Shown here: positions 1 through 64,000 of the stretch, one piece after another
Position numbering within the stretch: position 1 is the first letter of the stretch
How the letters are laid out: every line of letters begins with the position of its first letter
Origin: a virus
IMG/VR virus record: IMGVR_UViG_3300038760_000071
Location: 16,260 to 80,259 of that record
DNA length: 64,000 bases
Strand: one strand, 5' to 3'
The notes under the pieces: model-generated
Told to the model about the DNA's origin: nothing
Seen by the model: the letters and a program-made list of their open reading frames with translations, nothing else
The model's database searches: none
Program-made: the position numbers and the translations under genes

Positions 1-1550
1 CCTTCGATATCATCAAAAAACTCATAACCATCTAATAACAGGTTTAGTACAGTATTATTTGTTTTCTCCTCTAAAGGTTTTAGAGGTTGGGCTTTAAATA
101 ATGCATACTCATTACCATATGGATCAAACTGGTATTTGTCTATTATACCCTCTTCATACAAATCTGTAAAATTTAAATTGTAACTTAGCTCATTTAAAAT
201 TGATAACTCATCAGAGTCCCGCTCTTTAGTGTTATATGGCTCAAATGTTGTTGTTTTGTGAGTAATATAGGGGTCACCTGATGCTATACCACTAGATGCA
301 TTTCGAATATTCTTTCTATTATCAATCTTAAATGTAACTGGATAAGCACTTTGCGGATTAACCGTAACATTACCATACAATTCCGGGTCTGGAAAAATAT
401 AAACTTTATTATTTTCTAGATCCTCTACATTAATTGTATATGTATAATTATCTGCATTTAGCTTGAAGAGCCCTATATTATCAGGTTCGAAAAATATACC
501 AACATCTCGCAATAAGCGTATTTCATTACTTTCTACAGTTGCTGTATCTGCAGTTTGTAGGTTTAATAGGTTATTTGTAGGTGTATCTGCTTGTATTAGT
601 AATCCAGAGGTAGGTGGGAATGATGTGGTATCTATATAATAGATGTCAGTACCGATATATTTCTCTAGTAACCTTCTCTTAAGAGCATATATTTTTGATT
701 GACTGCACCCATCTATAGTGTTGTTGTTAATGAGTGTATTAAGTGGATTCTCCGGATTACATATTGGGTCAAATGTATTAATTGTTAGTTTGGGCGGGTT
801 AATACTAAATGATCTTATACTTTCTAGAAAGCTAGTAGATGTTAAAGCATCTATTGCATCCGGGTCTAAAAAATATTTTGATTCAATATCATTAATATTA
901 CTATCATATATCTCTTCGCGAAGACCATCATCTGTTGTTGTTCTCGGTAAATCAAAATAGTTGCTATATACATCAATATATTCTTCTATATCTATATTAA
1001 AATTTGCAGCAATTGTATCTACATCATATGTCTTAGAATGTAATGTATCTTCCGCGGTAATTACAAAGTTATATATGTTGTCAAAAATTGCTTTCTCTAC
1101 ACCAGTTTTACTACCTTTAATTTTATTACGCTCAATTACATATTTGCTTTCATCCCGCTTCTTTTTATAAAACAGAGCTATATCTTTTAGTTTGTTTGCA
1201 AAAAAAGGAATCGCGATGTCTAAATCAGCAGGGTCGTTAAAGTTAATTTTCTGTAAGAATCGTTTTTCGCTCTCAGTAGTATAATTAACTACTATTTCTT
1301 GAATAAACTCCTTATAATAGTTTTTAAATTGCGTGAGTTGCTCTGCCTTAGATCCGCCCTGTTTTGAATACCAGAGTTTTAAATATTTGTTATAGAAGGA
1401 GCTATATTCCTCTGGAGTATAGTCAACACGTGTATATGTAATGAAATCGAGAAATGATAGTGGTGCAATACTATCTCGAATATCATCTTGAGGTGTTGAG
1501 TTAATAATAGAAAACCCAACCTCAACCGTTTTATAATTTTCACCTGCCAT
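1..1550 (-). CDS. Virion structural protein, C-terminus beyond window edge
   Basis: An open frame runs leftward from an ATG at 1550 to the window edge without a stop, so at least 516 codons are visible and the C-terminus is missing. The N-terminus reads MAGENYKTVEVGFSIIN. No catalytic motif is visible. It lies immediately downstream of the gp6/PKD genes in the same late operon and has its own late-type promoter (AATAAATA at 1557-1564, 6 nt from the ATG). A baseplate or fibre-attachment role is inferred from position only; I do not recognise the family. Confidence 0.7.
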   Translation of the reverse strand, partial: MAGENYKTVEVGFSIINSTPQDDIRDSIAPLSFLDFITYTRVDYTPEEYSSFYNKYLKLWYSKQGGSKAEQLTQFKNYYKEFIQEIVVNYTTESEKRFLQKINFNDPADLDIAIPFFANKLKDIALFYKKKRDESKYVIERNKIKGSKTGVEKAIFDNIYNFVITAEDTLHSKTYDVDTIAANFNIDIEEYIDVYSNYFDLPRTTTDDGLREEIYDSNINDIESKYFLDPDAIDALTSTSFLESIRSFSINPPKLTINTFDPICNPENPLNTLINNNTIDGCSQSKIYALKRRLLEKYIGTDIYYIDTTSFPPTSGLLIQADTPTNNLLNLQTADTATVESNEIRLLRDVGIFFEPDNIGLFKLNADNYTYTINVEDLENNKVYIFPDPELYGNVTVNPQSAYPVTFKIDNRKNIRNASSGIASGDPYITHKTTTFEPYNTKERDSDELSILNELSYNLNFTDLYEEGIIDKYQFDPYGNEYALFKAQPLKPLEEKTNNTVLNLLLDGYEFFDDIE

Positions 1551-1556
1551 TGTTAT

Positions 1557-1564
1557 TATTTATT
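1557..1564 (-). promoter_or_regulatory. Late promoter AATAAATA
   Basis: T4-late-type octamer 6 nt upstream of the ATG at 1550. Confidence 0.5.
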
Positions 1565-3642
1565 TAAAATAATTCTAACCCATCATATAAAGCATTAGCT
1601 AATATGTTTGATACAATACCGTTGTCTTTTGACCAATCATTGTAAGAAGTTAAATTACGTGTTAGTGTGTTGTTAGGATCATTAAAGTTGATAACAGAAT
1701 CTACTACCAAACGATCACTAGAAGCCATTTCATAAAAATTATATATATCAAATATGTCTTTACCACCACCAGATAGTAATGGCCAGCCCCAAGTTTCATT
1801 ATAATCACTTAGTATATAGTAGTCTGTGCTAAGGTCAGTTCTAATGGTTGGAGGATTTGAAGCACTAAGGGGCAAATATGTGTTAATCTGAATATACTTA
1901 CCGCTATATTTTTCGAACGCTACTATATTGTTGCCTGGTACAGCACTAGAATTGAGAGTTAGTGTACTACCCAAATTTGTACCGTAGTATTCATTATTTG
2001 CATATCCAAATGTTAAATAATTTTCTTGATTTATATTATACTCACCAAACAAGCGAGATTTACTAATTGAGAGTAGATCAATTAACCTAGACAGTTTTGA
2101 TGGTATAGAGAATTTATTTAAAGATGCTACATCTAGACTTTTTAAGATTGCTGATAGTTGATCAATATTAGCATAGTCAATTATTGTATTATTATTTTGA
2201 AAGTTTTTAATCTTCTCATATGTGCTCTTACCAATACTATCTTGAGCAGAACTCAAATCACCAAATATTGAACCAATAAAATCATTCATTAATATAGTGG
2301 TATCAGTAAAGAGTGGTTGTATAGCAACATCTTTAAAAACATCTGTAAAATCAATATCTTCCCCTTGCTTGGCTATAATATAATAGCTACTAGGATATAC
2401 TGTAAATGTGTTACTAGTACCGGTGATCATGTTACTATCATATAAATAGTTTGCTGACAAATACACATTTTCAAGGGTTGCTGTATTTGTTGTTGTGAAT
2501 GTACCTTTATAAAATCCTCCTATGTCTAGATCGGCTAGATCTAAAAAATTGGATGTGAAAACGGTATTATAATTTGTGGTACCATCTGTTAGCACAATAT
2601 TTAGCGGTGAGCTAGGAACTGCACTTAGAAGCGGCATGTTTTTCTGAGTAAAATACTCACTATCTTTAACTCTCACCACAAATGCAATTTTAGTGTTTGC
2701 AAATTTGGTATCATTTATATTAAAGATGTTAAGTTGTGATCCTTCACCATCTACACCATTAGATGAGAATACCAAGCTATCATATGATGTATTTTCTACA
2801 ATATTTGCAGATATACCATAGGTAGTGGTGTTAGCAGATTCAAATATACTACTCTCTTCAAAACCAAATAATAGATTATATTGTCCAGTTACATCACTCT
2901 TAAAATATGTGGTTGCCAAGCCTGATATTCCGGCAAAAACAGCACCTGAGGCAGTTGCAGAGGTGTGAACTAATTCTTTTGAATCTGTTAATTTAACATA
3001 TATATCTGTATCTACGGTCGTGATAGTATCCACTTGTATAGGCTCAATAATACCATTTGTTGTTAAGTATTGGAAAAAAGTAAAGTTGGGGTATACGTGC
3101 CCGTATGTCTTACCCGCTAACCCCTGGGCAAAGTAACCGTAGTTGTAATCATTACCACTAGATATATAGGGAGTAATGGTGGGCGATGTACCTGTTGATG
3201 TAGTTCTCGCCGAGTTATATCGCTCAATAGTTATTGGGTTCTTGAGTTGACCTGTTTTATGATTTATATCTGCATTTGATGAAATTTGAAGCTTATCTTC
3301 CACGTAATCAAATATATCAATATTGGTAGAAAATATATTATGATAACTAATACCATCACCATCATATAGATAACATGTTACTTTGTATTGACCTGGTTTA
3401 GAGTACGCATGTGTAGCTGAGATTTGCTTTGATATGGTACCATCTCCAAAATCCCACCTCAGAGTTTTATTTGAAATAAACTTCTCAATACCATCATTTA
3501 AGACAGGTTTAAAATAGAGTGGTGTGATAGGTAACGCGTAGCTGCTATAGGCTTGCGTGCCAGTATAATTCTCTACATAGAAAAAGTTATATAATAAACT
3601 AAAATCACCAGAGTTATCTAATTGTATAGCATTGAGTGCCAT
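1564..3642 (-). CDS. PKD-domain virion structural protein
   Basis: 692 aa. Near residues 60-110 it has a PKD-type immunoglobulin-like fold: WDFGDGT, then a THAYSKPGQYKVTC strand pattern, the usual PKD signature. The rest is rich in Ser/Thr/Asn with no enzyme motif. It sits between the gp6-like wedge and another structural gene, so a baseplate-peripheral or fibre-binding role is likely. PKD domains in phage structural proteins often mediate protein or glycan contacts. ATTAAATA lies 7 nt upstream of the ATG. The domain is clear; the exact role is not. Confidence 0.7.
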   Translation of the reverse strand: MALNAIQLDNSGDFSLLYNFFYVENYTGTQAYSSYALPITPLYFKPVLNDGIEKFISNKTLRWDFGDGTISKQISATHAYSKPGQYKVTCYLYDGDGISYHNIFSTNIDIFDYVEDKLQISSNADINHKTGQLKNPITIERYNSARTTSTGTSPTITPYISSGNDYNYGYFAQGLAGKTYGHVYPNFTFFQYLTTNGIIEPIQVDTITTVDTDIYVKLTDSKELVHTSATASGAVFAGISGLATTYFKSDVTGQYNLLFGFEESSIFESANTTTYGISANIVENTSYDSLVFSSNGVDGEGSQLNIFNINDTKFANTKIAFVVRVKDSEYFTQKNMPLLSAVPSSPLNIVLTDGTTNYNTVFTSNFLDLADLDIGGFYKGTFTTTNTATLENVYLSANYLYDSNMITGTSNTFTVYPSSYYIIAKQGEDIDFTDVFKDVAIQPLFTDTTILMNDFIGSIFGDLSSAQDSIGKSTYEKIKNFQNNNTIIDYANIDQLSAILKSLDVASLNKFSIPSKLSRLIDLLSISKSRLFGEYNINQENYLTFGYANNEYYGTNLGSTLTLNSSAVPGNNIVAFEKYSGKYIQINTYLPLSASNPPTIRTDLSTDYYILSDYNETWGWPLLSGGGKDIFDIYNFYEMASSDRLVVDSVINFNDPNNTLTRNLTSYNDWSKDNGIVSNILANALYDGLELF

Positions 3643-3658
3643 ATATTAATATTTAATA

Positions 3659-5485
3659 TTACAATCTCTGAATGGTAATTTTATTGGCTATATTTGTAAT
3701 CTCGTAGAAATAAGCAAACTCAAAATCATTTAATTTGTAGTTTCTATTAACAACTATATTATCTTCGCGCCGATAGCTAGGATTCCACACGACAAAGCTT
3801 AAATTCGATACTGACACATTTCCATTGACTGTCTCTATACCTGTAATGCCATCAATCGCAAAAATATCTTGTGCGATACTAGATGTATCAACAACATCAC
3901 CTAGCTCCACATTTGCAAAATATTTTTTAAATATATTCGATATAGATGTTTTAATAGTATAATCATTACTAGCAGTATTAGTATCGATAATTATCTTAAG
4001 ATACGAGTTATTAATAATATTATCAACATTATCAGCTGCTAATGAACTAGTAACACCAAAACTAAAAGCCTTAAATATTGGGTCCGACATCACAACATTA
4101 TGTGTAATATCCTTCTTATCATGACAAAAATCCGCTATCAGTTGTTTTTGCGACGGGTTTAAAAAGTTCGGTAATTGACCATTAATAATGGGTTGATTTG
4201 CTGGTAATGTGTATACATACACATTATTAAAATTAGTTGATGTTGAAAAATCAACCTGACTAGTTAATATCCTACCATTATCATTTGGTGTCTGTAACCC
4301 TATCCGCTTATAGTATGATAGGACCTTGCTAGTATAATCATCATTTGATATAACCTTTACTTTTTTTGTTATATTATTAAAATGTCTATTAATTTGAGCT
4401 GTATAGTCATTAATGGTTACTAACCGATTTTGAGTAGAGAATATCTTAGGCGCATTTAGTCTAATATTATCAACAGTCTCAGCTTTTTTAATCGGAGTCG
4501 ATCCAAAGTTGTTATCAACTAATAAATCACTAAGCTGTTCTGGACCTACCAACCTGGTATTGCTATCATATATATAATTTTTTATCGCGTTAAATACTGG
4601 TGAGGTATAAAGGTTGAACTTCTGGTCTCTAAGTATATTTTTACCAACAACACCCAACTGATTATCAGATACCATATAAAAAATAACTATATTTTGGCCG
4701 GTTGCTAATTGTTTACCGTTATTACCATTACCAAATTTAAACTCGTAATTACCACTTGAGTTAAACTGCTTTTCGTAATAATTGCATCCTGTATCTACGA
4801 GAAATAGTGATGTTGTCTCGATCCATTCTTCCCATGCCCCTGTATCAGCATGTTGTGTATATATACGAAATGCATTATCTGATATAAATTTACGATCATC
4901 AATATTGCTAACACTCTCAACAACTTGTTGTGAGGTATATCGATCAATGAGGGTTAATATCTCATATGGTTCACCGCTAGCAGTAAATGTTGCTTCTTTA
5001 AGTGTGCCTTCAAACAAAATATCAGTATCAATTGATACTGCTTCAGTAGTGGCTACCGTCTTTTGAAAAATAATATCGTCTAAAACATAGTAGTTGACAC
5101 CTGCCACCGGAACATATGAAAACCTAGGTAGGGTGTATAGCTCTTGCGATAAGTTTGCTGCAGATAGGCTAAAGTTAATTATTGACGTTTGATCACCTAG
5201 AGGCTTGTAACCAATATTTGACACAAGCTTGTTCATATTTTCATACAATGTAGCGGTGGTAAATGTTGATTCGTTTGAGGTGGTGTTTAGATAAAACAGC
5301 AAAACATGATACATGTACGCAACTACATCAATAAAGGCACTAAAATTAGATCCCTCGAAGTTTTGATCTGTAAATGTACCGTTTTCATTTAATCTTTCGA
5401 TTATCAGGCTTTTGAGCGACTCCGCATCAAAGCTAAGATAGGCATTTTTCGGTAATTTATAATCTGTTAAATTTTCTAAACTCAT
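3659..5485 (-). CDS. Baseplate wedge protein, gp6/J-like
   Basis: 608 aa, close to T4 gp6 (660 aa). The N-terminus (FDAESLKSLIIERLNENGTF) and the following region with VDVVAYMYH/LLFYLN match the T4-like gp6 pattern; the middle and C-terminal parts (RLNAPKIFSTQNRLVTINDY) look like the baseplate J/gp6 core. gp6 forms the wedge iris around the tail tube end. Gene order gp25-gp6 is conserved as in T4. Unlike most late genes here it has a short predicted leader: the promoter CATAAATA (5503-5510) is 17 nt from the ATG, leaving room for a weak AGCAGG ribosome site. Confidence 0.8.
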   Translation of the reverse strand: MSLENLTDYKLPKNAYLSFDAESLKSLIIERLNENGTFTDQNFEGSNFSAFIDVVAYMYHVLLFYLNTTSNESTFTTATLYENMNKLVSNIGYKPLGDQTSIINFSLSAANLSQELYTLPRFSYVPVAGVNYYVLDDIIFQKTVATTEAVSIDTDILFEGTLKEATFTASGEPYEILTLIDRYTSQQVVESVSNIDDRKFISDNAFRIYTQHADTGAWEEWIETTSLFLVDTGCNYYEKQFNSSGNYEFKFGNGNNGKQLATGQNIVIFYMVSDNQLGVVGKNILRDQKFNLYTSPVFNAIKNYIYDSNTRLVGPEQLSDLLVDNNFGSTPIKKAETVDNIRLNAPKIFSTQNRLVTINDYTAQINRHFNNITKKVKVISNDDYTSKVLSYYKRIGLQTPNDNGRILTSQVDFSTSTNFNNVYVYTLPANQPIINGQLPNFLNPSQKQLIADFCHDKKDITHNVVMSDPIFKAFSFGVTSSLAADNVDNIINNSYLKIIIDTNTASNDYTIKTSISNIFKKYFANVELGDVVDTSSIAQDIFAIDGITGIETVNGNVSVSNLSFVVWNPSYRREDNIVVNRNYKLNDFEFAYFYEITNIANKITIQRL

Positions 5486-5502
5486 AGTGAACCTGCTATC
5501 TA

Positions 5503-5510
5503 TATTTATG
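5503..5510 (-). promoter_or_regulatory. Late promoter CATAAATA with short leader (gp6)
   Basis: Octamer 17 nt from the gp6 ATG, giving a predicted 12-nt leader containing AGCAGG. This is an exception to the 5-nt spacing seen at most late genes in the window. Confidence 0.55.
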
Positions 5511-5574
5511 CCGGAAGTTACTGATTGCCGATAAGGATAGTCTAAAGCATAACCATCTTTATATTAGCTCCTAG

Positions 5575-6060
5575 CTAAACAACAACATACCCTTCTTTAT
5601 TTAGCGTGGCGTTGAACGATAAATTGTAAATATCTAGTGTTGGTATAGAATACTCTATTTCTATTATATACGTATTATCGTCAGGACTACCTTCAATTAA
5701 AACTGATTTTAGTGTTATTCTAGGCTCCTGCTTTCCTAAATTTTCATATATAGCAACAGCGATAAAATATGCCGTTGTTTGTGTTATCGACTCAAATAAA
5801 TAGCTTCGAAGATCTAGCCCAAATAGGGGATTTAATAGTTTTTGTCCGGGAGTGGTTGTTAAAATATTTTTAACAGAGTTAATTACCGCACGACCATCTT
5901 GTAACTCGTTTAAATCTCTAGGCTCTTGTGTTGAATATAGTTCAGGTCTATTAAATTTAGATAAGTTTAAATCAAATTTAATATCCTTATATAGATATCC
6001 CTGCTCTAGAGTTTTTTTCTCTAAAGTGTTTTGCTCGATATTGTCTAATCTTATTGCCAT
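5575..6060 (-). CDS. Baseplate wedge protein gp25-like (lysozyme-like fold)
   Basis: 161 aa. The central part has the gp25/IraD family pattern: DGRAVINSVKNILTTTPGQK followed by LLNPLFGLDLRSYLFE, then the beta-rich ends IEIEYSIPTLDIY. gp25 links the inner wedge to the sheath and is conserved in all contractile systems. It lies directly upstream of gp6, as in T4. Its start codon overlaps the stop of a 15-codon mini-ORF (TAATG), suggesting translational coupling. Confidence 0.85.
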   Translation of the reverse strand: MAIRLDNIEQNTLEKKTLEQGYLYKDIKFDLNLSKFNRPELYSTQEPRDLNELQDGRAVINSVKNILTTTPGQKLLNPLFGLDLRSYLFESITQTTAYFIAVAIYENLGKQEPRITLKSVLIEGSPDDNTYIIEIEYSIPTLDIYNLSFNATLNKEGYVVV

Positions 6061-6107
6061 TAACTTTGTACCCTTCCATAGTAGTTTTTATAACGTGTAT
6101 GTGGCAT
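6060..6107 (-). CDS. 15-aa leader ORF upstream of gp25
   Basis: ATG at 6107 lies exactly 5 nt from the late promoter CTAAATA and encodes MPHTRYKNYYGRVQS. Its TAA overlaps the gp25 ATG (TAATG). The position suggests that this mini-ORF is the translated 5' end of a leaderless mRNA and that gp25 is read by re-initiation. It could also be mere untranslated leader. Confidence 0.4.
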   Translation of the reverse strand: MPHTRYKNYYGRVQS

Positions 6108-6112
6108 ATGTA

Positions 6113-6120
6113 TATTTAGT
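6113..6120 (-). promoter_or_regulatory. Late promoter ACTAAATA (gp25 unit)
   Basis: 5 nt from the ATG of the 15-codon leader ORF and 52 nt from the gp25 ATG. Confidence 0.55.
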
Positions 6121-6135
6121 CTGTATACTATATGA

Positions 6136-6399
6136 ATGGAAATAAAAGCGCATAGAACGGAAGAGGTGATGGTCACAGTTAAGCCGACAAATGTAATTAA
6201 ATCCCTACAAATAGAATTCTTTAAAGCGATCAATATCTCATCAGATTCTACTATTGTGGATGGTAGTTGGGTTGTAGAAGAGAGTATCCACCCATCTGGA
6301 AATTGGACACGTGATGTTACAAGTCGTGATGCTACTTCAAATGAGCAGAATATATACAAAAGTTTAAAACAGTTAGAACAAAATTGGTTGAAGCTGTAA
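6136..6399 (+). CDS. Small hypothetical protein
   Basis: 87 aa, not recognised. Mixed composition, C-terminus KSLKQLEQNWLKL probably helical. TATACT lies 6 nt upstream of the ATG, the spacing of the early promoter class, although the GGAAC element is absent. It is divergent from the gp25 unit and overlaps only an antisense frame. Confidence 0.55.
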   Translation: MEIKAHRTEEVMVTVKPTNVIKSLQIEFFKAINISSDSTIVDGSWVVEESIHPSGNWTRDVTSRDATSNEQNIYKSLKQLEQNWLKL

Positions 6400-6435
6400 A
6401 ATATGTAATAAATGCTATATAATTTTTTATTATTG

Positions 6436-6443
6436 TATAAATA
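6436..6443 (+). promoter_or_regulatory. Late promoter TATAAATA
   Basis: Exact T4 late consensus, 5 nt from the ATG at 6449. Confidence 0.7.
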
Positions 6444-6448
6444 ATTGT

Positions 6449-7027
6449 ATGGCTAAAAAGAAAAGATTTTTACCTCTACTCGAATCCTACATGCGTAGAT
6501 ACGAACGTGGAGGTTTTTTAGTAGGTGATATTTTTAAATTTAATGGAAACTTTAAATCGAGTGATGATTATAAGCAGTTAGGTCAAAATGTTAAGGATCT
6601 AATTGATCAAATAAATGACTCAGGATTACATATACATGTAGTTAATATTAGGGATGAGAATCCACAACGCTACCCAGCTGGTGATGACGGTGCGTTACTA
6701 CCGATATTAGATATTGCGTTAAGCACTAGTGGTGGGCGTACATCTCACCATGTATCAATCCCCTGTAGCTTAGGTACACCTATTAGCTATGCTCCTAACC
6801 TACCCCCTATCCCCGACTCTCTAAGACGTAAAGATAAAGTTAATATCAAGCCTGAGGAGTTAGAGCAGGATGAAGAGAATTTAGCAAATAAGACAGATAA
6901 GGGTGATGGTGTATTGTCTCAGTCGAGAATATCTTTACCTACTACAAACAGTAGTATACCGTCTGATCCAGCTACACCATCAGCTGATGTACATTCGTAC
7001 ACTAAGGACTATTTGACTGGTCTATAG
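6449..7027 (+). CDS. Hypothetical late protein, probably virion-associated
   Basis: 192 aa. The first ~110 residues look folded (LPLLESYMRRYERGGFLVGD, then a KDLIDQINDSGLHIHVVNIRD segment); the last 60 are acidic and low in complexity. An exact T4 late consensus TATAAATA precedes the ATG by 5 nt, which argues for a structural or assembly role. Its 3' end overlaps the convergent clamp-loader gene by 6 bp. Family not recognised. Confidence 0.65.
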   Translation: MAKKKRFLPLLESYMRRYERGGFLVGDIFKFNGNFKSSDDYKQLGQNVKDLIDQINDSGLHIHVVNIRDENPQRYPAGDDGALLPILDIALSTSGGRTSHHVSIPCSLGTPISYAPNLPPIPDSLRRKDKVNIKPEELEQDEENLANKTDKGDGVLSQSRISLPTTNSSIPSDPATPSADVHSYTKDYLTGL

Positions 7028-7957
7028 AGCTTTCTCTAGATTAATCCAACAGGCAAAGGCGTTAATTTCTTTGTCTAAGACATGCGCAGACTTATATAAA
7101 TGGTCCGCGATGATCGCGATCATCTCCTTCTTCTTAAGATCAGCTATATCTTGTATATAAATGTGATTTAGGAAGTGAGTTAACAGCGTGTCGTAATCAC
7201 CTTGAAACCTACCTTCATTTTCAATTAAGTGTTTTCTAAGACTAAGTGTATCGGTTAACTTAGATAGAATTGTGTCAAGTAGTTCAGTATCTGCTGAACA
7301 GGTATCGATACATAACTCACCATCAATTACACTTTTCTGTAATTCGTTTATAGTTTTTCTAAGATCGGGGAAATATACCTTAACTAACTGAACAAATTTC
7401 TTCTTCTGCTCATCACTAATAATGACATTCTCTTGCTGAAGTATGTTATAGCATCGCTTAACAGCGTTTTCAATAGCCGGTTTAAGTTCTAGAGATTGAC
7501 ATCTAGATTGAAGAGCTGGAATTATTTTATGCTTGTAATTTGCGGTTAATATAAACCTACAATACTTAGCAAATGATTCCATAGTGTTCCGTAGCGCTTG
7601 CTGGGCTTGTGAGGTTAGACCATCTGCTTCATCTAAAATAATTACTTTAACCTTACCATCAAATGATTTGGTCTGCGCAAAATTTGTTATTTTATAACGA
7701 ATAGTATCGATACCAGATTCATCAGATGCATTAAGATACATGTAATTGCATTTGAGAATATCATTTACGATAACTCGAGCAGTAGTTGTCTTACCTGTAC
7801 CGGGCGCCCCGGTAAACAATAAGTTAGGAATCTCGCCTTTTATATTACGCAATACCCTAGACGACTGATCATCTAAAACTAATTCATCTAGATTTGTCGG
7901 GCGGTAAGCTTCACACCAAATCCCCTTAAAGTCTAATTTATTAATTTTATTATCCAT
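7022..7957 (-). CDS. Sliding-clamp loader large subunit (gp44/RFC-like AAA+ ATPase)
   Basis: 311 aa (T4 gp44 is 319). Walker A GAPGTGKTT (50-58), Walker B IILDEAD (107-113), sensor 1 FILTANY (136-142) and the SRC motif (152-154) that supplies the arginine finger between subunits. Together these define the RFC small-subunit/gp44 family, which loads the sliding clamp at primer ends by ATP hydrolysis. TATAAT lies 5 nt upstream of the ATG, so this gene uses an early/middle-type promoter although it is embedded among late genes. The partner gp62 and the clamp gp45 are not in this window. Confidence 0.93.
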   Translation of the reverse strand: MDNKINKLDFKGIWCEAYRPTNLDELVLDDQSSRVLRNIKGEIPNLLFTGAPGTGKTTTARVIVNDILKCNYMYLNASDESGIDTIRYKITNFAQTKSFDGKVKVIILDEADGLTSQAQQALRNTMESFAKYCRFILTANYKHKIIPALQSRCQSLELKPAIENAVKRCYNILQQENVIISDEQKKKFVQLVKVYFPDLRKTINELQKSVIDGELCIDTCSADTELLDTILSKLTDTLSLRKHLIENEGRFQGDYDTLLTHFLNHIYIQDIADLKKKEMIAIIADHLYKSAHVLDKEINAFACWINLEKAL

Positions 7958-8001
7958 TGTATATTATATCGAAATTATCGTTTATGTTCCTTTAAATTTA
8001 A

Positions 8002-8424
8002 TTAGTTACCTGAAGAACCAAACCCCTTATCGCCCCTCTCACTATCGCTGATATCACCCTCAATGCAGATCACCGGGTGATTCTGATAAACCACGAACTG
8101 CGCAATTCGATCTCCAGCTGTTATTTGATAATCCGTGTCTGTTAAATTGTATAACTTTACACCTGCATCAGAACGATAACCTTCATCGATAATACCTGGG
8201 TGTGGTAAAATACCATGTTTAAAGCCAAGCCCCGAACGGCCTTCAATCTTAACCCAAAAGCCGGGTTCGATATATGCAAATTTTAGCCCAACATCAACTA
8301 CAGCTGATCCTCGAGCAGGAATTGTAATATCAACGACTGATGTTACATCCAACCCTGTATCATTACTATGGTTTTTTGTTGGAATTACAGCTTTATCGGT
8401 TGTCTTTTTAAATTTAATTACCAT
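8002..8424 (-). CDS. dut: dUTP diphosphatase
   Basis: 140 aa, typical for trimeric dUTPases. All five motifs are visible: DTGLD (22-26), GRSGLG (62-67), GIIDEGYRSDAG (77-88), GDRIAQFV (104-111) and the C-terminal RGDKGFGSSG (130-139). It hydrolyses dUTP to dUMP, keeping uracil out of phage DNA and feeding thymidylate synthesis; ThyX is encoded at 43.6 kb. TATAAT sits 7 nt from the ATG. It probably forms a replication pair with the clamp loader. Confidence 0.95.
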   Translation of the reverse strand: MVIKFKKTTDKAVIPTKNHSNDTGLDVTSVVDITIPARGSAVVDVGLKFAYIEPGFWVKIEGRSGLGFKHGILPHPGIIDEGYRSDAGVKLYNLTDTDYQITAGDRIAQFVVYQNHPVICIEGDISDSERGDKGFGSSGN

Positions 8425-8466
8425 ATGCTATATTATATGATATATTGCCAAAAAATCAATAATAAG

Positions 8467-8474
8467 ATTAAATA
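8467..8474 (+). promoter_or_regulatory. Late promoter ATTAAATA
   Basis: 5 nt from the ATG at 8480. Confidence 0.5.
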
Positions 8475-8479
8475 TATGT

Positions 8480-8926
8480 ATGGCTAGTGAAATTGATACT
8501 GCGGTAAATGATATTATCACACAAATCAAGGATCATAAGAACGCTGCGAATACATCAACAACAGTAGATTCTATACCAGATATTAATAACTTGGAAGAAT
8601 TTATTATACAAAAGACTAGCACGCTTATTAATAGATCAGTTGATATGGTAGAAGATGTTAAAGATTATATATCCTCAGCGCCAGAAAATAGGGATGTTGC
8701 ATCGTTGGCCGAGCTTATAAGAGCTTCATCATCAGCTATTGACACACTATCAAAAATTCATACTTCAAGAGAACAAAATAAAAATAGAATAGAGGTTAAG
8801 GAAATTGATATTAAATCAAAAGAAAGGCTTAATGTTATTGATAATCAAACTAAGGTTCTTTTATCTAGGGATGATGTGTTGCAGGTACTTATGGGTAATG
8901 ATGGTAATATAATTGATATTGATTAA
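8480..8926 (+). CDS. Probable terminase small subunit (gp16-like)
   Basis: 148 aa, near T4 gp16 (164 aa). The helical core (RDVASLAELIRASSSAIDTL, then KIHTSREQNKNRIEVKEIDI) resembles the central helical hairpin of gp16, and an acidic C-terminal tail ends ...IIDID. gp16 forms a ring that presents DNA to the large terminase. A late promoter fits. It is not adjacent to the large-subunit gene, unlike T4. The call rests on length, helical pattern and promoter class, with no diagnostic catalytic residue. Confidence 0.45.
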   Translation: MASEIDTAVNDIITQIKDHKNAANTSTTVDSIPDINNLEEFIIQKTSTLINRSVDMVEDVKDYISSAPENRDVASLAELIRASSSAIDTLSKIHTSREQNKNRIEVKEIDIKSKERLNVIDNQTKVLLSRDDVLQVLMGNDGNIIDID

Positions 8927-10830
8927 TCACTTACACCTACCGGAGTCCGCGGATCCGCCGTCCCTACCGTCCCCGACTCGGCAGTTACACTGTTTAACTG
9001 ATTCTTTATCTGGTTTATATCACCAATACATATTTTAATCTCAATATTACGCTTATCATGAATGGGTACAAGCGCTTCCCACCCAGCGTCCGCAAATATT
9101 TTATCTTGAGCTTTTATTAGTTCAGTCTCCTTGATTTCCGTTTCTCTATCTCTTGCGAAACTTGTCCTTTGTTTCCCACTTATACTACCAAATAAATGTT
9201 TGTGTGCCGCAGGTGTGAAATCAACATTATTTTTTCTTTGTTCGTTGCGATCAACCATTTTAAATAATTTCCAGGCTGCATTATTGTTACCCACTATTCG
9301 TGCCGCTACAAAACTTTTATTTTTTTTACCTAACTCTTTAAAACTACCTCCTATAAATCCAGGGCCTGTTAAACTATCCCACAACCTTCTACTGACCGCT
9401 ACCCCGTCATTAAAGATTTTATCTTGTTGTATTTGCTCAAACGCCTCAGAGCTTAGCTCATGATGATAACCATTTTTAAATTTATTTACAATATATTGAA
9501 CATCTGGAAGCGGTGCACCAGTGTTGTCTAGCGCAGCCGCTAGTCCATTTAACTGATCAGCACTGCTAATAATATCTGATGGACACATTTTAATACTATC
9601 ACCAAAACAACCGGTGCCAGACATTGTTAAATCATCCCCCTCCTTCCCGGTTCTGTCTGTAGTAAGGTTATCAACATAAAATGTCTTTGCTTCTGTATCA
9701 ATGAACCCTGCAAATACTGAATAATTGCCGGCTCCCGTGTTAGATGTAGGTAGAGATAAGGATTCAGATATGAATGTATCGCCTTCTGCTATAATTTTAG
9801 GGTTACTAGGCCTCTGAGAAATGGCATCTTTAAGCCTCTCTTCCCCAGTGGTTGTATTCTCAAATACACCAACAGGATCAGTTTCATACTGTATACCATT
9901 ATACTGGTGGGTTTGAACAGTCATTGGAGAACTCAAATTATCCTCATATGGATTATATCTATAAGAGTGTTGAAACTTATCAAAGCATCCACCCATCTTA
10001 CCCTTAATTTGTGTTAATATAGCGCTACCAGCTGCTGAATAATCATAATAGGATTTTATATCTGGAGTATACCTATACATCTTGCTAGTATCTCTCATTG
10101 AACTACCATTTTGAGCGAGTTTAATAAGTTCTTTAATATCCTTTTTACCTGCTAGTATAGCTTGTGTATTGCCTATTGCTTTTTGAGTTACCTGTGTAAT
10201 ATCTGTTAATGCGTTTTGAAATACTGCTGGTATCTTATTGTAAACAGCTTGATCTAACCCATTAATAATATTTGTAAATGTTCCAGATAGTGTACCAACG
10301 CCGAAGGTGTTTCTATCTGTTTTAGTTGACGCCGGTTGTGATAATCTACCTATACTATCAGAGGTTGCTGAGAAAATATTACAAGGAGAGTTTAAACAAT
10401 CTGCTAACGCGGTATTTAGCTTATTTTGGAACGAATCTCTAAACCCCGATCTACCTGCCACACCAACTGCAATACCCCCTACCGTGTCATCTGCATTACT
10501 TGAAGCATAGTTAGCGGGATTTGCAAACCTATCATGTAATTCCCCTATTACACTACTAAATATAACAGGGATGTTTACCATTTTGTCCACATAAAAATTA
10601 GTAGTGCTCCAATCTATAAACCCACTACTCAGTGTTAATAATTCAGTTACATCATACGCAGCTTGGAGATTACCATTAATTGCTTTATTAAAATTGATAG
10701 CTATATCTAAATCTACCTGTAGGTCCGGATCCTCCACAAATTCACAGAATGGTGTGTTATGCTTTAGATAGTCTTTGCTAATAGCAATACCAAAAAGCTT
10801 TTCATGTAAATTGTTGCCATATATGACCAT
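8923..10830 (-). CDS. Large virion structural protein, probably baseplate
   Basis: 635 aa, not recognised. The N-terminus VIYGNNLHEKLFGIAIS follows a late promoter at the standard 5-nt spacing. The C-terminal third is basic and helical (GSISGKQRTSFARDRE). It lies between the gp27-like hub candidate and gp25/gp6, which argues for a baseplate hub or spike component, but no lysozyme or OB-fold motif is visible. The 3' end overlaps the convergent gp16-like gene by 4 bp. Confidence 0.65.
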   Translation of the reverse strand: MVIYGNNLHEKLFGIAISKDYLKHNTPFCEFVEDPDLQVDLDIAINFNKAINGNLQAAYDVTELLTLSSGFIDWSTTNFYVDKMVNIPVIFSSVIGELHDRFANPANYASSNADDTVGGIAVGVAGRSGFRDSFQNKLNTALADCLNSPCNIFSATSDSIGRLSQPASTKTDRNTFGVGTLSGTFTNIINGLDQAVYNKIPAVFQNALTDITQVTQKAIGNTQAILAGKKDIKELIKLAQNGSSMRDTSKMYRYTPDIKSYYDYSAAGSAILTQIKGKMGGCFDKFQHSYRYNPYEDNLSSPMTVQTHQYNGIQYETDPVGVFENTTTGEERLKDAISQRPSNPKIIAEGDTFISESLSLPTSNTGAGNYSVFAGFIDTEAKTFYVDNLTTDRTGKEGDDLTMSGTGCFGDSIKMCPSDIISSADQLNGLAAALDNTGAPLPDVQYIVNKFKNGYHHELSSEAFEQIQQDKIFNDGVAVSRRLWDSLTGPGFIGGSFKELGKKNKSFVAARIVGNNNAAWKLFKMVDRNEQRKNNVDFTPAAHKHLFGSISGKQRTSFARDRETEIKETELIKAQDKIFADAGWEALVPIHDKRNIEIKICIGDINQIKNQLNSVTAESGTVGTADPRTPVGVSD

Positions 10831-10835
10831 ATTAT

Positions 10836-10843
10836 TATTTATG
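10836..10843 (-). promoter_or_regulatory. Late promoter CATAAATA
   Basis: 5 nt from the ATG at 10830. Confidence 0.6.
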
Positions 10844-12464
10844 GGTTATTATTACCGCCTAGTAAAATTGATGATGGTCCACCATCATCAGATGCATCTT
10901 GTACCGGCAAGCCGGCATCATTAGTAGAGGGGGGTAGGGGGGGTAGATCCATTTTAGTCTGGGTTTCCGATTGCTGGGGACCTCGTGTGGCTCCATTACT
11001 AGGCGTAGTGGCTGGAGCTACGTCGTTCCTAGAAGCTGCCACCGGCAAAGCCGGGACAGTGCTTACACTACTTGGCTGTACCTCTCCGCGACCAATTAAG
11101 CGGACAGCTGTTATTTCATTTGTATAATTCCCCCCGGTAAATATATGTTTAACCTCTATTATATACCATATATCACTCAATCGATCTTTTGAACTACCAA
11201 AAGCCTCTCCACCTTTAATTGTTATAAACTTACCAGCTTTTCTATAAATTTTACCTTCCACATTTAATACTATTGTTTCATTTAAGAGGATAAAGCTTTT
11301 GAGCACTTTATTTAGCGCTCGACACTCCATAGTTTTTCGATTACCTGGTTCTGACCCCTCAAATAATTGAACAAACGCTTTTTGCTCTGCTTTAGGTATT
11401 TGAGGTATATTACTAGCAAATCCACCTAGCACGTGCTTACTAAAGTTATCTACATAATATGAATGATATGTAAAATTATGTAGATAACTCGTTAAGTCAG
11501 CTGCCTCATCTCCCACTGTTTTACCGGTAAAGCTATACTTACCCCAAATATTTTGGCGAATTGTTTTATAATCTGGTTTAATTAAATTATACTGCTCTAC
11601 CTTATTATACAAACTACTATTACCACCAGAGTCATCAGCATCAGTAATTATAAATTCTTCTTGATATATGTCTGCATGGTCTTTATCAACATTATTATTA
11701 TAATCCTCAATAAACTCTCGAGCAGCATCATCAATAATAGGTGTTAATGTGAGACGTCTCTCATTGTCTTCATTATTATGGAATTTTAATAGCGGGGGGA
11801 TCGGCGCGTTTACACCACCAAATACGAAACTATTATACAATTTATAAATAACATCGTATATACTATCCTCTATCTGCCATATGTTCGATATTTCTAGTGT
11901 ATTCGAATTGGACAAAATAAATTTATCAGGGTCGTTATTAATAAAATATGCAATGTTCTTCTTCCTAGCCCAAACATTTACAAGAGTTGCTATTAAGAGT
12001 GGAGCTTGTTCTATCTTGTTAATACCTTCTAGTATATCTACAGCGGATGACTTCTTAAGTAGAGCAGGTATAGCCTCTTCAAATTTATAAATACTGCTTT
12101 TATTTGCAACATTTGTTGACATGTCCGCATTTGTCTCGAGCAGGCTTAAAAAACTAATATTACTAACTACCTTGTCATTAACAATATCTTCTAACTGTGA
12201 ATCAGTAATATCAATTGATAGGTACATCGTTTTATCTGCATACTTAGTAATGCCAATTTTATCGAGTATCTGATGATAGTTGTTATATGTCACAACACCT
12301 ACTAGCCCCATATTGATTAACGAATCGGTAATTTCTAGATATCTAATACTATTAAGTTCTAGAGGGAATGGATCACCAACTTCATTACCGCCCTCGTCAG
12401 TAGATACAGCTATAAGATTAATGTCAAAATCTAAAGTTGTACCTTGATTATCAGTCCTGTTCAT
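10839..12464 (-). CDS. Baseplate hub candidate (gp27-like)
   Basis: 541 aa. The N-terminal LNSIRYLEITDSLINMGLVG and the beta-rich pattern that follows resemble the first tube-like domain of hub proteins (gp27/gpD type). The last ~90 residues are a Pro/Ser/Asn-rich disordered tail. It is flanked by gp53-like and an unassigned large gene inside the baseplate block. Its ATG overlaps the gp53 coding end by 14 bp, suggesting coupling. The hub assignment is inferred from position and a weak pattern. Confidence 0.45.
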   Translation of the reverse strand: MNRTDNQGTTLDFDINLIAVSTDEGGNEVGDPFPLELNSIRYLEITDSLINMGLVGVVTYNNYHQILDKIGITKYADKTMYLSIDITDSQLEDIVNDKVVSNISFLSLLETNADMSTNVANKSSIYKFEEAIPALLKKSSAVDILEGINKIEQAPLLIATLVNVWARKKNIAYFINNDPDKFILSNSNTLEISNIWQIEDSIYDVIYKLYNSFVFGGVNAPIPPLLKFHNNEDNERRLTLTPIIDDAAREFIEDYNNNVDKDHADIYQEEFIITDADDSGGNSSLYNKVEQYNLIKPDYKTIRQNIWGKYSFTGKTVGDEAADLTSYLHNFTYHSYYVDNFSKHVLGGFASNIPQIPKAEQKAFVQLFEGSEPGNRKTMECRALNKVLKSFILLNETIVLNVEGKIYRKAGKFITIKGGEAFGSSKDRLSDIWYIIEVKHIFTGGNYTNEITAVRLIGRGEVQPSSVSTVPALPVAASRNDVAPATTPSNGATRGPQQSETQTKMDLPPLPPSTNDAGLPVQDASDDGGPSSILLGGNNNP

Positions 12465-12834
12465 TATTATTTAACTTTGATAAAATATTTGATATATACT
12501 CAGGTTTAATAAATTTGTATGATTTACCAGCTTTAGCTTTAAAGATATATTCTGGGTCATTTAATAAAAATATAATCCACCAAAGACTTATAGTTTTATA
12601 AAATCTGTGAGAGAGAGTAGTCCATGGTATATCCACTGCTAATGTCTGTACATCAAATACCTCCTTATTAATATACTCCGGAAAGATAATTTTGTCTAGA
12701 GTGTTATAAAAATAAAAGGATTTATCTTTATTTTCAATTAAATTGACATTAAAAATACTTTCATACAGCTCAGCGCTAAGTTTATTTAACTGCTCTATGT
12801 TATTCTGCTTTTTACCTGTAATTATTGTACTCAT
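12451..12834 (-). CDS. Baseplate wedge protein gp53-like
   Basis: 127 aa. The segment TTLSHRFYKTISLWWIIFLL (residues ~72-91) is the LysM-like core typical of gp53 baseplate wedge proteins (pattern ...YxxxxLWWxI...N). Shorter than T4 gp53 (196 aa). The start codon lies 1 nt after the gp48 stop (TAA-T-ATG), so it is probably translated by coupling. gp53 clamps the wedge iris. Confidence 0.75.
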   Translation of the reverse strand: MSTIITGKKQNNIEQLNKLSAELYESIFNVNLIENKDKSFYFYNTLDKIIFPEYINKEVFDVQTLAVDIPWTTLSHRFYKTISLWWIIFLLNDPEYIFKAKAGKSYKFIKPEYISNILSKLNNNEQD

Positions 12835-12835
12835 A

Positions 12836-13933
12836 TTACGACCCTAATCTTACACCATTGTTTATCCATTCTGCTGTAAAGTAGTCACTTACCATTAGGT
12901 TAGCATAGTCAGCAAGTAGTGAATTAAATGTTAACGAAACTGTATAAGCATCCGGTATGGGCACTCTAACAGACTTAGCACTAACATCCTCCCCTTTCAA
13001 ATGTGGGAGAAAAACATTTTTGTATCGAACAGTGCCTTTAAAATCTACAGTCATATTACTTATATAAGAATAGGGGAAGGCGCAAATACCAGGTAAATTT
13101 ATTGAATATATTTTAGGTGGAGCAGTTCTAGCGAAACTAGTTTTATATGGCTTGTTTTGAAACGCTAATAACCATAACAGCTCATAGTTAAGTTGATATG
13201 ATTTTAGTGTGCCCCTATCAACAGTATTAAAGAGTGGGAAGTTAATAGTAATGCTTTTACCGGAATCCTCAAATTCATAATACTGTGGCTTCTGTATATA
13301 TACACCTGGCTGAGCTATAAATGCAACATTTGCAATGTCTTCTACCACCTCCATACCTTTACTAATAACACTCTGTAGTCCTGAGTTACTACCTCCTGTA
13401 CTCCAAGTATTTGTAAGACTCGGCATATTATCAAAATGAGGGAAGGCGTATTGAAACCCTGTTTTTTCGGTAAGATATATACCAATTAATGATTTAAGAT
13501 TTGAGTTTGATAAAATACTACCATCTGAACTAGCTTTTATATCCTTAAGAAGACTCTTAACCTTGCTTACCGAATTTTCTATAACATCCAAATTAATACT
13601 TTTCAACAGACTTGTTACGGTTGGTGATACGGTATCAACAGTCCTACTAATAGTAGATATATAGTATATAGCTCCAGATATAATTGAACTGTATTGCTGC
13701 TCTCGCTCAATTATACAGGCTTTAGGAACCCGTTGAAGCGCGCCTGATGTAGCTTTAGCACCAGAATACCAAGCAAAATTATCCACGACATTTATAATCT
13801 TTTTAGGCTTCAAGCGAAGCTGTGGATCTGTATTATGTGTTGTACTGGCTAAGGTTTCATCTCCACCAAAAGAGGCTAAAGCATCATTTGTCTTAACGTT
13901 TGATTTGGTAATATCTATTAACAAGGTACTCAT
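12836..13933 (-). CDS. Baseplate tail-tube cap, gp48-like
   Basis: 365 aa, essentially the length of T4 gp48 (364). The C-terminus carries the tube-cap pattern: PYSYISNMTVDFKGTVRY and later PIPDAYTVSLTFNSLL. The N-terminal half includes a helical/hydrophobic stretch. It directly follows the tape-measure candidate, reproducing T4 order 29-48. gp48 caps the hub and nucleates tube assembly with gp54. The start codon is 1 nt from the upstream stop. Confidence 0.75.
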   Translation of the reverse strand: MSTLLIDITKSNVKTNDALASFGGDETLASTTHNTDPQLRLKPKKIINVVDNFAWYSGAKATSGALQRVPKACIIEREQQYSSIISGAIYYISTISRTVDTVSPTVTSLLKSINLDVIENSVSKVKSLLKDIKASSDGSILSNSNLKSLIGIYLTEKTGFQYAFPHFDNMPSLTNTWSTGGSNSGLQSVISKGMEVVEDIANVAFIAQPGVYIQKPQYYEFEDSGKSITINFPLFNTVDRGTLKSYQLNYELLWLLAFQNKPYKTSFARTAPPKIYSINLPGICAFPYSYISNMTVDFKGTVRYKNVFLPHLKGEDVSAKSVRVPIPDAYTVSLTFNSLLADYANLMVSDYFTAEWINNGVRLGS

Positions 13934-13934
13934 A

Positions 13935-15767
13935 TTATGATGATGGGGCTAGACTATATGCATTAGTAAAATCGTCTCTAATATCCAAATTACGTACTAT
14001 CGGTGCTGTATTATCCTTAATTTTTGTAGGGCTATTTGAACTATTCTTTAATTCACGTGATGGTTTATTATTAAGATTTGCCTTCCCTATCTCAACCAGT
14101 CTAATTATGTTAGTTGATATAATATTAAGTGTATTAAGCTGTTGTTGATTAATTTCCTTTACTAAATTATTTACCTGCAAATTATCTGTTACTACCGGCT
14201 GTTTCGTGTTCGCAGACGCCTGGTCTTGACGTATTTTGGCTTGCTTCTGCCTCTCTGATGCATCTTTCTTCCGGAGGAACTCATTCCGCTGAGTCAGACC
14301 GTCAGGTGAGAGAATATCATCAGCACCACCATCTAAAAATGGAATAAACTTAGTAACACTATTAATCGCCCAATCTCGTATTTCTTTGATCTTCTTAGGT
14401 ACAATTTCTCTAACTCGTTTCCATACTTTATTAAGAATGTCGCTCCAGCTATCACCAGACCCACCGGTGATGTAATCGCGAACTTTTTCCGCTTTATTAC
14501 TTAACAAGCTTGTTAGTAAGTTAATGCCACCTCCTACAAGGTCACTTAACCCCTTACCACCCACAAATGCCAAAATTGAAGAGCCAAACATCTTCAACCC
14601 ACCAGACAGGTCGCCATTATAAAATAATTTTAATGCCTTGCCCACCTGTATAAGACCCCCAATCACAGGGATATATTCTAATTTTGGGCCCAACGTTGTA
14701 CTAATAGCAGATGCTATATAACTAAGAAAGCCTTGTTTCGGCTGCCCAGTGCCAGCCTTCTTTTCCTCCTTTGCTTTATACATATCATACAACAGTAATC
14801 CACCATCTATAAGGGATGATGCAACCCACCCGGCAGCTGGTATAAAATCTAGTATTGCAGATATTAGCTCAAAAGTTGCAGGTATATAATCTTTATCCTT
14901 AAACCTTTTATAAGCAAATCCTAAACCTATCAACCCACCTATATACGGTACAAATTTTAATTTCTTGAGTAGTGGTCCACCTATACCCCTTAAAGCGCCT
15001 TTCAATACATCGAACAGCCCCGAACCTGCTGCCTTCGCTCCCGTTAATAAACTACCCCCCTTCTTTGCAACCCCTTCCAGTCCCTCTACAAAAGATTTTA
15101 CCAATTTATTTCCGTTTAAAAAGGTACGTATGCCGGCAAACGCGTCTGCAATTGCAGACGTTATCGAGGGTATTATTTTACCTATAGTACGTAACATTAC
15201 ATCTATAGCGGTAAATGCGTTTGTGAACAGGGTTTTAACTGTTTTTAACATGTCACCTAATTTAGGCACCATCTTAGCTATAAACCTACCGACAGGGCCT
15301 AGAGCCTCAAACATTGCCCCAGCAACGGCAACGATGCCGAGTGCACCTAGTGCTAGTGCTAATAGCTTTGGACAAGATGAATTATCAGCTTCCTTAGACT
15401 GAACTTGATTTAATTTACCTACCTCTGCAACTTTACCTACGTTAGATGCTTTGAGGCTATCAGCCTCCGGTCCTTTAGGCATTATAACATCTTTTAAAAT
15501 AGTAAATATTGATCTATACCTCTTCCTATCACTATCTGATAACACTGAGTTGGTATCACCCATAGTTTGTAGCTTATCAGATATCTTATCAAGGGTCACC
15601 TGTTGCCCGGTTAGTAGCGCTATTAGTTGTGTCTCATCACTCCTACCACCATCCGGAATTACACCTTTTGCGGAGTCGTTTACATTGCCACGCTTTTCAC
15701 CCAGACACTCTAGAAAGTTACCTACATATGATTTCTTTGGTGATTTTGATGTACTATCTACGGCCAC
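13935..15767 (-). CDS. Tail tape-measure protein candidate (gp29-like)
   Basis: 610 aa (T4 gp29 is 590). Several long hydrophobic Gly/Ala-rich helices (e.g. LLALALGALGIVAVAGAMFE and repeated IPxxGGLIxxG units) alternate with Lys-rich segments, the usual tape-measure texture. It sits between two chaperone-like genes and gp48, matching T4 order. The start is GTG, chosen because the late promoter ACTAAATA (15773-15780) is exactly 5 nt upstream and there is no in-frame ATG at that position. The near-T4 size predicts a tail of roughly T4 length. Confidence 0.7.
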   Translation of the reverse strand: MAVDSTSKSPKKSYVGNFLECLGEKRGNVNDSAKGVIPDGGRSDETQLIALLTGQQVTLDKISDKLQTMGDTNSVLSDSDRKRYRSIFTILKDVIMPKGPEADSLKASNVGKVAEVGKLNQVQSKEADNSSCPKLLALALGALGIVAVAGAMFEALGPVGRFIAKMVPKLGDMLKTVKTLFTNAFTAIDVMLRTIGKIIPSITSAIADAFAGIRTFLNGNKLVKSFVEGLEGVAKKGGSLLTGAKAAGSGLFDVLKGALRGIGGPLLKKLKFVPYIGGLIGLGFAYKRFKDKDYIPATFELISAILDFIPAAGWVASSLIDGGLLLYDMYKAKEEKKAGTGQPKQGFLSYIASAISTTLGPKLEYIPVIGGLIQVGKALKLFYNGDLSGGLKMFGSSILAFVGGKGLSDLVGGGINLLTSLLSNKAEKVRDYITGGSGDSWSDILNKVWKRVREIVPKKIKEIRDWAINSVTKFIPFLDGGADDILSPDGLTQRNEFLRKKDASERQKQAKIRQDQASANTKQPVVTDNLQVNNLVKEINQQQLNTLNIISTNIIRLVEIGKANLNNKPSRELKNSSNSPTKIKDNTAPIVRNLDIRDDFTNAYSLAPSS

Positions 15768-15772
15768 ATAAA

Positions 15773-15780
15773 TATTTAGT
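15773..15780 (-). promoter_or_regulatory. Late promoter ACTAAATA fixing a GTG start
   Basis: 5 nt from the GTG at 15767; supports GTG initiation for the tape-measure candidate. Confidence 0.55.
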
Positions 15781-16507
15781 CACTAGATAAGAGACTAACA
15801 TCTATTTCTACTAGAGCACCATCTTCAAATGTTAGATAATCATTACATTTTGTCTTAACATCAACAATAAAATCAAGTATAATATTATTAAGCTTTAATG
15901 GTAACCTCTCTATAACTGATTTTTTTTCATAAACACTGATATCATTAAAATCTAGCGTTATTTCTCCTATTTCGACAGATTGAACATATTTCATAATCTC
16001 ATATGTTAGCAATAGACTTACCGTATCTGTCTTTTTTTGATCATCAGACAACTTATTTAATTCCGCCACCAATCTTTTGCATATAGAAGTATCTGTTGTG
16101 AGGGTAGGTATTCGTAAATTGCATGTAATATTATCGCTTGTTACAGATTGAGTTTCAGTAAATGAATTGTAATCGATATCTTTCAATTCATTTAAATCAT
16201 ACTGTTTGTCTTTAATTGTAATGTGATCTTTAAGAGATAACTTTCTCAAATTAATAATAATAACCGGCTTATCAACGATATTAAATTCAATAGATTCCTT
16301 ACAATTATTAACTATAAATTCATTATAAAGAATATTACTATTAATAATACCAGTAACACCTTCAAACGCTGTTCTAAGTAATTGCTTTTGCTGATTAACG
16401 TTAAACAGATCAAATTCTATACTCTTATTAATAGATGGTACATGTACTACCGCAACTGTGTTATCACCAGTCTTTTCGAGCTCAGTTAGAAATTCTTTAA
16501 TATCCAC
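15776..16507 (-). CDS. Baseplate hub assembly/tail chaperone (T4_baseplate family), copy 1
   Basis: 243 aa (T4 gp51 is 249). The C-terminal motif ERLPLKLNNIILDFIVDV matches the motif SKLPANVFTIINKFLDNI of the upstream neighbour, so the two are paralogues of the gp26/gp51-like family. Such proteins help assemble the hub or chaperone the tape measure. GTG start: AATAAATA lies 6 nt upstream and no ATG is in place. Located just before the tape-measure candidate. Confidence 0.6.
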   Translation of the reverse strand: MDIKEFLTELEKTGDNTVAVVHVPSINKSIEFDLFNVNQQKQLLRTAFEGVTGIINSNILYNEFIVNNCKESIEFNIVDKPVIIINLRKLSLKDHITIKDKQYDLNELKDIDYNSFTETQSVTSDNITCNLRIPTLTTDTSICKRLVAELNKLSDDQKKTDTVSLLLTYEIMKYVQSVEIGEITLDFNDISVYEKKSVIERLPLKLNNIILDFIVDVKTKCNDYLTFEDGALVEIDVSLLSSD

Positions 16508-16528
16508 ATTATGTATTTATTAATACAT

Positions 16529-17329
16529 CTAGTTTTTCAACTCTTTATTTTCATTGTGAATCGTCTTATTATGTATGTTTAAAAATATCTTAGACTCTAT
16601 AGGTGATAAATTGTAGAATGTATTTGTACCTGGTAATATTTTCTGGAAGAACATGTATATTAATTCATAATAGGATTTTATATCTACCCTATATATGTTT
16701 GAGATAAATTGCATAACACCATTACCTACTATATCAACCTTTATCTCCTCAATACCAAATTGATCATTTTGCTGTATAATTGTAATATTAAGCAGCTCGT
16801 TAGATATATTATCTAAAAATTTATTAATTATAGTGAATACATTAGCTGGTAGTTTACTCATAACCTGATTTTGTTCAGACACAGTTAAGTCTTTAAATTC
16901 TACTCGCTTATTATTAATAGTAATAAATTTAATAACCGATGTTAATAGATCGTCAATATCCTCGAAGAATGAGCAATTTGGTATACCTAAGCCTATTGTA
17001 AGATTGTCTACCACTATCTCCGTATCTAAATCTTTAAAGTTAGATTCCAGCTTCTCTAAAACTGTATCTAAGCTAATATCCACATTCTTACCATCTTTTG
17101 TTGTGAACGATAATGTCTCGCCAACAAACAACATCCTCACATATATCAACATATAAAATCTATCATAAATATCAAGATCTTTATCTAAATATAACTCCTC
17201 AAATAATTCATTTAACCCAACTAAATCATTATTTTCACAAAACTTTATAATATTTATATATTCCTTATTCTTAAGTTCGCGAACTCGCCGCTTTTTATTA
17301 CTTGGGAGAGTTATTTCTGCTGTAAACAT
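16529..17329 (-). CDS. Baseplate hub assembly/tail chaperone (T4_baseplate family), copy 2
   Basis: 266 aa. N-terminus FTAEITLPSNKKRRVRELKN, then helical domains; the segment EQNQVMSKLPANVFTIINKF aligns with the shared motif of the 15776-16507 gene. Upstream of the tape measure in most myoviruses sit two chaperone ORFs, which fits. The start codon overlaps the stop of the tube-like gene (TAATG), so translation is probably coupled. No frameshift signal was found between the two copies; they are separated by 21 nt. Confidence 0.6.
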   Translation of the reverse strand: MFTAEITLPSNKKRRVRELKNKEYINIIKFCENNDLVGLNELFEELYLDKDLDIYDRFYMLIYVRMLFVGETLSFTTKDGKNVDISLDTVLEKLESNFKDLDTEIVVDNLTIGLGIPNCSFFEDIDDLLTSVIKFITINNKRVEFKDLTVSEQNQVMSKLPANVFTIINKFLDNISNELLNITIIQQNDQFGIEEIKVDIVGNGVMQFISNIYRVDIKSYYELIYMFFQKILPGTNTFYNLSPIESKIFLNIHNKTIHNENKELKN

Positions 17330-18078
17330 TATGAGGTGCGGCTAACCCCTTCAACTGTTACAGCACCTCTACTAATATCCTTTATTGTGTAATGTGAGAA
17401 GATAAATGATACGGTCTTAACTAGTTCATCGAAGCTTAAATCATTATAACTAATCTTATCAGCCTCAATATTTGTAGGAGCGCAATCTTTAAACGTTAGT
17501 TGCTTGCGAGCTTTATATTCTACTTGTGGTCTAGTTAGTTTTTGCGACGACGCCACCTTATTTTTATAAGATCCCTGTGCGCGTGAGTATAAGGTAGCTA
17601 CTATATTACATTTAATAGGTGCCTCATCATCTTCAATAAGCCCTTTATACGAGCATGCAACTACCCACGGTCGTATAAAGAAATCAATTATATCTCTATT
17701 TGTCTCTAGGAACGATATATCAATCTTATTACTCGAGCCATAATCAGATCGCCTATCACCAACATACCCGGAACCGAATCCACCTGACCCTGGAACTGGC
17801 GCAGTAGTTACACTAAATTCTTCAGCGGGGAAGGATATAGCTTGAGCTAACAAATACCCAACACCGGTTTGATTATCTGTTTGATTATCTATTAACTTAC
17901 TATCAACAGTCCAGACTTGTGGCTCATATAGGTTTACCCAATATGAAATATTGGAACCAAGCTTCGTCATACTAGTACCATCCGTGGTACTAAAGTCTAA
18001 TGTCCATAAAAATTTTAGCGGGATGTCATTATCCCAATCCTGGAATAACTTTAGTCTAGATAGAACTGGCTGTGGCAC
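17329..18078 (-). CDS. Tube-fold baseplate protein (gp54/gp19-like)
   Basis: 249 aa. The central part (KIDISFLETNRDIIDFFIRP, then WVVACSYKGL) has the tail-tube-fold pattern, and the C-terminus SFDELVKTVSFIFSHYTI resembles tube/initiator proteins. It directly follows the gp19-like tube gene. A tube-initiator role (gp54-like) is likely by analogy. The start is GTG, with ATTAAATA 6 nt upstream. Confidence 0.55.
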   Translation of the reverse strand: MPQPVLSRLKLFQDWDNDIPLKFLWTLDFSTTDGTSMTKLGSNISYWVNLYEPQVWTVDSKLIDNQTDNQTGVGYLLAQAISFPAEEFSVTTAPVPGSGGFGSGYVGDRRSDYGSSNKIDISFLETNRDIIDFFIRPWVVACSYKGLIEDDEAPIKCNIVATLYSRAQGSYKNKVASSQKLTRPQVEYKARKQLTFKDCAPTNIEADKISYNDLSFDELVKTVSFIFSHYTIKDISRGAVTVEGVSRTS

Positions 18079-18090
18079 TTAATTATTTAA

Positions 18091-18627
18091 TCACCTAACC
18101 TTGTTATAAAAGTGATAAGCTACTGTAGCTTTAACTTCAACAGTTTCACCGGTACCACCAGATATGTTATATTCTATACCTTCAATGTTACGTAGAGAGG
18201 CTCCAACCAGTTTATATTCAGCAATAGGCTCTAGATCTTTATCAAGTTGCGCTAGGTGGATAAAGAAATCATCATCTGGGGTACCAAACTCCCCTGTAGA
18301 TGTAGTGTCATCAAATAGAGCTCTAGATGCATCCTCAAAGTAATTTCTGAGTTCACTTTTTGCATCTAAGAAGAATGTTAAATTATAACCTTCTGAACCT
18401 GGATACTTAACACTACCTGGTATATTAAAGTCGAGTCCCATATAAGGAGCTGCAACATTTGTAATAGTTCTACCTGGTAATGCTGCAGTCTTAACATATA
18501 CCAACTCATTCTCTGTTAAAGCAGGAACACCCTGTAGTTGCAGCTGCGTTAACCTGAAGAGAAAATCACGACTAAAGTCACGATCTGCGGCAACGCGATA
18601 AAAGTTTTGAATCGATTGATTGACCAT
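18091..18627 (-). CDS. Tail tube protein gp19-like
   Basis: 178 aa (T4 gp19 163). Pattern FRLTQLQLQGVP...AALPGRTITNVAAPYMGLDF and PGSVKYPGSEGYNLTFF is characteristic of myovirus tube proteins, which stack as hexamers inside the sheath. It follows the sheath gene as in T4 (18-19). Late promoter CATAAATA at 18633-18640, 5 nt from the ATG. A terminator between sheath and tube lets the two be expressed separately. Confidence 0.88.
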   Translation of the reverse strand: MVNQSIQNFYRVAADRDFSRDFLFRLTQLQLQGVPALTENELVYVKTAALPGRTITNVAAPYMGLDFNIPGSVKYPGSEGYNLTFFLDAKSELRNYFEDASRALFDDTTSTGEFGTPDDDFFIHLAQLDKDLEPIAEYKLVGASLRNIEGIEYNISGGTGETVEVKATVAYHFYNKVR

Positions 18628-18632
18628 AATAA

Positions 18633-18640
18633 TATTTATG
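18633..18640 (-). promoter_or_regulatory. Late promoter CATAAATA (tube)
   Basis: 5 nt from the tube ATG; lies downstream of the sheath terminator. Confidence 0.7.
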
Positions 18641-18711
18641 TCCTTCAGCTAAATTTACTGAGATGATGATTACATTTTAGTAAAATATTTTAGTATGAAG
18701 GTCATTACAAT

Positions 18712-18742
18712 AAAAAGCCGTGGCCTTTTAAGGCCACGGCTT
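18712..18742 (-). terminator. Rho-independent terminator after sheath gene
   Basis: 10-bp perfect stem (GCCGTGGCC-type arms) with a 6-nt loop, followed by a run of five T on the minus strand. It is 44 nt past the sheath stop. Confidence 0.85.
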
Positions 18743-18749
18743 GGAGGGA

Positions 18750-18780
18750 AGAAATTATACACCAATAATAATTTCTTCCG
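18750..18780 (-). repeat. Second inverted repeat after sheath gene
   Basis: 11-bp AT-rich stem (gaagaaattat / ataatttcttc) with a 9-nt loop, immediately after the sheath stop and just before the terminator. It may stabilise the abundant sheath mRNA 3' end. Confidence 0.5.
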
Positions 18781-18785
18781 AGGGA

Positions 18786-21137
18786 TTACCCACCGATGAT
18801 CTCCTCAAAGTTTGCATCCGTAGAGGTGGCGTAGAAATTCACCAATATAAATTCTGCTGTACGTACCGGTTTTAGATATATATCTACAACCAACTCATTC
18901 TGGTCAATAACAGTAGGTGTATTGTTACGTTCATCACAAACAATAATATAATCATATAGACCATCATCCGCTTTAACTCTCTCAAAGAATGGAGTTAATG
19001 TATTAACAACACGTGTTCTTGTGAATAGTGTATTATTCTCAAACAAGAAATACTGCATTGTGCGCTTTGTAATCTTTTCCAAGTAGATGAATGTTCTTCG
19101 AACATTGATTCTATCAAACGCACTAGGCTTTCTAAGAAGGGTCTTTTGTCCAAAGAATACATTACCTTGATCTGCGAGAGTTGTAATAGGGTTTAAATTT
19201 GATGTATATAAATCATCTCGCTGTCTCTGGTTTGGTGAGAGTGCAATATCACTAGCATCTGTTATAATACCTCTATTTAAACCAGCCGGCGCACCCCATG
19301 GGCCGATCTGAGCATCTGTACTAGCCATTTTAGCGGAAGCGAAGCCAGACGGTGGTACATACACATATAAACCGGAGTAGTTGTCATACACCTTCATATA
19401 GTTCGCGTAGACAGTTGCATATGAAGTGTTTGCTAGCTCAAACTGATGTCTTAATGCCCAATATGCATGAACATAAAAGTTTTTAGTTTTATCATCTTGA
19501 ATTTTGTTATCCTTACCAGTTACTACGATCTGTCTAATCGGGTCTGCAATATATAGAATATCACCTCTACCACCATCTTTAACAGGTCCACAGAAAGTAG
19601 CAAACTTATTAAAGATTGTAGTATATGCTGTCCTAGCTTTTGTACCTGTAGCATTTAGATCATTTGATGTTCTTAGAGCTTCGATAGATGTAGTTGTACG
19701 AGTATCATCATAACCATACCCGGAGAGCGAAGCACTTGCTGTTTGGTTATATGTCCATATGGAACCAATACCACCCTCAGCAATAATATCAATATTAAAT
19801 TTCCTATCATTCCTGATTCGATCAAGCGCGCGATCCAGTTTCTGTGGAATGTTGCCGGCTACCTTTGTCTCTAAGTTTGTTTCACCATAAGCACCTAACG
19901 CATATATTGAATCAGCCGTCCCAATGGCATTAATCGCGTCGGTCATAAAGGATCCGTCGGCGTATCCAGCACCAACAATCGATGATAAAATATTGCCATT
20001 TGTAAAATTATCAGATAAGGATTGAGTTAAAACTCTCAATTTCGTTCTAGGGGTACCATCAGAATTAAGCTTAACACCACTTATCTGATCAGACAAAAAC
20101 GGGTTAACAATAATATCAATATTTCTAGAGTCATTCTCAACATTTTCTAAGAAGTAGTTAATTGGTGCACCACCATTATCGGAATTACGTTGTCTATAAT
20201 AACCGATTGACCCATTATAACCTTCCTCTAATAGATAATCTAGTCTGTTTGCCTCTTTAGAGAAAACAGATTGTCTAAGCTTAAAGACTCCAATATTGAG
20301 AGCGTCATCAAATTCTCTAGTGGAAATGTCATAACCAGTGATTCGATCCTCCATCACTTGTGAGATGGAGTTTGTCGCCGGGTTATCGCCAAACTCTGGT
20401 GTAGCTGATAGAGCAAATTCCAACCTACTGGTTGGCACTGTTGTATATGAATCAATACCAGATACACTAGCAGACTGTGTTACTGTCTCAACACTTAGGA
20501 TAGACTCAAAAGCACGTGCTGGGTTAATATTAGTATTATCTGCAATACCTAAATAATATCCATTAAACTGACCATCAATAACAGTCTGAGATTTGTTAAC
20601 TACAATTAAAGCTGCACCTGATAAGGCTGTAAGCGTTTTCCAACTGGTAGGGGCGGTGGCTGCTGAACCCCAACCGACAGGAAATAGCTCACCACTTTTA
20701 AGTTGTAAGTATTCCTGCTCTGTAATATTATATTGTTTAGGTGCACCTAAGAAATAAGAGCCTGCGCTTACAGTAAAGTTTTGTGTAGCTACTTCTGCAG
20801 TTCTATCATAACCCTTGGCGGGGTATGCTAAAACACTGTAATAAGAACCAAACCCGTCACCACCGGCCTCACCATATGGTAATCGATTAACTAGCAAACT
20901 ACCTGTAGAGTTTAGTGCTGCTCTAGCAGTATGATAAAAGTATCTCTCAGCCGGTGTTCTCGGTGATCCGTAAATTTGCTCAAATTCAGTAATATTGCTC
21001 ACCCCAACTACTTCATCTGTTGGACCTTGGTTCGCAAACCCGGTAATGTAGGTAGTTGTACCCTGTGAAACAGTTCTTAGGGAGAGATCACTTTCTCGGA
21101 TCTCAACCCCTGGCGATTGTATTGTGCGCTTGGACAT
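18786..21137 (-). CDS. Tail sheath protein gp18-like
   Basis: 783 aa (T4 gp18 659). N-terminus SPGVEIRESDLSLR plus TYITGFANQGPTDE is the classic sheath start, and the C-terminal domain has FFGQKTLLRKPSAFDRINVR and RTFIYLEKITKRTMQYFLFE, typical of the sheath core. The middle holds insertion domains exposed on the tail surface, accounting for extra length. It forms the contractile outer tail. Late promoter at 21143-21150, 5 nt from the ATG. Confidence 0.95.
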   Translation of the reverse strand: MSKRTIQSPGVEIRESDLSLRTVSQGTTTYITGFANQGPTDEVVGVSNITEFEQIYGSPRTPAERYFYHTARAALNSTGSLLVNRLPYGEAGGDGFGSYYSVLAYPAKGYDRTAEVATQNFTVSAGSYFLGAPKQYNITEQEYLQLKSGELFPVGWGSAATAPTSWKTLTALSGAALIVVNKSQTVIDGQFNGYYLGIADNTNINPARAFESILSVETVTQSASVSGIDSYTTVPTSRLEFALSATPEFGDNPATNSISQVMEDRITGYDISTREFDDALNIGVFKLRQSVFSKEANRLDYLLEEGYNGSIGYYRQRNSDNGGAPINYFLENVENDSRNIDIIVNPFLSDQISGVKLNSDGTPRTKLRVLTQSLSDNFTNGNILSSIVGAGYADGSFMTDAINAIGTADSIYALGAYGETNLETKVAGNIPQKLDRALDRIRNDRKFNIDIIAEGGIGSIWTYNQTASASLSGYGYDDTRTTTSIEALRTSNDLNATGTKARTAYTTIFNKFATFCGPVKDGGRGDILYIADPIRQIVVTGKDNKIQDDKTKNFYVHAYWALRHQFELANTSYATVYANYMKVYDNYSGLYVYVPPSGFASAKMASTDAQIGPWGAPAGLNRGIITDASDIALSPNQRQRDDLYTSNLNPITTLADQGNVFFGQKTLLRKPSAFDRINVRRTFIYLEKITKRTMQYFLFENNTLFTRTRVVNTLTPFFERVKADDGLYDYIIVCDERNNTPTVIDQNELVVDIYLKPVRTAEFILVNFYATSTDANFEEIIGG

Positions 21138-21142
21138 AAAAT

Positions 21143-21150
21143 TATTTATG
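21143..21150 (-). promoter_or_regulatory. Late promoter CATAAATA (sheath)
   Basis: 5 nt from the sheath ATG. Confidence 0.7.
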
Positions 21151-21188
21151 GTATTTTACACAATAATTGCTAGTTTCTAAAACCTTAT

Positions 21189-21764
21189 TTATAAATTAAG
21201 CAATTTAGTATGTAACTGAGAATAAACAAAAGTCATAGAAGTGTTTATTTCGGCTGCGTCTCTGTAATTATACGCAATATTACCCAAAACTGTAGGAAAT
21301 GCTTTAGTGTATGTAAACTGTATTCGTTTGTTTTCATACTCATCAACACCATATATTGTCATATCAGTCTGATAGTTACTATATTCACTACTAACAAGAT
21401 TATCAGCATCATACAGACCCGTTTTATCATCATGCATTAAATCTAACCATTTATATATTACCCAATAGTTATTAAACTCGTTATCAACTGTAAAGTCGAT
21501 AGTAACCGGTGGGTAAGCATCTCTAGCATGTGACGATTGATAGAGGGTATTCCCCGCGTAAGGTATTTTCATAGCAGGTACAACTAGCTCTGGAACAACA
21601 GTACCATAAATTGAAAATTGGAATGAATCTTCAGAAACATTAAATGATGCCCGAGTATCTCTTTTCTGAACTTTACGTAATGCTAGTGGTAGCTGGAAAA
21701 CCATTATAAATTTGTCTATCCGGCCCTTATTGAGTAGGGATTGTTTATTTACATTTGTAGGCAT
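21189..21764 (-). CDS. Tube-fold tail protein between terminase and sheath
   Basis: 191 aa. The pattern FQFSIYGTVVPELVVPAMKI, then YPPVTIDFTVDNEFNNYWVI, resembles tail-tube/tail-completion proteins rather than enzymes. Position between gp17 and gp18 is not occupied in T4 itself, so this is either a tube paralogue or a tail terminator/neck component. Late promoter 5 nt from the ATG. Confidence 0.6.
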   Translation of the reverse strand: MPTNVNKQSLLNKGRIDKFIMVFQLPLALRKVQKRDTRASFNVSEDSFQFSIYGTVVPELVVPAMKIPYAGNTLYQSSHARDAYPPVTIDFTVDNEFNNYWVIYKWLDLMHDDKTGLYDADNLVSSEYSNYQTDMTIYGVDEYENKRIQFTYTKAFPTVLGNIAYNYRDAAEINTSMTFVYSQLHTKLLNL

Positions 21765-21769
21765 AATAA

Positions 21770-21777
21770 TATTTATG
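21770..21777 (-). promoter_or_regulatory. Late promoter CATAAATA
   Basis: 5 nt from the ATG at 21764; overlaps the last codons of terL-C. Confidence 0.65.
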
Positions 21778-23266
21778 CTAAAGGCTCATATCCAAACATT
21801 GATAGCTCATTCATATCATCTTGAGCTTGATCAGCACCCATACCGAAAACTATAGGCGGTAAGCAAGAATTATTATCACCCACTATTTCATTATCTAAAT
21901 ATAAAGATGTTGCATCTTCAAAATATTGAATACCGAAATCCATTTGTTCAATAGTAGCAGGTTTACCTCGCTCATCTAGTTCCACAATTTCAAAAAATCT
22001 TTCTGTTATTTCTTTCTCTAGAATGAACAGAGCGTATAGCAATGACATCACTCTATCATCATGATGACTTCTCCTAGCCTTCCATGTACCGTTTGGCCAT
22101 CGAACAAAATTCTTAAGCTCAGTTAAAGTTTCTATATCATTAATCTGAACTGCTCGTACATCATTAATAAAATATCGCATGTTTAATACACCCTGATATT
22201 TTGTATTAGTATGAGCAATCATACCTAGCATTATATTTTTCCTATGAGCCGCTTTATTACCATATGATACAATTTTCTCATATCCCATATCATTCGCTAA
22301 CCTATCTACAACTTGTGCACCACAATTATTACGCTCAATTAATGCCAACGGCATGCCGTAGTTACGGAGAACAGAATATACCTTAGTTGCAAATTCAAGA
22401 GGAGGTATTTTATTGCTAGTATAACAAGCAACCTGCCGTATATCTTTAATATCTGTTATATCTAATATTTGTATACATGATGAGTCGGCACCAACACCCT
22501 CCGCTGTATCAACACCAGCAACATAAACACGTGATGGGTCTGCCTCTTCCCATATCTTATAATGACCATCATCTAAAATAATTTTTGGATCTCGAGTCTT
22601 AGAAACCATCTCCTCAAATAAATCATCATCAATTGATGATTCACCTGTTGATAAAAATTCGCAATTAAATTCTTGTCTCCACGCATCATTTGATCCAATT
22701 GCCTGTCTAGTAGATTTAACCCAATCATCATCTCTATCCGGCACTTCATGCCACATAATTTTATCATGCGCCCAGCCATTTTCACCATCCACTGCACCCT
22801 TATATAATGTATGAAATAGATTATCATTACCATTTGCGGTACTACATACAAATACCTTGGATTTCTTCGACGATGTAATTACTGGAAAAACTGACTTCCA
22901 AAACTCCTCAATTAGGTGAGTGTTATGGGAGAGAATACCGTTAGTATAATACTTATGCGTCCTCTCAACCTCAACAAAATCATAAACCTTCTCTTCACGA
23001 CCAATATCAATAATATCAACAACCTCACATAGACCATCTACAGTTTTAATTCTATGACCTATTGAATCACATGCAAGAATAACATCCCCAGCTGCATCAA
23101 TAAACCCATGGTTTTTAGATACGTGTATATAATCACCGTTATCTAAAACAACTTGAAATAGCTTCTTCTTTGAATATTCAGCAATACCCTTAAAGTCTCT
23201 CCAACCCTCATCTGTTTCTATTTCCCATTCATCATTAGGAATGAATCTTTCTATATCTTCTCGCAT
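21773..23266 (-). CDS. terL: Terminase large subunit, C-terminal fragment with split-intein C-half
   Basis: 497 aa. Residues 1-115 are an intein C-terminal half (block B-like HVSKNHGF, block F KVYDFVEVERTHKYYTNG, ending ILSHN). Residues 116-497 are terminase: THLIEEFWKSVFPV follows the Walker B strand directly, then the coupling motif STANG, and the RNase-H-like nuclease domain with acidic sites in GVDTAEG and HHDDRVMSLLYALF. Joined to the other fragments, the mature protein would be about 565 aa, near T4 gp17 (610). The ORF start overlaps the upstream endonuclease gene by 16 bp. The fragment cannot work without trans-splicing because it lacks the ATPase motifs. Confidence 0.92.
   Translation of the reverse strand: MREDIERFIPNDEWEIETDEGWRDFKGIAEYSKKKLFQVVLDNGDYIHVSKNHGFIDAAGDVILACDSIGHRIKTVDGLCEVVDIIDIGREEKVYDFVEVERTHKYYTNGILSHNTHLIEEFWKSVFPVITSSKKSKVFVCSTANGNDNLFHTLYKGAVDGENGWAHDKIMWHEVPDRDDDWVKSTRQAIGSNDAWRQEFNCEFLSTGESSIDDDLFEEMVSKTRDPKIILDDGHYKIWEEADPSRVYVAGVDTAEGVGADSSCIQILDITDIKDIRQVACYTSNKIPPLEFATKVYSVLRNYGMPLALIERNNCGAQVVDRLANDMGYEKIVSYGNKAAHRKNIMLGMIAHTNTKYQGVLNMRYFINDVRAVQINDIETLTELKNFVRWPNGTWKARRSHHDDRVMSLLYALFILEKEITERFFEIVELDERGKPATIEQMDFGIQYFEDATSLYLDNEIVGDNNSCLPPIVFGMGADQAQDDMNELSMFGYEPLA
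22922..23266 (-). other. Split intein, C-terminal half (IntC-b, 115 aa)
   Basis: Ends ...NGILSHN followed by extein Thr+1. Partner of the 30-residue N-half at 24438-24527. It contains intein blocks B, F and G, so the split lies early, between blocks A and B, as in the AceL-TerL type of atypically split inteins. Confidence 0.85.
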
Positions 23267-24426
23267 AAGTCTTCTTTTGTTATTATCTTAAAAGCATAAT
23301 CATTCTCTCTACACCACAATCGAGCTGCTTCAAACTTCGACTGATTCAAAGGTTGATTTACAAACTCACGTGGCTTTACCTCGTATAATACTTTATTTAC
23401 CTGATCACAAAAATCGACAATGTAAACTCGTTCCTTATTATCATATGTGTAAGGAATTCGAATTAATTCATAATCTAAATGAGGATTATTTTCATGAAAC
23501 ATTACCTCCCAACTACTACGATAATTATTAAGTCCAGTTAACTCTGAATATAACTTTTTATTGGAATATCTGTTGTTTGTATTTGGTGTAAATTCTCCGG
23601 TTAAAATCTTATTCCTCATAACATCGCTCATCTTTTTATATATTCCCCTAGCTCTATTTTTTTTTGTGAGTTTATCTCTCTTATCTTTTGTCCACGTCTT
23701 CTTATTTGACGTAGATATCTTGCTTTTTGTTGTTTCGCTATGATGGTATCCCCTACGAGATTTCACTCTCCGCTCTTTAACATCACCAGATTGCAAATAA
23801 GACAAATCACGATCCTTCCCAATAGTACTCAAAACATCACTAATACATCGCTTCTTACTACACGTTTTATTCAAGAAGAATGTATTCCTATTTTTAAAGC
23901 TGCAATAATCACCACATATACAGTATATTGAATCATTACACATACTTGCAAATTTATATTTAATATCCTCAATACCTTCTGTATGTTTAGATATATTGTG
24001 AATTAAGTCCTTATCATTTAGCAATGATGTATAGGCTGCTCGTTGAACATAGTCAGATAATCGTAGCATCGTCTCATCCGGAGGCATTGATATACCATCT
24101 TCAAAGATACCATCTTTTAATCTATCAATAAAGGATGCAATTGACTTTCCACTAAACGACACACCACCTTTAACATAGCCACGTTTATAGCTAATAAACT
24201 TCAAGTCTGGTAGGTAGTCGACATCATTAACTATATGATATAACTTTTGACCGAGTGGTAGCTCATCTAACGTAGGTGTATCTCTATAATACTCATTTAT
24301 AAAATTATAAACCTTCTCACCATCTTCGTATTTATCATACCATGCTCTATAATATGAGTTTTTATTAAGCTTCTTATCCTCAAAGAAATCAACTATACAT
24401 GACTGCATATAACGTTTATCGATCAT
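23251..24426 (-). CDS. Free-standing homing endonuclease-like protein, PD-(D/E)xK type
   Basis: 391 aa. A Cys cluster (YCICGDYC...CSKKRC) is followed by a NUMOD-like DNA-binding motif (SRRGYHHSETTKSKIS) and a C-terminal nuclease domain with SWEVMFHENN, VYIVDF and YEVKP, i.e. a D...ExK active site as in Vsr/TnsA-like and EDxHD homing enzymes. It lies exactly between the two halves of a split intein in terL, the arrangement known from 'fractured genes'. Late promoter CATAAATA 5 nt from the ATG. It probably cuts intein-less or unsplit terL alleles. Confidence 0.75.
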   Translation of the reverse strand: MIDKRYMQSCIVDFFEDKKLNKNSYYRAWYDKYEDGEKVYNFINEYYRDTPTLDELPLGQKLYHIVNDVDYLPDLKFISYKRGYVKGGVSFSGKSIASFIDRLKDGIFEDGISMPPDETMLRLSDYVQRAAYTSLLNDKDLIHNISKHTEGIEDIKYKFASMCNDSIYCICGDYCSFKNRNTFFLNKTCSKKRCISDVLSTIGKDRDLSYLQSGDVKERRVKSRRGYHHSETTKSKISTSNKKTWTKDKRDKLTKKNRARGIYKKMSDVMRNKILTGEFTPNTNNRYSNKKLYSELTGLNNYRSSWEVMFHENNPHLDYELIRIPYTYDNKERVYIVDFCDQVNKVLYEVKPREFVNQPLNQSKFEAARLWCRENDYAFKIITKEDLCEKI

Positions 24427-24431
24427 ATATT

Positions 24432-24439
24432 TATTTATG
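24432..24439 (-). promoter_or_regulatory. Late promoter CATAAATA (endonuclease)
   Basis: 5 nt from the ATG at 24426; overlaps the stop of the middle terL fragment. Confidence 0.6.
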
Positions 24440-24902
24440 TCTTTTGGATAATATTCTCAATACTTCTTGTGACTATCTCCCCTGTATTTTTATTACGTAG
24501 CCTTACTGTAGTATCTTTAGACACACACTCAATGAAAGCCATCTCATCAATCACTAAGCATTGATGACTTAATACACCGTTAGCGTAATATGTATGAGTT
24601 TTCTCAACTTCTAGCAGCTCGTATACTTTACTATCATCAGTGTAAGTGGCAATATCGGTAATTTCAATACCACCATATAATTTATTTTTAATTAAAAGAT
24701 CTTTTGCATAAACGATCTCCTCGTTTTCTGCTAACAGTTTATGTAGAGGTGTACATATTAACTCTTTATCACTAGAGAGTGTGAGTTTAATTTTTGAAGG
24801 GTTACTACCGATTATAAGCCCTTTAAAGTCTCTGAAACCGTCGTTTGTTAGTACTTGATATTTGCTATTTTTAAAGCATTTATATTTTGTTAAGTCTGCC
24901 AT
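24435..24902 (-). CDS. terL: Terminase large subunit, middle fragment: IntC - 11-aa extein - IntN
   Basis: 155 aa, of which 144 are intein. Residues 1-114 are an intein C-half (block B ICTPLHKLL, block F KVYELLEVEKTHTYYANG, ending VLSHQ). Residues 115-125, CLVIDEMAFIE, are the terminase Walker B strand with the catalytic DE, aligning with YIDECAFIP of T4 gp17. Residue 126 onward (CVSKDTTVRLRNKNTGEI...) is the N-half of the next split intein. The product must splice at both ends to donate 11 residues. No ordinary late octamer is present; AATAAAATA-like sequence lies 5 nt upstream. Confidence 0.88.
   Translation of the reverse strand: MADLTKYKCFKNSKYQVLTNDGFRDFKGLIIGSNPSKIKLTLSSDKELICTPLHKLLAENEEIVYAKDLLIKNKLYGGIEITDIATYTDDSKVYELLEVEKTHTYYANGVLSHQCLVIDEMAFIECVSKDTTVRLRNKNTGEIVTRSIENIIQKT
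24438..24527 (-). other. Split intein, N-terminal half (IntN-b, 30 aa)
   Basis: Starts with Cys1 right after extein ...AFIE and ends at the ORF stop. Contains block A only. Confidence 0.82.
24528..24560 (-). other. 11-residue central extein of TerL
   Basis: CLVIDEMAFIE, the Walker B strand of the packaging ATPase, bounded by HQ^C on one side and E^C on the other. Confidence 0.85.
24561..24902 (-). other. Split intein, C-terminal half (IntC-a, 114 aa)
   Basis: Ends SHQ before extein Cys+1: the usual terminal Asn is replaced by Gln, a known but less common variant. Partner of the 42-residue N-half at 25787-25912. Confidence 0.82.
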
Positions 24903-24906
24903 CTTA

Positions 24907-25731
24907 CTATTTTATTTTTGTTTCGAGATTTGTACCTCTTTTTGGGAAGCATTTAGGACAAGCGGGTCTATGACCAATAGATAAATCATGATAAAATCTA
25001 GCGTCACACTCTTGACATACCCATTTATATTTTTTATACAGTGCAACTCCGTTATACGTCTCATCCAACTTAACGTTATAATCTGTCTCAATTTTAGAGA
25101 TTAATTTAACTTGCTTTGTAAAAATGGCGCGCTGCGTAATAGCCTCAGATTGCATTGGGTTATCTACACCATATTTTTCATTCAATGTCTTTCGAGCTTT
25201 ATTTTTATAATCTTCAGTCTGAAAAAAGTGATCAACACCGTATTTTAAGTTATTATGTTTAACTCGTGTTGTCTTAAGCTTAGATATATCGCTACACGTT
25301 TTATTACTCCATGTATTAATCACTTTACTTTTAAAATCCTCGCTCTGCTGGTATATCTCGCTCCCGTATTTCTCCTGGTTGGTTGCCTTACTATGTGATT
25401 GACCGGCTTTTGATTGCAACCAAGACGTTGCACCATATTTCTCTATATTAGTTAATTTAATCTCCTCAACATTATATTTATTACTACATTTACGACAACA
25501 AAACTTACCATACCCGGATTTAAAATCCCGGTATTTGAGAATACTATTACACTGCATGCATGTTGGTGTCTCTGATATATTATGACACACATTATACGCA
25601 TTACGAGCAAATGTTAACTCAGAGTCATATAGTTCATGTTGCTTTATAAATGTCACTTCATCACCGTGGAGATATTTCGGAAAAACCTTAGGTATATTTG
25701 TAAGCGTTAATAGTACACTATTCACATCCAT
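24907..25731 (-). CDS. Free-standing homing endonuclease-like protein with zinc fingers and KYG repeats
   Basis: 274 aa from the ATG at 25731, which is chosen because AATAAATA lies exactly 5 nt upstream; an ATG 93 bp further upstream would run inside terL-N. It has an N-terminal four-Cys finger (CMQCN...FCCRKC), four repeats of the type EKYGVDNPMQSEA between them, and a C-terminal finger (CQECD...CPKC). Such KYG/NPxQ repeats occur in phage homing-endonuclease-like proteins. It sits between the halves of the other split intein. The catalytic site is not identified. Confidence 0.65.
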   Translation of the reverse strand: MDVNSVLLTLTNIPKVFPKYLHGDEVTFIKQHELYDSELTFARNAYNVCHNISETPTCMQCNSILKYRDFKSGYGKFCCRKCSNKYNVEEIKLTNIEKYGATSWLQSKAGQSHSKATNQEKYGSEIYQQSEDFKSKVINTWSNKTCSDISKLKTTRVKHNNLKYGVDHFFQTEDYKNKARKTLNEKYGVDNPMQSEAITQRAIFTKQVKLISKIETDYNVKLDETYNGVALYKKYKWVCQECDARFYHDLSIGHRPACPKCFPKRGTNLETKIK

Positions 25732-25736
25732 AATAG

Positions 25737-25744
25737 TATTTATT
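25737..25744 (-). promoter_or_regulatory. Late promoter AATAAATA (endonuclease)
   Basis: 5 nt from the ATG at 25731; decides the start. Confidence 0.55.
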
Positions 25745-25783
25745 ACCCAATTGGGTAAAGCCACCGGTAAAGGTATTATATTT

Positions 25784-27478
25784 TTAATTGTCCAGGAATA
25801 TAGGAAGTAACTCCCCACCTTCAAATTCAGCTGCTAACTCCTCCATGGAGCAATCAAATGTTAACCCAGTTTCTTTATCTTTCAACGTTATTATTGTCTC
25901 CCCGTCGACACAGTTGACGGATTGGCCACGGGCTGCTGACCCGGTCGTAGTAGTAATACCTATACGAGAGCCATTCTCAAGGGTCATGGACGTTTTGGCA
26001 TATTCTTTAACAGGCGGCTTAAGCCAGTTAGGTAGTTCCTCATATGCCATCCGAACTCTTTGAAATATTTCAATCGCAGTAGCTTCTTTGTTAGCTACTA
26101 GCAATATTCGCTGATCTGCATTAAAGCATGCTTGCCAGAGGATATAAATTGTCATCATTGTCGAGTTGTGAGTAGGTATATACTGATTACCTGCGAGAAA
26201 TTGCGAATCTTCACTATCAACAGTTATACACCTAACAGGAACCGATTCAACAAGCTCTATATTCTTTATAAAGTGATACTGCCCCCTTATTTTAAAGTTA
26301 TGCTTCTTCTCTTGATGCTTTATTCTTTTCTGCTTAAACGATAATAGAGCTACATCTTCAATTGGTTTAAATGTTATAGATGAGCATGGCTTACATTCCA
26401 CACCATTAAGTGTCGGTATATAGTCTTTTAATGTAACCTTATACCCTAGACTTTCAGTTAACTGCTTTACCTGTCTAGTGAGATTCTTATTTGTGTTATA
26501 AAACTGACATGTACCTGCTTTATTTATATAGCCATCACTATCAACTAAACCTTGCAGTAACTGTAATCGTTGCTCTCTACTCGCTAACATATAATCAACG
26601 GGTATATGTTTATTATTGAGTAAGTTATTATGTCTTAATAACGAACTAAGACTCTTTGTTTGTATATCAGACTCAACAGTAGGGCGAATAAAATAATTTT
26701 TCGAATTGTAGTTTTTAATAATAAGCTTATCAAATTGCTCTATCTTATCAAATATTTTAATCTGTTCGTCTATATCTCTATGACCAACTGTTATTGTACC
26801 GGTAGCAGATGTACCATCACCTAACCACAAGCCTAGGACATAGGGATGTATAGGTAATTCTTTCTCTATACCCCCAACACCATTAATACATGTTGGTATT
26901 CTGTGATTAGGCTCAGGTCTCTTCTTACCACTATATAGTGTGTCTAAAATATCTCTTGTTGTCTTAACTGACCCACTACACTCCTTTCTACGATCACCCC
27001 TCGTCTGAGTAAACCATAAATGATCACCATCTGCAACTATCTCCTCCCCGTTATCAAATGTTACTTTATAACAGTCACGATCATATAATACATCATGCGC
27101 TTTTAAAACACTACACTGATCACCCTTATTATCGTATATAACATCACCAGATTTAATAGACCCCATATCCATCCACCCGGTTGGTGTTGGTATTGGTGTA
27201 TCTAATGCTAGTGCCTTACCTATCTGTCTACTTGCTAGCTGTATAAAGAATCGATTATCTCTCATCTTACGGATGGCTCGCTTTTGAGCAGGATATAGCT
27301 TAATAGTCTCACGCCCACGATCAAGATTAATAATATAGAAATAATTTTCAGCAAAATAGAGTATATTCTGACTCGCTTTCTTAAGCGCGTTCACTTGCGA
27401 TGTAGTATATTCACCTTTCCAGTTAACATTTGGTAGGTTTTTGTTACCCATGTAGAACATATTACTTTGCTGAGCCAT
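25784..27478 (-). CDS. terL: Terminase large subunit, N-terminal fragment with class-3-like intein and split-intein N-half
   Basis: 564 aa. Residues 1-88: N-extein ending ...LASRQIGK, the start of the Walker A. Residues 89-438: a contiguous 350-aa intein. Residues 439-522: extein STMMTIYILW..., which completes Walker A as SRQIGKST (T4 gp17 has SRQLGKTT), continuing to TGSAARGQSVN. Residues 523-564: Cys1-initiated N-half of a split intein that ends at the ORF stop. The Walker B strand and nuclease domain are encoded in two other ORFs. TATAAATA lies 6 nt from the ATG. The ORF yields no active ATPase without one cis- and two trans-splicing events. Confidence 0.93.
   Translation of the reverse strand: MAQQSNMFYMGNKNLPNVNWKGEYTTSQVNALKKASQNILYFAENYFYIINLDRGRETIKLYPAQKRAIRKMRDNRFFIQLASRQIGKALALDTPIPTPTGWMDMGSIKSGDVIYDNKGDQCSVLKAHDVLYDRDCYKVTFDNGEEIVADGDHLWFTQTRGDRRKECSGSVKTTRDILDTLYSGKKRPEPNHRIPTCINGVGGIEKELPIHPYVLGLWLGDGTSATGTITVGHRDIDEQIKIFDKIEQFDKLIIKNYNSKNYFIRPTVESDIQTKSLSSLLRHNNLLNNKHIPVDYMLASREQRLQLLQGLVDSDGYINKAGTCQFYNTNKNLTRQVKQLTESLGYKVTLKDYIPTLNGVECKPCSSITFKPIEDVALLSFKQKRIKHQEKKHNFKIRGQYHFIKNIELVESVPVRCITVDSEDSQFLAGNQYIPTHNSTMMTIYILWQACFNADQRILLVANKEATAIEIFQRVRMAYEELPNWLKPPVKEYAKTSMTLENGSRIGITTTTGSAARGQSVNCVDGETIITLKDKETGLTFDCSMEELAAEFEGGELLPIFLDN
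25787..25912 (-). other. Split intein, N-terminal half (IntN-a, 42 aa)
   Basis: Starts CVDGETIITLKDKETG directly after extein RGQSVN and runs to the stop. Contains block A only; block B and later are in the ORF at 24435-24902. Confidence 0.82.
26165..27214 (-). mobile_element. Contiguous intein in Walker A, class 3 (WCT) with LAGLIDADG endonuclease
   Basis: 350 aa. It begins with Ala1 (ALALDTPIPTPTGW), not Cys/Ser, and carries the class 3 triad: Trp two residues after the block B His (GDHLW), Cys in block F (VRCITVDSEDSQFLAG) and Thr in block G (YIPTHN), with Ser+1. Class 3 inteins use the block F Cys as first nucleophile. Two LAGLIDADG-type motifs (VLGLWLGDG; LLQGLVDSDGYI) about 90 residues apart form a homing endonuclease. 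Insertion splits Walker A between Lys and Ser, a highly conserved site. Confidence 0.9.
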
Positions 27479-27484
27479 TGAAAA

Positions 27485-27492
27485 TATTTATA
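27485..27492 (-). promoter_or_regulatory. Late promoter TATAAATA (terL)
   Basis: 6 nt from the terL-N ATG; divergent from the late promoter at 27499. Confidence 0.65.
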
Positions 27493-27498
27493 CCTAGA

Positions 27499-27506
27499 CA
27501 TAAATA
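27499..27506 (+). promoter_or_regulatory. Late promoter CATAAATA
   Basis: 5 nt from the ATG at 27512. With 27485-27492 it forms a back-to-back late promoter pair 6 bp apart. Confidence 0.65.
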
Positions 27507-27511
27507 AATAT

Positions 27512-28513
27512 ATGTCTACAAAAGATTTAATGAATTTAGGTCAGGTATACGGTACAATATTTAACGACTTTAAAAAAACTATTGTCAAAGAAAGTACCGT
27601 GCCTAAAGGTGAAATTGGAAACGCGGATCTCGAGCAGAAAGGTGGTCCTGAAGAGACTGCCGGTTATAGCAGCGATAGAGTTGATATAGAAGATGAAGAT
27701 CAAAAAAGTAATGATTATAACATTAAAGGTCTTTCATACGGTAAGGGTAATAATCCAGGCAATACACAAAGCCCTCAACCAACTACAGGTGATGCTGCTC
27801 TATTAGGTATTGTAGGTGACGGAGACGAGGATGAGGAAGATACTAAAAATGATGAATATCCATATGAATGTGACTGTGGTGAAACGTGGAAGACAAAGGA
27901 CGCTGCATCGCAATGTAGTACTTGCCAGGGGCACAGTAATATACACGATGAGGATGAAGAAATTTTACATGAAACAGAGAAAATTGCGAGGAATGGACTA
28001 AATAATTTTATGAAGCGAAAATCAGTCTTTGATAAACTTTACGATAAGGTCATGGTTAGTGAAAACTTTGGTGAATTAGAACCCAGTGATCTTGACTCCC
28101 TCGGGTTAGATGACGCTGTACCAGATAGTGAACTAGGTGATGAAGGTGAAGATGGTGATGAAATCACCGTTACCCTTGATCGTTCAACAGCCCAAGCTTT
28201 ATGTGATGTATTGCAAGCAGCTATCGGGCATAGTGAAGATGGTGACGAAGATTTTGGTGCCGGTGATAGTGATGATGGGTTTGATGGGTTCGATGGTGAA
28301 GAGGATGAAGAGGGCGCACCAACCGCACTAAACACATCTTATAATGATGGAAAGTCCAATAAAGTTGGATCACTTAAAGCAAAAGGTGGGGCGACATTTA
28401 AAGGTACTAACATAAAGGTAGATACAGGCTCCACCCACTCCGGCAGCTATAATGATGGTAAAAATAACAAGGTTGGTAACCTCAAAACCAATCAATCAGC
28501 TTTCGAGCAGTAA
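27512..28513 (+). CDS. Acidic late protein, possible prohead core/scaffold component
   Basis: 333 aa, very rich in Asp/Glu. A C4-type zinc-ribbon-like segment (YECDCGETWKTKDAASQCST) is near residues 117-136. Two similar C-terminal units, SYNDGKSNKVGSLK and SYNDGKNNKVGNLK, are short tandem repeats. Acidic composition and a late promoter would suit a head core protein, but this is inference; I recognise no family. A strong terminator follows. Confidence 0.7.
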   Translation: MSTKDLMNLGQVYGTIFNDFKKTIVKESTVPKGEIGNADLEQKGGPEETAGYSSDRVDIEDEDQKSNDYNIKGLSYGKGNNPGNTQSPQPTTGDAALLGIVGDGDEDEEDTKNDEYPYECDCGETWKTKDAASQCSTCQGHSNIHDEDEEILHETEKIARNGLNNFMKRKSVFDKLYDKVMVSENFGELEPSDLDSLGLDDAVPDSELGDEGEDGDEITVTLDRSTAQALCDVLQAAIGHSEDGDEDFGAGDSDDGFDGFDGEEDEEGAPTALNTSYNDGKSNKVGSLKAKGGATFKGTNIKVDTGSTHSGSYNDGKNNKVGNLKTNQSAFEQ

Positions 28514-28534
28514 TACTAACATATAACACATAAT

Positions 28535-28570
28535 AAAAAAGGCCCGCTGGTGTGAATCAGCGGGCCTTTT
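28535..28570 (+). terminator. Bidirectional-looking terminator
   Basis: Nine-bp perfect stem GGCCCGCTG/CAGCGGGCC, 8-nt loop, preceded by A6 and followed by T4, 27 nt after the stop at 28513. Confidence 0.9.
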
Positions 28571-28572
28571 GT

Positions 28573-28580
28573 ATTAAATA
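28573..28580 (+). promoter_or_regulatory. Late promoter ATTAAATA
   Basis: 5 nt from the ATG at 28586, right after the terminator. Confidence 0.5.
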
Positions 28581-28585
28581 TATAC

Positions 28586-28912
28586 ATGATTACCTTCCTA
28601 GAATATTTTAAAGGTGATAAATATATGAACCCTATGCAGAGATCTGGTAAGAATCTCTACGGTGGTGTAGATAGAAAGCACCAAAATAATGTAAAGAAGG
28701 AATATAATTCAAAATGCCCCCATGTTAACAACTTACTAAATGGTGGAGCAGCTCAAATAAAACTGATGGGTGCACCTCTTATGCAGACATTATCTTCATA
28801 TAATATGGACTATCAACCAGGTACAGTAAAGGTGCTAGGCAACTCCGGAGTTGAGGTTAAGATGTACGAAGACGGAGAAAGTAATCAATGTGGAATCTTG
28901 ACTAGACGATAA
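28586..28912 (+). CDS. Hypothetical late protein
   Basis: 108 aa, not recognised. Starts MITFLEYFKGDKYMNPM; the first ATG is preferred because ATTAAATA is at the standard 5-nt distance, although GATAAATA also precedes Met14. It has its own promoter between a terminator and the neck gene. Confidence 0.6.
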   Translation: MITFLEYFKGDKYMNPMQRSGKNLYGGVDRKHQNNVKKEYNSKCPHVNNLLNGGAAQIKLMGAPLMQTLSSYNMDYQPGTVKVLGNSGVEVKMYEDGESNQCGILTRR

Positions 28913-28955
28913 CATGGTATGCCTTGAATCTAGACTTATAAAGCAAGCCTGTAGC

Positions 28956-28963
28956 CATAAATA
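28956..28963 (+). promoter_or_regulatory. Late promoter CATAAATA (neck)
   Basis: 5 nt from the ATG at 28969. Confidence 0.65.
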
Positions 28964-28968
28964 AATGT

Positions 28969-29745
28969 ATGCCTTGCAACTCTGCTCGAATTAATTGCAC
29001 GCCAGCTGAGATTTTTGCAGCTACTGCAATACCAGCATGTGGTAAGCTTGTCAATCCTGAGAATTTACAAGCAGAGCAGCTCATATATGATCAATCATAT
29101 AATGACTTAATTAATAATTTTGGCATTGGGGTACAATATTATATTAACCCATTCAACCTATCAGCAGCTAACCTACTATATGGTGAGGAACCAACAAAGG
29201 TATTTAGGGGTCCGATTGATATCCAAATGTATATAGAGTTAGATGAAAACTCTATTAATCTAAGTAAATTTGGTTTTGATGCTGCTGATGACTTTACAGG
29301 TTACGTACATATTGATACATTCACTACAGCGGCGTCTGCTATTTTTGACTATTCAAGTGTTGGTCAAGATATAGAGCCAAAATCAGGTGACCTTATTGTT
29401 ATGCAGTCGCTTAGCTGTGATAGACCAAACGGCCGAGGACCAAAAATATATGAGATTACTGAGCGAAGAGATGATGATATATCTTCAATTAATCCCATGC
29501 TTGGTCATTATGTGTATAGGTTAAGAGCTAAGCGATATGAATATTCGTTCGAACCTAACGCGCCAAAAGAGCCAGTAAACGATCAGATATATGAAAATGC
29601 ATTTTCTGGTGTACTCTCTACTAACATACCAGGAGATAGTGTATCTGAAAATAAAACATACACATGGGATATAAACGATGAATCTCAAGTTAACATATAT
29701 AACATGGATAACAACGATACAGACATATATGGATCTTACTACTAG
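28969..29745 (+). CDS. Neck protein gp14-like
   Basis: 258 aa (T4 gp14 256). The order of segments LLYGEEPTKVFRGPIDIQMY, LSKFGFDAADDFTGYVHIDT, then IEPKSGDLIVM matches the gp14 neck family (YGE... IE... KFG... PxxGDLI). gp14 joins head to tail with gp13. The late promoter fits a structural gene. gp13, portal and capsid genes are not in this window. Confidence 0.65.
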   Translation: MPCNSARINCTPAEIFAATAIPACGKLVNPENLQAEQLIYDQSYNDLINNFGIGVQYYINPFNLSAANLLYGEEPTKVFRGPIDIQMYIELDENSINLSKFGFDAADDFTGYVHIDTFTTAASAIFDYSSVGQDIEPKSGDLIVMQSLSCDRPNGRGPKIYEITERRDDDISSINPMLGHYVYRLRAKRYEYSFEPNAPKEPVNDQIYENAFSGVLSTNIPGDSVSENKTYTWDINDESQVNIYNMDNNDTDIYGSYY

Positions 29746-29788
29746 CCTGTGTTTGAAAGAGGTATTATATTCTTAGGTTGAGCTAGCT

Positions 29789-30277
29789 TTAGTAATACTC
29801 ATGATCTTGTGACTTCTTCTGTGCATCTGCTGCTGGTTGTGGAGATGCTGTTGACTGTTTTAAAGGTGTTTTACCCTCTTTAGCCGGTTTTGTAGACATT
29901 TCTATCTGACCAGCATCATTCTTTTTGAATATAACGGGGGATTTAAATTCGACACCATCAGTATCTGTAACGTATACTGACCAGGTACCCGAGCCTGTTT
30001 GGGTGATATCGCCTGGTGATAATCCCCGTTTATCTAAAATATCTACAATTTTACGCTTCTCCGGTGTATTATACTCTTCTATGGAATGTGGGGCTCTAAG
30101 ATCGTTCCTAATATTATCAACTATACTTGCAGCTGTAGGCATTGCTGCTCTAGCTAATCTACTAGTAGCTCCTACACCTACTCTAGTAACTCCTTTAGCA
30201 ACTCCTTTAGCAACTCCTTTTAAAGTTGCAGCAAACCCCTCAGACGTCAACCGTAATAGTTCTTTTTGTGTTAACAT
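29789..30277 (-). CDS. Hypothetical late protein with basic Gly/Val repeat
   Basis: 162 aa. The N-terminal part has a repeat of GVAKGVAKGVTRVGVG, basic and amphipathic; the C-terminal part is disordered and Lys/Gln-rich. The middle (WSVYVTDTDGVEFKSPVIF) looks like a small beta domain. ATTAAATA lies 6 nt upstream of the ATG. Function unknown. Confidence 0.6.
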   Translation of the reverse strand: MLTQKELLRLTSEGFAATLKGVAKGVAKGVTRVGVGATSRLARAAMPTAASIVDNIRNDLRAPHSIEEYNTPEKRKIVDILDKRGLSPGDITQTGSGTWSVYVTDTDGVEFKSPVIFKKNDAGQIEMSTKPAKEGKTPLKQSTASPQPAADAQKKSQDHEYY

Positions 30278-30286
30278 ATAGCTTAT

Positions 30287-31195
30287 TTAATCAACCAACG
30301 TATTTAAAATTGTAGCTGCATCATGTATTTCTGCAGATGTACTATACATACATTCATGAGGTAAGCCATTAAAGCTGTAATCATACAAATATGAATCAAC
30401 TGTACCTTCCGGATATTGCTTAGTTGGTACAATATTTGTATGAATATCATACCCAAACACAGCTGGCTGTGTTGCAACCCATGCAACAGTTGAAGGTAAG
30501 TTGAGCGCTGCAGCTGCATGTTGGAGTGAGGAATCGATTAATAATCTCTTGGTCGAAAACAATAATAAGCTGATTAAAATTTTCTTTGGTATAAGCTTAT
30601 CAACTCGCTGTACATGTTGCAGCTGAGGGTGAGCATCATGACATATATGTACTATATGATAATCTTTATGCAATTCATTTACAACCTGCTGAATAACAGT
30701 CGGGTGAATATCTCTCATCCAAGAATATGCATATTGTTGGCTACTCGCGGATGGTGCCGGGCCTCCGAATGGTTGTATAATAAGTATTGGTTTTCCAGCT
30801 GGGTTATTAATAAGCTTTAAAGCATCTTCTTGTTCTCTAAAATTGCATGTAATATCGGTAGTAGCTTCTTCACTCGATACATTAACTAAATTACACCATG
30901 TATTAATTAAATGATCATGCTTACATATATGTGATGTTTCTTTATACGGCTCATGCGCAAATATTTTAATATCTTTATTATAAATATAATCTTTATAAAA
31001 GTGAGGTACATTACCAATTTTAAATATTTTATAAACATCAGGGTTATTTAAGAAAATCTCTGGCCAAGCGCATACAATAATTATATCTCTGTCTTTATTC
31101 TCATGCTTGTAAGCTTTAACTACAGCTGTAGACATTATATGCTTACCGACGCCACCCTCTATATGAAATAGAGTGTATTTTTTATTTTCCATCAT
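30287..31195 (-). CDS. Glycosyltransferase family 9-like protein
   Basis: 302 aa. N-terminal GGVGKHIMSTAVVKAYK corresponds to the GT9 (heptosyltransferase-type) GGxGD element, and C-terminal IDSSLQHAAAALNLPSTVAW with VFGYDIHTNIV matches the GT9 nucleotide-sugar site (DSGxxHxAAAL...FG). The usual Asp of GGxGD is Lys here. It probably transfers a sugar to phage or host surface glycans. A neighbouring fibre gene and the sugar cluster at 33-40 kb fit. Confidence 0.7.
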   Translation of the reverse strand: MMENKKYTLFHIEGGVGKHIMSTAVVKAYKHENKDRDIIIVCAWPEIFLNNPDVYKIFKIGNVPHFYKDYIYNKDIKIFAHEPYKETSHICKHDHLINTWCNLVNVSSEEATTDITCNFREQEDALKLINNPAGKPILIIQPFGGPAPSASSQQYAYSWMRDIHPTVIQQVVNELHKDYHIVHICHDAHPQLQHVQRVDKLIPKKILISLLLFSTKRLLIDSSLQHAAAALNLPSTVAWVATQPAVFGYDIHTNIVPTKQYPEGTVDSYLYDYSFNGLPHECMYSTSAEIHDAATILNTLVD

Positions 31196-31226
31196 ATATA
31201 TATATGATTAAATAATATATGGCAAC

Positions 31227-32531
31227 TTAGAGTGAAATTTTTAATGTGCCACCATCATTCCAAACAACTCCTTGTACACCTGGATCCGCCGTCGAGAGTG
31301 CTGCAGCACTTAACCACAATTTATTTGTATGTAACATGTCAGAGTCTGCTGAAGTAATTGTATTACCTATAATAAACGCGCAAGTATGCCATGGATTCAC
31401 AAGGTTATTGCTCCCCGTAACATAAGCTCCAATACCCTGAGCAACGTTGCTACACCCGCCTCCTATAGTAGAATGACTGCCAGTGATTATATTGTTCTCA
31501 CCACCACCAATAAAAGAATAGCACCCACTGGCAATGTTATTATATCCCCCTACTATAGTACTATAAGTATTTGGTGCGTTATTACTAGCTCCTCCACCTA
31601 CATAAGAAAACATCCCGGCAGCGCAATTGCACTCACCACCACCAACTGAACTCTGATCAGCACTCGCCACGTTACAATAGCCCCCAGCGACTGTTGAGTA
31701 ATTCCCATGTGATTGGTTCTTATAGCCTCCACCAATAGACGAATAATAATCCGTAGAGCAGTTTTGATGTCCACCTGCTACAGTAGATCTAAAGCAGGAA
31801 GATACATTATTGTATCCACCACCAACGACGGCACATGCGCCTGTAGCTTGATTAGTACTACCACCACCTACAAATGACTGCTCCCCGCTAGACGTATTGT
31901 TCAATCCACCTGCAATTGTACTGTGCGCACTTAGAGCGGTATTGCAATGACCACCTACAATACTACTAAACTCACCGGCAGCTCTATTATCACAACCCCC
32001 TCCAATAAATACATGCGCATTACAACTGTCATTACAAGTACCTCCTAATATACCCGAAAAATTACCACATTGTATACAATTATCACACCCACCCCCAATA
32101 ATTGAGCAACCACCGGTAAGGTCATTATTATAACCACCACCAACAAATGATGCGTTACCGTTTATATCATTATAATAACCTGCGATTACAGATGAATAAG
32201 TACCAGCATTGGAATTTGAATACCCTCCCTGTATACACGTTACTTGAAGTTCACCTTGAATGGTCTGCAACCCGGTAAATGTATTTGAAACATTTGTTGA
32301 AGCATAGGTTGCAGACCCAGCTGCAAAATTAGTATATGTATTCTCCCAATTACCTGATAAAGCTTCAAGCTCAGACGCTAAAACAAATGAACAACTACCG
32401 CTTGATAAAAAACTTGTGATTGAATTTAATGGAGCTCGTTTGGTTACACCTGATTGAACTACAGCAACTTGCTCACTACCTACAAGAGGTGATGTATACT
32501 GTGGTAAATCAGATATTTTAACTGTGGCCAT
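31227..32531 (-). CDS. Tail fibre/adhesin with YadA-head-like repeats
   Basis: 434 aa from ATG 32531; this start is chosen over an upstream ATG at 32663 because the late promoter ACTAAATA is 5 nt upstream and MATVKISDLPQYTSPLVG is a typical fibre N-terminus. Residues ~115-385 are about 17 copies of a 14-16 residue motif such as SFVGGGSTNQATGACAV / GGGYNNVSS, the left-handed beta-roll of YadA/Hia heads. Many Cys residues sit in the N-positions of the repeats (GGCDN, GGECNC). Probably a trimeric receptor-binding or decorating fibre. Confidence 0.8.
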   Translation of the reverse strand: MATVKISDLPQYTSPLVGSEQVAVVQSGVTKRAPLNSITSFLSSGSCSFVLASELEALSGNWENTYTNFAAGSATYASTNVSNTFTGLQTIQGELQVTCIQGGYSNSNAGTYSSVIAGYYNDINGNASFVGGGYNNDLTGGCSIIGGGCDNCIQCGNFSGILGGTCNDSCNAHVFIGGGCDNRAAGEFSSIVGGHCNTALSAHSTIAGGLNNTSSGEQSFVGGGSTNQATGACAVVGGGYNNVSSCFRSTVAGGHQNCSTDYYSSIGGGYKNQSHGNYSTVAGGYCNVASADQSSVGGGECNCAAGMFSYVGGGASNNAPNTYSTIVGGYNNIASGCYSFIGGGENNIITGSHSTIGGGCSNVAQGIGAYVTGSNNLVNPWHTCAFIIGNTITSADSDMLHTNKLWLSAAALSTADPGVQGVVWNDGGTLKISL

Positions 32532-32536
32532 ATAAA

Positions 32537-32544
32537 TATTTAGT
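32537..32544 (-). promoter_or_regulatory. Late promoter ACTAAATA (fibre)
   Basis: 5 nt from the ATG at 32531; decides the start against the longer ORF. Confidence 0.6.
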
Positions 32545-32578
32545 TGCAATGTTGCAATTTTTGTATATAATATAATGT

Positions 32579-33295
32579 ATGTTAAAAGAAACAGATGTCC
32601 ATTTTGATGAAGCCTCTCATACCTACACGCACAAGACAGTAGGTAAGTTAACATCGGCAACAACGGTGTTAGGAAAATTTAAAAAACCATTTGATAGATA
32701 TTACCATGCTAGTAGAATTGCACAGAGAGAATGTGTTGCAGTTGAGTATGTTTTAGAGACATGGGAACATGAAAAGAATAAAGCTTGTGATCGGGGCACA
32801 CATATACATAAGCTACTTGAGGATTATATACGCTCCGGTGAAACAGAAGATCATTATAATTGGTTATATAAAGCATATAACAACGTTGTAGAGAGCTCTA
32901 TTGGTTCAATTGATAAAGTGTTATGTGAGAATATCGTACATAGTACTGAATTTAAGGTTGCAGGTATGGCAGATTTGATCTATAATATTAAAGGTGATAA
33001 GTTTATTGTCGGTGATTTCAAGACAAATAAAAAGTTTAATTTTAACTCACTATATGGTGAACACTTATTAGCCCCTGTAGATCATTTACAGAATTGTGAA
33101 TTTAATATTTATGGTCTACAGTTATCTTTATATGCATACATGTATGAAAAAATGACCGGGAAGAGATGCTCCAAATGTGTTATATTTTATCTTAAGGATA
33201 ATAATTTTATACCATACCATGTTAATTATATGAAAGCCGAAGTTGAATTGTTACTATCTAAATTTAACCAGCAGTATAATAACTCAGTAGCTTAA
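32579..33295 (+). CDS. PD-(D/E)xK exonuclease, RecB/Cas4-like
   Basis: 238 aa. Motifs: HxxL region (GTHIHKLLEDYI), VAGMADLIYNI with the metal-binding Asp, then IVGDFKTNKK (DxK) and the downstream QLSLYAYMYE (QxxxY). This set is diagnostic for the RecB-type nuclease family. Likely roles are recombination or host DNA processing. TATAAT lies 7 nt from the ATG, so it is early. It begins the plus-strand half of the window. Confidence 0.85.
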   Translation: MLKETDVHFDEASHTYTHKTVGKLTSATTVLGKFKKPFDRYYHASRIAQRECVAVEYVLETWEHEKNKACDRGTHIHKLLEDYIRSGETEDHYNWLYKAYNNVVESSIGSIDKVLCENIVHSTEFKVAGMADLIYNIKGDKFIVGDFKTNKKFNFNSLYGEHLLAPVDHLQNCEFNIYGLQLSLYAYMYEKMTGKRCSKCVIFYLKDNNFIPYHVNYMKAEVELLLSKFNQQYNNSVA

Positions 33296-33304
33296 GTAAA
33301 TCAA

Positions 33305-33508
33305 ATGAAAATACTTAACAAATATAATGATTCAATTGAAAACCTATACACTGCCTTAGACAAAGTTAGAGATGTACTAGACGGATTAGAGGATGAAGAG
33401 CTAGACTCTCTAACTGATAGGTTTATTGAACAGGTTGAAGATTGTATCAATGACGGTGAGGTAACATGTCATGAGCTCAAGGATTTTTTAGAAAATTATG
33501 AAGCATAA
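33305..33508 (+). CDS. Small acidic helical protein
   Basis: 67 aa, strongly acidic, predicted helical (ENLYTALDKVRDVLDGLEDE). It follows the nuclease by 9 nt and its end overlaps the next gene by 11 nt. Not recognised. Confidence 0.6.
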   Translation: MKILNKYNDSIENLYTALDKVRDVLDGLEDEELDSLTDRFIEQVEDCINDGEVTCHELKDFLENYEA

Positions 33509-34343
33509 CGTACTAATATTAGGAGGCGGGTATATTGGCACCCATTTATATAAAGTGTTAAATGTATCTAATACTGTTACAATATTAACTAAAAAGGATA
33601 TAAATTATAATAATAATTACTTCTTTAAAAAATACCTATCTAATAATAGTTATGACTATGTTATCAACTGTAGTGGATTTTGTGGTAAACCAAATGTAGA
33701 TCAGGCTGAGGTTGAGAAGGAGAAGTGTTGGGAGCTTAATGTAACGGGACCAACATCCGTTAATAGTATATGTCGTGAACTAAGCATACCGTATATCCAT
33801 GTATCCTCAGGATGTATATACACGGGGTATGATAAGCTGTGGACAGAGAAAGACGCACCCAACTTTGGTGTTTTTAATAATATATCTTCGTTTTACTCTA
33901 AATCTAAGCACGCATATGAGCTATCAAATAGTGATTATGGGCTAACTATTCGAATCCGGATGCCGTTTGATAATGATGTTACATGTAACAGATCTATTTT
34001 ATATAAGCTACTAAAATATAATAATATTATTGATTTTAGAAACTCAAAAACATATATACCTGATCTTTGTAGTTTCATTCAATCCTATATACTCCAAAAA
34101 AATAATAATACTGATATAATTAATTTTGTTAATCCGGATGCATTGTTTACTACAGAGGTGGTTGATTTACTAACTGAAGCCGGTAAGATTAATTATAAGT
34201 GGAAATATGTTAGTATGAGTGATCTAGATATTACAGCAGATAGGTCAAATTGTGTATTATCAACTACGAAATTAAAAGAGACATATAATTACACCCCGCT
34301 AACTGAAACAGCAGCTATTAGAAAATCTTTAAATTTACACTAA
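33498..34343 (+). CDS. NAD(P)-dependent SDR, RmlD/NAD-epimerase-like
   Basis: 281 aa. Rossmann glycine motif GGGYIG (9-14), VINCSGFCGKPN, the SSGCIY segment with the Ser of the catalytic triad, and YSKSK as YxxxK. The closest pattern is dTDP-4-dehydrorhamnose reductase, with the RmlB-like gene 590 nt downstream. It would reduce a 4-keto nucleotide sugar in the cytoplasm. Confidence 0.75.
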   Translation: MKHNVLILGGGYIGTHLYKVLNVSNTVTILTKKDINYNNNYFFKKYLSNNSYDYVINCSGFCGKPNVDQAEVEKEKCWELNVTGPTSVNSICRELSIPYIHVSSGCIYTGYDKLWTEKDAPNFGVFNNISSFYSKSKHAYELSNSDYGLTIRIRMPFDNDVTCNRSILYKLLKYNNIIDFRNSKTYIPDLCSFIQSYILQKNNNTDIINFVNPDALFTTEVVDLLTEAGKINYKWKYVSMSDLDITADRSNCVLSTTKLKETYNYTPLTETAAIRKSLNLH

Positions 34344-34391
34344 AACTAACAAAGTGCTGGCAATCAACAAAAAGTTAATTATATTAATATA

Positions 34392-34928
34392 ATGTATGAC
34401 CATGACCACAGTCTATATTACAGGCAACTTAAAGAGAAGGATCCAGACAAAACTATAGTTGCGTTCACGGGTGGAAACTTTGATTACATTCACTATGGCT
34501 ATGTTGTGACCTTCGAAGAAGCAAAGAGACATTGTGATAAGTTCATTGTTTTCTTGCAGAAAGACCCATCATCAACAAGATATACTAAGTATAAGCCTAT
34601 TGTACCATATTATGAGAGGTACAAAACATTAATGTCAATTAAGCATATTGATGAAGTATATATGTATCAAACTGAGAGTGAGCTGTATGATTTAATTAAA
34701 TTGTTTAAACCTGATATTAGAATACTCGGCGAAGATTATCTCGGTAAATCATTTACTGGAGATGATTTGCCACCTAAAGTAATTTATACCACTAGATCTC
34801 ATGAATGGTCTACAACAAAAATTAAAAATAGGATTGCTGCTATGACGTATGCACAAAATCCAGATATGTTTAAAGGTATAAATATTGATCAAATTAAAAA
34901 TAATAACTTCTCGAGTATAGAACAATAG
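34392..34928 (+). CDS. Cytidylyltransferase-fold protein (TagD/RfaE-like)
   Basis: 178 aa. N-terminal AFTGGNFDYIHYGYV corresponds to the GxFDxxHxGH motif, but the second His is Tyr (HYGY). Later YERYKTLMSI (RxxxL), DIRILGEDY and SHEWSTTKIKNRI (ISTT-type) match the rest of the family, which activates polyol- or sugar-phosphates as nucleotide derivatives. Loss of the second His could mean altered chemistry or reduced activity. It sits between two sugar dehydrogenase/dehydratase genes. Confidence 0.75.
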   Translation: MYDHDHSLYYRQLKEKDPDKTIVAFTGGNFDYIHYGYVVTFEEAKRHCDKFIVFLQKDPSSTRYTKYKPIVPYYERYKTLMSIKHIDEVYMYQTESELYDLIKLFKPDIRILGEDYLGKSFTGDDLPPKVIYTTRSHEWSTTKIKNRIAAMTYAQNPDMFKGINIDQIKNNNFSSIEQ

Positions 34929-34931
34929 AGT

Positions 34932-35900
34932 ATGAAAAGATATCTAGTAACAGGTGGCTGCGGTTTCATTGGCTCATACGTGGTGGAAAAATTATTAAAA
35001 GATGAAAATAATTTTATCACCGTTATCGATAAAATGGGTATAGGTTCATCACCAGATAATATTATAAATGGGCATCCAAGAGTAAATTATATCTTTAGAG
35101 ATATTGCAACTGGGGATATTGCAGCTGCAATACCATCAGGCAAGATGGATTATGTGATACATCTAGCAGCAGAGTCACATGTTGATCGATCAATTGAAGA
35201 GTCCTCACCGTTTGTGCAAAGTAACGTAGCCGGTACAGTTAATATATTGAATTATGTTAAAGACGTTGGTTCTAGAATGGTTCATGTTTCTACTGACGAG
35301 GTGTATGGTCATCTAAATCTTACTTCACCACCTTTTAGAGAGAGTGACTCCCTCCAGCCAAGATCACCATATGCAGCATCTAAAGCATCCTCTGATTTGT
35401 TTGTTCAATCATACTTTAAAACATATAATATTGATGTATCCATTACAAGGTGTTGTAATAATTATGGTCCACGACAGCATCATGAGAAGCTGATACCTAC
35501 TATTATTAGATCAATTATATCTGGTAAAAAGGTTCCTATATATGGGAATGGTATGAATATACGAGAATGGATCCATGCAAAAGATCATGCTGCAGCAATA
35601 ATAGAGGTACTATATATGAATGCTCCTGGCACAGTTTTTAATATACCAGGATCAAAACACCTAACCAATATTGATATTACTAAAAAAATTATTGAAATAG
35701 TAGAGAAACAATTACCGTCTATAAAGAGAGACGGGGACGATTATATTGAATTTGTAGTAGATAGGCTCGGGCATGATTTTAGATATGCAGTCGCGACACA
35801 ATATAATCTACAAGCAGTTGAATATCAGCAAGAGTTTTGTCTTGAAGATACGGTTGCACATTATCTTAAAAAATATAGTGAATTAAAACAAATACTTTAA
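34932..35900 (+). CDS. dTDP-glucose 4,6-dehydratase-like (RmlB family)
   Basis: 322 aa. TGGCGFIG (7-14), AAESHVDRSIE, STDEVYG (120-126), YAASK (147-151) and NNYGPRQHHEKLIP are the RmlB signature set, with VVDRLGHDFRYA near the end. It would convert a nucleotide-glucose to the 4-keto-6-deoxy form. It forms one operon with the cytidylyltransferase-like gene (3-nt gap). The 3' end overlaps the convergent minus-strand gene by 18 bp. Confidence 0.88.
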   Translation: MKRYLVTGGCGFIGSYVVEKLLKDENNFITVIDKMGIGSSPDNIINGHPRVNYIFRDIATGDIAAAIPSGKMDYVIHLAAESHVDRSIEESSPFVQSNVAGTVNILNYVKDVGSRMVHVSTDEVYGHLNLTSPPFRESDSLQPRSPYAASKASSDLFVQSYFKTYNIDVSITRCCNNYGPRQHHEKLIPTIIRSIISGKKVPIYGNGMNIREWIHAKDHAAAIIEVLYMNAPGTVFNIPGSKHLTNIDITKKIIEIVEKQLPSIKRDGDDYIEFVVDRLGHDFRYAVATQYNLQAVEYQQEFCLEDTVAHYLKKYSELKQIL

Positions 35901-36377
35901 GATAAGATCGTCATCAGTTGGCGGGCTATCGCTATCATCTACCTCATCATCACCAACCTCTTGGTCATCTTGATACTCCTCGTAATATGAGTATATATCA
36001 TTCTCACTCCCCTCATCAAATATAGTCGTCGTGTCATCTGATGAGGGTTGATGCACTACATATTTGTCCTTAATGTCTGCAACTATAATTTTCTTAAGGA
36101 GTTTAGATTCGGTATTTTTTTTAGCTCTTGCAAGAAAATCCTTTACCTCGTTACTAGTAAATTTACCTTTAAGCTCAACAACAGGGTCCGTATAAGTTCC
36201 CCAAATATGAGTCGTTATATACTTTTTAGTAAGTGTGGCACAATCTCTAATAACAAAGTATGCCGCTTTCTTTTTAATTTCTACACCAATGTCTGGCTTT
36301 TCACTAGCCCTACACGCGGGGCTATATATTTTAGCAATAGGGTCTGAGCTATTTTCTAGAATTACCTCTTCGAACAT
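35883..36377 (-). CDS. Hypothetical late protein with acidic tail
   Basis: 164 aa. The first ~110 residues are folded and basic; the last 50 are mostly Asp/Glu with DDDxxLKYLF at the end. The late promoter ACTAAATA lies 5 nt from the ATG, so it is probably a virion or assembly protein, isolated among plus-strand early genes. Not recognised. Confidence 0.65.
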   Translation of the reverse strand: MFEEVILENSSDPIAKIYSPACRASEKPDIGVEIKKKAAYFVIRDCATLTKKYITTHIWGTYTDPVVELKGKFTSNEVKDFLARAKKNTESKLLKKIIVADIKDKYVVHQPSSDDTTTIFDEGSENDIYSYYEEYQDDQEVGDDEVDDSDSPPTDDDLILKYLF

Positions 36378-36382
36378 GAGTA

Positions 36383-36390
36383 TATTTAGT
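36383..36390 (-). promoter_or_regulatory. Late promoter ACTAAATA
   Basis: 5 nt from the ATG at 36377. Confidence 0.6.
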
Positions 36391-36401
36391 GTCTAAGGAA
36401 A

Positions 36402-36417
36402 GGAACTCTGATATAAT
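36402..36417 (+). promoter_or_regulatory. Orphan extended -10 promoter GGAACTCTGATATAAT
   Basis: Perfect module with no start codon at the expected +1 (36424). Only a 6-codon frame (MPLKLR) follows before the next promoter at 36465. It may transcribe a short leader RNA or extend the 36485 transcript. Confidence 0.65.
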
Positions 36418-36464
36418 AGGTAATAGGTGTTGAACTAGCGTGTATGCCCCTTAAACTACGATAA

Positions 36465-36480
36465 GGAACTCTTATATAAT
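36465..36480 (+). promoter_or_regulatory. Early promoter GGAACTCTTATATAAT
   Basis: 4 nt from the ATG at 36485. Confidence 0.7.
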
Positions 36481-36484
36481 TAAC

Positions 36485-36670
36485 ATGAAGAAAAAATTTC
36501 CACGGAAACCGTTTGAGTATGGGAAGTATCTAGTTGAGTATAGCGAGGATACTGAGGATATTCTCAGATTTCTAAAGGAAAAGTTGGATACTATAGAGGA
36601 AGCAAGATCGGCAAGGGACAAGCTTGTCGTTGAAGGATATTACAAACCAAAAATTAAAAAAGTCGGATGA
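36485..36670 (+). CDS. Small basic protein
   Basis: 61 aa, Lys-rich at both ends, helical middle (TEDILRFLKEKLDTIEEARS). Not recognised. Its stop overlaps the start of the metallopeptidase-like gene (ATGA). Confidence 0.65.
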   Translation: MKKKFPRKPFEYGKYLVEYSEDTEDILRFLKEKLDTIEEARSARDKLVVEGYYKPKIKKVG

Positions 36671-37152
36671 TTATACTAACACCATCACTAGCAATTCAGA
36701 AAGTAACAGGCATTGATTTCGATACTCTAAGTAATATAATTACTTTAGTACTGGAGAAAAATTTCGATAGAGCATTTTACTATCGTGTGAATATTCACAA
36801 ATCACGTGACGTAGAACTCTCATCTGTAATTTTACATATTAATCAGCATTACCAGAGAGATTTTAAGATGTTACTATCACCTTATGATCATTTAAAGTAT
36901 AATGAGAATCTGAAGCATAACATTGGTACAATTCTCCATGAGATTAGACATATCATACAGCACACCCTCTTCCGGTACAAGGTAACTGCAACATTTGAGA
37001 CAAACGCGGAATACCACAATTCTACAGAGGAGGTTGATGCTAGAAATTTTGAAAAGCTTACAACTGTTATAACGAATTCATATAAACTCCTAGCGGAGAA
37101 TGCGCGACAAATATTCGAGAAAAACAACTTAGGAACTCTGATACAATTATAG
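36667..37152 (+). CDS. HExxH metallopeptidase-like protein
   Basis: 161 aa. ILHEIRHIIQH (residues ~97-107) contains the zinc-binding HExxH, and EEVDARNFEK ~30 residues later supplies a plausible third ligand Glu, as in gluzincins. Target unknown; such small phage proteins may cleave host or virion proteins. Co-transcribed with the 61-aa gene. Confidence 0.65.
   Translation: MIILTPSLAIQKVTGIDFDTLSNIITLVLEKNFDRAFYYRVNIHKSRDVELSSVILHINQHYQRDFKMLLSPYDHLKYNENLKHNIGTILHEIRHIIQHTLFRYKVTATFETNAEYHNSTEEVDARNFEKLTTVITNSYKLLAENARQIFEKNNLGTLIQL
37132..37147 (+). promoter_or_regulatory. Leadered early promoter GGAACTCTGATACAAT
   Basis: Overlaps the end of the preceding gene. It is followed by GAGTAG and an A/C-rich leader; the ATG of the DUF932 gene is 55 nt downstream. 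Member of the leadered subclass. Confidence 0.7.
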
Positions 37153-37202
37153 AGTAGATTAGATAAACATAAACAATACAACTATAAACACAAATATATA
37201 TC

Positions 37203-38030
37203 ATGGGATTTTTTAACCAAATTACATCATTAGACGATATTCCGCAATTCAATGTCAAGAAGGTCAGCTTGTTCGATTCTATGCAAAGAAAAATTCCTGA
37301 CACTTACTCCTTGCAGAGAACAGATGATCACACACATCTAGGAATCGTTAAGGATAAGTACGTGCCTATTCAGCTTGAAGAGATGGTTGACATTATCGGT
37401 CGCGCTTCAGATAAAGTAGGGGATATCAACCACATCGGTTACACTGTTTCACGAGGTGGTAGGAAAGTGTTAATTCAGTCTGAGTTGAAGGAAACCATTA
37501 ACGTTGATGATGATTTGATCAAACCACTCTTTTATACTGTTATTGATAATACCGGGGGTGGTGCAAACAAGACAATCCCATCAACTATTCGTATTGCTTG
37601 TGATAACGCGTTTCATCTAATCAAGCAGAGTGGGGATAATAGTAATAGAGCTTTTCACAACCATTTATTCACCGGGCGAGTTGATCTAATGGCAGATAAT
37701 ATCATTAGTTCAATTAAAACCGCGAGAAATTTTACTTCTATTATAGAAAATTTAAAGGGAGTTAAGTTCTCACGTGATGAGATGGTTAAACTCACACAAC
37801 GATTGATACCAGTCCAGGAAAATGAATCAGTAAAACGAATGCACAAACGTGAGAAACTAGTTTCTCTATACGAGAGTGGTCGTGGAAATGTTGGTGAAAC
37901 AAAGTGGGATGCATTGAATGCAATCACGGAATTTGAAACTCATACAGGTAGGAAATCTCCTGAAAAGCTCATTCGGAATTTAACTATGCCAACTCTTTCG
38001 AAAACCGGTATTGGTATGCTATTGGCATAG
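37203..38030 (+). CDS. DUF932-family protein
   Basis: 275 aa. The pattern YTVIDNTGGGANKTIPSTIR, RIACDNAFHL and C-terminal KWDALNAITEFETHTGRK corresponds to DUF932 (phage/plasmid proteins sometimes found near ssDNA-annealing or replication genes). Biochemical role unknown. It uses the leadered promoter, shared with the RadA-like ATPase and the 322-aa DUF6745-like gene, suggesting high or coordinated expression. Confidence 0.75.
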   Translation: MGFFNQITSLDDIPQFNVKKVSLFDSMQRKIPDTYSLQRTDDHTHLGIVKDKYVPIQLEEMVDIIGRASDKVGDINHIGYTVSRGGRKVLIQSELKETINVDDDLIKPLFYTVIDNTGGGANKTIPSTIRIACDNAFHLIKQSGDNSNRAFHNHLFTGRVDLMADNIISSIKTARNFTSIIENLKGVKFSRDEMVKLTQRLIPVQENESVKRMHKREKLVSLYESGRGNVGETKWDALNAITEFETHTGRKSPEKLIRNLTMPTLSKTGIGMLLA

Positions 38031-38031
38031 A

Positions 38032-38268
38032 ATGAATAAACATAGAATGTTATTAGCCGACCCAGAAATTCCAGGAGAGGGAGCATGTATAGATATAACA
38101 TGGTATTCAAAAAAACGTGATATAGTAGTTGAAAAAATAGATATATATTTTATAATTAATTATATATTCGGTAATAGTGTAATTGATAATATAGATAATG
38201 TAAGTTACACAATGTTTCTGAATGCAGCACTTAACGAACTTGAAGAAAATAAAAATAAATTAACTTAA
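38032..38268 (+). CDS. Small hypothetical protein
   Basis: 78 aa from the ATG at 38032, 1 nt after the DUF932 stop; an upstream ATG at 38011 would overlap that gene. N-terminus NKHRMLLADPEIPGEGAC. Not recognised. Confidence 0.6.
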   Translation: MNKHRMLLADPEIPGEGACIDITWYSKKRDIVVEKIDIYFIINYIFGNSVIDNIDNVSYTMFLNAALNELEENKNKLT

Positions 38269-38277
38269 ATAAAAATA

Positions 38278-38457
38278 ATGTACACAGGAAAAATTGGCGA
38301 TCTAGAATTCATTCTAGAAAAAGATAATAAATGTAGAATTTGTGTCTATAATAAAGGTAGTGTTGATCCAATAGCATATATCGAGGTTAGCTCAGCTATC
38401 ACTGAAAAATCTTTTCATTATGAGATTATGGATTTTGTAGCGAAACATACTAGCTGA
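38278..38457 (+). CDS. Small hypothetical protein (59 aa)
   Basis: ATG at 38278, stop TGA at 38455-38457. Starts YTGKIGDLEFILEKDN; beta-rich. Same operon as its neighbours, spacing 9 nt on each side. Confidence 0.55.
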   Translation: MYTGKIGDLEFILEKDNKCRICVYNKGSVDPIAYIEVSSAITEKSFHYEIMDFVAKHTS

Positions 38458-38466
38458 TACCCGGGT

Positions 38467-39549
38467 ATGAAAATAGTAACTTGGATATCTAACAAAATTA
38501 GGAAGGCTGCCCGCTGGCTCCATGGATTCTTTACGAGCCTGTATATCACACCGGTACTCCAGGGATTCTTTACGAGCCTGTATATCACACCAGTCCTAGG
38601 ATCAGGTTCTGGATATCATACGAGTTCTCGGTATAATGATATTAAATTAATTCGTCATAACAATATTATTGGCAACGGCATGCACCGTACAGGTTGGCCT
38701 TGGGTACATGATAATCTCAAAACAATACACTCGAGTGAAGGTATTTTGTTTGACGATTTCTTTGAGCAGAATTTTTGCTATAAAGATAAACCAGACACAT
38801 ATACCGAGCCATGGTCCACAATTATTCATCACCCAGCAAATATACCGTCGTTCGGGAACCATAGAGAGCGTCTCGACATCGCGTTTGAATCTAAGGCCTT
38901 TAAAGATAGTGAACCATATTTAAAACTCGTCTTCGCGCTGTCTGACAGTCTTGCAGATTGGCTTAGAACTAAACTATCTTGTAAGGTCATATCCTTAAAA
39001 CATCCACAATTTTTAGATGTTAAGTCTACCTGGTTACCGGGTGAGGACAAGGAGGTATACCAGCTAGGATTTTATTTGAGAAACACAGCTTTATGTGATC
39101 AGATAAAACTCCCGGATGGGGTTACAGTTAAAAAGTTATGGAATAGTCTACCATGGCTGGAACCATACCATAATAAGGTCCAATCATATTGGGAAGCGAA
39201 GGGTAGAAAAACGCGACGTAATACAGAGTGTGTAAGTTTTGCAACACCGTCCAAGTATGATCAGATATTAAACACAAAAATTATTATTGCTGAATATTTT
39301 GAGGCGTCGGCATCAAATGTGGTGCTGGAATGTATATCTCATCACACCCCCCTTATTGTAAACAGGCTACCAGCATTTGAGCAGTATCTAGGAAAGGAAT
39401 ACCCACTATTTTACGATAACATTAATGAAATCCCGAGACTAATTGAACAAGCAGCTGAAGGCCACTTTTATCTAAAAACACTATCAACACGAGATCTGCA
39501 GATAGATTATTTTCTAAATAAGATTAAAGAAGAAATTTACAATATTTAA
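38467..39549 (+). CDS. GT-B glycosyltransferase-like protein
   Basis: 360 aa. C-terminal half has EYFEASASNVVLECISHHTP, then LIVNRLPAFEQYLGKEYPLF, the nucleotide-sugar-binding E-x7-E region of GT4-like enzymes. The N-terminus carries a perfect 13-residue tandem repeat (GFFTSLYITPVLQ/G) coded by a 39-bp duplication. It lies between small genes and the sulfotransferase, suggesting joint surface-glycan modification. Confidence 0.7.
   Translation: MKIVTWISNKIRKAARWLHGFFTSLYITPVLQGFFTSLYITPVLGSGSGYHTSSRYNDIKLIRHNNIIGNGMHRTGWPWVHDNLKTIHSSEGILFDDFFEQNFCYKDKPDTYTEPWSTIIHHPANIPSFGNHRERLDIAFESKAFKDSEPYLKLVFALSDSLADWLRTKLSCKVISLKHPQFLDVKSTWLPGEDKEVYQLGFYLRNTALCDQIKLPDGVTVKKLWNSLPWLEPYHNKVQSYWEAKGRKTRRNTECVSFATPSKYDQILNTKIIIAEYFEASASNVVLECISHHTPLIVNRLPAFEQYLGKEYPLFYDNINEIPRLIEQAAEGHFYLKTLSTRDLQIDYFLNKIKEEIYNI
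38524..38601 (+). repeat. 39-bp tandem duplication in glycosyltransferase gene
   Basis: Two nearly identical copies (38524 and 38563 starts) coding GFFTSLYITPVL twice; the first 29 bp are identical. Confidence 0.85.
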
Positions 39550-39558
39550 TAAACTACT

Positions 39559-40227
39559 ATGAAATCTAAATATGCTATAGTGTGTGGAAGTAGATCAGGT
39601 TCTTCATATTTATGTGACCTGTTAAAATCAACAAACAGAGCTGGTGATCCAAAAGAATACTTTAACACTGATATAACCTTTGATCATTTAAGAAACGGCA
39701 AAGGTTATATCGATAGCATTGTTAATGGTACTAAAACAGAGAATGATGTTTTTGGAGTTAAGATCGTTGGTAAAAAACAATTGGCAGCATACGCAGAAAG
39801 CTCGTTAGATATTACCCACTGTGTTCTTTTAACACGACACGATACTATTGATCAAGCGATTTCCCGATATAAAGCGTGGAAGACAAATATCTGGCATTTT
39901 AAGGATGGTATGACATCCATTCCAAATATTGAATACTCTTATGGAGATATCAAATGGTGTTTAGATGAGGTTATTGACGAGAATAAATTTTACAAAACTT
40001 TATTAAAGGGCACAAATTACCTAGAAATTGTATATGAAGATGATTTATTAGAAAATCCCTCTCAAACAATTGTTTGTATTTTAGAACACCTAGGAATCTC
40101 TATAGAGGAACTTCCTGAACTAGTGTCAACTCAAATTATTTTTCGAAATGAGCAATCTAAACAGTGGAAGACAAAATTCATTCAAGAACTAAAATATAAA
40201 AAAACAGCTATAGATAATTATAGGTAG
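39559..40227 (+). CDS. Stf0-type sulfotransferase
   Basis: 222 aa. N-terminal SRSGSSYLCDLL (11-22) is the PAPS 5'-phosphosulfate loop, followed by AGDPKEYF, the Stf0 (trehalose 2-sulfotransferase) pattern; LLTRHDTIDQAISRYKAWKT gives the 3'-phosphate-binding Arg/Ser region and EQSKQWKTKFIQEL the family C-terminus. It would sulfate a sugar hydroxyl using PAPS. Rare in phages; its neighbours include a glycosyltransferase. Confidence 0.85.
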   Translation: MKSKYAIVCGSRSGSSYLCDLLKSTNRAGDPKEYFNTDITFDHLRNGKGYIDSIVNGTKTENDVFGVKIVGKKQLAAYAESSLDITHCVLLTRHDTIDQAISRYKAWKTNIWHFKDGMTSIPNIEYSYGDIKWCLDEVIDENKFYKTLLKGTNYLEIVYEDDLLENPSQTIVCILEHLGISIEELPELVSTQIIFRNEQSKQWKTKFIQELKYKKTAIDNYR

Positions 40228-40229
40228 AT

Positions 40230-40237
40230 AATAAATA
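40230..40237 (+). promoter_or_regulatory. Late promoter AATAAATA
   Basis: 6 nt from the ATG at 40244. Confidence 0.5.
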
Positions 40238-40243
40238 GACTAC

Positions 40244-40579
40244 ATGAGTGAAGAATATCAACAACGACGAGCGTATGTTTCTAAAATTAAAAACAATAAA
40301 GCTCGAACATCAGCATCTAAAGAATACTTTCAATTGATCGTCGAAGATGGTGAGGCATATTTTTTCACCACAGTAGATTTTGACAGAGCTAAGAAGCGAG
40401 CAAATAAAAATTTAGAAGATATTATCGCGGTTGATTTTAATACTCAGAAACCAACTATTATTGAGAAGATTGTTAGAGTGACAGTAGCTGAAAAAAGTGT
40501 TGAGGTTGAGAAAGCTGTGAAGGCACGCCGGGATCGGAGAAGATTAACTCTACAGAAATCTTATAAATTAATTAAATAA
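40244..40579 (+). CDS. Small basic hypothetical protein
   Basis: 111 aa, strongly basic C-terminus (KAVKARRDRRRLTLQKSYKL). Late-type promoter. Could bind nucleic acid; not recognised. Confidence 0.6.
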   Translation: MSEEYQQRRAYVSKIKNNKARTSASKEYFQLIVEDGEAYFFTTVDFDRAKKRANKNLEDIIAVDFNTQKPTIIEKIVRVTVAEKSVEVEKAVKARRDRRRLTLQKSYKLIK

Positions 40580-40586
40580 CTTTAAC

Positions 40587-40661
40587 GCGGGTGTAGCTCA
40601 GTGGTAGAGCCTCACGTTGCCAACGTGACTGTCATCGGTTCAAATCCGGTCACCCGCTCCA
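40587..40661 (+). tRNA. tRNA-Gly (GCC)
   Basis: Acceptor stem GCGGGTG/CACCCGC, D arm GCTC/GAGC, anticodon loop TTGCCAA, T arm with TTCAAAT loop, encoded CCA. All stems pair. Confidence 0.95.
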
Positions 40662-40667
40662 TTTAAA

Positions 40668-40820
40668 ATGATATTAAAATATTTAAGAATTGGTTATATT
40701 AAATGTAGTATTAAAATTTTTATACTTAAATTAAGAATTAAGCTTAAATTCAGTCAACTAACAACATATCAAAAAAAACTAATTAAAGACTGTATAACTC
40801 AATATAACAACCTTTTTTAG
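40668..40820 (+). CDS. Possible small basic protein (50 aa)
   Basis: ATG at 40668, stop TAG at 40818-40820. Alternating Ile/Lys/Leu composition (LKYLRIGYIKCSIKIFILKL). No promoter module directly upstream; it may be read from the tRNA transcript. Low certainty. Confidence 0.35.
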   Translation: MILKYLRIGYIKCSIKIFILKLRIKLKFSQLTTYQKKLIKDCITQYNNLF

Positions 40821-40847
40821 TTGTAATCTAATTAATTGATGTTATAT

Positions 40848-40855
40848 TATAAATA
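40848..40855 (+). promoter_or_regulatory. Late promoter TATAAATA inside a palindrome
   Basis: 6 nt from the ATG at 40862, embedded in the inverted repeat TGTTATAT...ATATAACA (40840-40860), which could bind a repressor. Confidence 0.55.
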
Positions 40856-40861
40856 TAACAT

Positions 40862-41635
40862 ATGACAAAACATATTATACTAACATTGTTGGCCGCTATA
40901 GCTACTGCTGCAGCGGGTGTAACTACCGGAAATCAACTATCTGTTGATACCGGTTATATTGAAAATAGTCTTACAGCGCCGAGCATCTCACTAGATGCAG
41001 CATTCACATCTCAAGAACTATGGCGAGGTGTGACTAGGGGGGATGATAGTACTCAAGTCTCCGCGTTTAGTAATATTACCTTTTCAAATAATATTAACAC
41101 ATACGCAGGTGTAACACTACGAAATACAGATGATACAGATTCTGAGTATATATTTACCGGTGGGGTAAGTAAAGACTTTAGTGCTCTAGGGCTTACTGGC
41201 ACCAGTTTAGGAGTAGTTTTTAACTATTACACAGAAGGTACAAGTGTTGTGGGTGATATTACTAGCGAAGTTGGTGTAATACTATCTCAACGATTTGATT
41301 GCTTTCTATTGGATAAAGCAGCTATTACGCAATACTTTACCATGGAAGGTGAAGGTCAGGGGTATGGTGAGCTGCAGCTAGTAAAGACTGTCAATATTTT
41401 AGGTTTAGATGTTGATCTCACTGGGGTTGTTGGTTATCTCGCTGATGAGAGTGAGCTTACTCATTCTCAATTAACAATTAGTACTGACTGTAAAACAGGT
41501 GTTAATGATTTAGTCGTTACACCGTTTGTAACTACTCTGTTCTCTTTAACAGATGACTCAAATGGTGCGCGTGGAATCTATTCAGGCGCAGAGGATGAGG
41601 TTGCAGTCGGATTCCAGATTGGTTATAAGTTTTAA
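40862..41635 (+). CDS. Secreted outer-membrane beta-barrel-like protein
   Basis: 257 aa. N-terminal signal peptide KHIILTLLAAIATAAAG, then alternating amphipathic strands (ISLDAAFTSQELWRGVTRG, TYAGVTLRN, EYIFTGGVSKDF) and a C-terminus ending ...VAVGFQIGYKF with a terminal aromatic, typical of outer-membrane barrels. Late expression suggests a role in superinfection exclusion or envelope alteration at the end of infection. It resembles Gram-negative host proteins and is probably host-derived. A 16-bp perfect terminator follows. Confidence 0.7.
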   Translation: MTKHIILTLLAAIATAAAGVTTGNQLSVDTGYIENSLTAPSISLDAAFTSQELWRGVTRGDDSTQVSAFSNITFSNNINTYAGVTLRNTDDTDSEYIFTGGVSKDFSALGLTGTSLGVVFNYYTEGTSVVGDITSEVGVILSQRFDCFLLDKAAITQYFTMEGEGQGYGELQLVKTVNILGLDVDLTGVVGYLADESELTHSQLTISTDCKTGVNDLVVTPFVTTLFSLTDDSNGARGIYSGAEDEVAVGFQIGYKF

Positions 41636-41654
41636 TTAAATATAAACCTTAATT

Positions 41655-41689
41655 ACCCCCCGTGTTTATATTATATAAACACGGGGGGT
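41655..41689 (+). terminator. Strong hairpin terminator
   Basis: 16-bp perfect stem (ACCCCCCGTGTTTATA) with a 3-nt loop, followed by TT. Ends the barrel-protein transcript. Confidence 0.85.
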
Positions 41690-41701
41690 TTAGTTATTGG
41701 C

Positions 41702-41723
41702 TATTACATTGCATAATGTAATA
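41702..41723 (+). promoter_or_regulatory. Palindrome upstream of deaminase-like gene
   Basis: 9-bp arms TATTACATT/AATGTAATA around GCAT, 12 bp upstream of the early promoter. Operator candidate. Confidence 0.35.
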
Positions 41724-41734
41724 CTATATTATTT

Positions 41735-41750
41735 GGAACTTCAATATAAT
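41735..41750 (+). promoter_or_regulatory. Early promoter GGAACTTCAATATAAT
   Basis: 6 nt from the ATG at 41757; decides that start against an ORF opening at 41697. Confidence 0.65.
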
Positions 41751-41756
41751 AGTAGT

Positions 41757-42158
41757 ATGGCTATTAACTTTAAGCGATTGGAGAAGATAACGAGAAGTCT
41801 TAAACCAATTTGCCAATCTGGCAAATCCTTTCACGCAACGTTTGTCTATAGAAAAAACAAGCTTGTATGTACCGCGTATAATAATTATAAAAAGCAACAC
41901 CCATATTATAAATTTGGTACTTACAAATCCACAAAACGGGGTAGTGTAAATTATATACCAGGTATACACTCAGAGGTAGCTGCATTACTAAAAATGGGTA
42001 GAGTAGACTGCTCAAATTTAACATTTATAAATGTTCGGATTGATAATTCGAATAATGTAGCGATCTCAAAGCCGTGTCCTAACTGTCAAAGACTGTTAGA
42101 TAGTATAGGTTATAAAAAAATATGGTATTATACTGGTAATAAATATATTTGCTGTTAA
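41757..42158 (+). CDS. Cytidine/dCMP-deaminase-fold protein
   Basis: 133 aa. HSE (71-73) and PCPNC (106-110) form the HxE...PCxxC zinc site of the cytidine deaminase superfamily; the segment LTFINVRI between them is the usual beta-alpha unit. It could deaminate dCMP for thymidylate synthesis (with dUTPase and ThyX) or act on RNA/DNA bases. Shorter than T4 Cd (193 aa) and without the extra zinc finger. Confidence 0.8.
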   Translation: MAINFKRLEKITRSLKPICQSGKSFHATFVYRKNKLVCTAYNNYKKQHPYYKFGTYKSTKRGSVNYIPGIHSEVAALLKMGRVDCSNLTFINVRIDNSNNVAISKPCPNCQRLLDSIGYKKIWYYTGNKYICC

Positions 42159-42161
42159 ATA
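42154..42161 (+). promoter_or_regulatory. Late-type promoter GTTAAATA
   Basis: 5 nt from the ATG at 42167; spans the preceding stop codon. Confidence 0.45.
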
Positions 42162-42166
42162 TAGGT

Positions 42167-42631
42167 ATGGGTACAAATAATAGATTATCATGGTGGCGCC
42201 GCATCCAACGTTTCTTTAACTGGTATAGGTCACCATCACCGCCGCGATATATATCACCATCACTTACGTCATCATCGACGCAGGTTATATCACCATCATC
42301 GACACCATCATTGACACCATCATTGACACCACCATCATCGACCCCGGTTATATCACCATCATCGACCCCGGTTATATCACCATCATTGACACCACCATCA
42401 TCGACCCCGGTTATATCACCATCAATGGCACACCCAATAGCACCACCATCGACGCCGGTACCGGCGATATCTACACCCATCTCACCAGTATTAGGTGCGT
42501 GTATTAATGAGATTACAAGTAGAACTACGGTAGGTGCATGTGCACATGAATCTGCTAGAGTATCTGTGCTAGGAGTTAATATACATAATTTGTCTAAGCA
42601 AAATACAGCTGGTTATAGTGACTGGTACTAA
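42167..42631 (+). CDS. Pro/Ser/Thr-repeat protein
   Basis: 154 aa. A Trp/Arg-rich N-terminus (LSWWRRIQRFFNWYR) is followed by repeated SSTPVISPS/TPSLTPP units (residues ~25-110), then a short ordered end. The start at 42167 follows a late-type promoter at 5 nt. The sequence resembles a flexible linker; possibly a virion or envelope protein. Not recognised. Confidence 0.55.
   Translation: MGTNNRLSWWRRIQRFFNWYRSPSPPRYISPSLTSSSTQVISPSSTPSLTPSLTPPSSTPVISPSSTPVISPSLTPPSSTPVISPSMAHPIAPPSTPVPAISTPISPVLGACINEITSRTTVGACAHESARVSVLGVNIHNLSKQNTAGYSDWY
42272..42424 (+). repeat. Short tandem repeats in Pro/Ser/Thr gene
   Basis: Units of tatatcaccatcatcgaccc type recur four to five times, prone to slippage. 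Confidence 0.75.
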
Positions 42632-42670
42632 CACTTTAATTATAAAATAGTTGATTTAAACATGGTTAAA

Positions 42671-42679
42671 TGTTATAAT
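42671..42679 (+). promoter_or_regulatory. Extended -10 TGTTATAAT deciding a start
   Basis: 6 nt from the ATG at 42686, so the protein starts MTKLLYFTL rather than at the upstream ATG 42662. Confidence 0.6.
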
Positions 42680-42685
42680 TTAACA

Positions 42686-43114
42686 ATGACTAAATTATTA
42701 TATTTTACATTAATTGTAGTAATACTATATACAAACACAGGTTGTGTTGATACAGTATATGCTGCACCACCTGCATCTAACACGCGTGTAGTAAATGCTA
42801 GAATTACATATTACTGTGGCCGTGATAAGTGGGGATCCCGTGTAGCGTGTCCAAAGACGATAAGAGCAAATCGAGGGTTAACTGTAGCGGCACATCCCGA
42901 TTTTAAATTTGGACAGAAAATTTATATCCCAAAGCTCAAGAACATTATTGGGGATGGTTATTTCAATGTACAGGATAGGGGAAGCGCTGTTACGTCCCGG
43001 CTCGCATCAAAAGGTAAGGCATATGTGTTTGATGTATATGTTAGCTCGTATAATGAGCTAAAGCGGAATTCTCGTAAGCTGCCAATGTATATGGACGTGC
43101 ACATCTCTCGATAA
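42686..43114 (+). CDS. 3D-domain lipoprotein, putative peptidoglycan lytic enzyme
   Basis: 142 aa. N-terminal signal with lipobox-like TNTGC; then RITYYCGRDKWGSRVACP, GLTVAAHPDFKFG and YFNVQDRGSAV...VFDVYV, the double-psi beta-barrel of 3D/MltA-type lytic transglycosylases, with the catalytic-type Asp in QDRG. It would act in the periplasm or at the outer membrane, perhaps in lysis. Confidence 0.75.
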   Translation: MTKLLYFTLIVVILYTNTGCVDTVYAAPPASNTRVVNARITYYCGRDKWGSRVACPKTIRANRGLTVAAHPDFKFGQKIYIPKLKNIIGDGYFNVQDRGSAVTSRLASKGKAYVFDVYVSSYNELKRNSRKLPMYMDVHISR

Positions 43115-43115
43115 A

Positions 43116-43131
43116 GGAACTCTTATATAAT
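43116..43131 (+). promoter_or_regulatory. Early promoter GGAACTCTTATATAAT
   Basis: 6 nt from the ATG at 43138. Confidence 0.75.
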
Positions 43132-43137
43132 AATAAT

Positions 43138-43383
43138 ATGACTTGTAAATGTGGTAGAAAAATTGAACAACCAAGGGTAGAATTTAGTTTGAAGAACTGT
43201 GCTGCATGCGCTCATGCGCAGCCTGATGTTCCCAAGCTTAAAGGTGTTTTAAGATATGCTCATAAGACAGGGGCCGAGATTCAAATTATGTCTGAAGAAT
43301 GTTTTAACTCGCAAAAAATATATTGGACCCCTCAGGGAGCTAGGAGCGCAGTTAAAAACTTCTCTAAGAATATTAGTTGCTAA
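43138..43383 (+). CDS. Small Cys-rich protein
   Basis: 81 aa. CKCG near the N-terminus and CAACAHAQ at residues 21-28 form a probable four-Cys zinc site. Rest helical. Not recognised. Confidence 0.65.
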   Translation: MTCKCGRKIEQPRVEFSLKNCAACAHAQPDVPKLKGVLRYAHKTGAEIQIMSEECFNSQKIYWTPQGARSAVKNFSKNISC

Positions 43384-43411
43384 ATTAATACTATACCATT
43401 ATAATAGATAT

Positions 43412-43594
43412 ATGAGCGAAATTATTAAATCAATGCCATCAAATAAAGCATGGTTAAGTAACTACGATAGAGCGTTTCTTAAATTGACTCCTAAAGATTG
43501 GGCGAAGTTGGAAGATGTAGAGTGTACAAGTTCATTAACCCGTAAAATGTCTTTTAAAGAGTTTCAAAATCTTATACTAGGGGGTGTTGTATAG
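43412..43594 (+). CDS. Small hypothetical protein
   Basis: 60 aa from the ATG at 43412; TATAAT (43400-43405) is 6 nt upstream, which decides against an ORF opening at 43256 in the same frame. SNKAWLSNYDRAFLKLTPKD; unknown. Confidence 0.6.
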   Translation: MSEIIKSMPSNKAWLSNYDRAFLKLTPKDWAKLEDVECTSSLTRKMSFKEFQNLILGGVV

Positions 43595-43605
43595 ATAATT
43601 ACAAT

Positions 43606-44241
43606 ATGGGAATACAAAATAATACAGTCGAACTATTAGGTTATTATGGAAGCGATGAAATTATCGCTTGTAGCGCTTGGACATCAACATCAAGAAAACT
43701 TACCAATGAAAAGAGAGAACGGATTCCTAAACTCATCGATATGCTCTGGCGAGAAGGGCACCACACGCCCTTTGAAAAAGCTACATGTCACTTTCTTGTT
43801 AATTGTGATATTGCTAGTCATATTCATCTACTCAAGCATCGCGTTGCTTCTATTAATGCTGAATCAGCTAGATATAAAGAGTTAAAGGAGGACAAATATT
43901 ACATTCCAACTGACTGGAGCAATAAATGGAGAGAGAAATTAGAACAGTTTAACAAGGATGCAAACAACCTCTACCATGAATGCTTAGAAGAGCTTGAACC
44001 AGAGATTGGTAGGAAAAGATCTAAAGAATCGGCTAGATTTTTTAAACCATATGCATCACAAATACAGGCAGATATTATGTTTAACTTTAGATCGTTTGCA
44101 AACTTTTTAAAGTTACGTAATAATGAACACTCACAACTTGAGATTAGAGAAATTGCTCAACAGATGATAACCCTAGTTGAAAATATTGAAGGTAATCCAT
44201 TTAAACATACAATTACATCATGGAAACAACATTTAAATTAA
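43606..44241 (+). CDS. thyX: Flavin-dependent thymidylate synthase
   Basis: 211 aa. GHHTPFEK (51-58) and KHRVASINAESARY (77-90) are the ThyX signature (canonical RHR-x7-S; the first Arg is Lys here). C-terminal LRNNEHSQLEIREIAQQM matches the FAD/dUMP-binding end. It makes dTMP from dUMP with methylene-THF, FAD and NADPH. No promoter module of the usual kind is seen immediately upstream. Confidence 0.93.
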   Translation: MGIQNNTVELLGYYGSDEIIACSAWTSTSRKLTNEKRERIPKLIDMLWREGHHTPFEKATCHFLVNCDIASHIHLLKHRVASINAESARYKELKEDKYYIPTDWSNKWREKLEQFNKDANNLYHECLEELEPEIGRKRSKESARFFKPYASQIQADIMFNFRSFANFLKLRNNEHSQLEIREIAQQMITLVENIEGNPFKHTITSWKQHLN

Positions 44242-44456
44242 AAGGTTATTGTAGGGTAGTATCTGCAGATGATACAGAGAGAAAAAATTGGTTAGATGTT
44301 CCACGTGCACCTGAGTTTGAAACGTATGCAGGTGCACAGCGATATTATATAGAAACTACTGCTAGCGGCGTCGATACTAGACGCTGGGATATGTTTGAAC
44401 AGGTTGCTATATTTGAAGAGAGTGAATCAAGCAAATTTATGGCAACTATATCCTAG
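44220..44456 (+). CDS. Small hypothetical protein
   Basis: 78 aa, overlaps the thyX 3' end by 22 bp. FKLKGYCRVVSADDTERKNW; unknown. Confidence 0.55.
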   Translation: METTFKLKGYCRVVSADDTERKNWLDVPRAPEFETYAGAQRYYIETTASGVDTRRWDMFEQVAIFEESESSKFMATIS

Positions 44457-44496
44457 TACTGACATAAAATAGTTTTACATTCAAAATAATTTTTAA

Positions 44497-44502
44497 TATA
44501 AT
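44497..44502 (+). promoter_or_regulatory. Early -10 TATAAT
   Basis: 6 nt from the ATG at 44509; GGAAC element absent. Confidence 0.5.
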
Positions 44503-44508
44503 AATATT

Positions 44509-45027
44509 ATGCAAGTATATTTTATTGCTGACCCTCATCTGGGTCATACAAATATTAATAAATTTAGATGGATAAATGAGCCCTTCACTAACGATGATCT
44601 TATTCTCCGTCACTGGCGCATGCTGCCTAAAAAGAGTCTAATATATGTTCTCGGGGATGTGGCGTTTAATGATAAATCTCTTTTACAGTTAGTCGACATG
44701 CCCGGTAGAAAAATTCTAATATCAGGCAACCATGATGATATGACATCACAGGGAGCGCAAAGAGAGGTTTTTGAGTCTGTATACGGGTTCTTAAGATATA
44801 AGGGAATGTGGGTGTCTCATGCCCCTGTTCATCCAGATACAATCCTACAGTCGCGATGCTTTGTAAATATTCATGGACATACTCATAAAGATGAGCCGAG
44901 TTCTGATCTCTATTTCTCTGTGGATCCTGAGGTTCTAATGAGCAAAGGATTGAAACCGTTTGTGACTCTTGAGAAAATGCAGGAGCATATAAAGGGGTAT
45001 ATACCAAATACACAAAAGGAACTTTGA
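44509..45027 (+). CDS. Metallophosphoesterase
   Basis: 172 aa. DPHLGH (8-13), GDVAF, GNHDD, and HGHTH are the calcineurin-like dimetal motifs in order. Such proteins in phages are often called phosphatases or 2',3'-cyclic phosphodiesterases; substrate unknown. The stop is provided by the downstream promoter module (...QKEL then TGA). Confidence 0.88.
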   Translation: MQVYFIADPHLGHTNINKFRWINEPFTNDDLILRHWRMLPKKSLIYVLGDVAFNDKSLLQLVDMPGRKILISGNHDDMTSQGAQREVFESVYGFLRYKGMWVSHAPVHPDTILQSRCFVNIHGHTHKDEPSSDLYFSVDPEVLMSKGLKPFVTLEKMQEHIKGYIPNTQKEL

Positions 45028-45033
45028 TATAAT
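45018..45033 (+). promoter_or_regulatory. Early promoter GGAACTTTGATATAAT
   Basis: 7 nt from the ATG at 45041; also codes the C-terminal -KEL and TGA of the phosphoesterase. Confidence 0.75.
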
Positions 45034-45040
45034 ATAGGAG

Positions 45041-45223
45041 ATGAGAGTACAACTAACTAAAGAAGAAAAGGATTATGCAATCCGTAACAATATCTCGTTT
45101 GCAGATATGAGTGATTTCGTCTCAGATAAAGTTATGGAAGATGAAGTTATGAGATCTTGGGAAATTATTAAAAATCGAGATGCATTCGATTATAGCTATA
45201 CACAATTCTTCCCACGCAAGTAA
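45041..45223 (+). CDS. Small hypothetical protein
   Basis: 60 aa, helical, acidic. Has GGAG 1 nt before the ATG, too close for a normal ribosome site. Unknown. Confidence 0.6.
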   Translation: MRVQLTKEEKDYAIRNNISFADMSDFVSDKVMEDEVMRSWEIIKNRDAFDYSYTQFFPRK

Positions 45224-45234
45224 CATCGTAGGAA

Positions 45235-45250
45235 GGAACTCTGTTATAAT
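45235..45250 (+). promoter_or_regulatory. Leadered early promoter GGAACTCTGTTATAAT
   Basis: Followed by AAAGAGTAGAAAGAAACC and a 34-nt gap to a GTG at 45285; supports GTG as the start. Confidence 0.7.
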
Positions 45251-45284
45251 AAAGAGTAGAAAGAAACCTTAACACATATAACCT

Positions 45285-45647
45285 GTGAATATTCTTCATA
45301 TTATTCTAATTACTAGCTCTACCACACTTACTGTAATGGGTCGACCCCCTAAAAAGGCGTTTAAGCAACCAACCTTGCCTCAGGGAGAGAGATATATCTC
45401 CAGTGCACTGCTTGGTGTTGCATCCGGTGACCCCGGCTTGATAGTAGTTACCGTGTCTCCCACGGAGACGACACGTAGTGCACGTACTAGCACAGCTGTA
45501 GTATTACCGACCCAAACAGCGCTCGCGAGCAGACGCGCACGTGCTAAGGCGAGGTTAGAGCGAGCGTCTAAAATCAATCGAAAAATCATATCTGAGGTAG
45601 GCTGGTCACCAGAAGCAGAATTCCAAAAACTTGATGATGCGCGATGA
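45285..45647 (+). CDS. Basic hypothetical protein
   Basis: 120 aa from GTG 45285. Met18 is followed by GRPPKKAFKQ, an AT-hook-like basic motif; the middle is Ser/Thr-rich and the C-terminal third has many Arg/Ala (SRRARAKARLERASK), so nucleic-acid binding is possible. The leader length (34 nt) matches two other leadered genes, which is why GTG is preferred to the ATG at 45336. Confidence 0.55.
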   Translation: MNILHIILITSSTTLTVMGRPPKKAFKQPTLPQGERYISSALLGVASGDPGLIVVTVSPTETTRSARTSTAVVLPTQTALASRRARAKARLERASKINRKIISEVGWSPEAEFQKLDDAR

Positions 45648-45664
45648 GCGAGTGAATCTCAAAA

Positions 45665-45680
45665 GGAAATCTGATATAAT
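45665..45680 (+). promoter_or_regulatory. Leadered early promoter GGAAATCTGATATAAT
   Basis: 35 nt from the ATG at 45716, with GAGTAGAAAGAAAC in the leader. Confidence 0.75.
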
Positions 45681-45715
45681 AATAGAGTAGAAAGAAACAT
45701 TAACAACCTTATAGA

Positions 45716-46621
45716 ATGAACTTAATTGAAGAAAGCACAGCGTTTACTAAAGTTTCAGATATTAACATCCCGTCGACGTTTTATAACCGAATGAAGACCG
45801 GTATTGCGGAATTTGACATGATCTTCGGTGAAGGTATTTTACCTGGATCCTCAGCTACTATGACAGCTCAACCCGGGAGTGGTAAGACTACACTACTACT
45901 TCAATTATTGGAGACTTTAACTAGTCAAGGATACGCTACAGGATACGCTTCCGGAGAAGAAAATATGTATCAGTTAGCTTATACTTGTAAACGATTACAT
46001 GTTGAGAATGTTCAAATTGCAAACGAAACTAATATTGATACCTTAGCAAATGCTATGGAGAACCTCGATATTTTGGTTGTGGATTCATTCCAAGCTCTAA
46101 CAACTACAACAAAGAAGAATTCTCGTGAGCTTGAGAGGTACGCGGTATCAACTCTATGTAAAAGAGCTAAAGAAACAGAGTGTACCTTAATTTTTGTACT
46201 ACACCTTACACAGGCTGGTAAGCTTAAGGGATCAACACTCATTCCTCATTCCGTTGATGTTAATATTCAGATTACACACGACACGGAATCAGAAGATGAG
46301 AACACGAGAATTATTTCTACTTACAAAAATCGATTTGGAGCTACAGTTGATATTGAGGCGACGATTGGTAGTGGTGGATTTACTCTATCCGGGAAGAAAA
46401 AGGTTGAGAAAGGTAAGTCGAAAAAATCTCGTAAGGCTGAACTGCTCGATAATATTCTTAAGCTTGATCCACCGATCATTACTAAGGCTAGTATTATGAA
46501 ACTATTTTCCCTTACTGGGTCACAAGCCTACTTAGCTCTTAAAGAGCTTACTGATAGTGGTAAGTTAATTAAGTATGGTCGCGGTAGTGTCACAACATTT
46601 AAAAAAACATTGATAAGTTAA
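45716..46621 (+). CDS. RadA-like RecA-fold ATPase
   Basis: 301 aa. Walker A QPGSGKTT (52-59), Walker B LDILVVDS (117-124) and the RadA-specific KNRFG (204-208). It lacks the N-terminal zinc finger and C-terminal Lon-like domain of bacterial RadA; instead the last ~70 residues look like a winged helix (KAELLDNILKLDPPIITKAS). RadA promotes branch migration in recombination; a T4 UvsX counterpart is not in the window. Confidence 0.82.
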   Translation: MNLIEESTAFTKVSDINIPSTFYNRMKTGIAEFDMIFGEGILPGSSATMTAQPGSGKTTLLLQLLETLTSQGYATGYASGEENMYQLAYTCKRLHVENVQIANETNIDTLANAMENLDILVVDSFQALTTTTKKNSRELERYAVSTLCKRAKETECTLIFVLHLTQAGKLKGSTLIPHSVDVNIQITHDTESEDENTRIISTYKNRFGATVDIEATIGSGGFTLSGKKKVEKGKSKKSRKAELLDNILKLDPPIITKASIMKLFSLTGSQAYLALKELTDSGKLIKYGRGSVTTFKKTLIS

Positions 46622-46634
46622 TCAATAACCTATA

Positions 46635-46650
46635 GTAACTCCTATATAAT
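46635..46650 (+). promoter_or_regulatory. Early promoter GTAACTCCTATATAAT
   Basis: 6 nt from the ATG at 46657. Confidence 0.6.
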
Positions 46651-46656
46651 AATATT

Positions 46657-46770
46657 ATGAACAACCGAGATCGTTTACTATTTTTAGTTGAATTTCTAAT
46701 TACTTGTACTATTATATATGGTGTTATATATATTATGTATGGTGTTATAGCAACCGGCTTGAAGCCTTAA
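46657..46770 (+). CDS. Tiny membrane protein (37 aa)
   Basis: NNRDRLLFLVEFLITCTIIY then a Gly/Val/Ile stretch: one transmembrane helix. Stop TAA at 46768-46770. The promoter spacing supports it as a real gene. Confidence 0.6.
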   Translation: MNNRDRLLFLVEFLITCTIIYGVIYIMYGVIATGLKP

Positions 46771-46776
46771 TATAAT
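46771..46776 (+). promoter_or_regulatory. Early -10 TATAAT
   Basis: 6 nt from the ATG at 46783; adjoins the preceding TAA. Confidence 0.55.
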
Positions 46777-46782
46777 AATAGA

Positions 46783-46947
46783 ATGAAGAAGCCACTTAAG
46801 GTTAAGAGAGTTAAGCGCAACACAATGGAGGTCCGTAATTTGACTAGACATACGGTAACACCACCTACATTTTCATTTAAAGATAAGAAAAAAGCTGCTA
46901 ACAGAAAGGCATGCAGAAAGCGAAATTATGAGAGAGACAGAGATTAG
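46783..46947 (+). CDS. Small very basic protein (54 aa)
   Basis: KKPLKVKRVKRNTMEVRN... KKAANRKACRKRNYERD: nearly half Lys/Arg. Possible nucleic-acid binder. Overlaps the next gene by 20 bp. Confidence 0.6.
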   Translation: MKKPLKVKRVKRNTMEVRNLTRHTVTPPTFSFKDKKKAANRKACRKRNYERDRD

Positions 46948-47203
46948 TCGGGAGTTATTAGAAACAAATCCTTTGCTGTGGATTAAAGAGAAGGATAAAA
47001 TATACTTAAAAGGTACAAATGTACAGGATTTAAATTCAGATGGAGTCGTGCAGAGTATTGTTAGTGAAGATGGTAGCTGGTTTGTTAATGTTGAAACAGA
47101 AGCAGGAGAATCAATTCATGTTAATTTAAGTGATGTTATTAGTGTTAAGATATTTAAAGATACACCTGACGCAAATAGTACAACCGGCACTTTATCTGTC
47201 TAA
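46928..47203 (+). CDS. Small beta-rich protein
   Basis: 91 aa. LLWIKEKDKIYLKGTNVQDL...DGSWFVNVETEAGES resembles a small SH3-like barrel. Unknown. Confidence 0.6.
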   Translation: MRETEISRELLETNPLLWIKEKDKIYLKGTNVQDLNSDGVVQSIVSEDGSWFVNVETEAGESIHVNLSDVISVKIFKDTPDANSTTGTLSV

Positions 47204-47242
47204 TTACCTGAACGCATATTAACCACTAACAAATAAAATAAA

Positions 47243-47944
47243 ATGAAACCCGAAACTATTTCAAATATGTCAATTAAAATTGCTGGTCATGTCCTATTAT
47301 GGTACAGTGTTTGTGTTGTAGTATACTGCTCATGGGCATATATTACAAAAGGTGAACGTGAGGTAAGAGGCAAACAATGGGAGTTAAGACAACTACCAAT
47401 AGCACCAGCTGTATCTCAATCTAGGAGGGATGAGGATGTAGGTGATAATGCATTTAATACAAGCCTGCTCGGGTATAATGAAAATGAGTATTTAGATAGT
47501 CGCCCATTACAGGAAGGGTATAAGCAGGTCGATCTAGAGTGGGGTTGTTCTGAAGATGAACTTAAAGAGCTGTTCCGCGTTATTAAGAAAAATATACCCG
47601 ACCGCAAAACTCAAGCATGGTGCGCGGCAGTAACATATGTGGAATCTCGAGGTCGACCACATCTTATTGGTGATAAGTCGTCTAGCGGATCATATGGTGG
47701 GTGGCAGATTAATAAGAAATATCACCCTGAAATTATTAATGATATGGGTAATGACTGGGATGATTATGAAATGAATCTACTTGGGTTTCTATCTGTTATC
47801 CAGAAACAAGCGCAGTGGCGTGAAGGTCGTGATGATTATCACGGAATGTCTAGCTATTATAATGCGGGTGGGTCATGGGATACAGACGGCAAGGTGTATG
47901 CAGATCTGGTGATGAACGCGATGAGCTCAATTTTAGAGTCATAA
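47243..47944 (+). CDS. Membrane-anchored lytic transglycosylase (SLT domain), candidate endolysin
   Basis: 233 aa. One N-terminal transmembrane helix (residues 12-35), a linker, then the SLT fold: catalytic Glu134 in TYVESRGRPH, GGWQINKKYHP and SYYNAGGSW. It would cleave peptidoglycan glycan strands from the periplasmic face. An A-rich SD-free leader precedes the ATG. Confidence 0.85.
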   Translation: MKPETISNMSIKIAGHVLLWYSVCVVVYCSWAYITKGEREVRGKQWELRQLPIAPAVSQSRRDEDVGDNAFNTSLLGYNENEYLDSRPLQEGYKQVDLEWGCSEDELKELFRVIKKNIPDRKTQAWCAAVTYVESRGRPHLIGDKSSSGSYGGWQINKKYHPEIINDMGNDWDDYEMNLLGFLSVIQKQAQWREGRDDYHGMSSYYNAGGSWDTDGKVYADLVMNAMSSILES

Positions 47945-47958
47945 GTGTAGATAACAAA

Positions 47959-47974
47959 GGAACTCTGATATAAT
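47959..47974 (+). promoter_or_regulatory. Early promoter GGAACTCTGATATAAT
   Basis: 6 nt from the ATG at 47981. Confidence 0.8.
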
Positions 47975-47980
47975 AATAGT

Positions 47981-48208
47981 ATGATCACCTCATGTAAGCG
48001 ATACAGAACCAAAGTTGAATTCTGTAATAGAGTAGATGCGGTATGTGCATATTTTAACACACAGCAGGAAGCGGTTGATCATCTGCACGCGTGGTCAGAT
48101 AAACAAAAAGGTTATTCCGTTGAGCATATTGAAATAACTACCGTTAATGGTAACTCTTCAAGGCTAGTTTCGGAGTGGTGGAATCGTGATTGCTGCCCGG
48201 GACATTGA
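47981..48208 (+). CDS. Small hypothetical protein
   Basis: 75 aa, five Cys including CC at the end. Unknown. Confidence 0.6.
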   Translation: MITSCKRYRTKVEFCNRVDAVCAYFNTQQEAVDHLHAWSDKQKGYSVEHIEITTVNGNSSRLVSEWWNRDCCPGH

Positions 48209-48221
48209 TTAATAACTAGAT

Positions 48222-48428
48222 ATGGAGTTTGCAGATAGAGCACATATTGTACAATTTAAAAACCATTGCAACGTATGGATAACAGAAACAGTTGAGTTAG
48301 AGCCCGAGCCGGCGTTCCGCCGCGCAAGTTACTTATTACAATTTGAATATAATATAGTGAGAGTTATAACACCAGATGGTATAGTAATTGAAGACGAAGA
48401 TATTGACATGTCAGGCTATATATTTTAA
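48222..48428 (+). CDS. Small hypothetical protein
   Basis: 68 aa, acidic C-terminus. No module upstream, so probably co-transcribed with 47981-48208. Confidence 0.55.
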   Translation: MEFADRAHIVQFKNHCNVWITETVELEPEPAFRRASYLLQFEYNIVRVITPDGIVIEDEDIDMSGYIF

Positions 48429-48431
48429 AAA

Positions 48432-48734
48432 ATGAAAAACACATTATATATTTTGAGGGGCCCGGACGAAGATGCTCGGGCCAAATACATTCACAAACGC
48501 AAATTTAAATGTTGCTTTGAGGTAAAGAAAGTTGATGAGGAGATGCAGAGAACGGTTGAAGGTGTGTTAAAGGCAGGTAAAAACAAAACTGTAGTCGTCT
48601 CCAGTACATTTGATCAATTCTATATAATGGCACCCTATCTAGCGCTCGGTAGGAAGTACCAATATGATATCGAGGTGTTAAGACTACCTCATCTAAAAGG
48701 CAACCAATACGGGGGCGAGATATATGTTTGCTAG
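48432..48734 (+). CDS. Degenerate P-loop kinase-like protein
   Basis: 100 aa. TLYILRGPDEDARAKYI has the shape of LYILRGxPGSGKST at the start of AAA_33/polynucleotide-kinase proteins but has no GK[ST]; later VVVSSTFDQFYIMAPYLALG matches the 'NTNTxxxxMxPYxxLA' region. It therefore looks like a P-loop kinase domain that lost its Walker A. It may bind nucleic acid without phosphotransfer. Confidence 0.5.
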   Translation: MKNTLYILRGPDEDARAKYIHKRKFKCCFEVKKVDEEMQRTVEGVLKAGKNKTVVVSSTFDQFYIMAPYLALGRKYQYDIEVLRLPHLKGNQYGGEIYVC

Positions 48735-48852
48735 CTACACTGCTACTAGTGTATACAGATGCATGAGTGCTTAAGTTGGGTTGTAAATATAGAGGAAATA
48801 TTACCTGTTAACGAATATAGCTTGCAGGTAAAAAATTAGCAAATTAATTATT

Positions 48853-49065
48853 ATGGCAGATATAGACTGGGGAATGGCGATTGATCAATACGAGCACGGA
48901 TATGGCGAGGAGGGCAGCGGTTCTTACGGGTGGGGCGAGAAGAGATGTAAGTTCTGCGGGAAGGGATTTCTGCACTGGGAGCAGCGAGATGATAGGTGGG
49001 TATTAGTTAATGGTCGTGGGGAGACTCATAAGTGTATTAAACCTCAGGGAACAACATCTCCCTAG
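48853..49065 (+). CDS. Small zinc-ribbon-like protein
   Basis: 70 aa. CKFCGKGFLHW...HKC gives CxxC...C plus His ligands. Common type of small phage protein; function unknown. Confidence 0.65.
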   Translation: MADIDWGMAIDQYEHGYGEEGSGSYGWGEKRCKFCGKGFLHWEQRDDRWVLVNGRGETHKCIKPQGTTSP

Positions 49066-49154
49066 CTAGCTCAATAACATCACATGCATACCAACTTACC
49101 ATATTAATACAGCTAACAGGTAGATTAAATTGTATCTAGGCATATATAGTATTA

Positions 49155-49379
49155 ATGGGGGGCACTGACAATGAATTTACTGAGAAGAGCCGTAAAGCAT
49201 TTCAACAATGGTATGAGGATGATTCACTACCATTGGAACACTCAAATTGGTTCCGGAGAGATGAAGATATGGACTATATAATCAATCACGTTGATGCAGC
49301 ATGGAGAGGGTGGCATGCAGCATATAATCATGTAGTAGATACAGAGTACAATAATTTTAAACAACAAGAAGAGCTTTAA
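49155..49379 (+). CDS. Small Trp-rich protein
   Basis: 74 aa. Pattern SRKAFQQWYEDD...VDAAWRGWHAAY is like many short phage proteins with spaced Trp (AFxxW...AWxAW). Unknown. Confidence 0.6.
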   Translation: MGGTDNEFTEKSRKAFQQWYEDDSLPLEHSNWFRRDEDMDYIINHVDAAWRGWHAAYNHVVDTEYNNFKQQEEL

Positions 49380-49387
49380 GGAGACTC

Positions 49388-49876
49388 ATGACAGCACACC
49401 ATAGGCAACAACTACTATTTAGTAATATTTTTCAAGTAGCTAGCAATATAAACGAAATAGTAGCTGGTAGTTTTTCCGGTCACCTCATTTGGTCTGAGAT
49501 TTATAACAACACTACTGATTTAATACCTAGTAGGCTCGTCTCAAACCGGGGTGAAGCGTTTAATATAACACAACCTGAAAGGGAACTCCTATATAATATA
49601 TATATGAGCGTCGTCGGTTGGATAATCAAATGGACATGTGGGTTAGTGTTGCTGATAACCACTCTCATCTGGATAACAGGCTGGTTAATTTTGATCTGGG
49701 CCACCATCGGCTTGAATCCCATAGAAGTGCGTCCGGATAACTCCCAACCTATACAACACTCTGTAGAGTATAATGCAGAGGTAGAGATAATATCCCCTGT
49801 TATTGTAGGTGCACCTAAGAAAAGCAAAGTATCAAACATTTACAACAACCCTAAACTACCACCAAGAAAGAACTAA
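49388..49876 (+). CDS. Fused ORF: upstream 72-residue part reading into a membrane protein
   Basis: 162 aa. AAGGAG lies 4 nt before the ATG, one of the few real Shine-Dalgarno sequences here. Residues 73-162 have two hydrophobic helices. An early promoter module sits in frame at 49582-49597, but with CCTA instead of CTGA it lacks the usual TGA, so the upstream frame reads through (...RELLYNIYM). The gene is best explained as two cassettes fused by this change, with the short form still made from the internal promoter. Confidence 0.5.
   Translation: MTAHHRQQLLFSNIFQVASNINEIVAGSFSGHLIWSEIYNNTTDLIPSRLVSNRGEAFNITQPERELLYNIYMSVVGWIIKWTCGLVLLITTLIWITGWLILIWATIGLNPIEVRPDNSQPIQHSVEYNAEVEIISPVIVGAPKKSKVSNIYNNPKLPPRKN
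49582..49597 (+). promoter_or_regulatory. Early promoter GGAACTCCTATATAAT internal to an ORF
   Basis: 6 nt from an in-frame ATG at 49604; the variant removes the in-frame stop. Confidence 0.65.
49604..49876 (+). CDS. Small two-helix membrane protein (nested, 90 aa)
   Basis: Starts SVVGWIIKWTCGLVLLI; second hydrophobic stretch WITGWLILIWATIG. The promoter spacing of 6 nt supports this start. Unknown; holin-like topology is possible. Confidence 0.6.
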   Translation: MSVVGWIIKWTCGLVLLITTLIWITGWLILIWATIGLNPIEVRPDNSQPIQHSVEYNAEVEIISPVIVGAPKKSKVSNIYNNPKLPPRKN

Positions 49877-49877
49877 T

Positions 49878-50021
49878 ATGAAAAATAATATCAAAAAATT
49901 AATTAAACGCTTCCGCAATAAGAGGGAGTCAGTATATGGACCAGCTATATTCCATGTAAGGCCTTGGCTAGATAAAGAAGTTGATGAGCAATTGCACAAA
50001 AGAGCTTTTAAATTGTGGTAG
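49878..50021 (+). CDS. Small basic protein (47 aa)
   Basis: ATG at 49878, 1 nt after the previous stop. KNNIKKLIKRFRNKRESVYG; probably coupled translation. Confidence 0.5.
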   Translation: MKNNIKKLIKRFRNKRESVYGPAIFHVRPWLDKEVDEQLHKRAFKLW

Positions 50022-50066
50022 ACCGTAGGCCTAGAAACAATTACTGATCTTAGATTTATTCAAGAC

Positions 50067-50255
50067 ATGCAAATCACAGGAGACCATAATATATCCACTA
50101 AACTTAGAAATAGTATCACCGATTTACATTTGCGTGTGGCTGATAAGGTATATGAACATGTTACAGAAGAGGTTTGGTACGATACCCGTTCTAATGTTTG
50201 GCACACTGTACTGGTTAGCGTTCGAGACAGCATACGTGATGTGTTAGACAGATGA
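50067..50255 (+). CDS. Divergent first member of V-W-x-E repeat gene family
   Basis: 62 aa. VADKVYEHVTEEVWYDTRSN shows the V-x-x-x-V spacing in weaker form. No clear promoter module. Its stop overlaps the next ATG (ATGA). Confidence 0.5.
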   Translation: MQITGDHNISTKLRNSITDLHLRVADKVYEHVTEEVWYDTRSNVWHTVLVSVRDSIRDVLDR

Positions 50256-50281
50256 AAGTAGGGAACATATATAATACAGAT

Positions 50282-50494
50282 ATGAAAGTAGGTGATATAT
50301 CTTATGAGATACGTAATAAAATGCAGGGCGAAGTGGGGTTTGAGTTGTGGGATAAGGTATTGTGCGAGGTAGGAGATGATGTATGGGATGAGGTCTGGCA
50401 AGAGGTCTGGCATGAGGTGGGGCGATCGGTGAGGTTTGGGCTAAAGGATGTGATAGATTATAATGTAGGGAACTCTAGCATAATAAGGTTATGA
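50282..50494 (+). CDS. V-W-x-E repeat protein 2
   Basis: 70 aa from the ATG at 50282 (TATAAT 6 nt upstream; an ATG at 50252 is outside). N-terminus KVGDISYEIRNKMQGEVGFE is paralogous to the 51333 gene; then DVWDEVWQEVWHEV. Confidence 0.65.
   Translation: MKVGDISYEIRNKMQGEVGFELWDKVLCEVGDDVWDEVWQEVWHEVGRSVRFGLKDVIDYNVGNSSIIRL
50469..50484 (+). promoter_or_regulatory. Early promoter GGAACTCTAGCATAAT
   Basis: 6 nt from the ATG at 50491; overlaps the end of repeat protein 2. Confidence 0.65.
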
Positions 50495-50679
50495 TTTTAA
50501 AGGAGGTAAGATATAAAGTATGGAACAAAATATGGCGTAAGGTAGAGAATGAGGCTCGGCAAACGATACAGGGTAAGGTAATACACGAGCTTTGGAATGA
50601 AGTAGAGGATGCGGTAGAGTATAGCCACTACATAGCAGATACGGTAGAAGATAAGATAAGAAACTCTACCATAACATAG
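50491..50679 (+). CDS. V-W-x-E repeat protein 3
   Basis: 62 aa; EVRYKVWNKIWRKVENE then a less regular part. C-terminus RNSTIT is translated from the next promoter. Confidence 0.65.
   Translation: MILKEVRYKVWNKIWRKVENEARQTIQGKVIHELWNEVEDAVEYSHYIADTVEDKIRNSTIT
50660..50675 (+). promoter_or_regulatory. Early promoter variant GAAACTCTACCATAAC
   Basis: 6 nt from the ATG at 50682; two substitutions in the -10. Confidence 0.5.
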
Positions 50680-50681
50680 AT

Positions 50682-50852
50682 ATGAATTTAACTAGTATAT
50701 GGTGTGAGGTAGAGGATGAGGTAGAGGATGGGGTAGAGGAAGAGGTATGGCGTGAGGCATGGCGCGCGGTGGAGCATAAGGTATGGTATGAGGCCACTCA
50801 TGAGATGAGAAGTACGGTAAGAGATAGGGTAAGGAACTCTGATATAATATAG
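50682..50852 (+). CDS. V-W-x-E repeat protein 4
   Basis: 56 aa, MNLTSIWCEVEDEVEDGVEE... ending VRNSDII, the promoter-coded tail with TAG stop at 50850-50852. Confidence 0.65.
   Translation: MNLTSIWCEVEDEVEDGVEEEVWREAWRAVEHKVWYEATHEMRSTVRDRVRNSDII
50833..50848 (+). promoter_or_regulatory. Early promoter GGAACTCTGATATAAT followed by a broken cassette
   Basis: 6 nt from an ATG at 50855 that is followed at once by GAA TGA; only ~30 bp of the next cassette remains. Confidence 0.7.
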
Positions 50853-50854
50853 AT

Positions 50855-50884
50855 ATGGAATGAGGTAGAAGATGCTGTATAGAT
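50855..50884 (+). pseudogene. Truncated repeat-gene cassette
   Basis: Start codon, then frameshifted remains of a V-E-D-A-V repeat (gaggtagaagatgctgtat) running straight into the start of the 50885 gene. Confidence 0.6.
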
Positions 50885-51073
50885 ATGAATTTAGAAGAGT
50901 TTAGGTATGAGATAGGGAACAAAATACGGCACAAGTTACAGCATGCGGCTTATTATAAGTTAGTGAGTAGTATAAGGGGTGAAGTAGGGCATGAGATATC
51001 AAGCAAGGTAAGGGTTGAGGTATGGGGCAAGGTATGTAATAAGGTAGAACATGCGGTATGTAATAAGGTATAG
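50885..51073 (+). CDS. V-x-x-x repeat protein 5
   Basis: 62 aa, MNLEEFRYEIGNKIRHKLQH... EVWGKVCNKVEHAVCNKV. It has lost its own promoter in the upstream deletion and may rely on 50833-50848. Confidence 0.55.
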   Translation: MNLEEFRYEIGNKIRHKLQHAAYYKLVSSIRGEVGHEISSKVRVEVWGKVCNKVEHAVCNKV

Positions 51074-51099
51074 CATGCGGGTTGGGCGAACAGCTTTAA

Positions 51100-51105
51100 C
51101 ATAAT
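51100..51105 (+). promoter_or_regulatory. Early -10 variant CATAAT
   Basis: 6 nt from the ATG at 51112; decides that start over the ATG at 51106. Confidence 0.5.
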
Positions 51106-51111
51106 ATGAGT

Positions 51112-51330
51112 ATGGGAATAGATATGAATTTAGCTGGAGTAAGGAGAGAGTTGGTGGCCAAAGTAAGGCATGAGTTGCGGGGTGAGATAAGGAGTATGGT
51201 GAAGGATGAGGTATGGGGTGAGGTAAGAGATAACATATGGAGTGGGGTAGAGAACGAGATATGGAATGAGGTAAGGCGTAATGTATGGAACAGGGCATGG
51301 AATGAGGTGAGGAGCTCTAATATAATATAG
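51112..51330 (+). CDS. V-W-x-E repeat protein 6
   Basis: 72 aa; contains EVRRNVWNRAWNEV, coded by the block shared identically with the 52122 gene. Ends RSSNII. Confidence 0.65.
   Translation: MGIDMNLAGVRRELVAKVRHELRGEIRSMVKDEVWGEVRDNIWSGVENEIWNEVRRNVWNRAWNEVRSSNII
51311..51326 (+). promoter_or_regulatory. Early promoter GGAGCTCTAATATAAT
   Basis: 6 nt from the ATG at 51333. Confidence 0.65.
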
Positions 51331-51332
51331 AT

Positions 51333-51527
51333 ATGAGAGTAGATCAGATATCGTATGAGCTGTGTAGTAAAATGCAGGTAGAGTTAGGGGCTAAGTTATG
51401 GGATAAAGTATTGAGTAGGGTAGAAGATGCTGTATGGAGTGAGGTATGGGTTAAGGTAGAAGATGCTGTATGGGGTGAGGTTTGGGATAAGGTAGAGCGT
51501 AAGGTAAGGAACTCTAATATAATATAG
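51333..51527 (+). CDS. V-W-x-E repeat protein 7
   Basis: 64 aa; N-terminus RVDQISYELCSKMQ pairs with repeat protein 2. Ends VRNSNII. Confidence 0.65.
   Translation: MRVDQISYELCSKMQVELGAKLWDKVLSRVEDAVWSEVWVKVEDAVWGEVWDKVERKVRNSNII
51508..51523 (+). promoter_or_regulatory. Early promoter GGAACTCTAATATAAT
   Basis: 6 nt from the ATG at 51530. Confidence 0.75.
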
Positions 51528-51529
51528 AT

Positions 51530-51880
51530 ATGAATTTGAATGAGATACAGTGTAAGGTGGAGGATAAGGTATGGGATGAGATCTGGGATAAGGTATGGGA
51601 TGAGATCTGGGATGAGGTAAGGGGTGAGGTAGGGGATAAGGTATGGGGTGAGATATGGGATGAAGTATGGGGTGAGGTAGAGGTTAAGGTAAGGGATGAA
51701 GTATGGGATGAAGTATGGGATGAAGTATGGGATGGGGTATATGATATCATCTGGGGTGAGGTATATGATAACATATTGAATGAGATATGGGATAAGGTAA
51801 GGTGGGGAGTAGAAGATAAGGTAAGGGGTGAGGTATTTGATAAGGTAGGGCGTAAGATAAGGAACTCTAATATAATATAG
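51530..51880 (+). CDS. V-W-x-E repeat protein 8 (longest)
   Basis: 116 aa with about 25 consecutive 4-residue units (e.g. KVWDEIWDKVWDEIWDEV). If helical, Val/Ile at every fourth position form a slowly rotating hydrophobic stripe with Trp beside it, suited to oligomer or membrane contact. No known enzyme motif. Confidence 0.7.
   Translation: MNLNEIQCKVEDKVWDEIWDKVWDEIWDEVRGEVGDKVWGEIWDEVWGEVEVKVRDEVWDEVWDEVWDGVYDIIWGEVYDNILNEIWDKVRWGVEDKVRGEVFDKVGRKIRNSNII
51861..51876 (+). promoter_or_regulatory. Early promoter GGAACTCTAATATAAT
   Basis: 6 nt from the ATG at 51883. Confidence 0.75.
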
Positions 51881-51882
51881 AT

Positions 51883-52119
51883 ATGAATAAGGTATGGGAT
51901 AAGGTAGGGGATGAGATGGAGGATAAGATAAGGGATAAGGTAAGGGATGAGGTATGGGGTGAGGTAGAGCGTAAGGTATGGGGTGAGGTAAGGGATAAGG
52001 TAAGGTATAAAGTAAGGGATGAGGTATGGGGTGAGATAAAGTGTAAAGTATTTAATAAGGTAGAAGATGCTGTATGGGGTGAGATATGGGATGAGGTAAG
52101 GAACTCTGATATAATATAG
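51883..52119 (+). CDS. V-[WR]-x-[EK] repeat protein 9
   Basis: 78 aa, MNKVWDKVGDEMEDKIRDKV..., almost entirely repeats. Ends VRNSDII. Confidence 0.65.
   Translation: MNKVWDKVGDEMEDKIRDKVRDEVWGEVERKVWGEVRDKVRYKVRDEVWGEIKCKVFNKVEDAVWGEIWDEVRNSDII
52100..52115 (+). promoter_or_regulatory. Early promoter GGAACTCTGATATAAT
   Basis: 6 nt from the ATG at 52122. Confidence 0.75.
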
Positions 52120-52121
52120 AT

Positions 52122-52319
52122 ATGAATTTGAATACGAAGATAGGGTATAAGATATGGAATGAGGTAAGGCGTAATGTATGGAACAGGGCATGGAATGAGG
52201 TATGGTACGAGGTAAGGGATGAGGTAAGAGAAGAAGTATGGGGTAAGGTAAGGTATGAGGTAGGGGGTGAGGTAGGGGGTAAGGTAGAGCGTAAGATAAG
52301 GAACTCTGATATAATGTAG
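52122..52319 (+). CDS. V-W-x-E repeat protein 10
   Basis: 65 aa; NLNTKIGYKIWNEVRRNVWN; shares the 52-bp block with repeat protein 6. Ends IRNSDIM because the -10 reads ATAATG. Confidence 0.65.
   Translation: MNLNTKIGYKIWNEVRRNVWNRAWNEVWYEVRDEVREEVWGKVRYEVGGEVGGKVERKIRNSDIM
52300..52315 (+). promoter_or_regulatory. Early promoter GGAACTCTGATATAAT
   Basis: 6 nt from the ATG at 52322. Confidence 0.75.
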
Positions 52320-52321
52320 AT

Positions 52322-52471
52322 ATGAATTTGAATGAGGTAGGGAGTGAGGTATGGGGTGAGGTAGAGCGTAAGGTAAGGGATAAGGTAGAAGATGCTGTAT
52401 GGGGTGAGATATGGGATAAGGTAAGGGATAAGGTAAGGTATAAGATAGGTAACACTGATATATCGATATAA
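52322..52471 (+). CDS. V-W-x-E repeat protein 11 (49 aa)
   Basis: MNLNEVGSEVWGEVERKVRD... ends IGNTDISI because the next promoter has decayed and shifted the stop. Stop TAA at 52469-52471. Confidence 0.6.
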   Translation: MNLNEVGSEVWGEVERKVRDKVEDAVWGEIWDKVRDKVRYKIGNTDISI

Positions 52472-52530
52472 ATTTGAATACGAAGATAGGGTATGGGGTA
52501 TGTAATAAGGTAGAGTTTAGTAAAGTTATA
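52466..52530 (+). pseudogene. Decayed repeat-gene cassette at the array end
   Basis: AAATTTGAATACGAAGATAG matches the start of repeat protein 10, but the start codon is ATA and the preceding -10 reads TATATC. No ORF remains. Confidence 0.65.
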
Positions 52531-52673
52531 GTAAATTTATAAAAACGTATAATAATGGTGGATGGTTAAGAGATGGCTAAGTTATTAACTATAAACATGC
52601 TATAACTAAAAGGTGAGGTGTATAAATGTTTAAATACAGAAATAGTTAGAGATCATCTAAATATAAATAGAGT
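52531..52673. other. Short non-coding stretch after the array
   Basis: AT-rich; no ORF, promoter module or hairpin seen. Confidence 0.4.
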
Positions 52674-53354
52674 ATGAAAAAATATGTAAGAAGATACCCG
52701 ACAAAATACCGATATAATCAAATGGGATTATCGAAAGAGACAGGCTATTTTAAATACGTGGATGTTAATATATGTGCTGGATGCGCGGTAGCGAGCGCGT
52801 GTCAATCTCTATTAGATGTGCGTGGATACAATGCAATAGGTGACTATGCTCTAGGAATATATGAGCGCGCGAAGAAAGCGATCGGATCTCAGAGAACCGG
52901 TCTTCGAATATATCCCGCAGTGACTGAAGCAATATATACATTCAATGAAGAGAAGCGATATATAGATATTACAGCTACTAAGTTGGCGCCGCGAAGTAAG
53001 TCTCTGAGAGATCATCTACTCAATAATGGCACCGCGGTCGCTGGATTCCGATGGTATGAAGGTATGATGTATCCTACACCTATTATCCCACCAAATACTC
53101 CATGGTATCGTCGTATATGGTACCATCTCAGAGCCCCACGATATGCATCAGCCTCCGGAGACATTGCAGGTTATCATGCAGCAGCCGTGATGGGTGTAGA
53201 TGATCATAAGCAAGCATTTGTAATACAGAACTCATACGGGTTAGGCTACGGTAATAAAGGCAATGTCTATATGAAGTATGATGACTTCGACGCATCATGC
53301 GTCCAAGCTTATGGTTTTGACACTGTGGAGGAAAGAAAAGGAACTCTGATATAA
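52674..53354 (+). CDS. Papain-like cysteine protease
   Basis: 226 aa. Residues 34-42 CAGCAVASA correspond to papain CGSCWAFSA, giving catalytic Cys37; His168 in GYHAAAVMG and Asn186 in FVIQNSYG complete the C1A triad, with GYGNKGNVYMKYDDF as the usual end. No signal peptide, so it would act in the cytoplasm or virion. Cleavage target unknown; candidates are host or phage proteins. The C-terminus -KGTLI and TAA are read from the next promoter. Confidence 0.8.
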   Translation: MKKYVRRYPTKYRYNQMGLSKETGYFKYVDVNICAGCAVASACQSLLDVRGYNAIGDYALGIYERAKKAIGSQRTGLRIYPAVTEAIYTFNEEKRYIDITATKLAPRSKSLRDHLLNNGTAVAGFRWYEGMMYPTPIIPPNTPWYRRIWYHLRAPRYASASGDIAGYHAAAVMGVDDHKQAFVIQNSYGLGYGNKGNVYMKYDDFDASCVQAYGFDTVEERKGTLI

Positions 53355-53355
53355 T
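53340..53355 (+). promoter_or_regulatory. Early promoter GGAACTCTGATATAAT
   Basis: 6 nt from the ATG at 53362; supplies GTLI and TAA to the protease gene. Confidence 0.8.
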
Positions 53356-53361
53356 ATAGAT

Positions 53362-54039
53362 ATGATGAAACAGAAAGCTCCGATACTAAGCGCGGTTACC
53401 GCGCCGCGGCGATGGGTGACGAGGAATAATCTCAAACTAAATATGAATCGTCTAGCAGTGTTGTTGTTTTTTGCAACATTCGCTAACCAGTGGTCGATCG
53501 GTCAATCAGTTAAACTGGCTTGGGACGCTAGCGAAGATGAACGTGTAACAAGCTACCAAGTGAGGTATGGCACTTCAAGTAGCGTCCATCCATCGATGGT
53601 CGACGTGGGGAAAAACACCACAGCAACCATTACGGGCTTATCCTTCAGTGTTGATTACTACTTTGTGGTGTATGCTCTCACCGCTTCAGGCCTGATAAGC
53701 CTACCGTCTAACGAAGTCTATACCATCGTAGAGCCGCCGCCTTCATCGCGCGCCTATATAGGCTATCATATACGGATTCAGACGTCAGGGGAGTTTGAAC
53801 TCCAGCAGTCTGTAGACATGGTTAACTGGATTACGGTAAAGCAGGCAAGTGACTATTTGGATATAGTGATTCCAACCTCAGGTGTACACCGATCCTTTTA
53901 CCGAGTCACGCCATGGAACGGAGAAACTCTCTTCGAAGGTAGGTCATTTTACATTAACCAAACTAACTCGAGTGTAGACGATCATAAGCAAGCATTTGTA
54001 ATTCAGAACTCATACGGCTTCGACACAAAGGAACTCTGA
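53362..54039 (+). CDS. Secreted Fn3-domain protein, chimeric 3' end
   Basis: 225 aa. A 27-residue N-terminal extension precedes a signal peptide (MNRLAVLLFFATFANQ). Then an Fn3 domain (KLAWDASEDERVTSYQVRYG ... YYFVVYALTASGLISLPSNE) and a beta domain with LQQSVDMVNW ... SFYRV, a pattern frequent in Verrucomicrobia secreted proteins. The last 20 residues (VDDHKQAFVIQNSYG...) duplicate the protease gene just upstream, with an internal deletion. Base composition is richer in G+C than neighbours. Probably host-derived DNA inserted beside a second protease copy. Confidence 0.75.
   Translation: MMKQKAPILSAVTAPRRWVTRNNLKLNMNRLAVLLFFATFANQWSIGQSVKLAWDASEDERVTSYQVRYGTSSSVHPSMVDVGKNTTATITGLSFSVDYYFVVYALTASGLISLPSNEVYTIVEPPPSSRAYIGYHIRIQTSGEFELQQSVDMVNWITVKQASDYLDIVIPTSGVHRSFYRVTPWNGETLFEGRSFYINQTNSSVDDHKQAFVIQNSYGFDTKEL
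53972..54017 (+). repeat. Copy of protease-gene segment (direct repeat with 53194-53239)
   Basis: 44 of 46 positions identical to 53194-53239. Confidence 0.9.
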
Positions 54040-54045
54040 TATAAT
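54030..54045 (+). promoter_or_regulatory. Early promoter GGAACTCTGATATAAT
   Basis: 6 nt from the ATG at 54052; supplies -KEL and TGA to the Fn3 gene. Confidence 0.8.
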
Positions 54046-54051
54046 ATAGAT

Positions 54052-54384
54052 ATGAAAGCAACCGGTGCACGTTTTAAAGTACGGCATAAATTATGGAATA
54101 GGGTCAGGGGATCGATACAGAGTGGTGTGTGGGAAGAGGTAAAGAAGGCCGTCCAGGACCTGGTACATAATAGAATACCGAACAAGGTTCAGAACAAGGT
54201 ACAGAATAAAGGCCATAATGAGATATATCATGATGTAGAAGATGATGTATGGAATAAGGTATATAAGAGGGTAGAAGATAAGGTATGGAATAATGTATGG
54301 AATAAGCTACATAATACTGGAATAGCCTCAACGAAAAAGGCACTCAAAAGGAACTCTGATATAATAGATATACAGAAGAGATAA
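54052..54384 (+). CDS. Distant V-W-x-E repeat protein 12
   Basis: 110 aa. Same period-4 pattern (DVWNKVYKRVEDKVWNNVWN) outside the main array. Its C-terminus runs through the orphan promoter at 54350 (…RNSDIIDIQKR). Confidence 0.65.
   Translation: MKATGARFKVRHKLWNRVRGSIQSGVWEEVKKAVQDLVHNRIPNKVQNKVQNKGHNEIYHDVEDDVWNKVYKRVEDKVWNNVWNKLHNTGIASTKKALKRNSDIIDIQKR
54350..54365 (+). promoter_or_regulatory. Orphan promoter GGAACTCTGATATAAT with lost start codon
   Basis: Perfect module, but the expected ATG at +1 is ATA, and the upstream frame reads through to 54384. Confidence 0.6.
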
Positions 54385-54410
54385 TTAGTTGAACAATAGC
54401 AAACTTAGAC

Positions 54411-54416
54411 TATAAT
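54411..54416 (+). promoter_or_regulatory. Early -10 TATAAT
   Basis: 6 nt from the ATG at 54423. Confidence 0.55.
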
Positions 54417-54422
54417 ATATAT

Positions 54423-54773
54423 ATGAGCAACCAACCTAACAAAACACCTGGCGTTATTCTACACGGTGAAGCAATGATCTTCCAATCTCCCATTCCAGAA
54501 GGAGCTACAGAGATCAAATCATCCTCCACTAATATGCACATCATTGCAGATTCTGAGACTACCGGTAACCACCACGTTATCGATACTGTGCCAGGTACTA
54601 AGTACTTTAAACACGGTGATACAATGTACATGGAGAACACAAATGAGACCCGTGTGAGGTGCGTTCTAGCTGATCGTCACGATGCTATTACACTTGATCC
54701 TGGTACGTGGGAGTTTGGAATTCAAAAAGAATTTGATCATCTAACTCAACAGTTACATAATGTAGCTGACTGA
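54423..54773 (+). CDS. Small hypothetical protein
   Basis: 116 aa. VILHGEAMIFQSPIPEGATE, then HIIADSETTGNHHVID; beta-rich, seen in outline in other phages but without known function. Confidence 0.65.
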   Translation: MSNQPNKTPGVILHGEAMIFQSPIPEGATEIKSSSTNMHIIADSETTGNHHVIDTVPGTKYFKHGDTMYMENTNETRVRCVLADRHDAITLDPGTWEFGIQKEFDHLTQQLHNVAD

Positions 54774-54780
54774 ATTAACC

Positions 54781-54854
54781 GCGGGTATAGCTTAATGGTA
54801 AAGCTGCAGCCTTCCAAGCTGACTATGTGAGTTCGATCCTCTCTACCCGCTCCA
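54781..54854 (+). tRNA. tRNA-Gly (TCC)
   Basis: Acceptor GCGGGTA/TACCCGC, D arm GCTT/AAGC, anticodon loop CTTCCAA, encoded CCA. One mismatch each in the anticodon and T stems. Complements the GCC tRNA to read all Gly codons. Confidence 0.9.
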
Positions 54855-54873
54855 TTTAAATATATAATACATT

Positions 54874-55254
54874 ATGAGATATATAACCCTCGCGTTCCTG
54901 TTAGCTGTTACATCTATGGTATTAGCTGCCTGGCTCCTCATTGGTGAAGTAGGCTACTACGTAGTTGACATGTCACAATCTAAGTGGCCTAGACTATCAG
55001 ATAAACCAATCACAACTAACGTATTAATACCACTATTTAAGATTCATGTTTTAGGTGATGAAAAGGAAAAGTCCCGGTTTGAGGCTGTACCTGAAAGTAA
55101 GTATGTTACGTTAGGGTTTAATATTAAACCTAATACCATGGCGAATGGTGAGCCGGAGCCGATGGACAATGTTCCGGAGGAGGTTAGCGATAAACTCTCC
55201 TGGAGATATCTCCGCGGAGTGCCCCTACAAACTGACATTTCCCTGTTAAAATAA
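54874..55254 (+). CDS. Membrane-anchored hypothetical protein
   Basis: 126 aa; one N-terminal helix (LAFLLAVTSMVLAAWLLIG), soluble remainder. Unknown. Confidence 0.6.
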   Translation: MRYITLAFLLAVTSMVLAAWLLIGEVGYYVVDMSQSKWPRLSDKPITTNVLIPLFKIHVLGDEKEKSRFEAVPESKYVTLGFNIKPNTMANGEPEPMDNVPEEVSDKLSWRYLRGVPLQTDISLLK

Positions 55255-55352
55255 TTCCCCTTACATAATAATAAATTAACTATAGTAACTATACTCATTA
55301 TCGTGATACATGCGACCCGTTTAGATAATTATCTATTACAATAAATATTAAT

Positions 55353-55640
55353 ATGGATAGCGAACTCGAACTGTGCTACAAGTCAACAACATTCTGTGAT
55401 GGTAATGGAGGTAGGTGTCTAAAGTTTAAAACATGCCCGCTAGCGCTAACAGATGATGTGCGTCAGAAAGCTGACCGCTGGTGGGTGGCTAATGGTGATT
55501 CTATAGATGAAGATGTTCCTTTAGCAATTTTTAATGCTCCGCGGAAGTTGGATTGTTATGAGCCGCCTATTAAAGTGCCGGTGCCGGCACCATCCGATGA
55601 AGCTGATGACTCGAACACTGAGAAAGGAACTCTCATATAA
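55353..55640 (+). CDS. Small Cys-containing protein
   Basis: 95 aa; ELCYKSTTFCDGNGGRCLKF and CPLAL give four clustered Cys. C-terminus -KGTLI is promoter-coded. Confidence 0.6.
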   Translation: MDSELELCYKSTTFCDGNGGRCLKFKTCPLALTDDVRQKADRWWVANGDSIDEDVPLAIFNAPRKLDCYEPPIKVPVPAPSDEADDSNTEKGTLI

Positions 55641-55641
55641 T
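55626..55641 (+). promoter_or_regulatory. Leadered early promoter GGAACTCTCATATAAT
   Basis: 35 nt from the ATG at 55677; leader has GAGTAGAAAC and is A/C-rich. Confidence 0.75.
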
Positions 55642-55676
55642 AAGAGAGTAGAAACAATACTAACCAGATACAAGAG

Positions 55677-56645
55677 ATGAAAAAGATTACTAAAATGACC
55701 GAGGAGGAGCATGCGAAAATGCCTGAGTATGTAGAGAAGTGGATCAAGATCGGGACTGATACTACCCGGCTGGATCCAGCTACCACGGAGAAGATTGTTA
55801 ATAACATTCGAAACCTGATTGATATGGAGCCGGGTGTACCGTGTTTGATTGTCGATAACCCTATTGAGGCTTGGGTAATGTCATACCTATCTCTTAAGCA
55901 AGGTGTGGCTATAGAGGATTTACATTCTGAGATGGTAAGTATCTTTAATGGTAACCCGAAGAAGTACGACGTCCCACGATGTGAACTTCCATGGATGACT
56001 GGATCGTTCTTTGCCTCTACGTTTGCCTTTTACGACTTTATGATTGAAGAGCTTGGTGTAGAGTTAGAGAAAGAGCTCTGGACAAAGTATAAGATATGGG
56101 AAGCTTCGTCCTGTCTTGGGTGTGTATATCCTCTAGATAGTTGTACGATCGTTAGTCAAAAGCCTAAGACCGTCTTCCTACAAGATGGCAAGCTTCATAA
56201 GGACGGTGAGCCAGCTCTAACATATGATGGTTTAGGTGAGTTAGTGATCTGGTCGTTAAATGGTGTTGAGGTACCGGAGTGGCTCGCTAAGACGTCCGCG
56301 CAGGATCTTACACTAGATGATTATAGCAAACTAGATAACGCGGACGTTAAAGCTGAGTTCGTACGTAAGGTTGGTATTGAGCGCTTTATTGATCAGGGTA
56401 AGATAGTCGATTCATTCAACGAGTATGATATTGCTACTCATGAGTGGTGGCACAAGTCTGAGTACGAGCTCGTAGATATGAACTCGTTGTTTAGTACATT
56501 AGACTACGCACCATATCTTAAGATGGTTAATCAGACAACTGGCATTTTCCATATGGAGGGTGTGTCGCCATCATGTCGAACAGTTGGTGAAGCTCTTAAA
56601 GAGCGCTTCGGTGGTAAGGATTTCGTTATCAACTCAATCGCCTAA
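55677..56645 (+). CDS. DUF6745-like protein
   Basis: 322 aa. FASTFAFYDFMIEELGVE, then DGEPALTYDGLGELVIWSLN, VEVPEWLAK and NADVKAEFVRKVGIERFI, with a late YAPYLKMVNQTTG segment, follow the order I remember for DUF6745 proteins (xxAFYDF ... VPEWV ... N.E.R...G.ERF). Those proteins often carry V-W-x-x repeats N-terminally; here the repeats exist as separate genes 3-5 kb upstream. Role unknown; leadered promoter suggests strong expression. Confidence 0.6.
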   Translation: MKKITKMTEEEHAKMPEYVEKWIKIGTDTTRLDPATTEKIVNNIRNLIDMEPGVPCLIVDNPIEAWVMSYLSLKQGVAIEDLHSEMVSIFNGNPKKYDVPRCELPWMTGSFFASTFAFYDFMIEELGVELEKELWTKYKIWEASSCLGCVYPLDSCTIVSQKPKTVFLQDGKLHKDGEPALTYDGLGELVIWSLNGVEVPEWLAKTSAQDLTLDDYSKLDNADVKAEFVRKVGIERFIDQGKIVDSFNEYDIATHEWWHKSEYELVDMNSLFSTLDYAPYLKMVNQTTGIFHMEGVSPSCRTVGEALKERFGGKDFVINSIA

Positions 56646-56647
56646 AA

Positions 56648-56663
56648 GGAACTCTGATATAAT
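56648..56663 (+). promoter_or_regulatory. Early promoter GGAACTCTGATATAAT
   Basis: 6 nt from the ATG at 56670. Confidence 0.8.
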
Positions 56664-56669
56664 AATAGT

Positions 56670-56903
56670 ATGACGCAATTAACTATAGACCATGACATTA
56701 CTACTCTCAATAAGCTGCAGCTCGAGCAGTTAGTTGTGAGCTTCCAACAACTCGCCACTGAAGGGTCGGTGGGTATGGTCGAGGAGGGTATTATTCTCCC
56801 AGAGCAAGCTAATATGGTTAGTAACTACTTAGTAGAAGCTATCAATATCGCTGCGCTCGAGCTGCGACGTGATGCTCTAATCGACGCTCTTAATCGCGAT
56901 TAG
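56670..56903 (+). CDS. Small helical protein
   Basis: 77 aa, mostly helix (LNKLQLEQLVVSFQQLATEG). Unknown. Confidence 0.65.
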   Translation: MTQLTIDHDITTLNKLQLEQLVVSFQQLATEGSVGMVEEGIILPEQANMVSNYLVEAINIAALELRRDALIDALNRD

Positions 56904-56973
56904 AGCATATGAGCTAATTAAAATAATTAGTTGCTTTTAATTAAAACTACATTATAATATATAAACAATTTAC

Positions 56974-57049
<76 letters not shown>

Positions 57050-57087
57050 TTTAAATCAAATAAGACACAACTTAATAACGTATTAAT

Positions 57088-57210
57088 ATGCAATTATTGA
57101 CTTCAATATTTACCATAATTGGTATAATCAATGTAACGGGGGCCCTTGTAATTGGTATACTCTTTCTTCTAGAATATATTAGTATGAAGGGTGAAGAGGG
57201 AGATGAATAG
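57088..57210 (+). CDS. Tiny membrane protein (40 aa)
   Basis: LLTSIFTIIGIINVTGALVI GILFLLEY: one or two hydrophobic helices. Overlaps the following lipoprotein gene in another frame, an arrangement seen in spanin pairs, but it is too short for an ordinary i-spanin. Confidence 0.45.
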   Translation: MQLLTSIFTIIGIINVTGALVIGILFLLEYISMKGEEGDE

Positions 57211-57391
57211 ATTATATATCATTAGCATCGTGTTATTATTACCCAGCTGTGCTAGCAATCCACAAAGTCCTTCATTACTGGATCAATACCGAGCAGTGAA
57301 AGACTTACTGGGGCTCTATGATAGAAACATCACACCAGCAGAAGCCACCCCGGACGAGCCTATATGGCTCCCTCGATATGAGACGCCCTAA
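57203..57391 (+). CDS. Small lipoprotein
   Basis: 62 aa from ATG 57203 (GTG 57191 also possible). NRLYIISIVLLLPSC has a lipobox at the Cys. Size and overlap resemble o-spanins such as Rz1; function inferred weakly. The last codons and TAA form the 5' acceptor strand of the tRNA-Arg gene. Confidence 0.55.
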   Translation: MNRLYIISIVLLLPSCASNPQSPSLLDQYRAVKDLLGLYDRNITPAEATPDEPIWLPRYETP

Positions 57392-57458
57392 TAGCTTAAC
57401 TGGATAAAGCATCGTGCTTCTAACGCGATCGATGGGGGTTCGAGTCCCTCTTAGGGTA
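57385..57458 (+). tRNA. tRNA-Arg (TCT)
   Basis: Acceptor GCCCTAA/TTAGGGT, D arm GCTT/AAGC, anticodon loop CTTCTAA, T loop TTCGAGT. CCA is not encoded. Overlaps the lipoprotein gene by 7 bp. Confidence 0.9.
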
Positions 57459-57469
57459 TTATAATTTAT

Positions 57470-57658
57470 ATGAAAATTAACTTAGAGCAGGACGAAATTG
57501 ACTTTATTACAGAGTGTATCGAAACACGAATCGTTAACGATGCATCGCGTACAGATGTACCTATAGAGTATATTAATATTATCGAGTCATGGAGGGCTGA
57601 GGGGCAGATGATCTTAGCTAAGCTTGAGAGATGTGAAGACAGTAAAAAGGAACATTGA
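57470..57658 (+). CDS. Small acidic helical protein
   Basis: 62 aa; TATAAT lies 4 nt from the ATG. Ends -KKEH plus TGA read from the promoter. Unknown. Confidence 0.6.
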   Translation: MKINLEQDEIDFITECIETRIVNDASRTDVPIEYINIIESWRAEGQMILAKLERCEDSKKEH

Positions 57659-57664
57659 TATAAT
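57649..57664 (+). promoter_or_regulatory. Early promoter GGAACATTGATATAAT
   Basis: 6 nt from the ATG at 57671. Confidence 0.75.
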
Positions 57665-57670
57665 ATTGGT

Positions 57671-58030
57671 ATGAAGACATATAGCAATTTAGGAGATCCA
57701 AATGTAGTCGTTATTAACATTACTATTTTGGAGGTATATAAACACCTCGCGGCAGCTCTATTCGATATGGGGGTTGACGGCGGAGGAAGCCTCTTCGGCA
57801 AACATCTAGCAGAATGTTATGAGGGACTTAAGTCGCTACCAGATCTAGAGAACGAGGAGTTGACCGAGGCTAGCGAAAAAGCGAGAGGGCGCGTTCGTAA
57901 GTTGTTTACTGATGGTAATACAATGCTAATGATTCCCAATTGGGATGAGTCGTGTAAAACAGAGCTTCGTATTACTAATTCAAAAGGAGTTTCAGTGTTA
58001 GTATTAGTAGATGGAGAACTTAATTGTTAA
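57671..58030 (+). CDS. Hypothetical protein
   Basis: 119 aa. Begins KTYSNLGDPNVVVINITILE; Glu/Arg-rich helix in the middle. Unknown. Confidence 0.6.
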   Translation: MKTYSNLGDPNVVVINITILEVYKHLAAALFDMGVDGGGSLFGKHLAECYEGLKSLPDLENEELTEASEKARGRVRKLFTDGNTMLMIPNWDESCKTELRITNSKGVSVLVLVDGELNC

Positions 58031-58031
58031 C

Positions 58032-58322
58032 ATGGATCGCCCTAACGAGATACTCAACCCGATTATCCGAGAGATAGCTGAATATTATGAGATGTCCATC
58101 GGGTGGGATAAGTCTCAAGACTCAGCCTGGTTGAGATGCACCATCACACATGAGGATATGGGTAAGCATTTCTACTGGACTAGTGATGGTAGATGTAGTA
58201 GTAGGAGATCGTTTGAGCTGTTTATGGACAAGCTTCAAGAGTTCTTTATCGAAGTTGGGGAAGAATTCAGCCCCGTGGGGCTGATCAGCCCCGTGCCGAA
58301 AGACACCGGCGCGCCGTGGTAG
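58032..58322 (+). CDS. Hypothetical protein
   Basis: 96 aa from ATG 58032, 1 nt after the preceding stop; ATG 58011 would overlap by 20 bp and is also possible. DRPNEILNPIIREIAEYYEM; unknown. Confidence 0.55.
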   Translation: MDRPNEILNPIIREIAEYYEMSIGWDKSQDSAWLRCTITHEDMGKHFYWTSDGRCSSRRSFELFMDKLQEFFIEVGEEFSPVGLISPVPKDTGAPW

Positions 58323-58328
58323 GGAAAA

Positions 58329-58344
58329 GGAAACCTGATATAAT
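58329..58344 (+). promoter_or_regulatory. Early promoter GGAAACCTGATATAAT
   Basis: 6 nt from the ATG at 58351. Confidence 0.75.
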
Positions 58345-58350
58345 ATTATT

Positions 58351-58512
58351 ATGGAAGAAATTAAAAAAGAATTGTTTGATAAGATGAGTTATGATGTTAG
58401 TAATGGATTTGGAAGGAAGGAGTTGAAGGAATGGTATGGAGAGGAGAATGTTAAGTTGTATTTAGAATATGGGAAGAAGAAGGATTTGTTTGAAGGTGAG
58501 TTGGAGGGGTAG
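58351..58512 (+). CDS. Small Lys/Glu-rich protein (53 aa)
   Basis: MEEIKKELFDKMSYDVSNGF; charged and helical. The plus strand of this gene and the next is almost devoid of C. Promoter spacing supports it. Confidence 0.6.
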   Translation: MEEIKKELFDKMSYDVSNGFGRKELKEWYGEENVKLYLEYGKKKDLFEGELEG

Positions 58513-58522
58513 GTTTTAAAAA

Positions 58523-58538
58523 GGAAATCTGATATAAT
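58523..58538 (+). promoter_or_regulatory. Early promoter GGAAATCTGATATAAT
   Basis: 6 nt from the ATG at 58545. Confidence 0.8.
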
Positions 58539-58544
58539 AATAGT

Positions 58545-58811
58545 ATGCAAGTAATTAATAAAGAAAGTAAGATGAAAGAAGTAGTTGTTGTTGGATATGA
58601 GGAGATTGGATTCGAGTTTAGTTTATGTGATGAGTTATATGAAGATGGGTGTGGAAAAGATATTGAAGGTAGGTTTTTAGATGTAGAATTTTTAAAGATT
58701 ATGTTTGACAGTAGGTTGGAGAATGAAGAGGATACATCTAAAATTGATAAGATTGATGATATGTTAGTAAGTATTAAGGATTTGAATAATGAAGTGTTAG
58801 TTGAGTTTTAA
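58545..58811 (+). CDS. Hypothetical acidic protein
   Basis: 88 aa; starts QVINKESKMK, shared with the 58892 gene (KVINKESKMK), so the two cassettes exchanged or duplicated 5' ends. Confidence 0.6.
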   Translation: MQVINKESKMKEVVVVGYEEIGFEFSLCDELYEDGCGKDIEGRFLDVEFLKIMFDSRLENEEDTSKIDKIDDMLVSIKDLNNEVLVEF

Positions 58812-58827
58812 TAAGTAAGGGGGAGGA

Positions 58828-58843
58828 GTTCCGAAAGGAACGA
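58828..58843 (+). repeat. Short hairpin with GAAA tetraloop
   Basis: GTTCC-GAAA-GGAAC inside a G-rich spacer; no T-run follows, so it is a weak terminator candidate. Confidence 0.4.
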
Positions 58844-58865
58844 ACCGGGGGGAGTTAGTTAAAAA

Positions 58866-58881
58866 GGAAACCTGATATAAT
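58866..58881 (+). promoter_or_regulatory. Early promoter GGAAACCTGATATAAT
   Basis: 10 nt from the ATG at 58892; AATA is duplicated relative to the standard spacing. Confidence 0.75.
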
Positions 58882-58891
58882 AAATAATAGT

Positions 58892-59092
58892 ATGAAAGTA
58901 ATTAATAAAGAAAGTAAGATGAAGAGAGAAGAAGTTGTTAAGTTGGTTGAAGATTGTAATAAGAAGTTGAGAGAGTTGCGTAAGTTGTATATGAATGATT
59001 TTTTAGATGATGAAGGAGATGAGATTGTTGAGAACTTTTTTTATGAAGTGAGGGATTTGGTTGAGGAGGATTGGGCTTCAGAGGATTATTAG
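58892..59092 (+). CDS. Small acidic protein, paralogue of 63144 gene
   Basis: 66 aa. VVKLVEDCNKKLRELRKLYM followed by NDFLDDEGDEIVENFFYEV is similar to LVNDCYKKFRELNRLYKQDF in the late gene at 63144. Unknown function. Confidence 0.6.
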   Translation: MKVINKESKMKREEVVKLVEDCNKKLRELRKLYMNDFLDDEGDEIVENFFYEVRDLVEEDWASEDY

Positions 59093-59102
59093 GTTTTAAA
59101 AA

Positions 59103-59118
59103 GGAAACCTGATATAAT
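59103..59118 (+). promoter_or_regulatory. Early promoter GGAAACCTGATATAAT
   Basis: 6 nt from the ATG at 59125. Confidence 0.8.
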
Positions 59119-59124
59119 AATAGT

Positions 59125-59403
59125 ATGAACAAATTAACATATAAGACACCAACAGCAAGAGACGTTAAAGTAGCATTCACCGCACTTGGGCATGATGTTA
59201 CAGATGCGCGCACCTTTAATGATCCTCGGAAATTCGGACGCCGAATCAAGCTTACAACAACTGTAGCATCAGCTGATCTAAACAATGTATCTGAGCTGCT
59301 AGTGAAGATGTTTCCAACATATAAATTTAATGTGAGTGAGTGTACCAATGCAGGATTAAGTTGCTATAACTACACCTCAGTACAGTGCCTTTTAACCAAG
59401 TAG
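59125..59403 (+). CDS. Hypothetical protein
   Basis: 92 aa. NKLTYKTPTARDVKVAFTAL; compact alpha/beta look, three Cys near the end. Unknown. Confidence 0.65.
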   Translation: MNKLTYKTPTARDVKVAFTALGHDVTDARTFNDPRKFGRRIKLTTTVASADLNNVSELLVKMFPTYKFNVSECTNAGLSCYNYTSVQCLLTK

Positions 59404-59435
59404 GACAAAACCAAAACAAACAAACAAACAAACAT

Positions 59436-59645
59436 ATGAAACGTAATAAAGAATGGCTCGCTAACAAGAACGCAACTAAGAATCCTAAGTTGTTTAACGT
59501 TAACATCTATCGTGATGCATCTGGTGAACTGCACCTTGTCGGTGGAGACACGGAAGTATATGATAAGCGCACTCAGGAATGGATGCCAGTTAACACACGA
59601 GCATTTGGCAATATGATTAATAGCCAAGGGATTCATACAGCATAA
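59436..59645 (+). CDS. Small hypothetical protein with AAAC-repeat leader
   Basis: 69 aa from ATG 59436; in-frame ATG 59385 would overlap the previous gene. The leader is a run of aaac units without Shine-Dalgarno. KRNKEWLANKNATKNPKLFN; unknown. Confidence 0.55.
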   Translation: MKRNKEWLANKNATKNPKLFNVNIYRDASGELHLVGGDTEVYDKRTQEWMPVNTRAFGNMINSQGIHTA

Positions 59646-59687
59646 GGTAAGACGTCCTGAGCATGACATAAAACTGCTCCGTGTATA

Positions 59688-59716
59688 GCCCGGACGCACG
59701 TTAAAGATACCCGGGC
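59688..59716 (+). terminator. Weak terminator-like hairpin
   Basis: GCCCGG/CCGGGC arms around a 17-nt loop, with TTTT four nt downstream. Confidence 0.35.
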
Positions 59717-59729
59717 ACACTTTTAAATT

Positions 59730-59745
59730 GGAAATCTGATATAAT
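59730..59745 (+). promoter_or_regulatory. Early promoter GGAAATCTGATATAAT
   Basis: 6 nt from the ATG at 59752. Confidence 0.8.
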
Positions 59746-59751
59746 AATAGT

Positions 59752-60003
59752 ATGAGCGATATAAACGAGTTAGTTGAGTTATTTGAAGATGCAGTGTATG
59801 AAAGACCATCAGAAAGAGATAGTGTATGTGAAGTTACTACTGCAATAGGGTATAGTTGTTTAGAGCACTTCCTAGATGATAATCCAGGCGCATGCGAGAA
59901 GATTCTGGAATTTATCACTGATCATTGCAAACTCTATGTTGAGTCGAACGCAGATGAGCCAGCATTCAAAGAGTTTGTAGGTGATGGTGAAGAGAGATAT
60001 TAA
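59752..60003 (+). CDS. Small acidic protein
   Basis: 83 aa, four Cys. SDINELVELFEDAVYERPSE; unknown. Confidence 0.65.
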   Translation: MSDINELVELFEDAVYERPSERDSVCEVTTAIGYSCLEHFLDDNPGACEKILEFITDHCKLYVESNADEPAFKEFVGDGEERY

Positions 60004-60019
60004 GGAACTCTGATATAAT
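60004..60019 (+). promoter_or_regulatory. Early promoter GGAACTCTGATATAAT
   Basis: 6 nt from the ATG at 60026. Confidence 0.8.
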
Positions 60020-60025
60020 ATTAGT

Positions 60026-60205
60026 ATGAGCAAATTACAAAACGACATGTATCAACGAATTGATGGGCTAGTAAATATCAAATTGGTCGACGAATTTATC
60101 GACCAATTTGCGGCGATCTGCACTGATGTACAGAATGAAGAGCCATTTGAAACTGCAGATGTTATCAAATATCTCACAGCAAGGATGCAAGAAACGGAAC
60201 TCTGA
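60026..60205 (+). CDS. Small hypothetical protein (59 aa)
   Basis: SKLQNDMYQRIDGLVNIKLV...; -ETEL plus TGA from the next promoter. An 11-bp perfect inverted repeat (60080-60090/60099-60109) lies inside the coding region. Confidence 0.65.
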   Translation: MSKLQNDMYQRIDGLVNIKLVDEFIDQFAAICTDVQNEEPFETADVIKYLTARMQETEL

Positions 60206-60211
60206 TATAAT
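60196..60211 (+). promoter_or_regulatory. Early promoter GGAACTCTGATATAAT
   Basis: 6 nt from the ATG at 60218. Confidence 0.8.
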
Positions 60212-60217
60212 AATAAT

Positions 60218-60523
60218 ATGAAGATGATCAAATTAGGTAAATTTAAATTAGTGTTTGGCCAAATTGGCAATTGCATTACTAACATCCTCCACGTGAAGCT
60301 GCACAAGCTCATGGCTGGTAAGAAGACTGTTAAGGTTGGATGGCGTGGTAGTGATTGGGATGAGCTCGATGCTAGTATTACACTCAACAAGTGGTACGTA
60401 CCGATCAGCGCTACCTGGAATTCAACAAAACTAGCCAAGCGATTTGGCACACCATTTGAAGCTCCGTTCGGCACGTATCATGTCTGGGACTCAAAACTTC
60501 TCGGAGAACATATCGAACTCTAA
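60218..60523 (+). CDS. Hypothetical protein
   Basis: 101 aa. KMIKLGKFKLVFGQIGNCIT; later WDELDASITLNKWYVPISAT. Unknown. Confidence 0.65.
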   Translation: MKMIKLGKFKLVFGQIGNCITNILHVKLHKLMAGKKTVKVGWRGSDWDELDASITLNKWYVPISATWNSTKLAKRFGTPFEAPFGTYHVWDSKLLGEHIEL

Positions 60524-60543
60524 ACCACAACACATACAACATA

Positions 60544-60858
60544 ATGAACAAAGTCCTATTACTACTAGTATTGTTAATTGTCAACGCGACCGCTGCTGAG
60601 AACGTTGTGAAGTTGGAAGCAGGTATGAACCAGAAAGAGCGGGTCCAGCTCCGCTTAGCTCGAGCGCGCATGCCAGAGATTACCAAGTACTCTCCAGCAT
60701 GGTTTAACGTCACCCGTACTGAAGCTGTATCCATCTCGACCGGGGCACGTGTACGTTGTGCAGTAGTTCGTCTCCGCTCCAATGGAGCTGTATACAAGAC
60801 AATCTTATTCAAGCCCTTCCAAGCGTCGGTGCTAGAGTATTGGAATCCATCCGAATGA
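60544..60858 (+). CDS. Secreted small protein
   Basis: 104 aa with a signal peptide NKVLLLLVLLIVNATAA. Remainder basic. A/C-rich SD-free leader. Overlaps the next gene (ATGA). Possibly periplasmic; unknown. Confidence 0.6.
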   Translation: MNKVLLLLVLLIVNATAAENVVKLEAGMNQKERVQLRLARARMPEITKYSPAWFNVTRTEAVSISTGARVRCAVVRLRSNGAVYKTILFKPFQASVLEYWNPSE

Positions 60859-61052
60859 CCGGGAGCAACCAACCACACCTCCCCATACTCGTTTTGCTTA
60901 TAGCATTAATGAACTTGGTACTTAGCGCAGCGAATGGAGTTATTGGCGTTTGGTATTCATCTAGCGCGTTGGTAATGGCAACACATATATGTATGTCATT
61001 TATTGGGCTAGGCGGAGTAGCTCTATGCACCTATGCAATTCTTAAGAAGTAA
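60855..61052 (+). CDS. Two-helix membrane protein
   Basis: 65 aa, two transmembrane helices (LPILVLLIALMNLVLSA; ICMSFIGLGGVALCTYAIL). Starts by ATGA overlap. Topology would suit a small holin or membrane-modifying protein; not proven. Confidence 0.6.
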   Translation: MTGSNQPHLPILVLLIALMNLVLSAANGVIGVWYSSSALVMATHICMSFIGLGGVALCTYAILKK

Positions 61053-61075
61053 ATAAGCGAGCTCAAAAATCAAAA

Positions 61076-61091
61076 GGAACTCTGATATAAT
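61076..61091 (+). promoter_or_regulatory. Early promoter GGAACTCTGATATAAT
   Basis: 6 nt from the ATG at 61098. Confidence 0.8.
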
Positions 61092-61097
61092 ATTAAT

Positions 61098-61274
61098 ATG
61101 AAGATACCAGCATATGAACAAGCAGAAATTGTTAAGCGTCTAGACGCTGATCCGCGATTGAAACGTCTAGTACAGGAGGCGACTGAGAGATGTGGTCACG
61201 AGTTAGGACTAGATGATGTTGTAGATATTCAGAATAGGTTCGAACAACGCTCCCTGATCATGATCAACCAATAG
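61098..61274 (+). CDS. Small helical protein (58 aa)
   Basis: KIPAYEQAEIVKRLDADPRL; unknown. Confidence 0.6.
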   Translation: MKIPAYEQAEIVKRLDADPRLKRLVQEATERCGHELGLDDVVDIQNRFEQRSLIMINQ

Positions 61275-61276
61275 AA

Positions 61277-61292
61277 GGAAACCTGATATAAT
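61277..61292 (+). promoter_or_regulatory. Early promoter GGAAACCTGATATAAT
   Basis: 6 nt from the ATG at 61299. Confidence 0.8.
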
Positions 61293-61298
61293 AATAGT

Positions 61299-61520
61299 AT
61301 GCAGGAAGACAAATTAGAAGTTGGGTGTGAAGTGTTAACATCAGATGGTACCATTCATAGTATTGTATCAGTAGAATTTGGTGAAGCATGGGCTGAGTGG
61401 AAGAATGATGTAAGGCCATACTGGGAGATAGAATGGCCTTATACAGTAGGAATAGTTGGAAGTCCAGAAGTGGTAGCAGTAACTTGGCCACTCCGGAGCC
61501 CAGTATCACGAATCAAATAA
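61299..61520 (+). CDS. Small beta-rich protein
   Basis: 73 aa. KLEVGCEVLTSDGTIHSIVS then Trp-rich strands; SH3-like look. Unknown. Confidence 0.6.
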   Translation: MQEDKLEVGCEVLTSDGTIHSIVSVEFGEAWAEWKNDVRPYWEIEWPYTVGIVGSPEVVAVTWPLRSPVSRIK

Positions 61521-61563
61521 AATGCCACTAGTATTATAATATGGGAAAATTAAAAACTAACGG

Positions 61564-62466
61564 ATGAGGGTGATATCATCGAAGGAAGAAGCATCTAAAT
61601 ATGGCGCTCTAGATGATCCAGTAAAGATGTATTTCAAGCAGATGGGTAAAGCTCCTCTGCTGAACCGAGAGCAGGAGATTGAGATATCTAAGCGCATCGA
61701 GACAGCAGAGAGTAAGGCCATCATGATGAACGACAGCCCCGAGCGTCATCAGCATTGGATGCAGGAAGCGCAACGAGCCAAGACTGAGATGGTTGAAGCG
61801 AATCTCCGGTTGGTGATCTCCATTGCCAAGAAGTATATGAATCGTGGTCTACCGTTCCTCGATTTGATCCAGGAAGGTAACCTAGGGTTGATGAAGGCTG
61901 TGCGCAAGTTTGAGTATCGCCGCGGGTACAAATTCTCAACCTACGCCACGTGGTGGATTCGTCAGGCGATCACTAGCTCAATTGCCGACCAGTCAAGAAC
62001 GATTCGTATACCGATGCACGTGCTAGAGCTGATTAACAAACTTAGGCGCGTGGAGAAGCAGCTCGTACAGGAGTATGGTTACGAGCCAACCACTGAAGAG
62101 ATTGCTGCAGAGGTTCATCTACCAGTTGGGCGTGTACGTTCTGTCATGACAATGGCTCAACAGACCATCTCCCTTGAAGCACCCGTTGGTGGGAGTACTA
62201 CCACGTTTGGTGATTTCATTGAAGGTCATGCCGCTGAAGAGTCGGCAGAAGAGAATAGCTTATCACACCTCCATGATACAGTCCAACATGTGCTGAACAC
62301 TCTGACAGAGCGTGAGCGCGAGATCATAGTTCTTCGCTCCGGGTTGATCGATGGTCGCAGCTCCACCCTCGAGGAGGTAGGGAGACAATTTCAAGTCACG
62401 CGTGAGCGCATTCGTCAAATCGAAGCGAAGGCTCTCCGGAAGATGCGCGCGGTTATGCCACGCTAG
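61564..62466 (+). CDS. Housekeeping-type sigma-70 factor
   Basis: 300 aa. Region 1.2 ([20 protein letters not shown]), region 2 ([40 protein letters not shown]), region 3 ([20 protein letters not shown]) and region 4 ([34 protein letters not shown]). It lacks region 1.1. Unlike T4 gp55 it has full -10, extended -10 and -35 binding regions. The coding DNA is more G+C rich than neighbours, suggesting host origin. It could direct RNA polymerase to the TGnTATAAT promoters in this window. Confidence 0.93.
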
Positions 62467-62472
62467 CAAAAA

Positions 62473-62488
62473 GGAAATCTGATATAAT
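62473..62488 (+). promoter_or_regulatory. Early promoter GGAAATCTGATATAAT
   Basis: 6 nt from the ATG at 62495. Confidence 0.8.
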
Positions 62489-62494
62489 AATAGT

Positions 62495-62704
62495 ATGACG
62501 GAAGACAAATTAGCTCGATTGGTTAAAGAATATTTCAACGATGAACTCGAATGTGCCAAGGCAATGGCCAAGGACGAGGAGAAGGTCATTACCGATGATG
62601 CAAACTTCAAGCGAGATATCTATATAGATGCGATTGAAATGCTCATCGCTGACATCGATTCGATCCAACGCTGTGAAGAAGATTTCGAATATGTAACTAG
62701 CTAG
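62495..62704 (+). CDS. Small acidic helical protein
   Basis: 69 aa. TEDKLARLVKEYFNDELECA; unknown. Confidence 0.65.
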   Translation: MTEDKLARLVKEYFNDELECAKAMAKDEEKVITDDANFKRDIYIDAIEMLIADIDSIQRCEEDFEYVTS

Positions 62705-62705
62705 A

Positions 62706-62721
62706 GGAACTCTGATATAAT
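62706..62721 (+). promoter_or_regulatory. Early promoter GGAACTCTGATATAAT
   Basis: 6 nt from the ATG at 62728. Confidence 0.8.
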
Positions 62722-62727
62722 AATAGT

Positions 62728-62952
62728 ATGACCGATAAAGAAAAGAAGACACGTTTCATCTTAACACGCCGCCCAGAGTTGCTAGCTAAGATGACCAAAG
62801 AACAGCTCATCGCAGCACGTGAGCATGTACAAGAGATGGACAGTACAGCACTGTGGGAGTGTTGGGCAACACATTTCAAACCTCTGTATGAACATAAAGT
62901 AACTGGCGCACGTTTGTCCAGACCTATTGCAGACAAACGTACTAGTCTCTAA
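62728..62952 (+). CDS. Small basic protein
   Basis: 74 aa. TDKEKKTRFILTRRPELLAK; unknown. Confidence 0.65.
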   Translation: MTDKEKKTRFILTRRPELLAKMTKEQLIAAREHVQEMDSTALWECWATHFKPLYEHKVTGARLSRPIADKRTSL

Positions 62953-63130
62953 CACACCCCCCTCAGAAAAGATGATGGCTCTCTCTACCACACCCTTCTC
63001 TGAGAGAGCGGGGTCTATAGACAACGGCGTTCGAGATTGCTGTATATATGAGAAGGGGGAAAAGTACCTGCACCCCATGGCTCCACAACCGATTTTTTTC
63101 GCGGAAACTTCTAAATATCGGTTAACCTTT

Positions 63131-63138
63131 TATAAATA
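63131..63138 (+). promoter_or_regulatory. Late promoter TATAAATA
   Basis: Exact consensus 5 nt from the ATG at 63144; preceded by a TTTTTTTCGCGGAA element about 30 bp upstream. Confidence 0.65.
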
Positions 63139-63143
63139 ATATT

Positions 63144-63389
63144 ATGAGAAACAAAGATCGGCTGATTTGGGAAGCATTTCAATCTAATAGTACGAGTAAG
63201 TTAAATAAAGAACAAACTAAAGAGTTGGTTAACGATTGTTATAAAAAGTTCAGAGAGTTAAATAGGTTGTATAAGCAAGATTTTTTAGATGAAGCCGGTG
63301 ATAACGTTGTTGAGGAGTTTTTATATGATTTGCATGCTTCGATTGAGTTGGATCTTGGCATTGCCACTCGGCCCCATCAACGCGGGTAG
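63144..63389 (+). CDS. Late paralogue of the 58892 protein
   Basis: 81 aa. KELVNDCYKKFRELNRLYKQ DFLDEAGDNVVEEFLYDL parallels the early 66-aa protein. Same family under a different promoter class. Confidence 0.6.
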   Translation: MRNKDRLIWEAFQSNSTSKLNKEQTKELVNDCYKKFRELNRLYKQDFLDEAGDNVVEEFLYDLHASIELDLGIATRPHQRG

Positions 63390-63574
63390 GTTTAAAAGGT
63401 AAATCTGAATACCTGAAAACACTACCTAGGTAGTAAACAGAATTACAGTTAACTATAAACAATTAGGGTTGGGAGATCTAAAGGAGAGCGCACGTCACAT
63501 AGGTATTTCAGAAGTCTCGATGCCACACCATTTTTTCGCGAAATATCTTACCCCTACTATAAATAAATTTATAC
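63390..63574. other. Spacer with a decayed early promoter
   Basis: GGTAAATCTGAATACC near 63399 looks like a mutated GGAAATCTGATATAAT; no ORF follows. A TTTTTTCGCGAAA element at about 63530 repeats the one near 63090. Confidence 0.45.
63558..63565 (+). promoter_or_regulatory. Late promoter TATAAATA
   Basis: 9 nt from the ATG at 63575. Confidence 0.5.
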
Positions 63575-63838
63575 ATGAGCGCAAAAGATTTACAGTACAT
63601 TAAAGAGGCCTGGGAAGGTATGAACTCGACGTCGAGTTCAAACTCGACCCCGGCTGAAACTGCCCACCAAGCAGCAGATAAGAGTGTTATTAATATCGAT
63701 GGGTGGGCCGAAGAGCTGGCTGATTCTCTGGGTGATGATTCTCTAGAATATTTTATTAACAACTTCGAGCTAGTTTCAGGTACCCTTATGGAAGCGTTAA
63801 AAGACGAGCATCAGTACCGGACTAGTCCGAGAGACTAA
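63575..63838 (+). CDS. Small acidic late protein
   Basis: 87 aa. SAKDLQYIKEAWEGMNSTSS; Ser-rich linker then acidic helices. Unknown. Confidence 0.6.
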   Translation: MSAKDLQYIKEAWEGMNSTSSSNSTPAETAHQAADKSVINIDGWAEELADSLGDDSLEYFINNFELVSGTLMEALKDEHQYRTSPRD

Positions 63839-63852
63839 CTAACAAGACCCCG

Positions 63853-63890
63853 GATATTCTATTACCAGTGTAACCGGATATCCGGGTTGC
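63853..63890 (+). terminator. Imperfect inverted repeat after the last gene
   Basis: CCCCGGATAT ... ATATCCGGG arms around ~18 nt; no T-run, so weak. Nothing else is seen to the window end at 64000. Confidence 0.4.
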
Positions 63891-64000
63891 TGATCTCTAG
63901 AGCTTCCGAATTTGGTAGATATCTTTATAACACTCGGGAAGAGGTAGTGCACTGGGAGCAATCGGAGTTTAGGGGTACCGGTGCATGAGGAGGCCGGGGC

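Follow-up and report, generated by a model that had tools for sequence, protein, structure and literature searches.

What a row of tiny genes that encode little besides a four-residue repeat does for the virus carrying it is the question raised by a locus in the virus record IMGVR_UViG_3300038760_000071. We analyzed 64,000 of the 80,259 bases of this record (positions 16,260-80,259), referred to here as the window. Tail sheath, sigma factor, Thy1, and further genes in the window indicate a contractile-tailed phage that is distantly T4-like. Its structural genes are found mostly on the - strand in the first half of the window, and the + strand carries its small genes, starting at about 32 kb. 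We tentatively favor the reading that the row is a tandem family of stand-alone repeat domains acting as an early, rapidly tunable counter-defense or host-takeover set with a DUF6745-like protein. The genomic and evolutionary parts of this reading are well supported, and we infer the function of the array proteins by analogy.

The tandem array and its promoters

A first-pass annotation had described a tandem array of tiny period-4 genes of about 49 to 116 aa, with N-termini shared in pairs and an identical block of 52 bp. Each of these features was recovered. There are 11 ORFs of 49-116 aa at 50067-52471 (+ strand) plus decayed remnants, and the ORFs at 50252 and 51333 have their N-terminal 130 bp in common at 78%. 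In the best 32-residue stretch of every ORF, V or I occupies 7-8 of the 8 fourth positions, which is matched by 0-3 of 2000 residue shuffles per ORF. TRF reports a period of 12 with about 40 copies at 51562-52035. A twelfth member at 54052-54384 lies beyond the region to which the array had been assigned. The ORFs consist of repeat nearly from end to end with no unique N- or C-terminal domains around it, and the proteins are predicted to be almost pure tetrapeptide repeat of the form [VI]-[W/R/E/G/Y]-[D/N/G/S]-[E/K], with S, N, or Q at the last position elsewhere. The members and remnants, all on the + strand, are as follows.

50067-50255, + strand: array member 1, 62 aa, the most diverged, without a promoter motif (V/I period 4, 7/8; 1/2000 shuffles)
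50282-50494, + strand: array member 2, ORF called from 50252, likely start 50282 with TATAAT-N6-ATG (ORF calls, V/I periodicity)
50491-50679, + strand: array member 3, promoter decayed to CATAAT (ORF call, promoter scan, V/I periodicity)
50682-50852, + strand: array member 4, promoter decayed to CATAAC (ORF call, V/I periodicity)
50833-50884, + strand: dead unit (ATG GAA TGA, a 2-codon ORF) behind a perfect promoter, with an out-of-frame fused repeat remnant
50885-51073, + strand: array member 5, without a promoter and with an early stop; a read-through remnant extends to about 51111 (V/I periodicity)
51112-51330, + strand: array member 6, ORF called from 51106, likely start 51112, -10 box CATAAT (V/I periodicity)
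51257-51308, + strand: 52-bp block identical to 52150-52201 (sequence comparison)
51333-51527, + strand: array member 7, full promoter at 51311 (promoter scan, V/I periodicity)
51530-51880, + strand: array member 8, 116 aa with 13 Trp, full promoter at 51508 (promoter scan, V/I periodicity)
51883-52119, + strand: array member 9, 78 aa, full promoter at 51861 (promoter, V/I periodicity, AlphaFold2)
52122-52319, + strand: array member 10, full promoter at 52100 (promoter, V/I periodicity)
52322-52471, + strand: array member 11, 49 aa, full promoter at 52300 (promoter, V/I periodicity)
52450-52540, + strand: decayed module, promoter and ATG mutated, start like that of member 10 (sequence)
54052-54384, + strand: array member 12, 110 aa, net charge +12, full promoter at 54030 (promoter, V/I periodicity)

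By the position of the -10 box, the second ORF probably begins at 50282 and the sixth at 51112. Decayed modules occur at 50833-50884, after 51073, and after 52450. The net charge of the array proteins ranges from -18 to +12, which rules out DNA mimicry as a trait common to them. We also rejected a 313-aa antisense ORF (51514-52455) as a gene because it is a by-product of the stop-free 12-bp repeat.

The first-pass annotation had noted that assembly collapse could produce an artificial array. A second contig, IMGVR_3300038491_000058, which is possibly from the same sample, carries the entire array with 2 mismatches in 16.5 kb and none in the array itself. Thus, an assembly artefact is an unlikely source of the array.

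It had also been proposed that almost every gene has its own promoter. A full copy of the motif GGAACTCTGATATAAT precedes five of the 11 ORFs (51333, 51530, 51883, 52122, and 52322). Modules with a full promoter start 2 nt past the preceding stop codon, and the last codons of the preceding gene (RNSDII*) form the promoter of the next. Before the remaining ORFs the promoter is partial, decayed, or absent: 50282 has TATAAT at the N6 spacing and lacks the upstream motif, the -10 boxes before 50491, 50682, and 51112 are decayed, and there is none before 50067 or 50885. Nor is the promoter private to the array. The motif has 35 matches across the window, none of them on the - strand and nearly all from 36 kb on, and 25 of these have an ATG exactly 6 nt past TATAAT. 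Outside the array, TATAAT-N6-ATG is found at 24 sites (+ strand, 36-64 kb), compared to no more than three at any other spacing. TATAAT-N6-ATG is the general small-gene promoter of this phage. With a -10 box 6 nt before the ATG, transcription is expected to begin at the A of the ATG itself, from which we predict that these promoters give leaderless mRNAs and that the array would be expressed in this form. The same spacing peak is present in two of the other phages with arrays (L355 and L360) and absent from most; consecutive genes in the other arrays usually overlap, by 4-17 nt.

The promoters may also have served as sites of exchange. All of the well-preserved modules terminate in the promoter that precedes the following gene, and a duplicated piece of a peptidase gene is found together with a promoter further downstream.

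53340-53365, + strand: general promoter copy before the FN3 gene (motif scan)
53972-54017, + strand: second copy of 46 bp from the 3' end of the peptidase gene (53194-53239, 96%), followed by a promoter, behind the foreign-looking FN3 gene
54030-54055, + strand: general promoter copy before member 12 (motif scan)

The duplicate at 53972-54017 appears to be a trace of cassette recombination. Because the modules end in promoters and the peptidase piece and promoter are duplicated behind FN3, the suggestion that promoter repeats recombine is plausible for the window; it does not extend to a general driver, as genes in the other arrays mostly overlap.

The repeat in other phages and its link to DUF6745

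Arrays with the same residue pattern were found at no fewer than 20 distinct loci in other uncultured phages, all of them metagenomic, and range from 2-4 genes (L012 and L019) to approximately 37-42 (L117/L220 on a 347-kb contig, and L396). The repeat reads V-W-x-S, V-x-x-N, or V-W-x-Q in these phages and V-W-x-E/K in the window. The DNA unit differs in every related phage (GATTCTGTTTGG, GGCTCAGTTTAT, GATCAGGTGTGG, and others), and the dominant Val codon in about 15 arrays is GTA, GTT, GTG, or GTC depending on the phage. Since all four Val codons are dominant in one phage or another, the conserved entity is, by this comparison of codons, the protein pattern and not the DNA. This bears on the idea that a purine-rich 12-bp repeat acts as RNA or DNA by titrating ribosomes or a DNA-binding protein, with the reading frames incidental. 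The resemblance of GAGGT to the Shine-Dalgarno core and the strong strand asymmetry of the array, with a GC skew of up to 0.80, fit such an element, and a leaderless promoter class would be expected to resist anti-SD titration. However, the residue pattern stays while the repeat DNA changes from phage to phage, and we consider an RNA- or DNA-level role highly improbable.

The array proteins have no known family in Pfam, PHROGs, NCBIfam, or PDB sequences; a P230 match in PDB was discarded as low-complexity. Among isolate phages, the array proteins searched and the product of the gene at 54423 had no match apart from one at 17% identity and E 0.1. A first scan of genome contigs yielded no array relatives. 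A DNA-pattern scan returned mostly chance matches and no tiny-gene array in cellular genomes, a few of which contain repeats solely inside larger proteins. Pattern matches of the MVGRTVGK and MVKVRVK types were judged to be chance or other repeats and were left out of the array counts.

In other phages and in some MAGs, the same tetrapeptide repeat occurs as an insert within individual larger proteins. Many of these are DUF6745 proteins and others belong to DUF7666 or an unnamed MCKFFS family. Two genes downstream of the array connect the window to these proteins.

54423-54773, + strand: small conserved gene, gp54423-like, with an HHV motif (in 52 of 54 DUF6745-centered loci)
55677-56645, + strand: DUF6745-like protein without a repeat insert (profile match at 1.2e-79, with the protein itself among the seeds of the profile; alignment; PHROG 31813 at 1.6e-12)

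On its own, the 55677-56645 protein falls under Pfam detection for DUF6745 (PF20530). It aligns with fused DUF6745 proteins and lacks their repeat insert. Relatives of the gene at 54423 were found on 12 further phage contigs, several of which have arrays of their own. Distant relatives of the DUF6745-like protein are found in Microcystis phage LMM01 and its kin, and in these phages gp175, encoded just upstream, resembles a gp54423 homologue; no tetrapeptide repeat was seen in gp175 or the adjoining DUF6745-like gene.

In the loci collected first, 38 had a fused repeat without an array, 14 had an unfused protein with an array, and 10 had neither. In a second set, chosen by the DUF6745 core alone and free of selection on repeats, an unfused protein was accompanied by an array at 20 loci, by a single tiny gene at 2, and by neither at 17, and 6 loci had a fused repeat and lacked an array. 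These counts are inflated by shared ancestry. A fused repeat together with an array was found in none of the loci of either set. Because the two forms never co-occurred in these loci, the tiny proteins look like the detached, stand-alone form of the repeat domain that DUF6745 proteins carry elsewhere. A Pfam scan of the members at 51530 and 54052 gave no DUF6745 match. Proteins that are fused in one lineage and encoded by adjacent genes in another are a classical sign of joint function, and the 55677-56645 protein is a probable functional partner of the array proteins. The 17 DUF6745 loci with neither form within about 10 kb suggest that the repeat is dispensable or located elsewhere. We found no publications on DUF6745 in the literature searched.

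The same linkage, with its alternation of fused and separate forms, would also be expected if the peptides were tuned antitoxins or decoys that neutralize the phage's own DUF6745-like protein until it is needed and not host defenses. No toxin signature is known for DUF6745 and a single antitoxin would need no dozen diversifying copies, making this very unlikely.

Unit turnover, selection, and predicted structure

The array had been regarded as a fast-evolving multigene family that changes through 12-bp units. Related phages agree with this; the window array itself has a single close relative, in which the array is unchanged. L208 and L216 are 99.4% identical over 8.4 kb. Within the array they differ by 12 bp and 36 bp, and there are only four SNPs over 8.3 kb, including a W-to-G change at +1, the position after V. 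L351 and L352 differ by exactly 60 bp (84 vs 64 aa), and the 1.2 kb around this difference contains no SNP. All three exact indels are multiples of 12 and in frame. Between L371 and L372, which are about 95% identical, the array regions measure 2.8 vs 1.0 kb and the gene number has changed.

Substitutions are also distributed unevenly within the unit. Per-site nonsynonymous/synonymous ratios over 15 arrays were 0.61 at V, 5.9 at +1, 3.1 at +2, and 1.05 at +3, obtained by a crude count of single-step neighbors of the dominant codon. These values serve as a pointer only because they count copies and not events. Per-base entropy peaks at bases 1 and 2 of the codons for +1 and +2, and V hardly varies.

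Could the 12-bp units simply slip, with frames surviving as multiples of 3 and proteins of little function? A selfish or near-neutral expansion would account for the decayed units, dead promoter, and lost starts, for the frequency of unit indels between near-identical phages, and for the absence of the array from many DUF6745 loci. It accounts poorly for one residue pattern written in different synonymous codons in about 15 arrays, the constant linkage to DUF6745 and exclusive alternation with fusions, and start/stop overlaps maintained across dozens of genes. These three observations indicate selection on the protein, and we regard neutral expansion as quite unlikely.

AlphaFold2 predicts a single helix (residues 2-74, pLDDT 89) for member 9 (78 aa), and a helical fold is the probable state of the array proteins. 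A strict period of 4 is not that of a standard coiled coil. In a fused DUF6745 protein (L149), AlphaFold2 gave a mostly confident core and a repeat with a pLDDT of about 31, which conflicts with the confidently predicted helix of member 9. When the DUF6745 model was used for a fold search, no PDB match under E 0.7 was returned.

A single predicted helix and weak PHROG similarity to tape-measure regions could point to structural or assembly peptides that self-assemble or join the DUF6745-like protein or a membrane as a scaffold or tail-associated part, their dose being set by copy number and their variation neutral. However, the array is located among the small genes of the + strand and shares their promoter, at a distance from the structural genes on the - strand, nonsynonymous change concentrates at +1/+2, and the tape-measure matches are weak and low-complexity. 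A structural role is therefore unlikely.

Comparison with known systems

The reading that we favor, a tunable counter-defense or host-takeover set, draws on the closest analogue of the array, mycobacteriophage Tweety gp54, which has 48 tetrapeptide units encoded by a 12-bp repeat (PMC2884959). Its authors described the first and second codon bases as variable and the third as fixed and suggested selection for variation (PMC2884959); we recomputed this and found bases 1 and 2 to be variable. Tweety gp54 is reported to counter the defense of Phrann or MichelleMyBell prophages, and its escape mutants have more or fewer repeat units (PMC9262239, PMC8549241). The array shares with Tweety gp54, Che8 gp57, and PMC gp51 a 12-bp unit of four residues with conserved plus variable positions. 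It further shares with them variable codon bases 1 and 2 (with less rigidly fixed third bases in the window than in Tweety), unit numbers that vary among close relatives (here by 12, 36, and 60 bp in related phages), and a location outside the structural genes. By contrast, Tweety gp54 is a single protein of 375 aa in which unique N- and C-terminal parts accompany an A-A-[GWQ]-[SY] repeat, and there is no array. The window repeat is V-x-x-x and not A-A-x-x, and BLASTP of Tweety gp54 against an array protein detected no homology (best E 0.73). The proposal of a tunable counter-defense repertoire thus arises from a shared mutational signature and unit turnover, not sequence; counter-defense is reported for Tweety gp54 and proposed by analogy for the array.

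By this analogy, the array proteins would act early and, in concert with the DUF6745-like and gp54423-like products, form an adjustable counter-defense or host-takeover set. The target would be set by the number of units and the variable +1/+2 residues, and many parallel copies would keep several settings within one genome. A more specific version, in which a repertoire locus of tandem single-helix repeat genes paired with a DUF6745 protein neutralizes changing bacterial defenses with many settings at once, is conceivable but rather doubtful. Tuning of a counter-defense protein by repeat number has so far been reported in one phage group. In the present case, a 12-bp unit of that kind is multiplied into gene arrays across many uncultured phages. 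These arrays are linked to a domain of unknown function, and unit changes are already visible among near-identical strains. If the function holds, phages would have a general means of maintaining a stock of adjustable proteins, and DUF6745 and its partner would gain a first testable role.

Fused DUF6745 (PF20530) proteins have the same tetrapeptide repeat and the same locus partners as the array. They carry the repeat inside one protein, flanked by unique ends as in Tweety gp54, whereas the DUF6745-like protein of the window is without it.

The promoters have parallels as well. Genes with a -10 box directly before the ORF are established as leaderless in Deinococcus-Thermus (PMC12340547), and as in the window the -10 box lies just before the ATG without a Shine-Dalgarno leader. 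The window differs in having a phage-wide GGAACTCTGATATAAT motif. T4-like phages have PeSL cassettes, repeated early promoters with a stem-loop for which shuffling of small genes was proposed (Arbiol 2010 and Comeau 2014, as cited in PMC4503421). Promoter repeats between small-gene modules are common to both, but the window promoter is of a leaderless extended -10 type and recombination would also occur within coding units. Archaeal viruses carry multiple small anti-defense genes, each behind one conserved early promoter, with multiplied paralogues (PMC11065993). These have TATA/BRE promoters and belong to other protein families, and their likeness to the array is one of organization only.

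Promoter-linked genes and predicted leaderless starts

On the + strand between 36400 and 62800, about 25 small genes carry the GGAACTCTGATATAAT-N6-ATG promoter, which is phage-wide, and the mRNAs transcribed from it are predicted to be leaderless. A TATAAT-N6-ATG also lies at 49582, inside the ORF at 49388-49876, and this internal copy suggests that 49604 is a second, leaderless start of the membrane protein within that ORF. Two small genes at 58516-58939 share promoter and N-terminus (MQVINKESKMK and MKVINKESKMK) and are a further promoter-linked duplication.

Peptidase candidate, FN3-domain gene, a possibly interrupted terminase region and an enlarged tail sheath

Within the neighbourhood of the tandem array of tiny repeat genes, a papain-like peptidase candidate (PHROG 16701) is located at 52674-53354. 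The FN3-domain gene at 53362-54039 has a higher GC content. Copies of the promoter flank it, as does a 46-bp duplicate of the end of the neighboring peptidase gene, and it looks like a recent insertion through cassette recombination. On the - strand, the terminase large subunit region (21773-27478) contains several intein- or homing-endonuclease-like pieces that appear to interrupt it, and the tail sheath protein (18786-21137, 783 aa) has a large extra region compared with a typical sheath.

Repeats and relatives outside the array

Further repeat-rich ORFs of the same phage were observed at 42149-42631 (PSSTPVISPSLTP) and in collected locus L010 at 2414-5368 (TPSITPTPSITP). The V-x-x-x repeat of the array also occurs in DUF7666 proteins and an unnamed MCKFFS family (loci L148, L151, L160, L202 and L249), some of them encoded in cellular genomes.

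In the isolate cyanophage Microcystis phage Ma-LMM01 (L394), gp174 is a distant relative of DUF6745, the domain of the array's probable partner, and gp175, directly upstream, reads by eye like a homologue of the small conserved partner gp54423. The gp174-gp175 pair offers a cultured system for studying DUF6745-like and gp54423-like genes.
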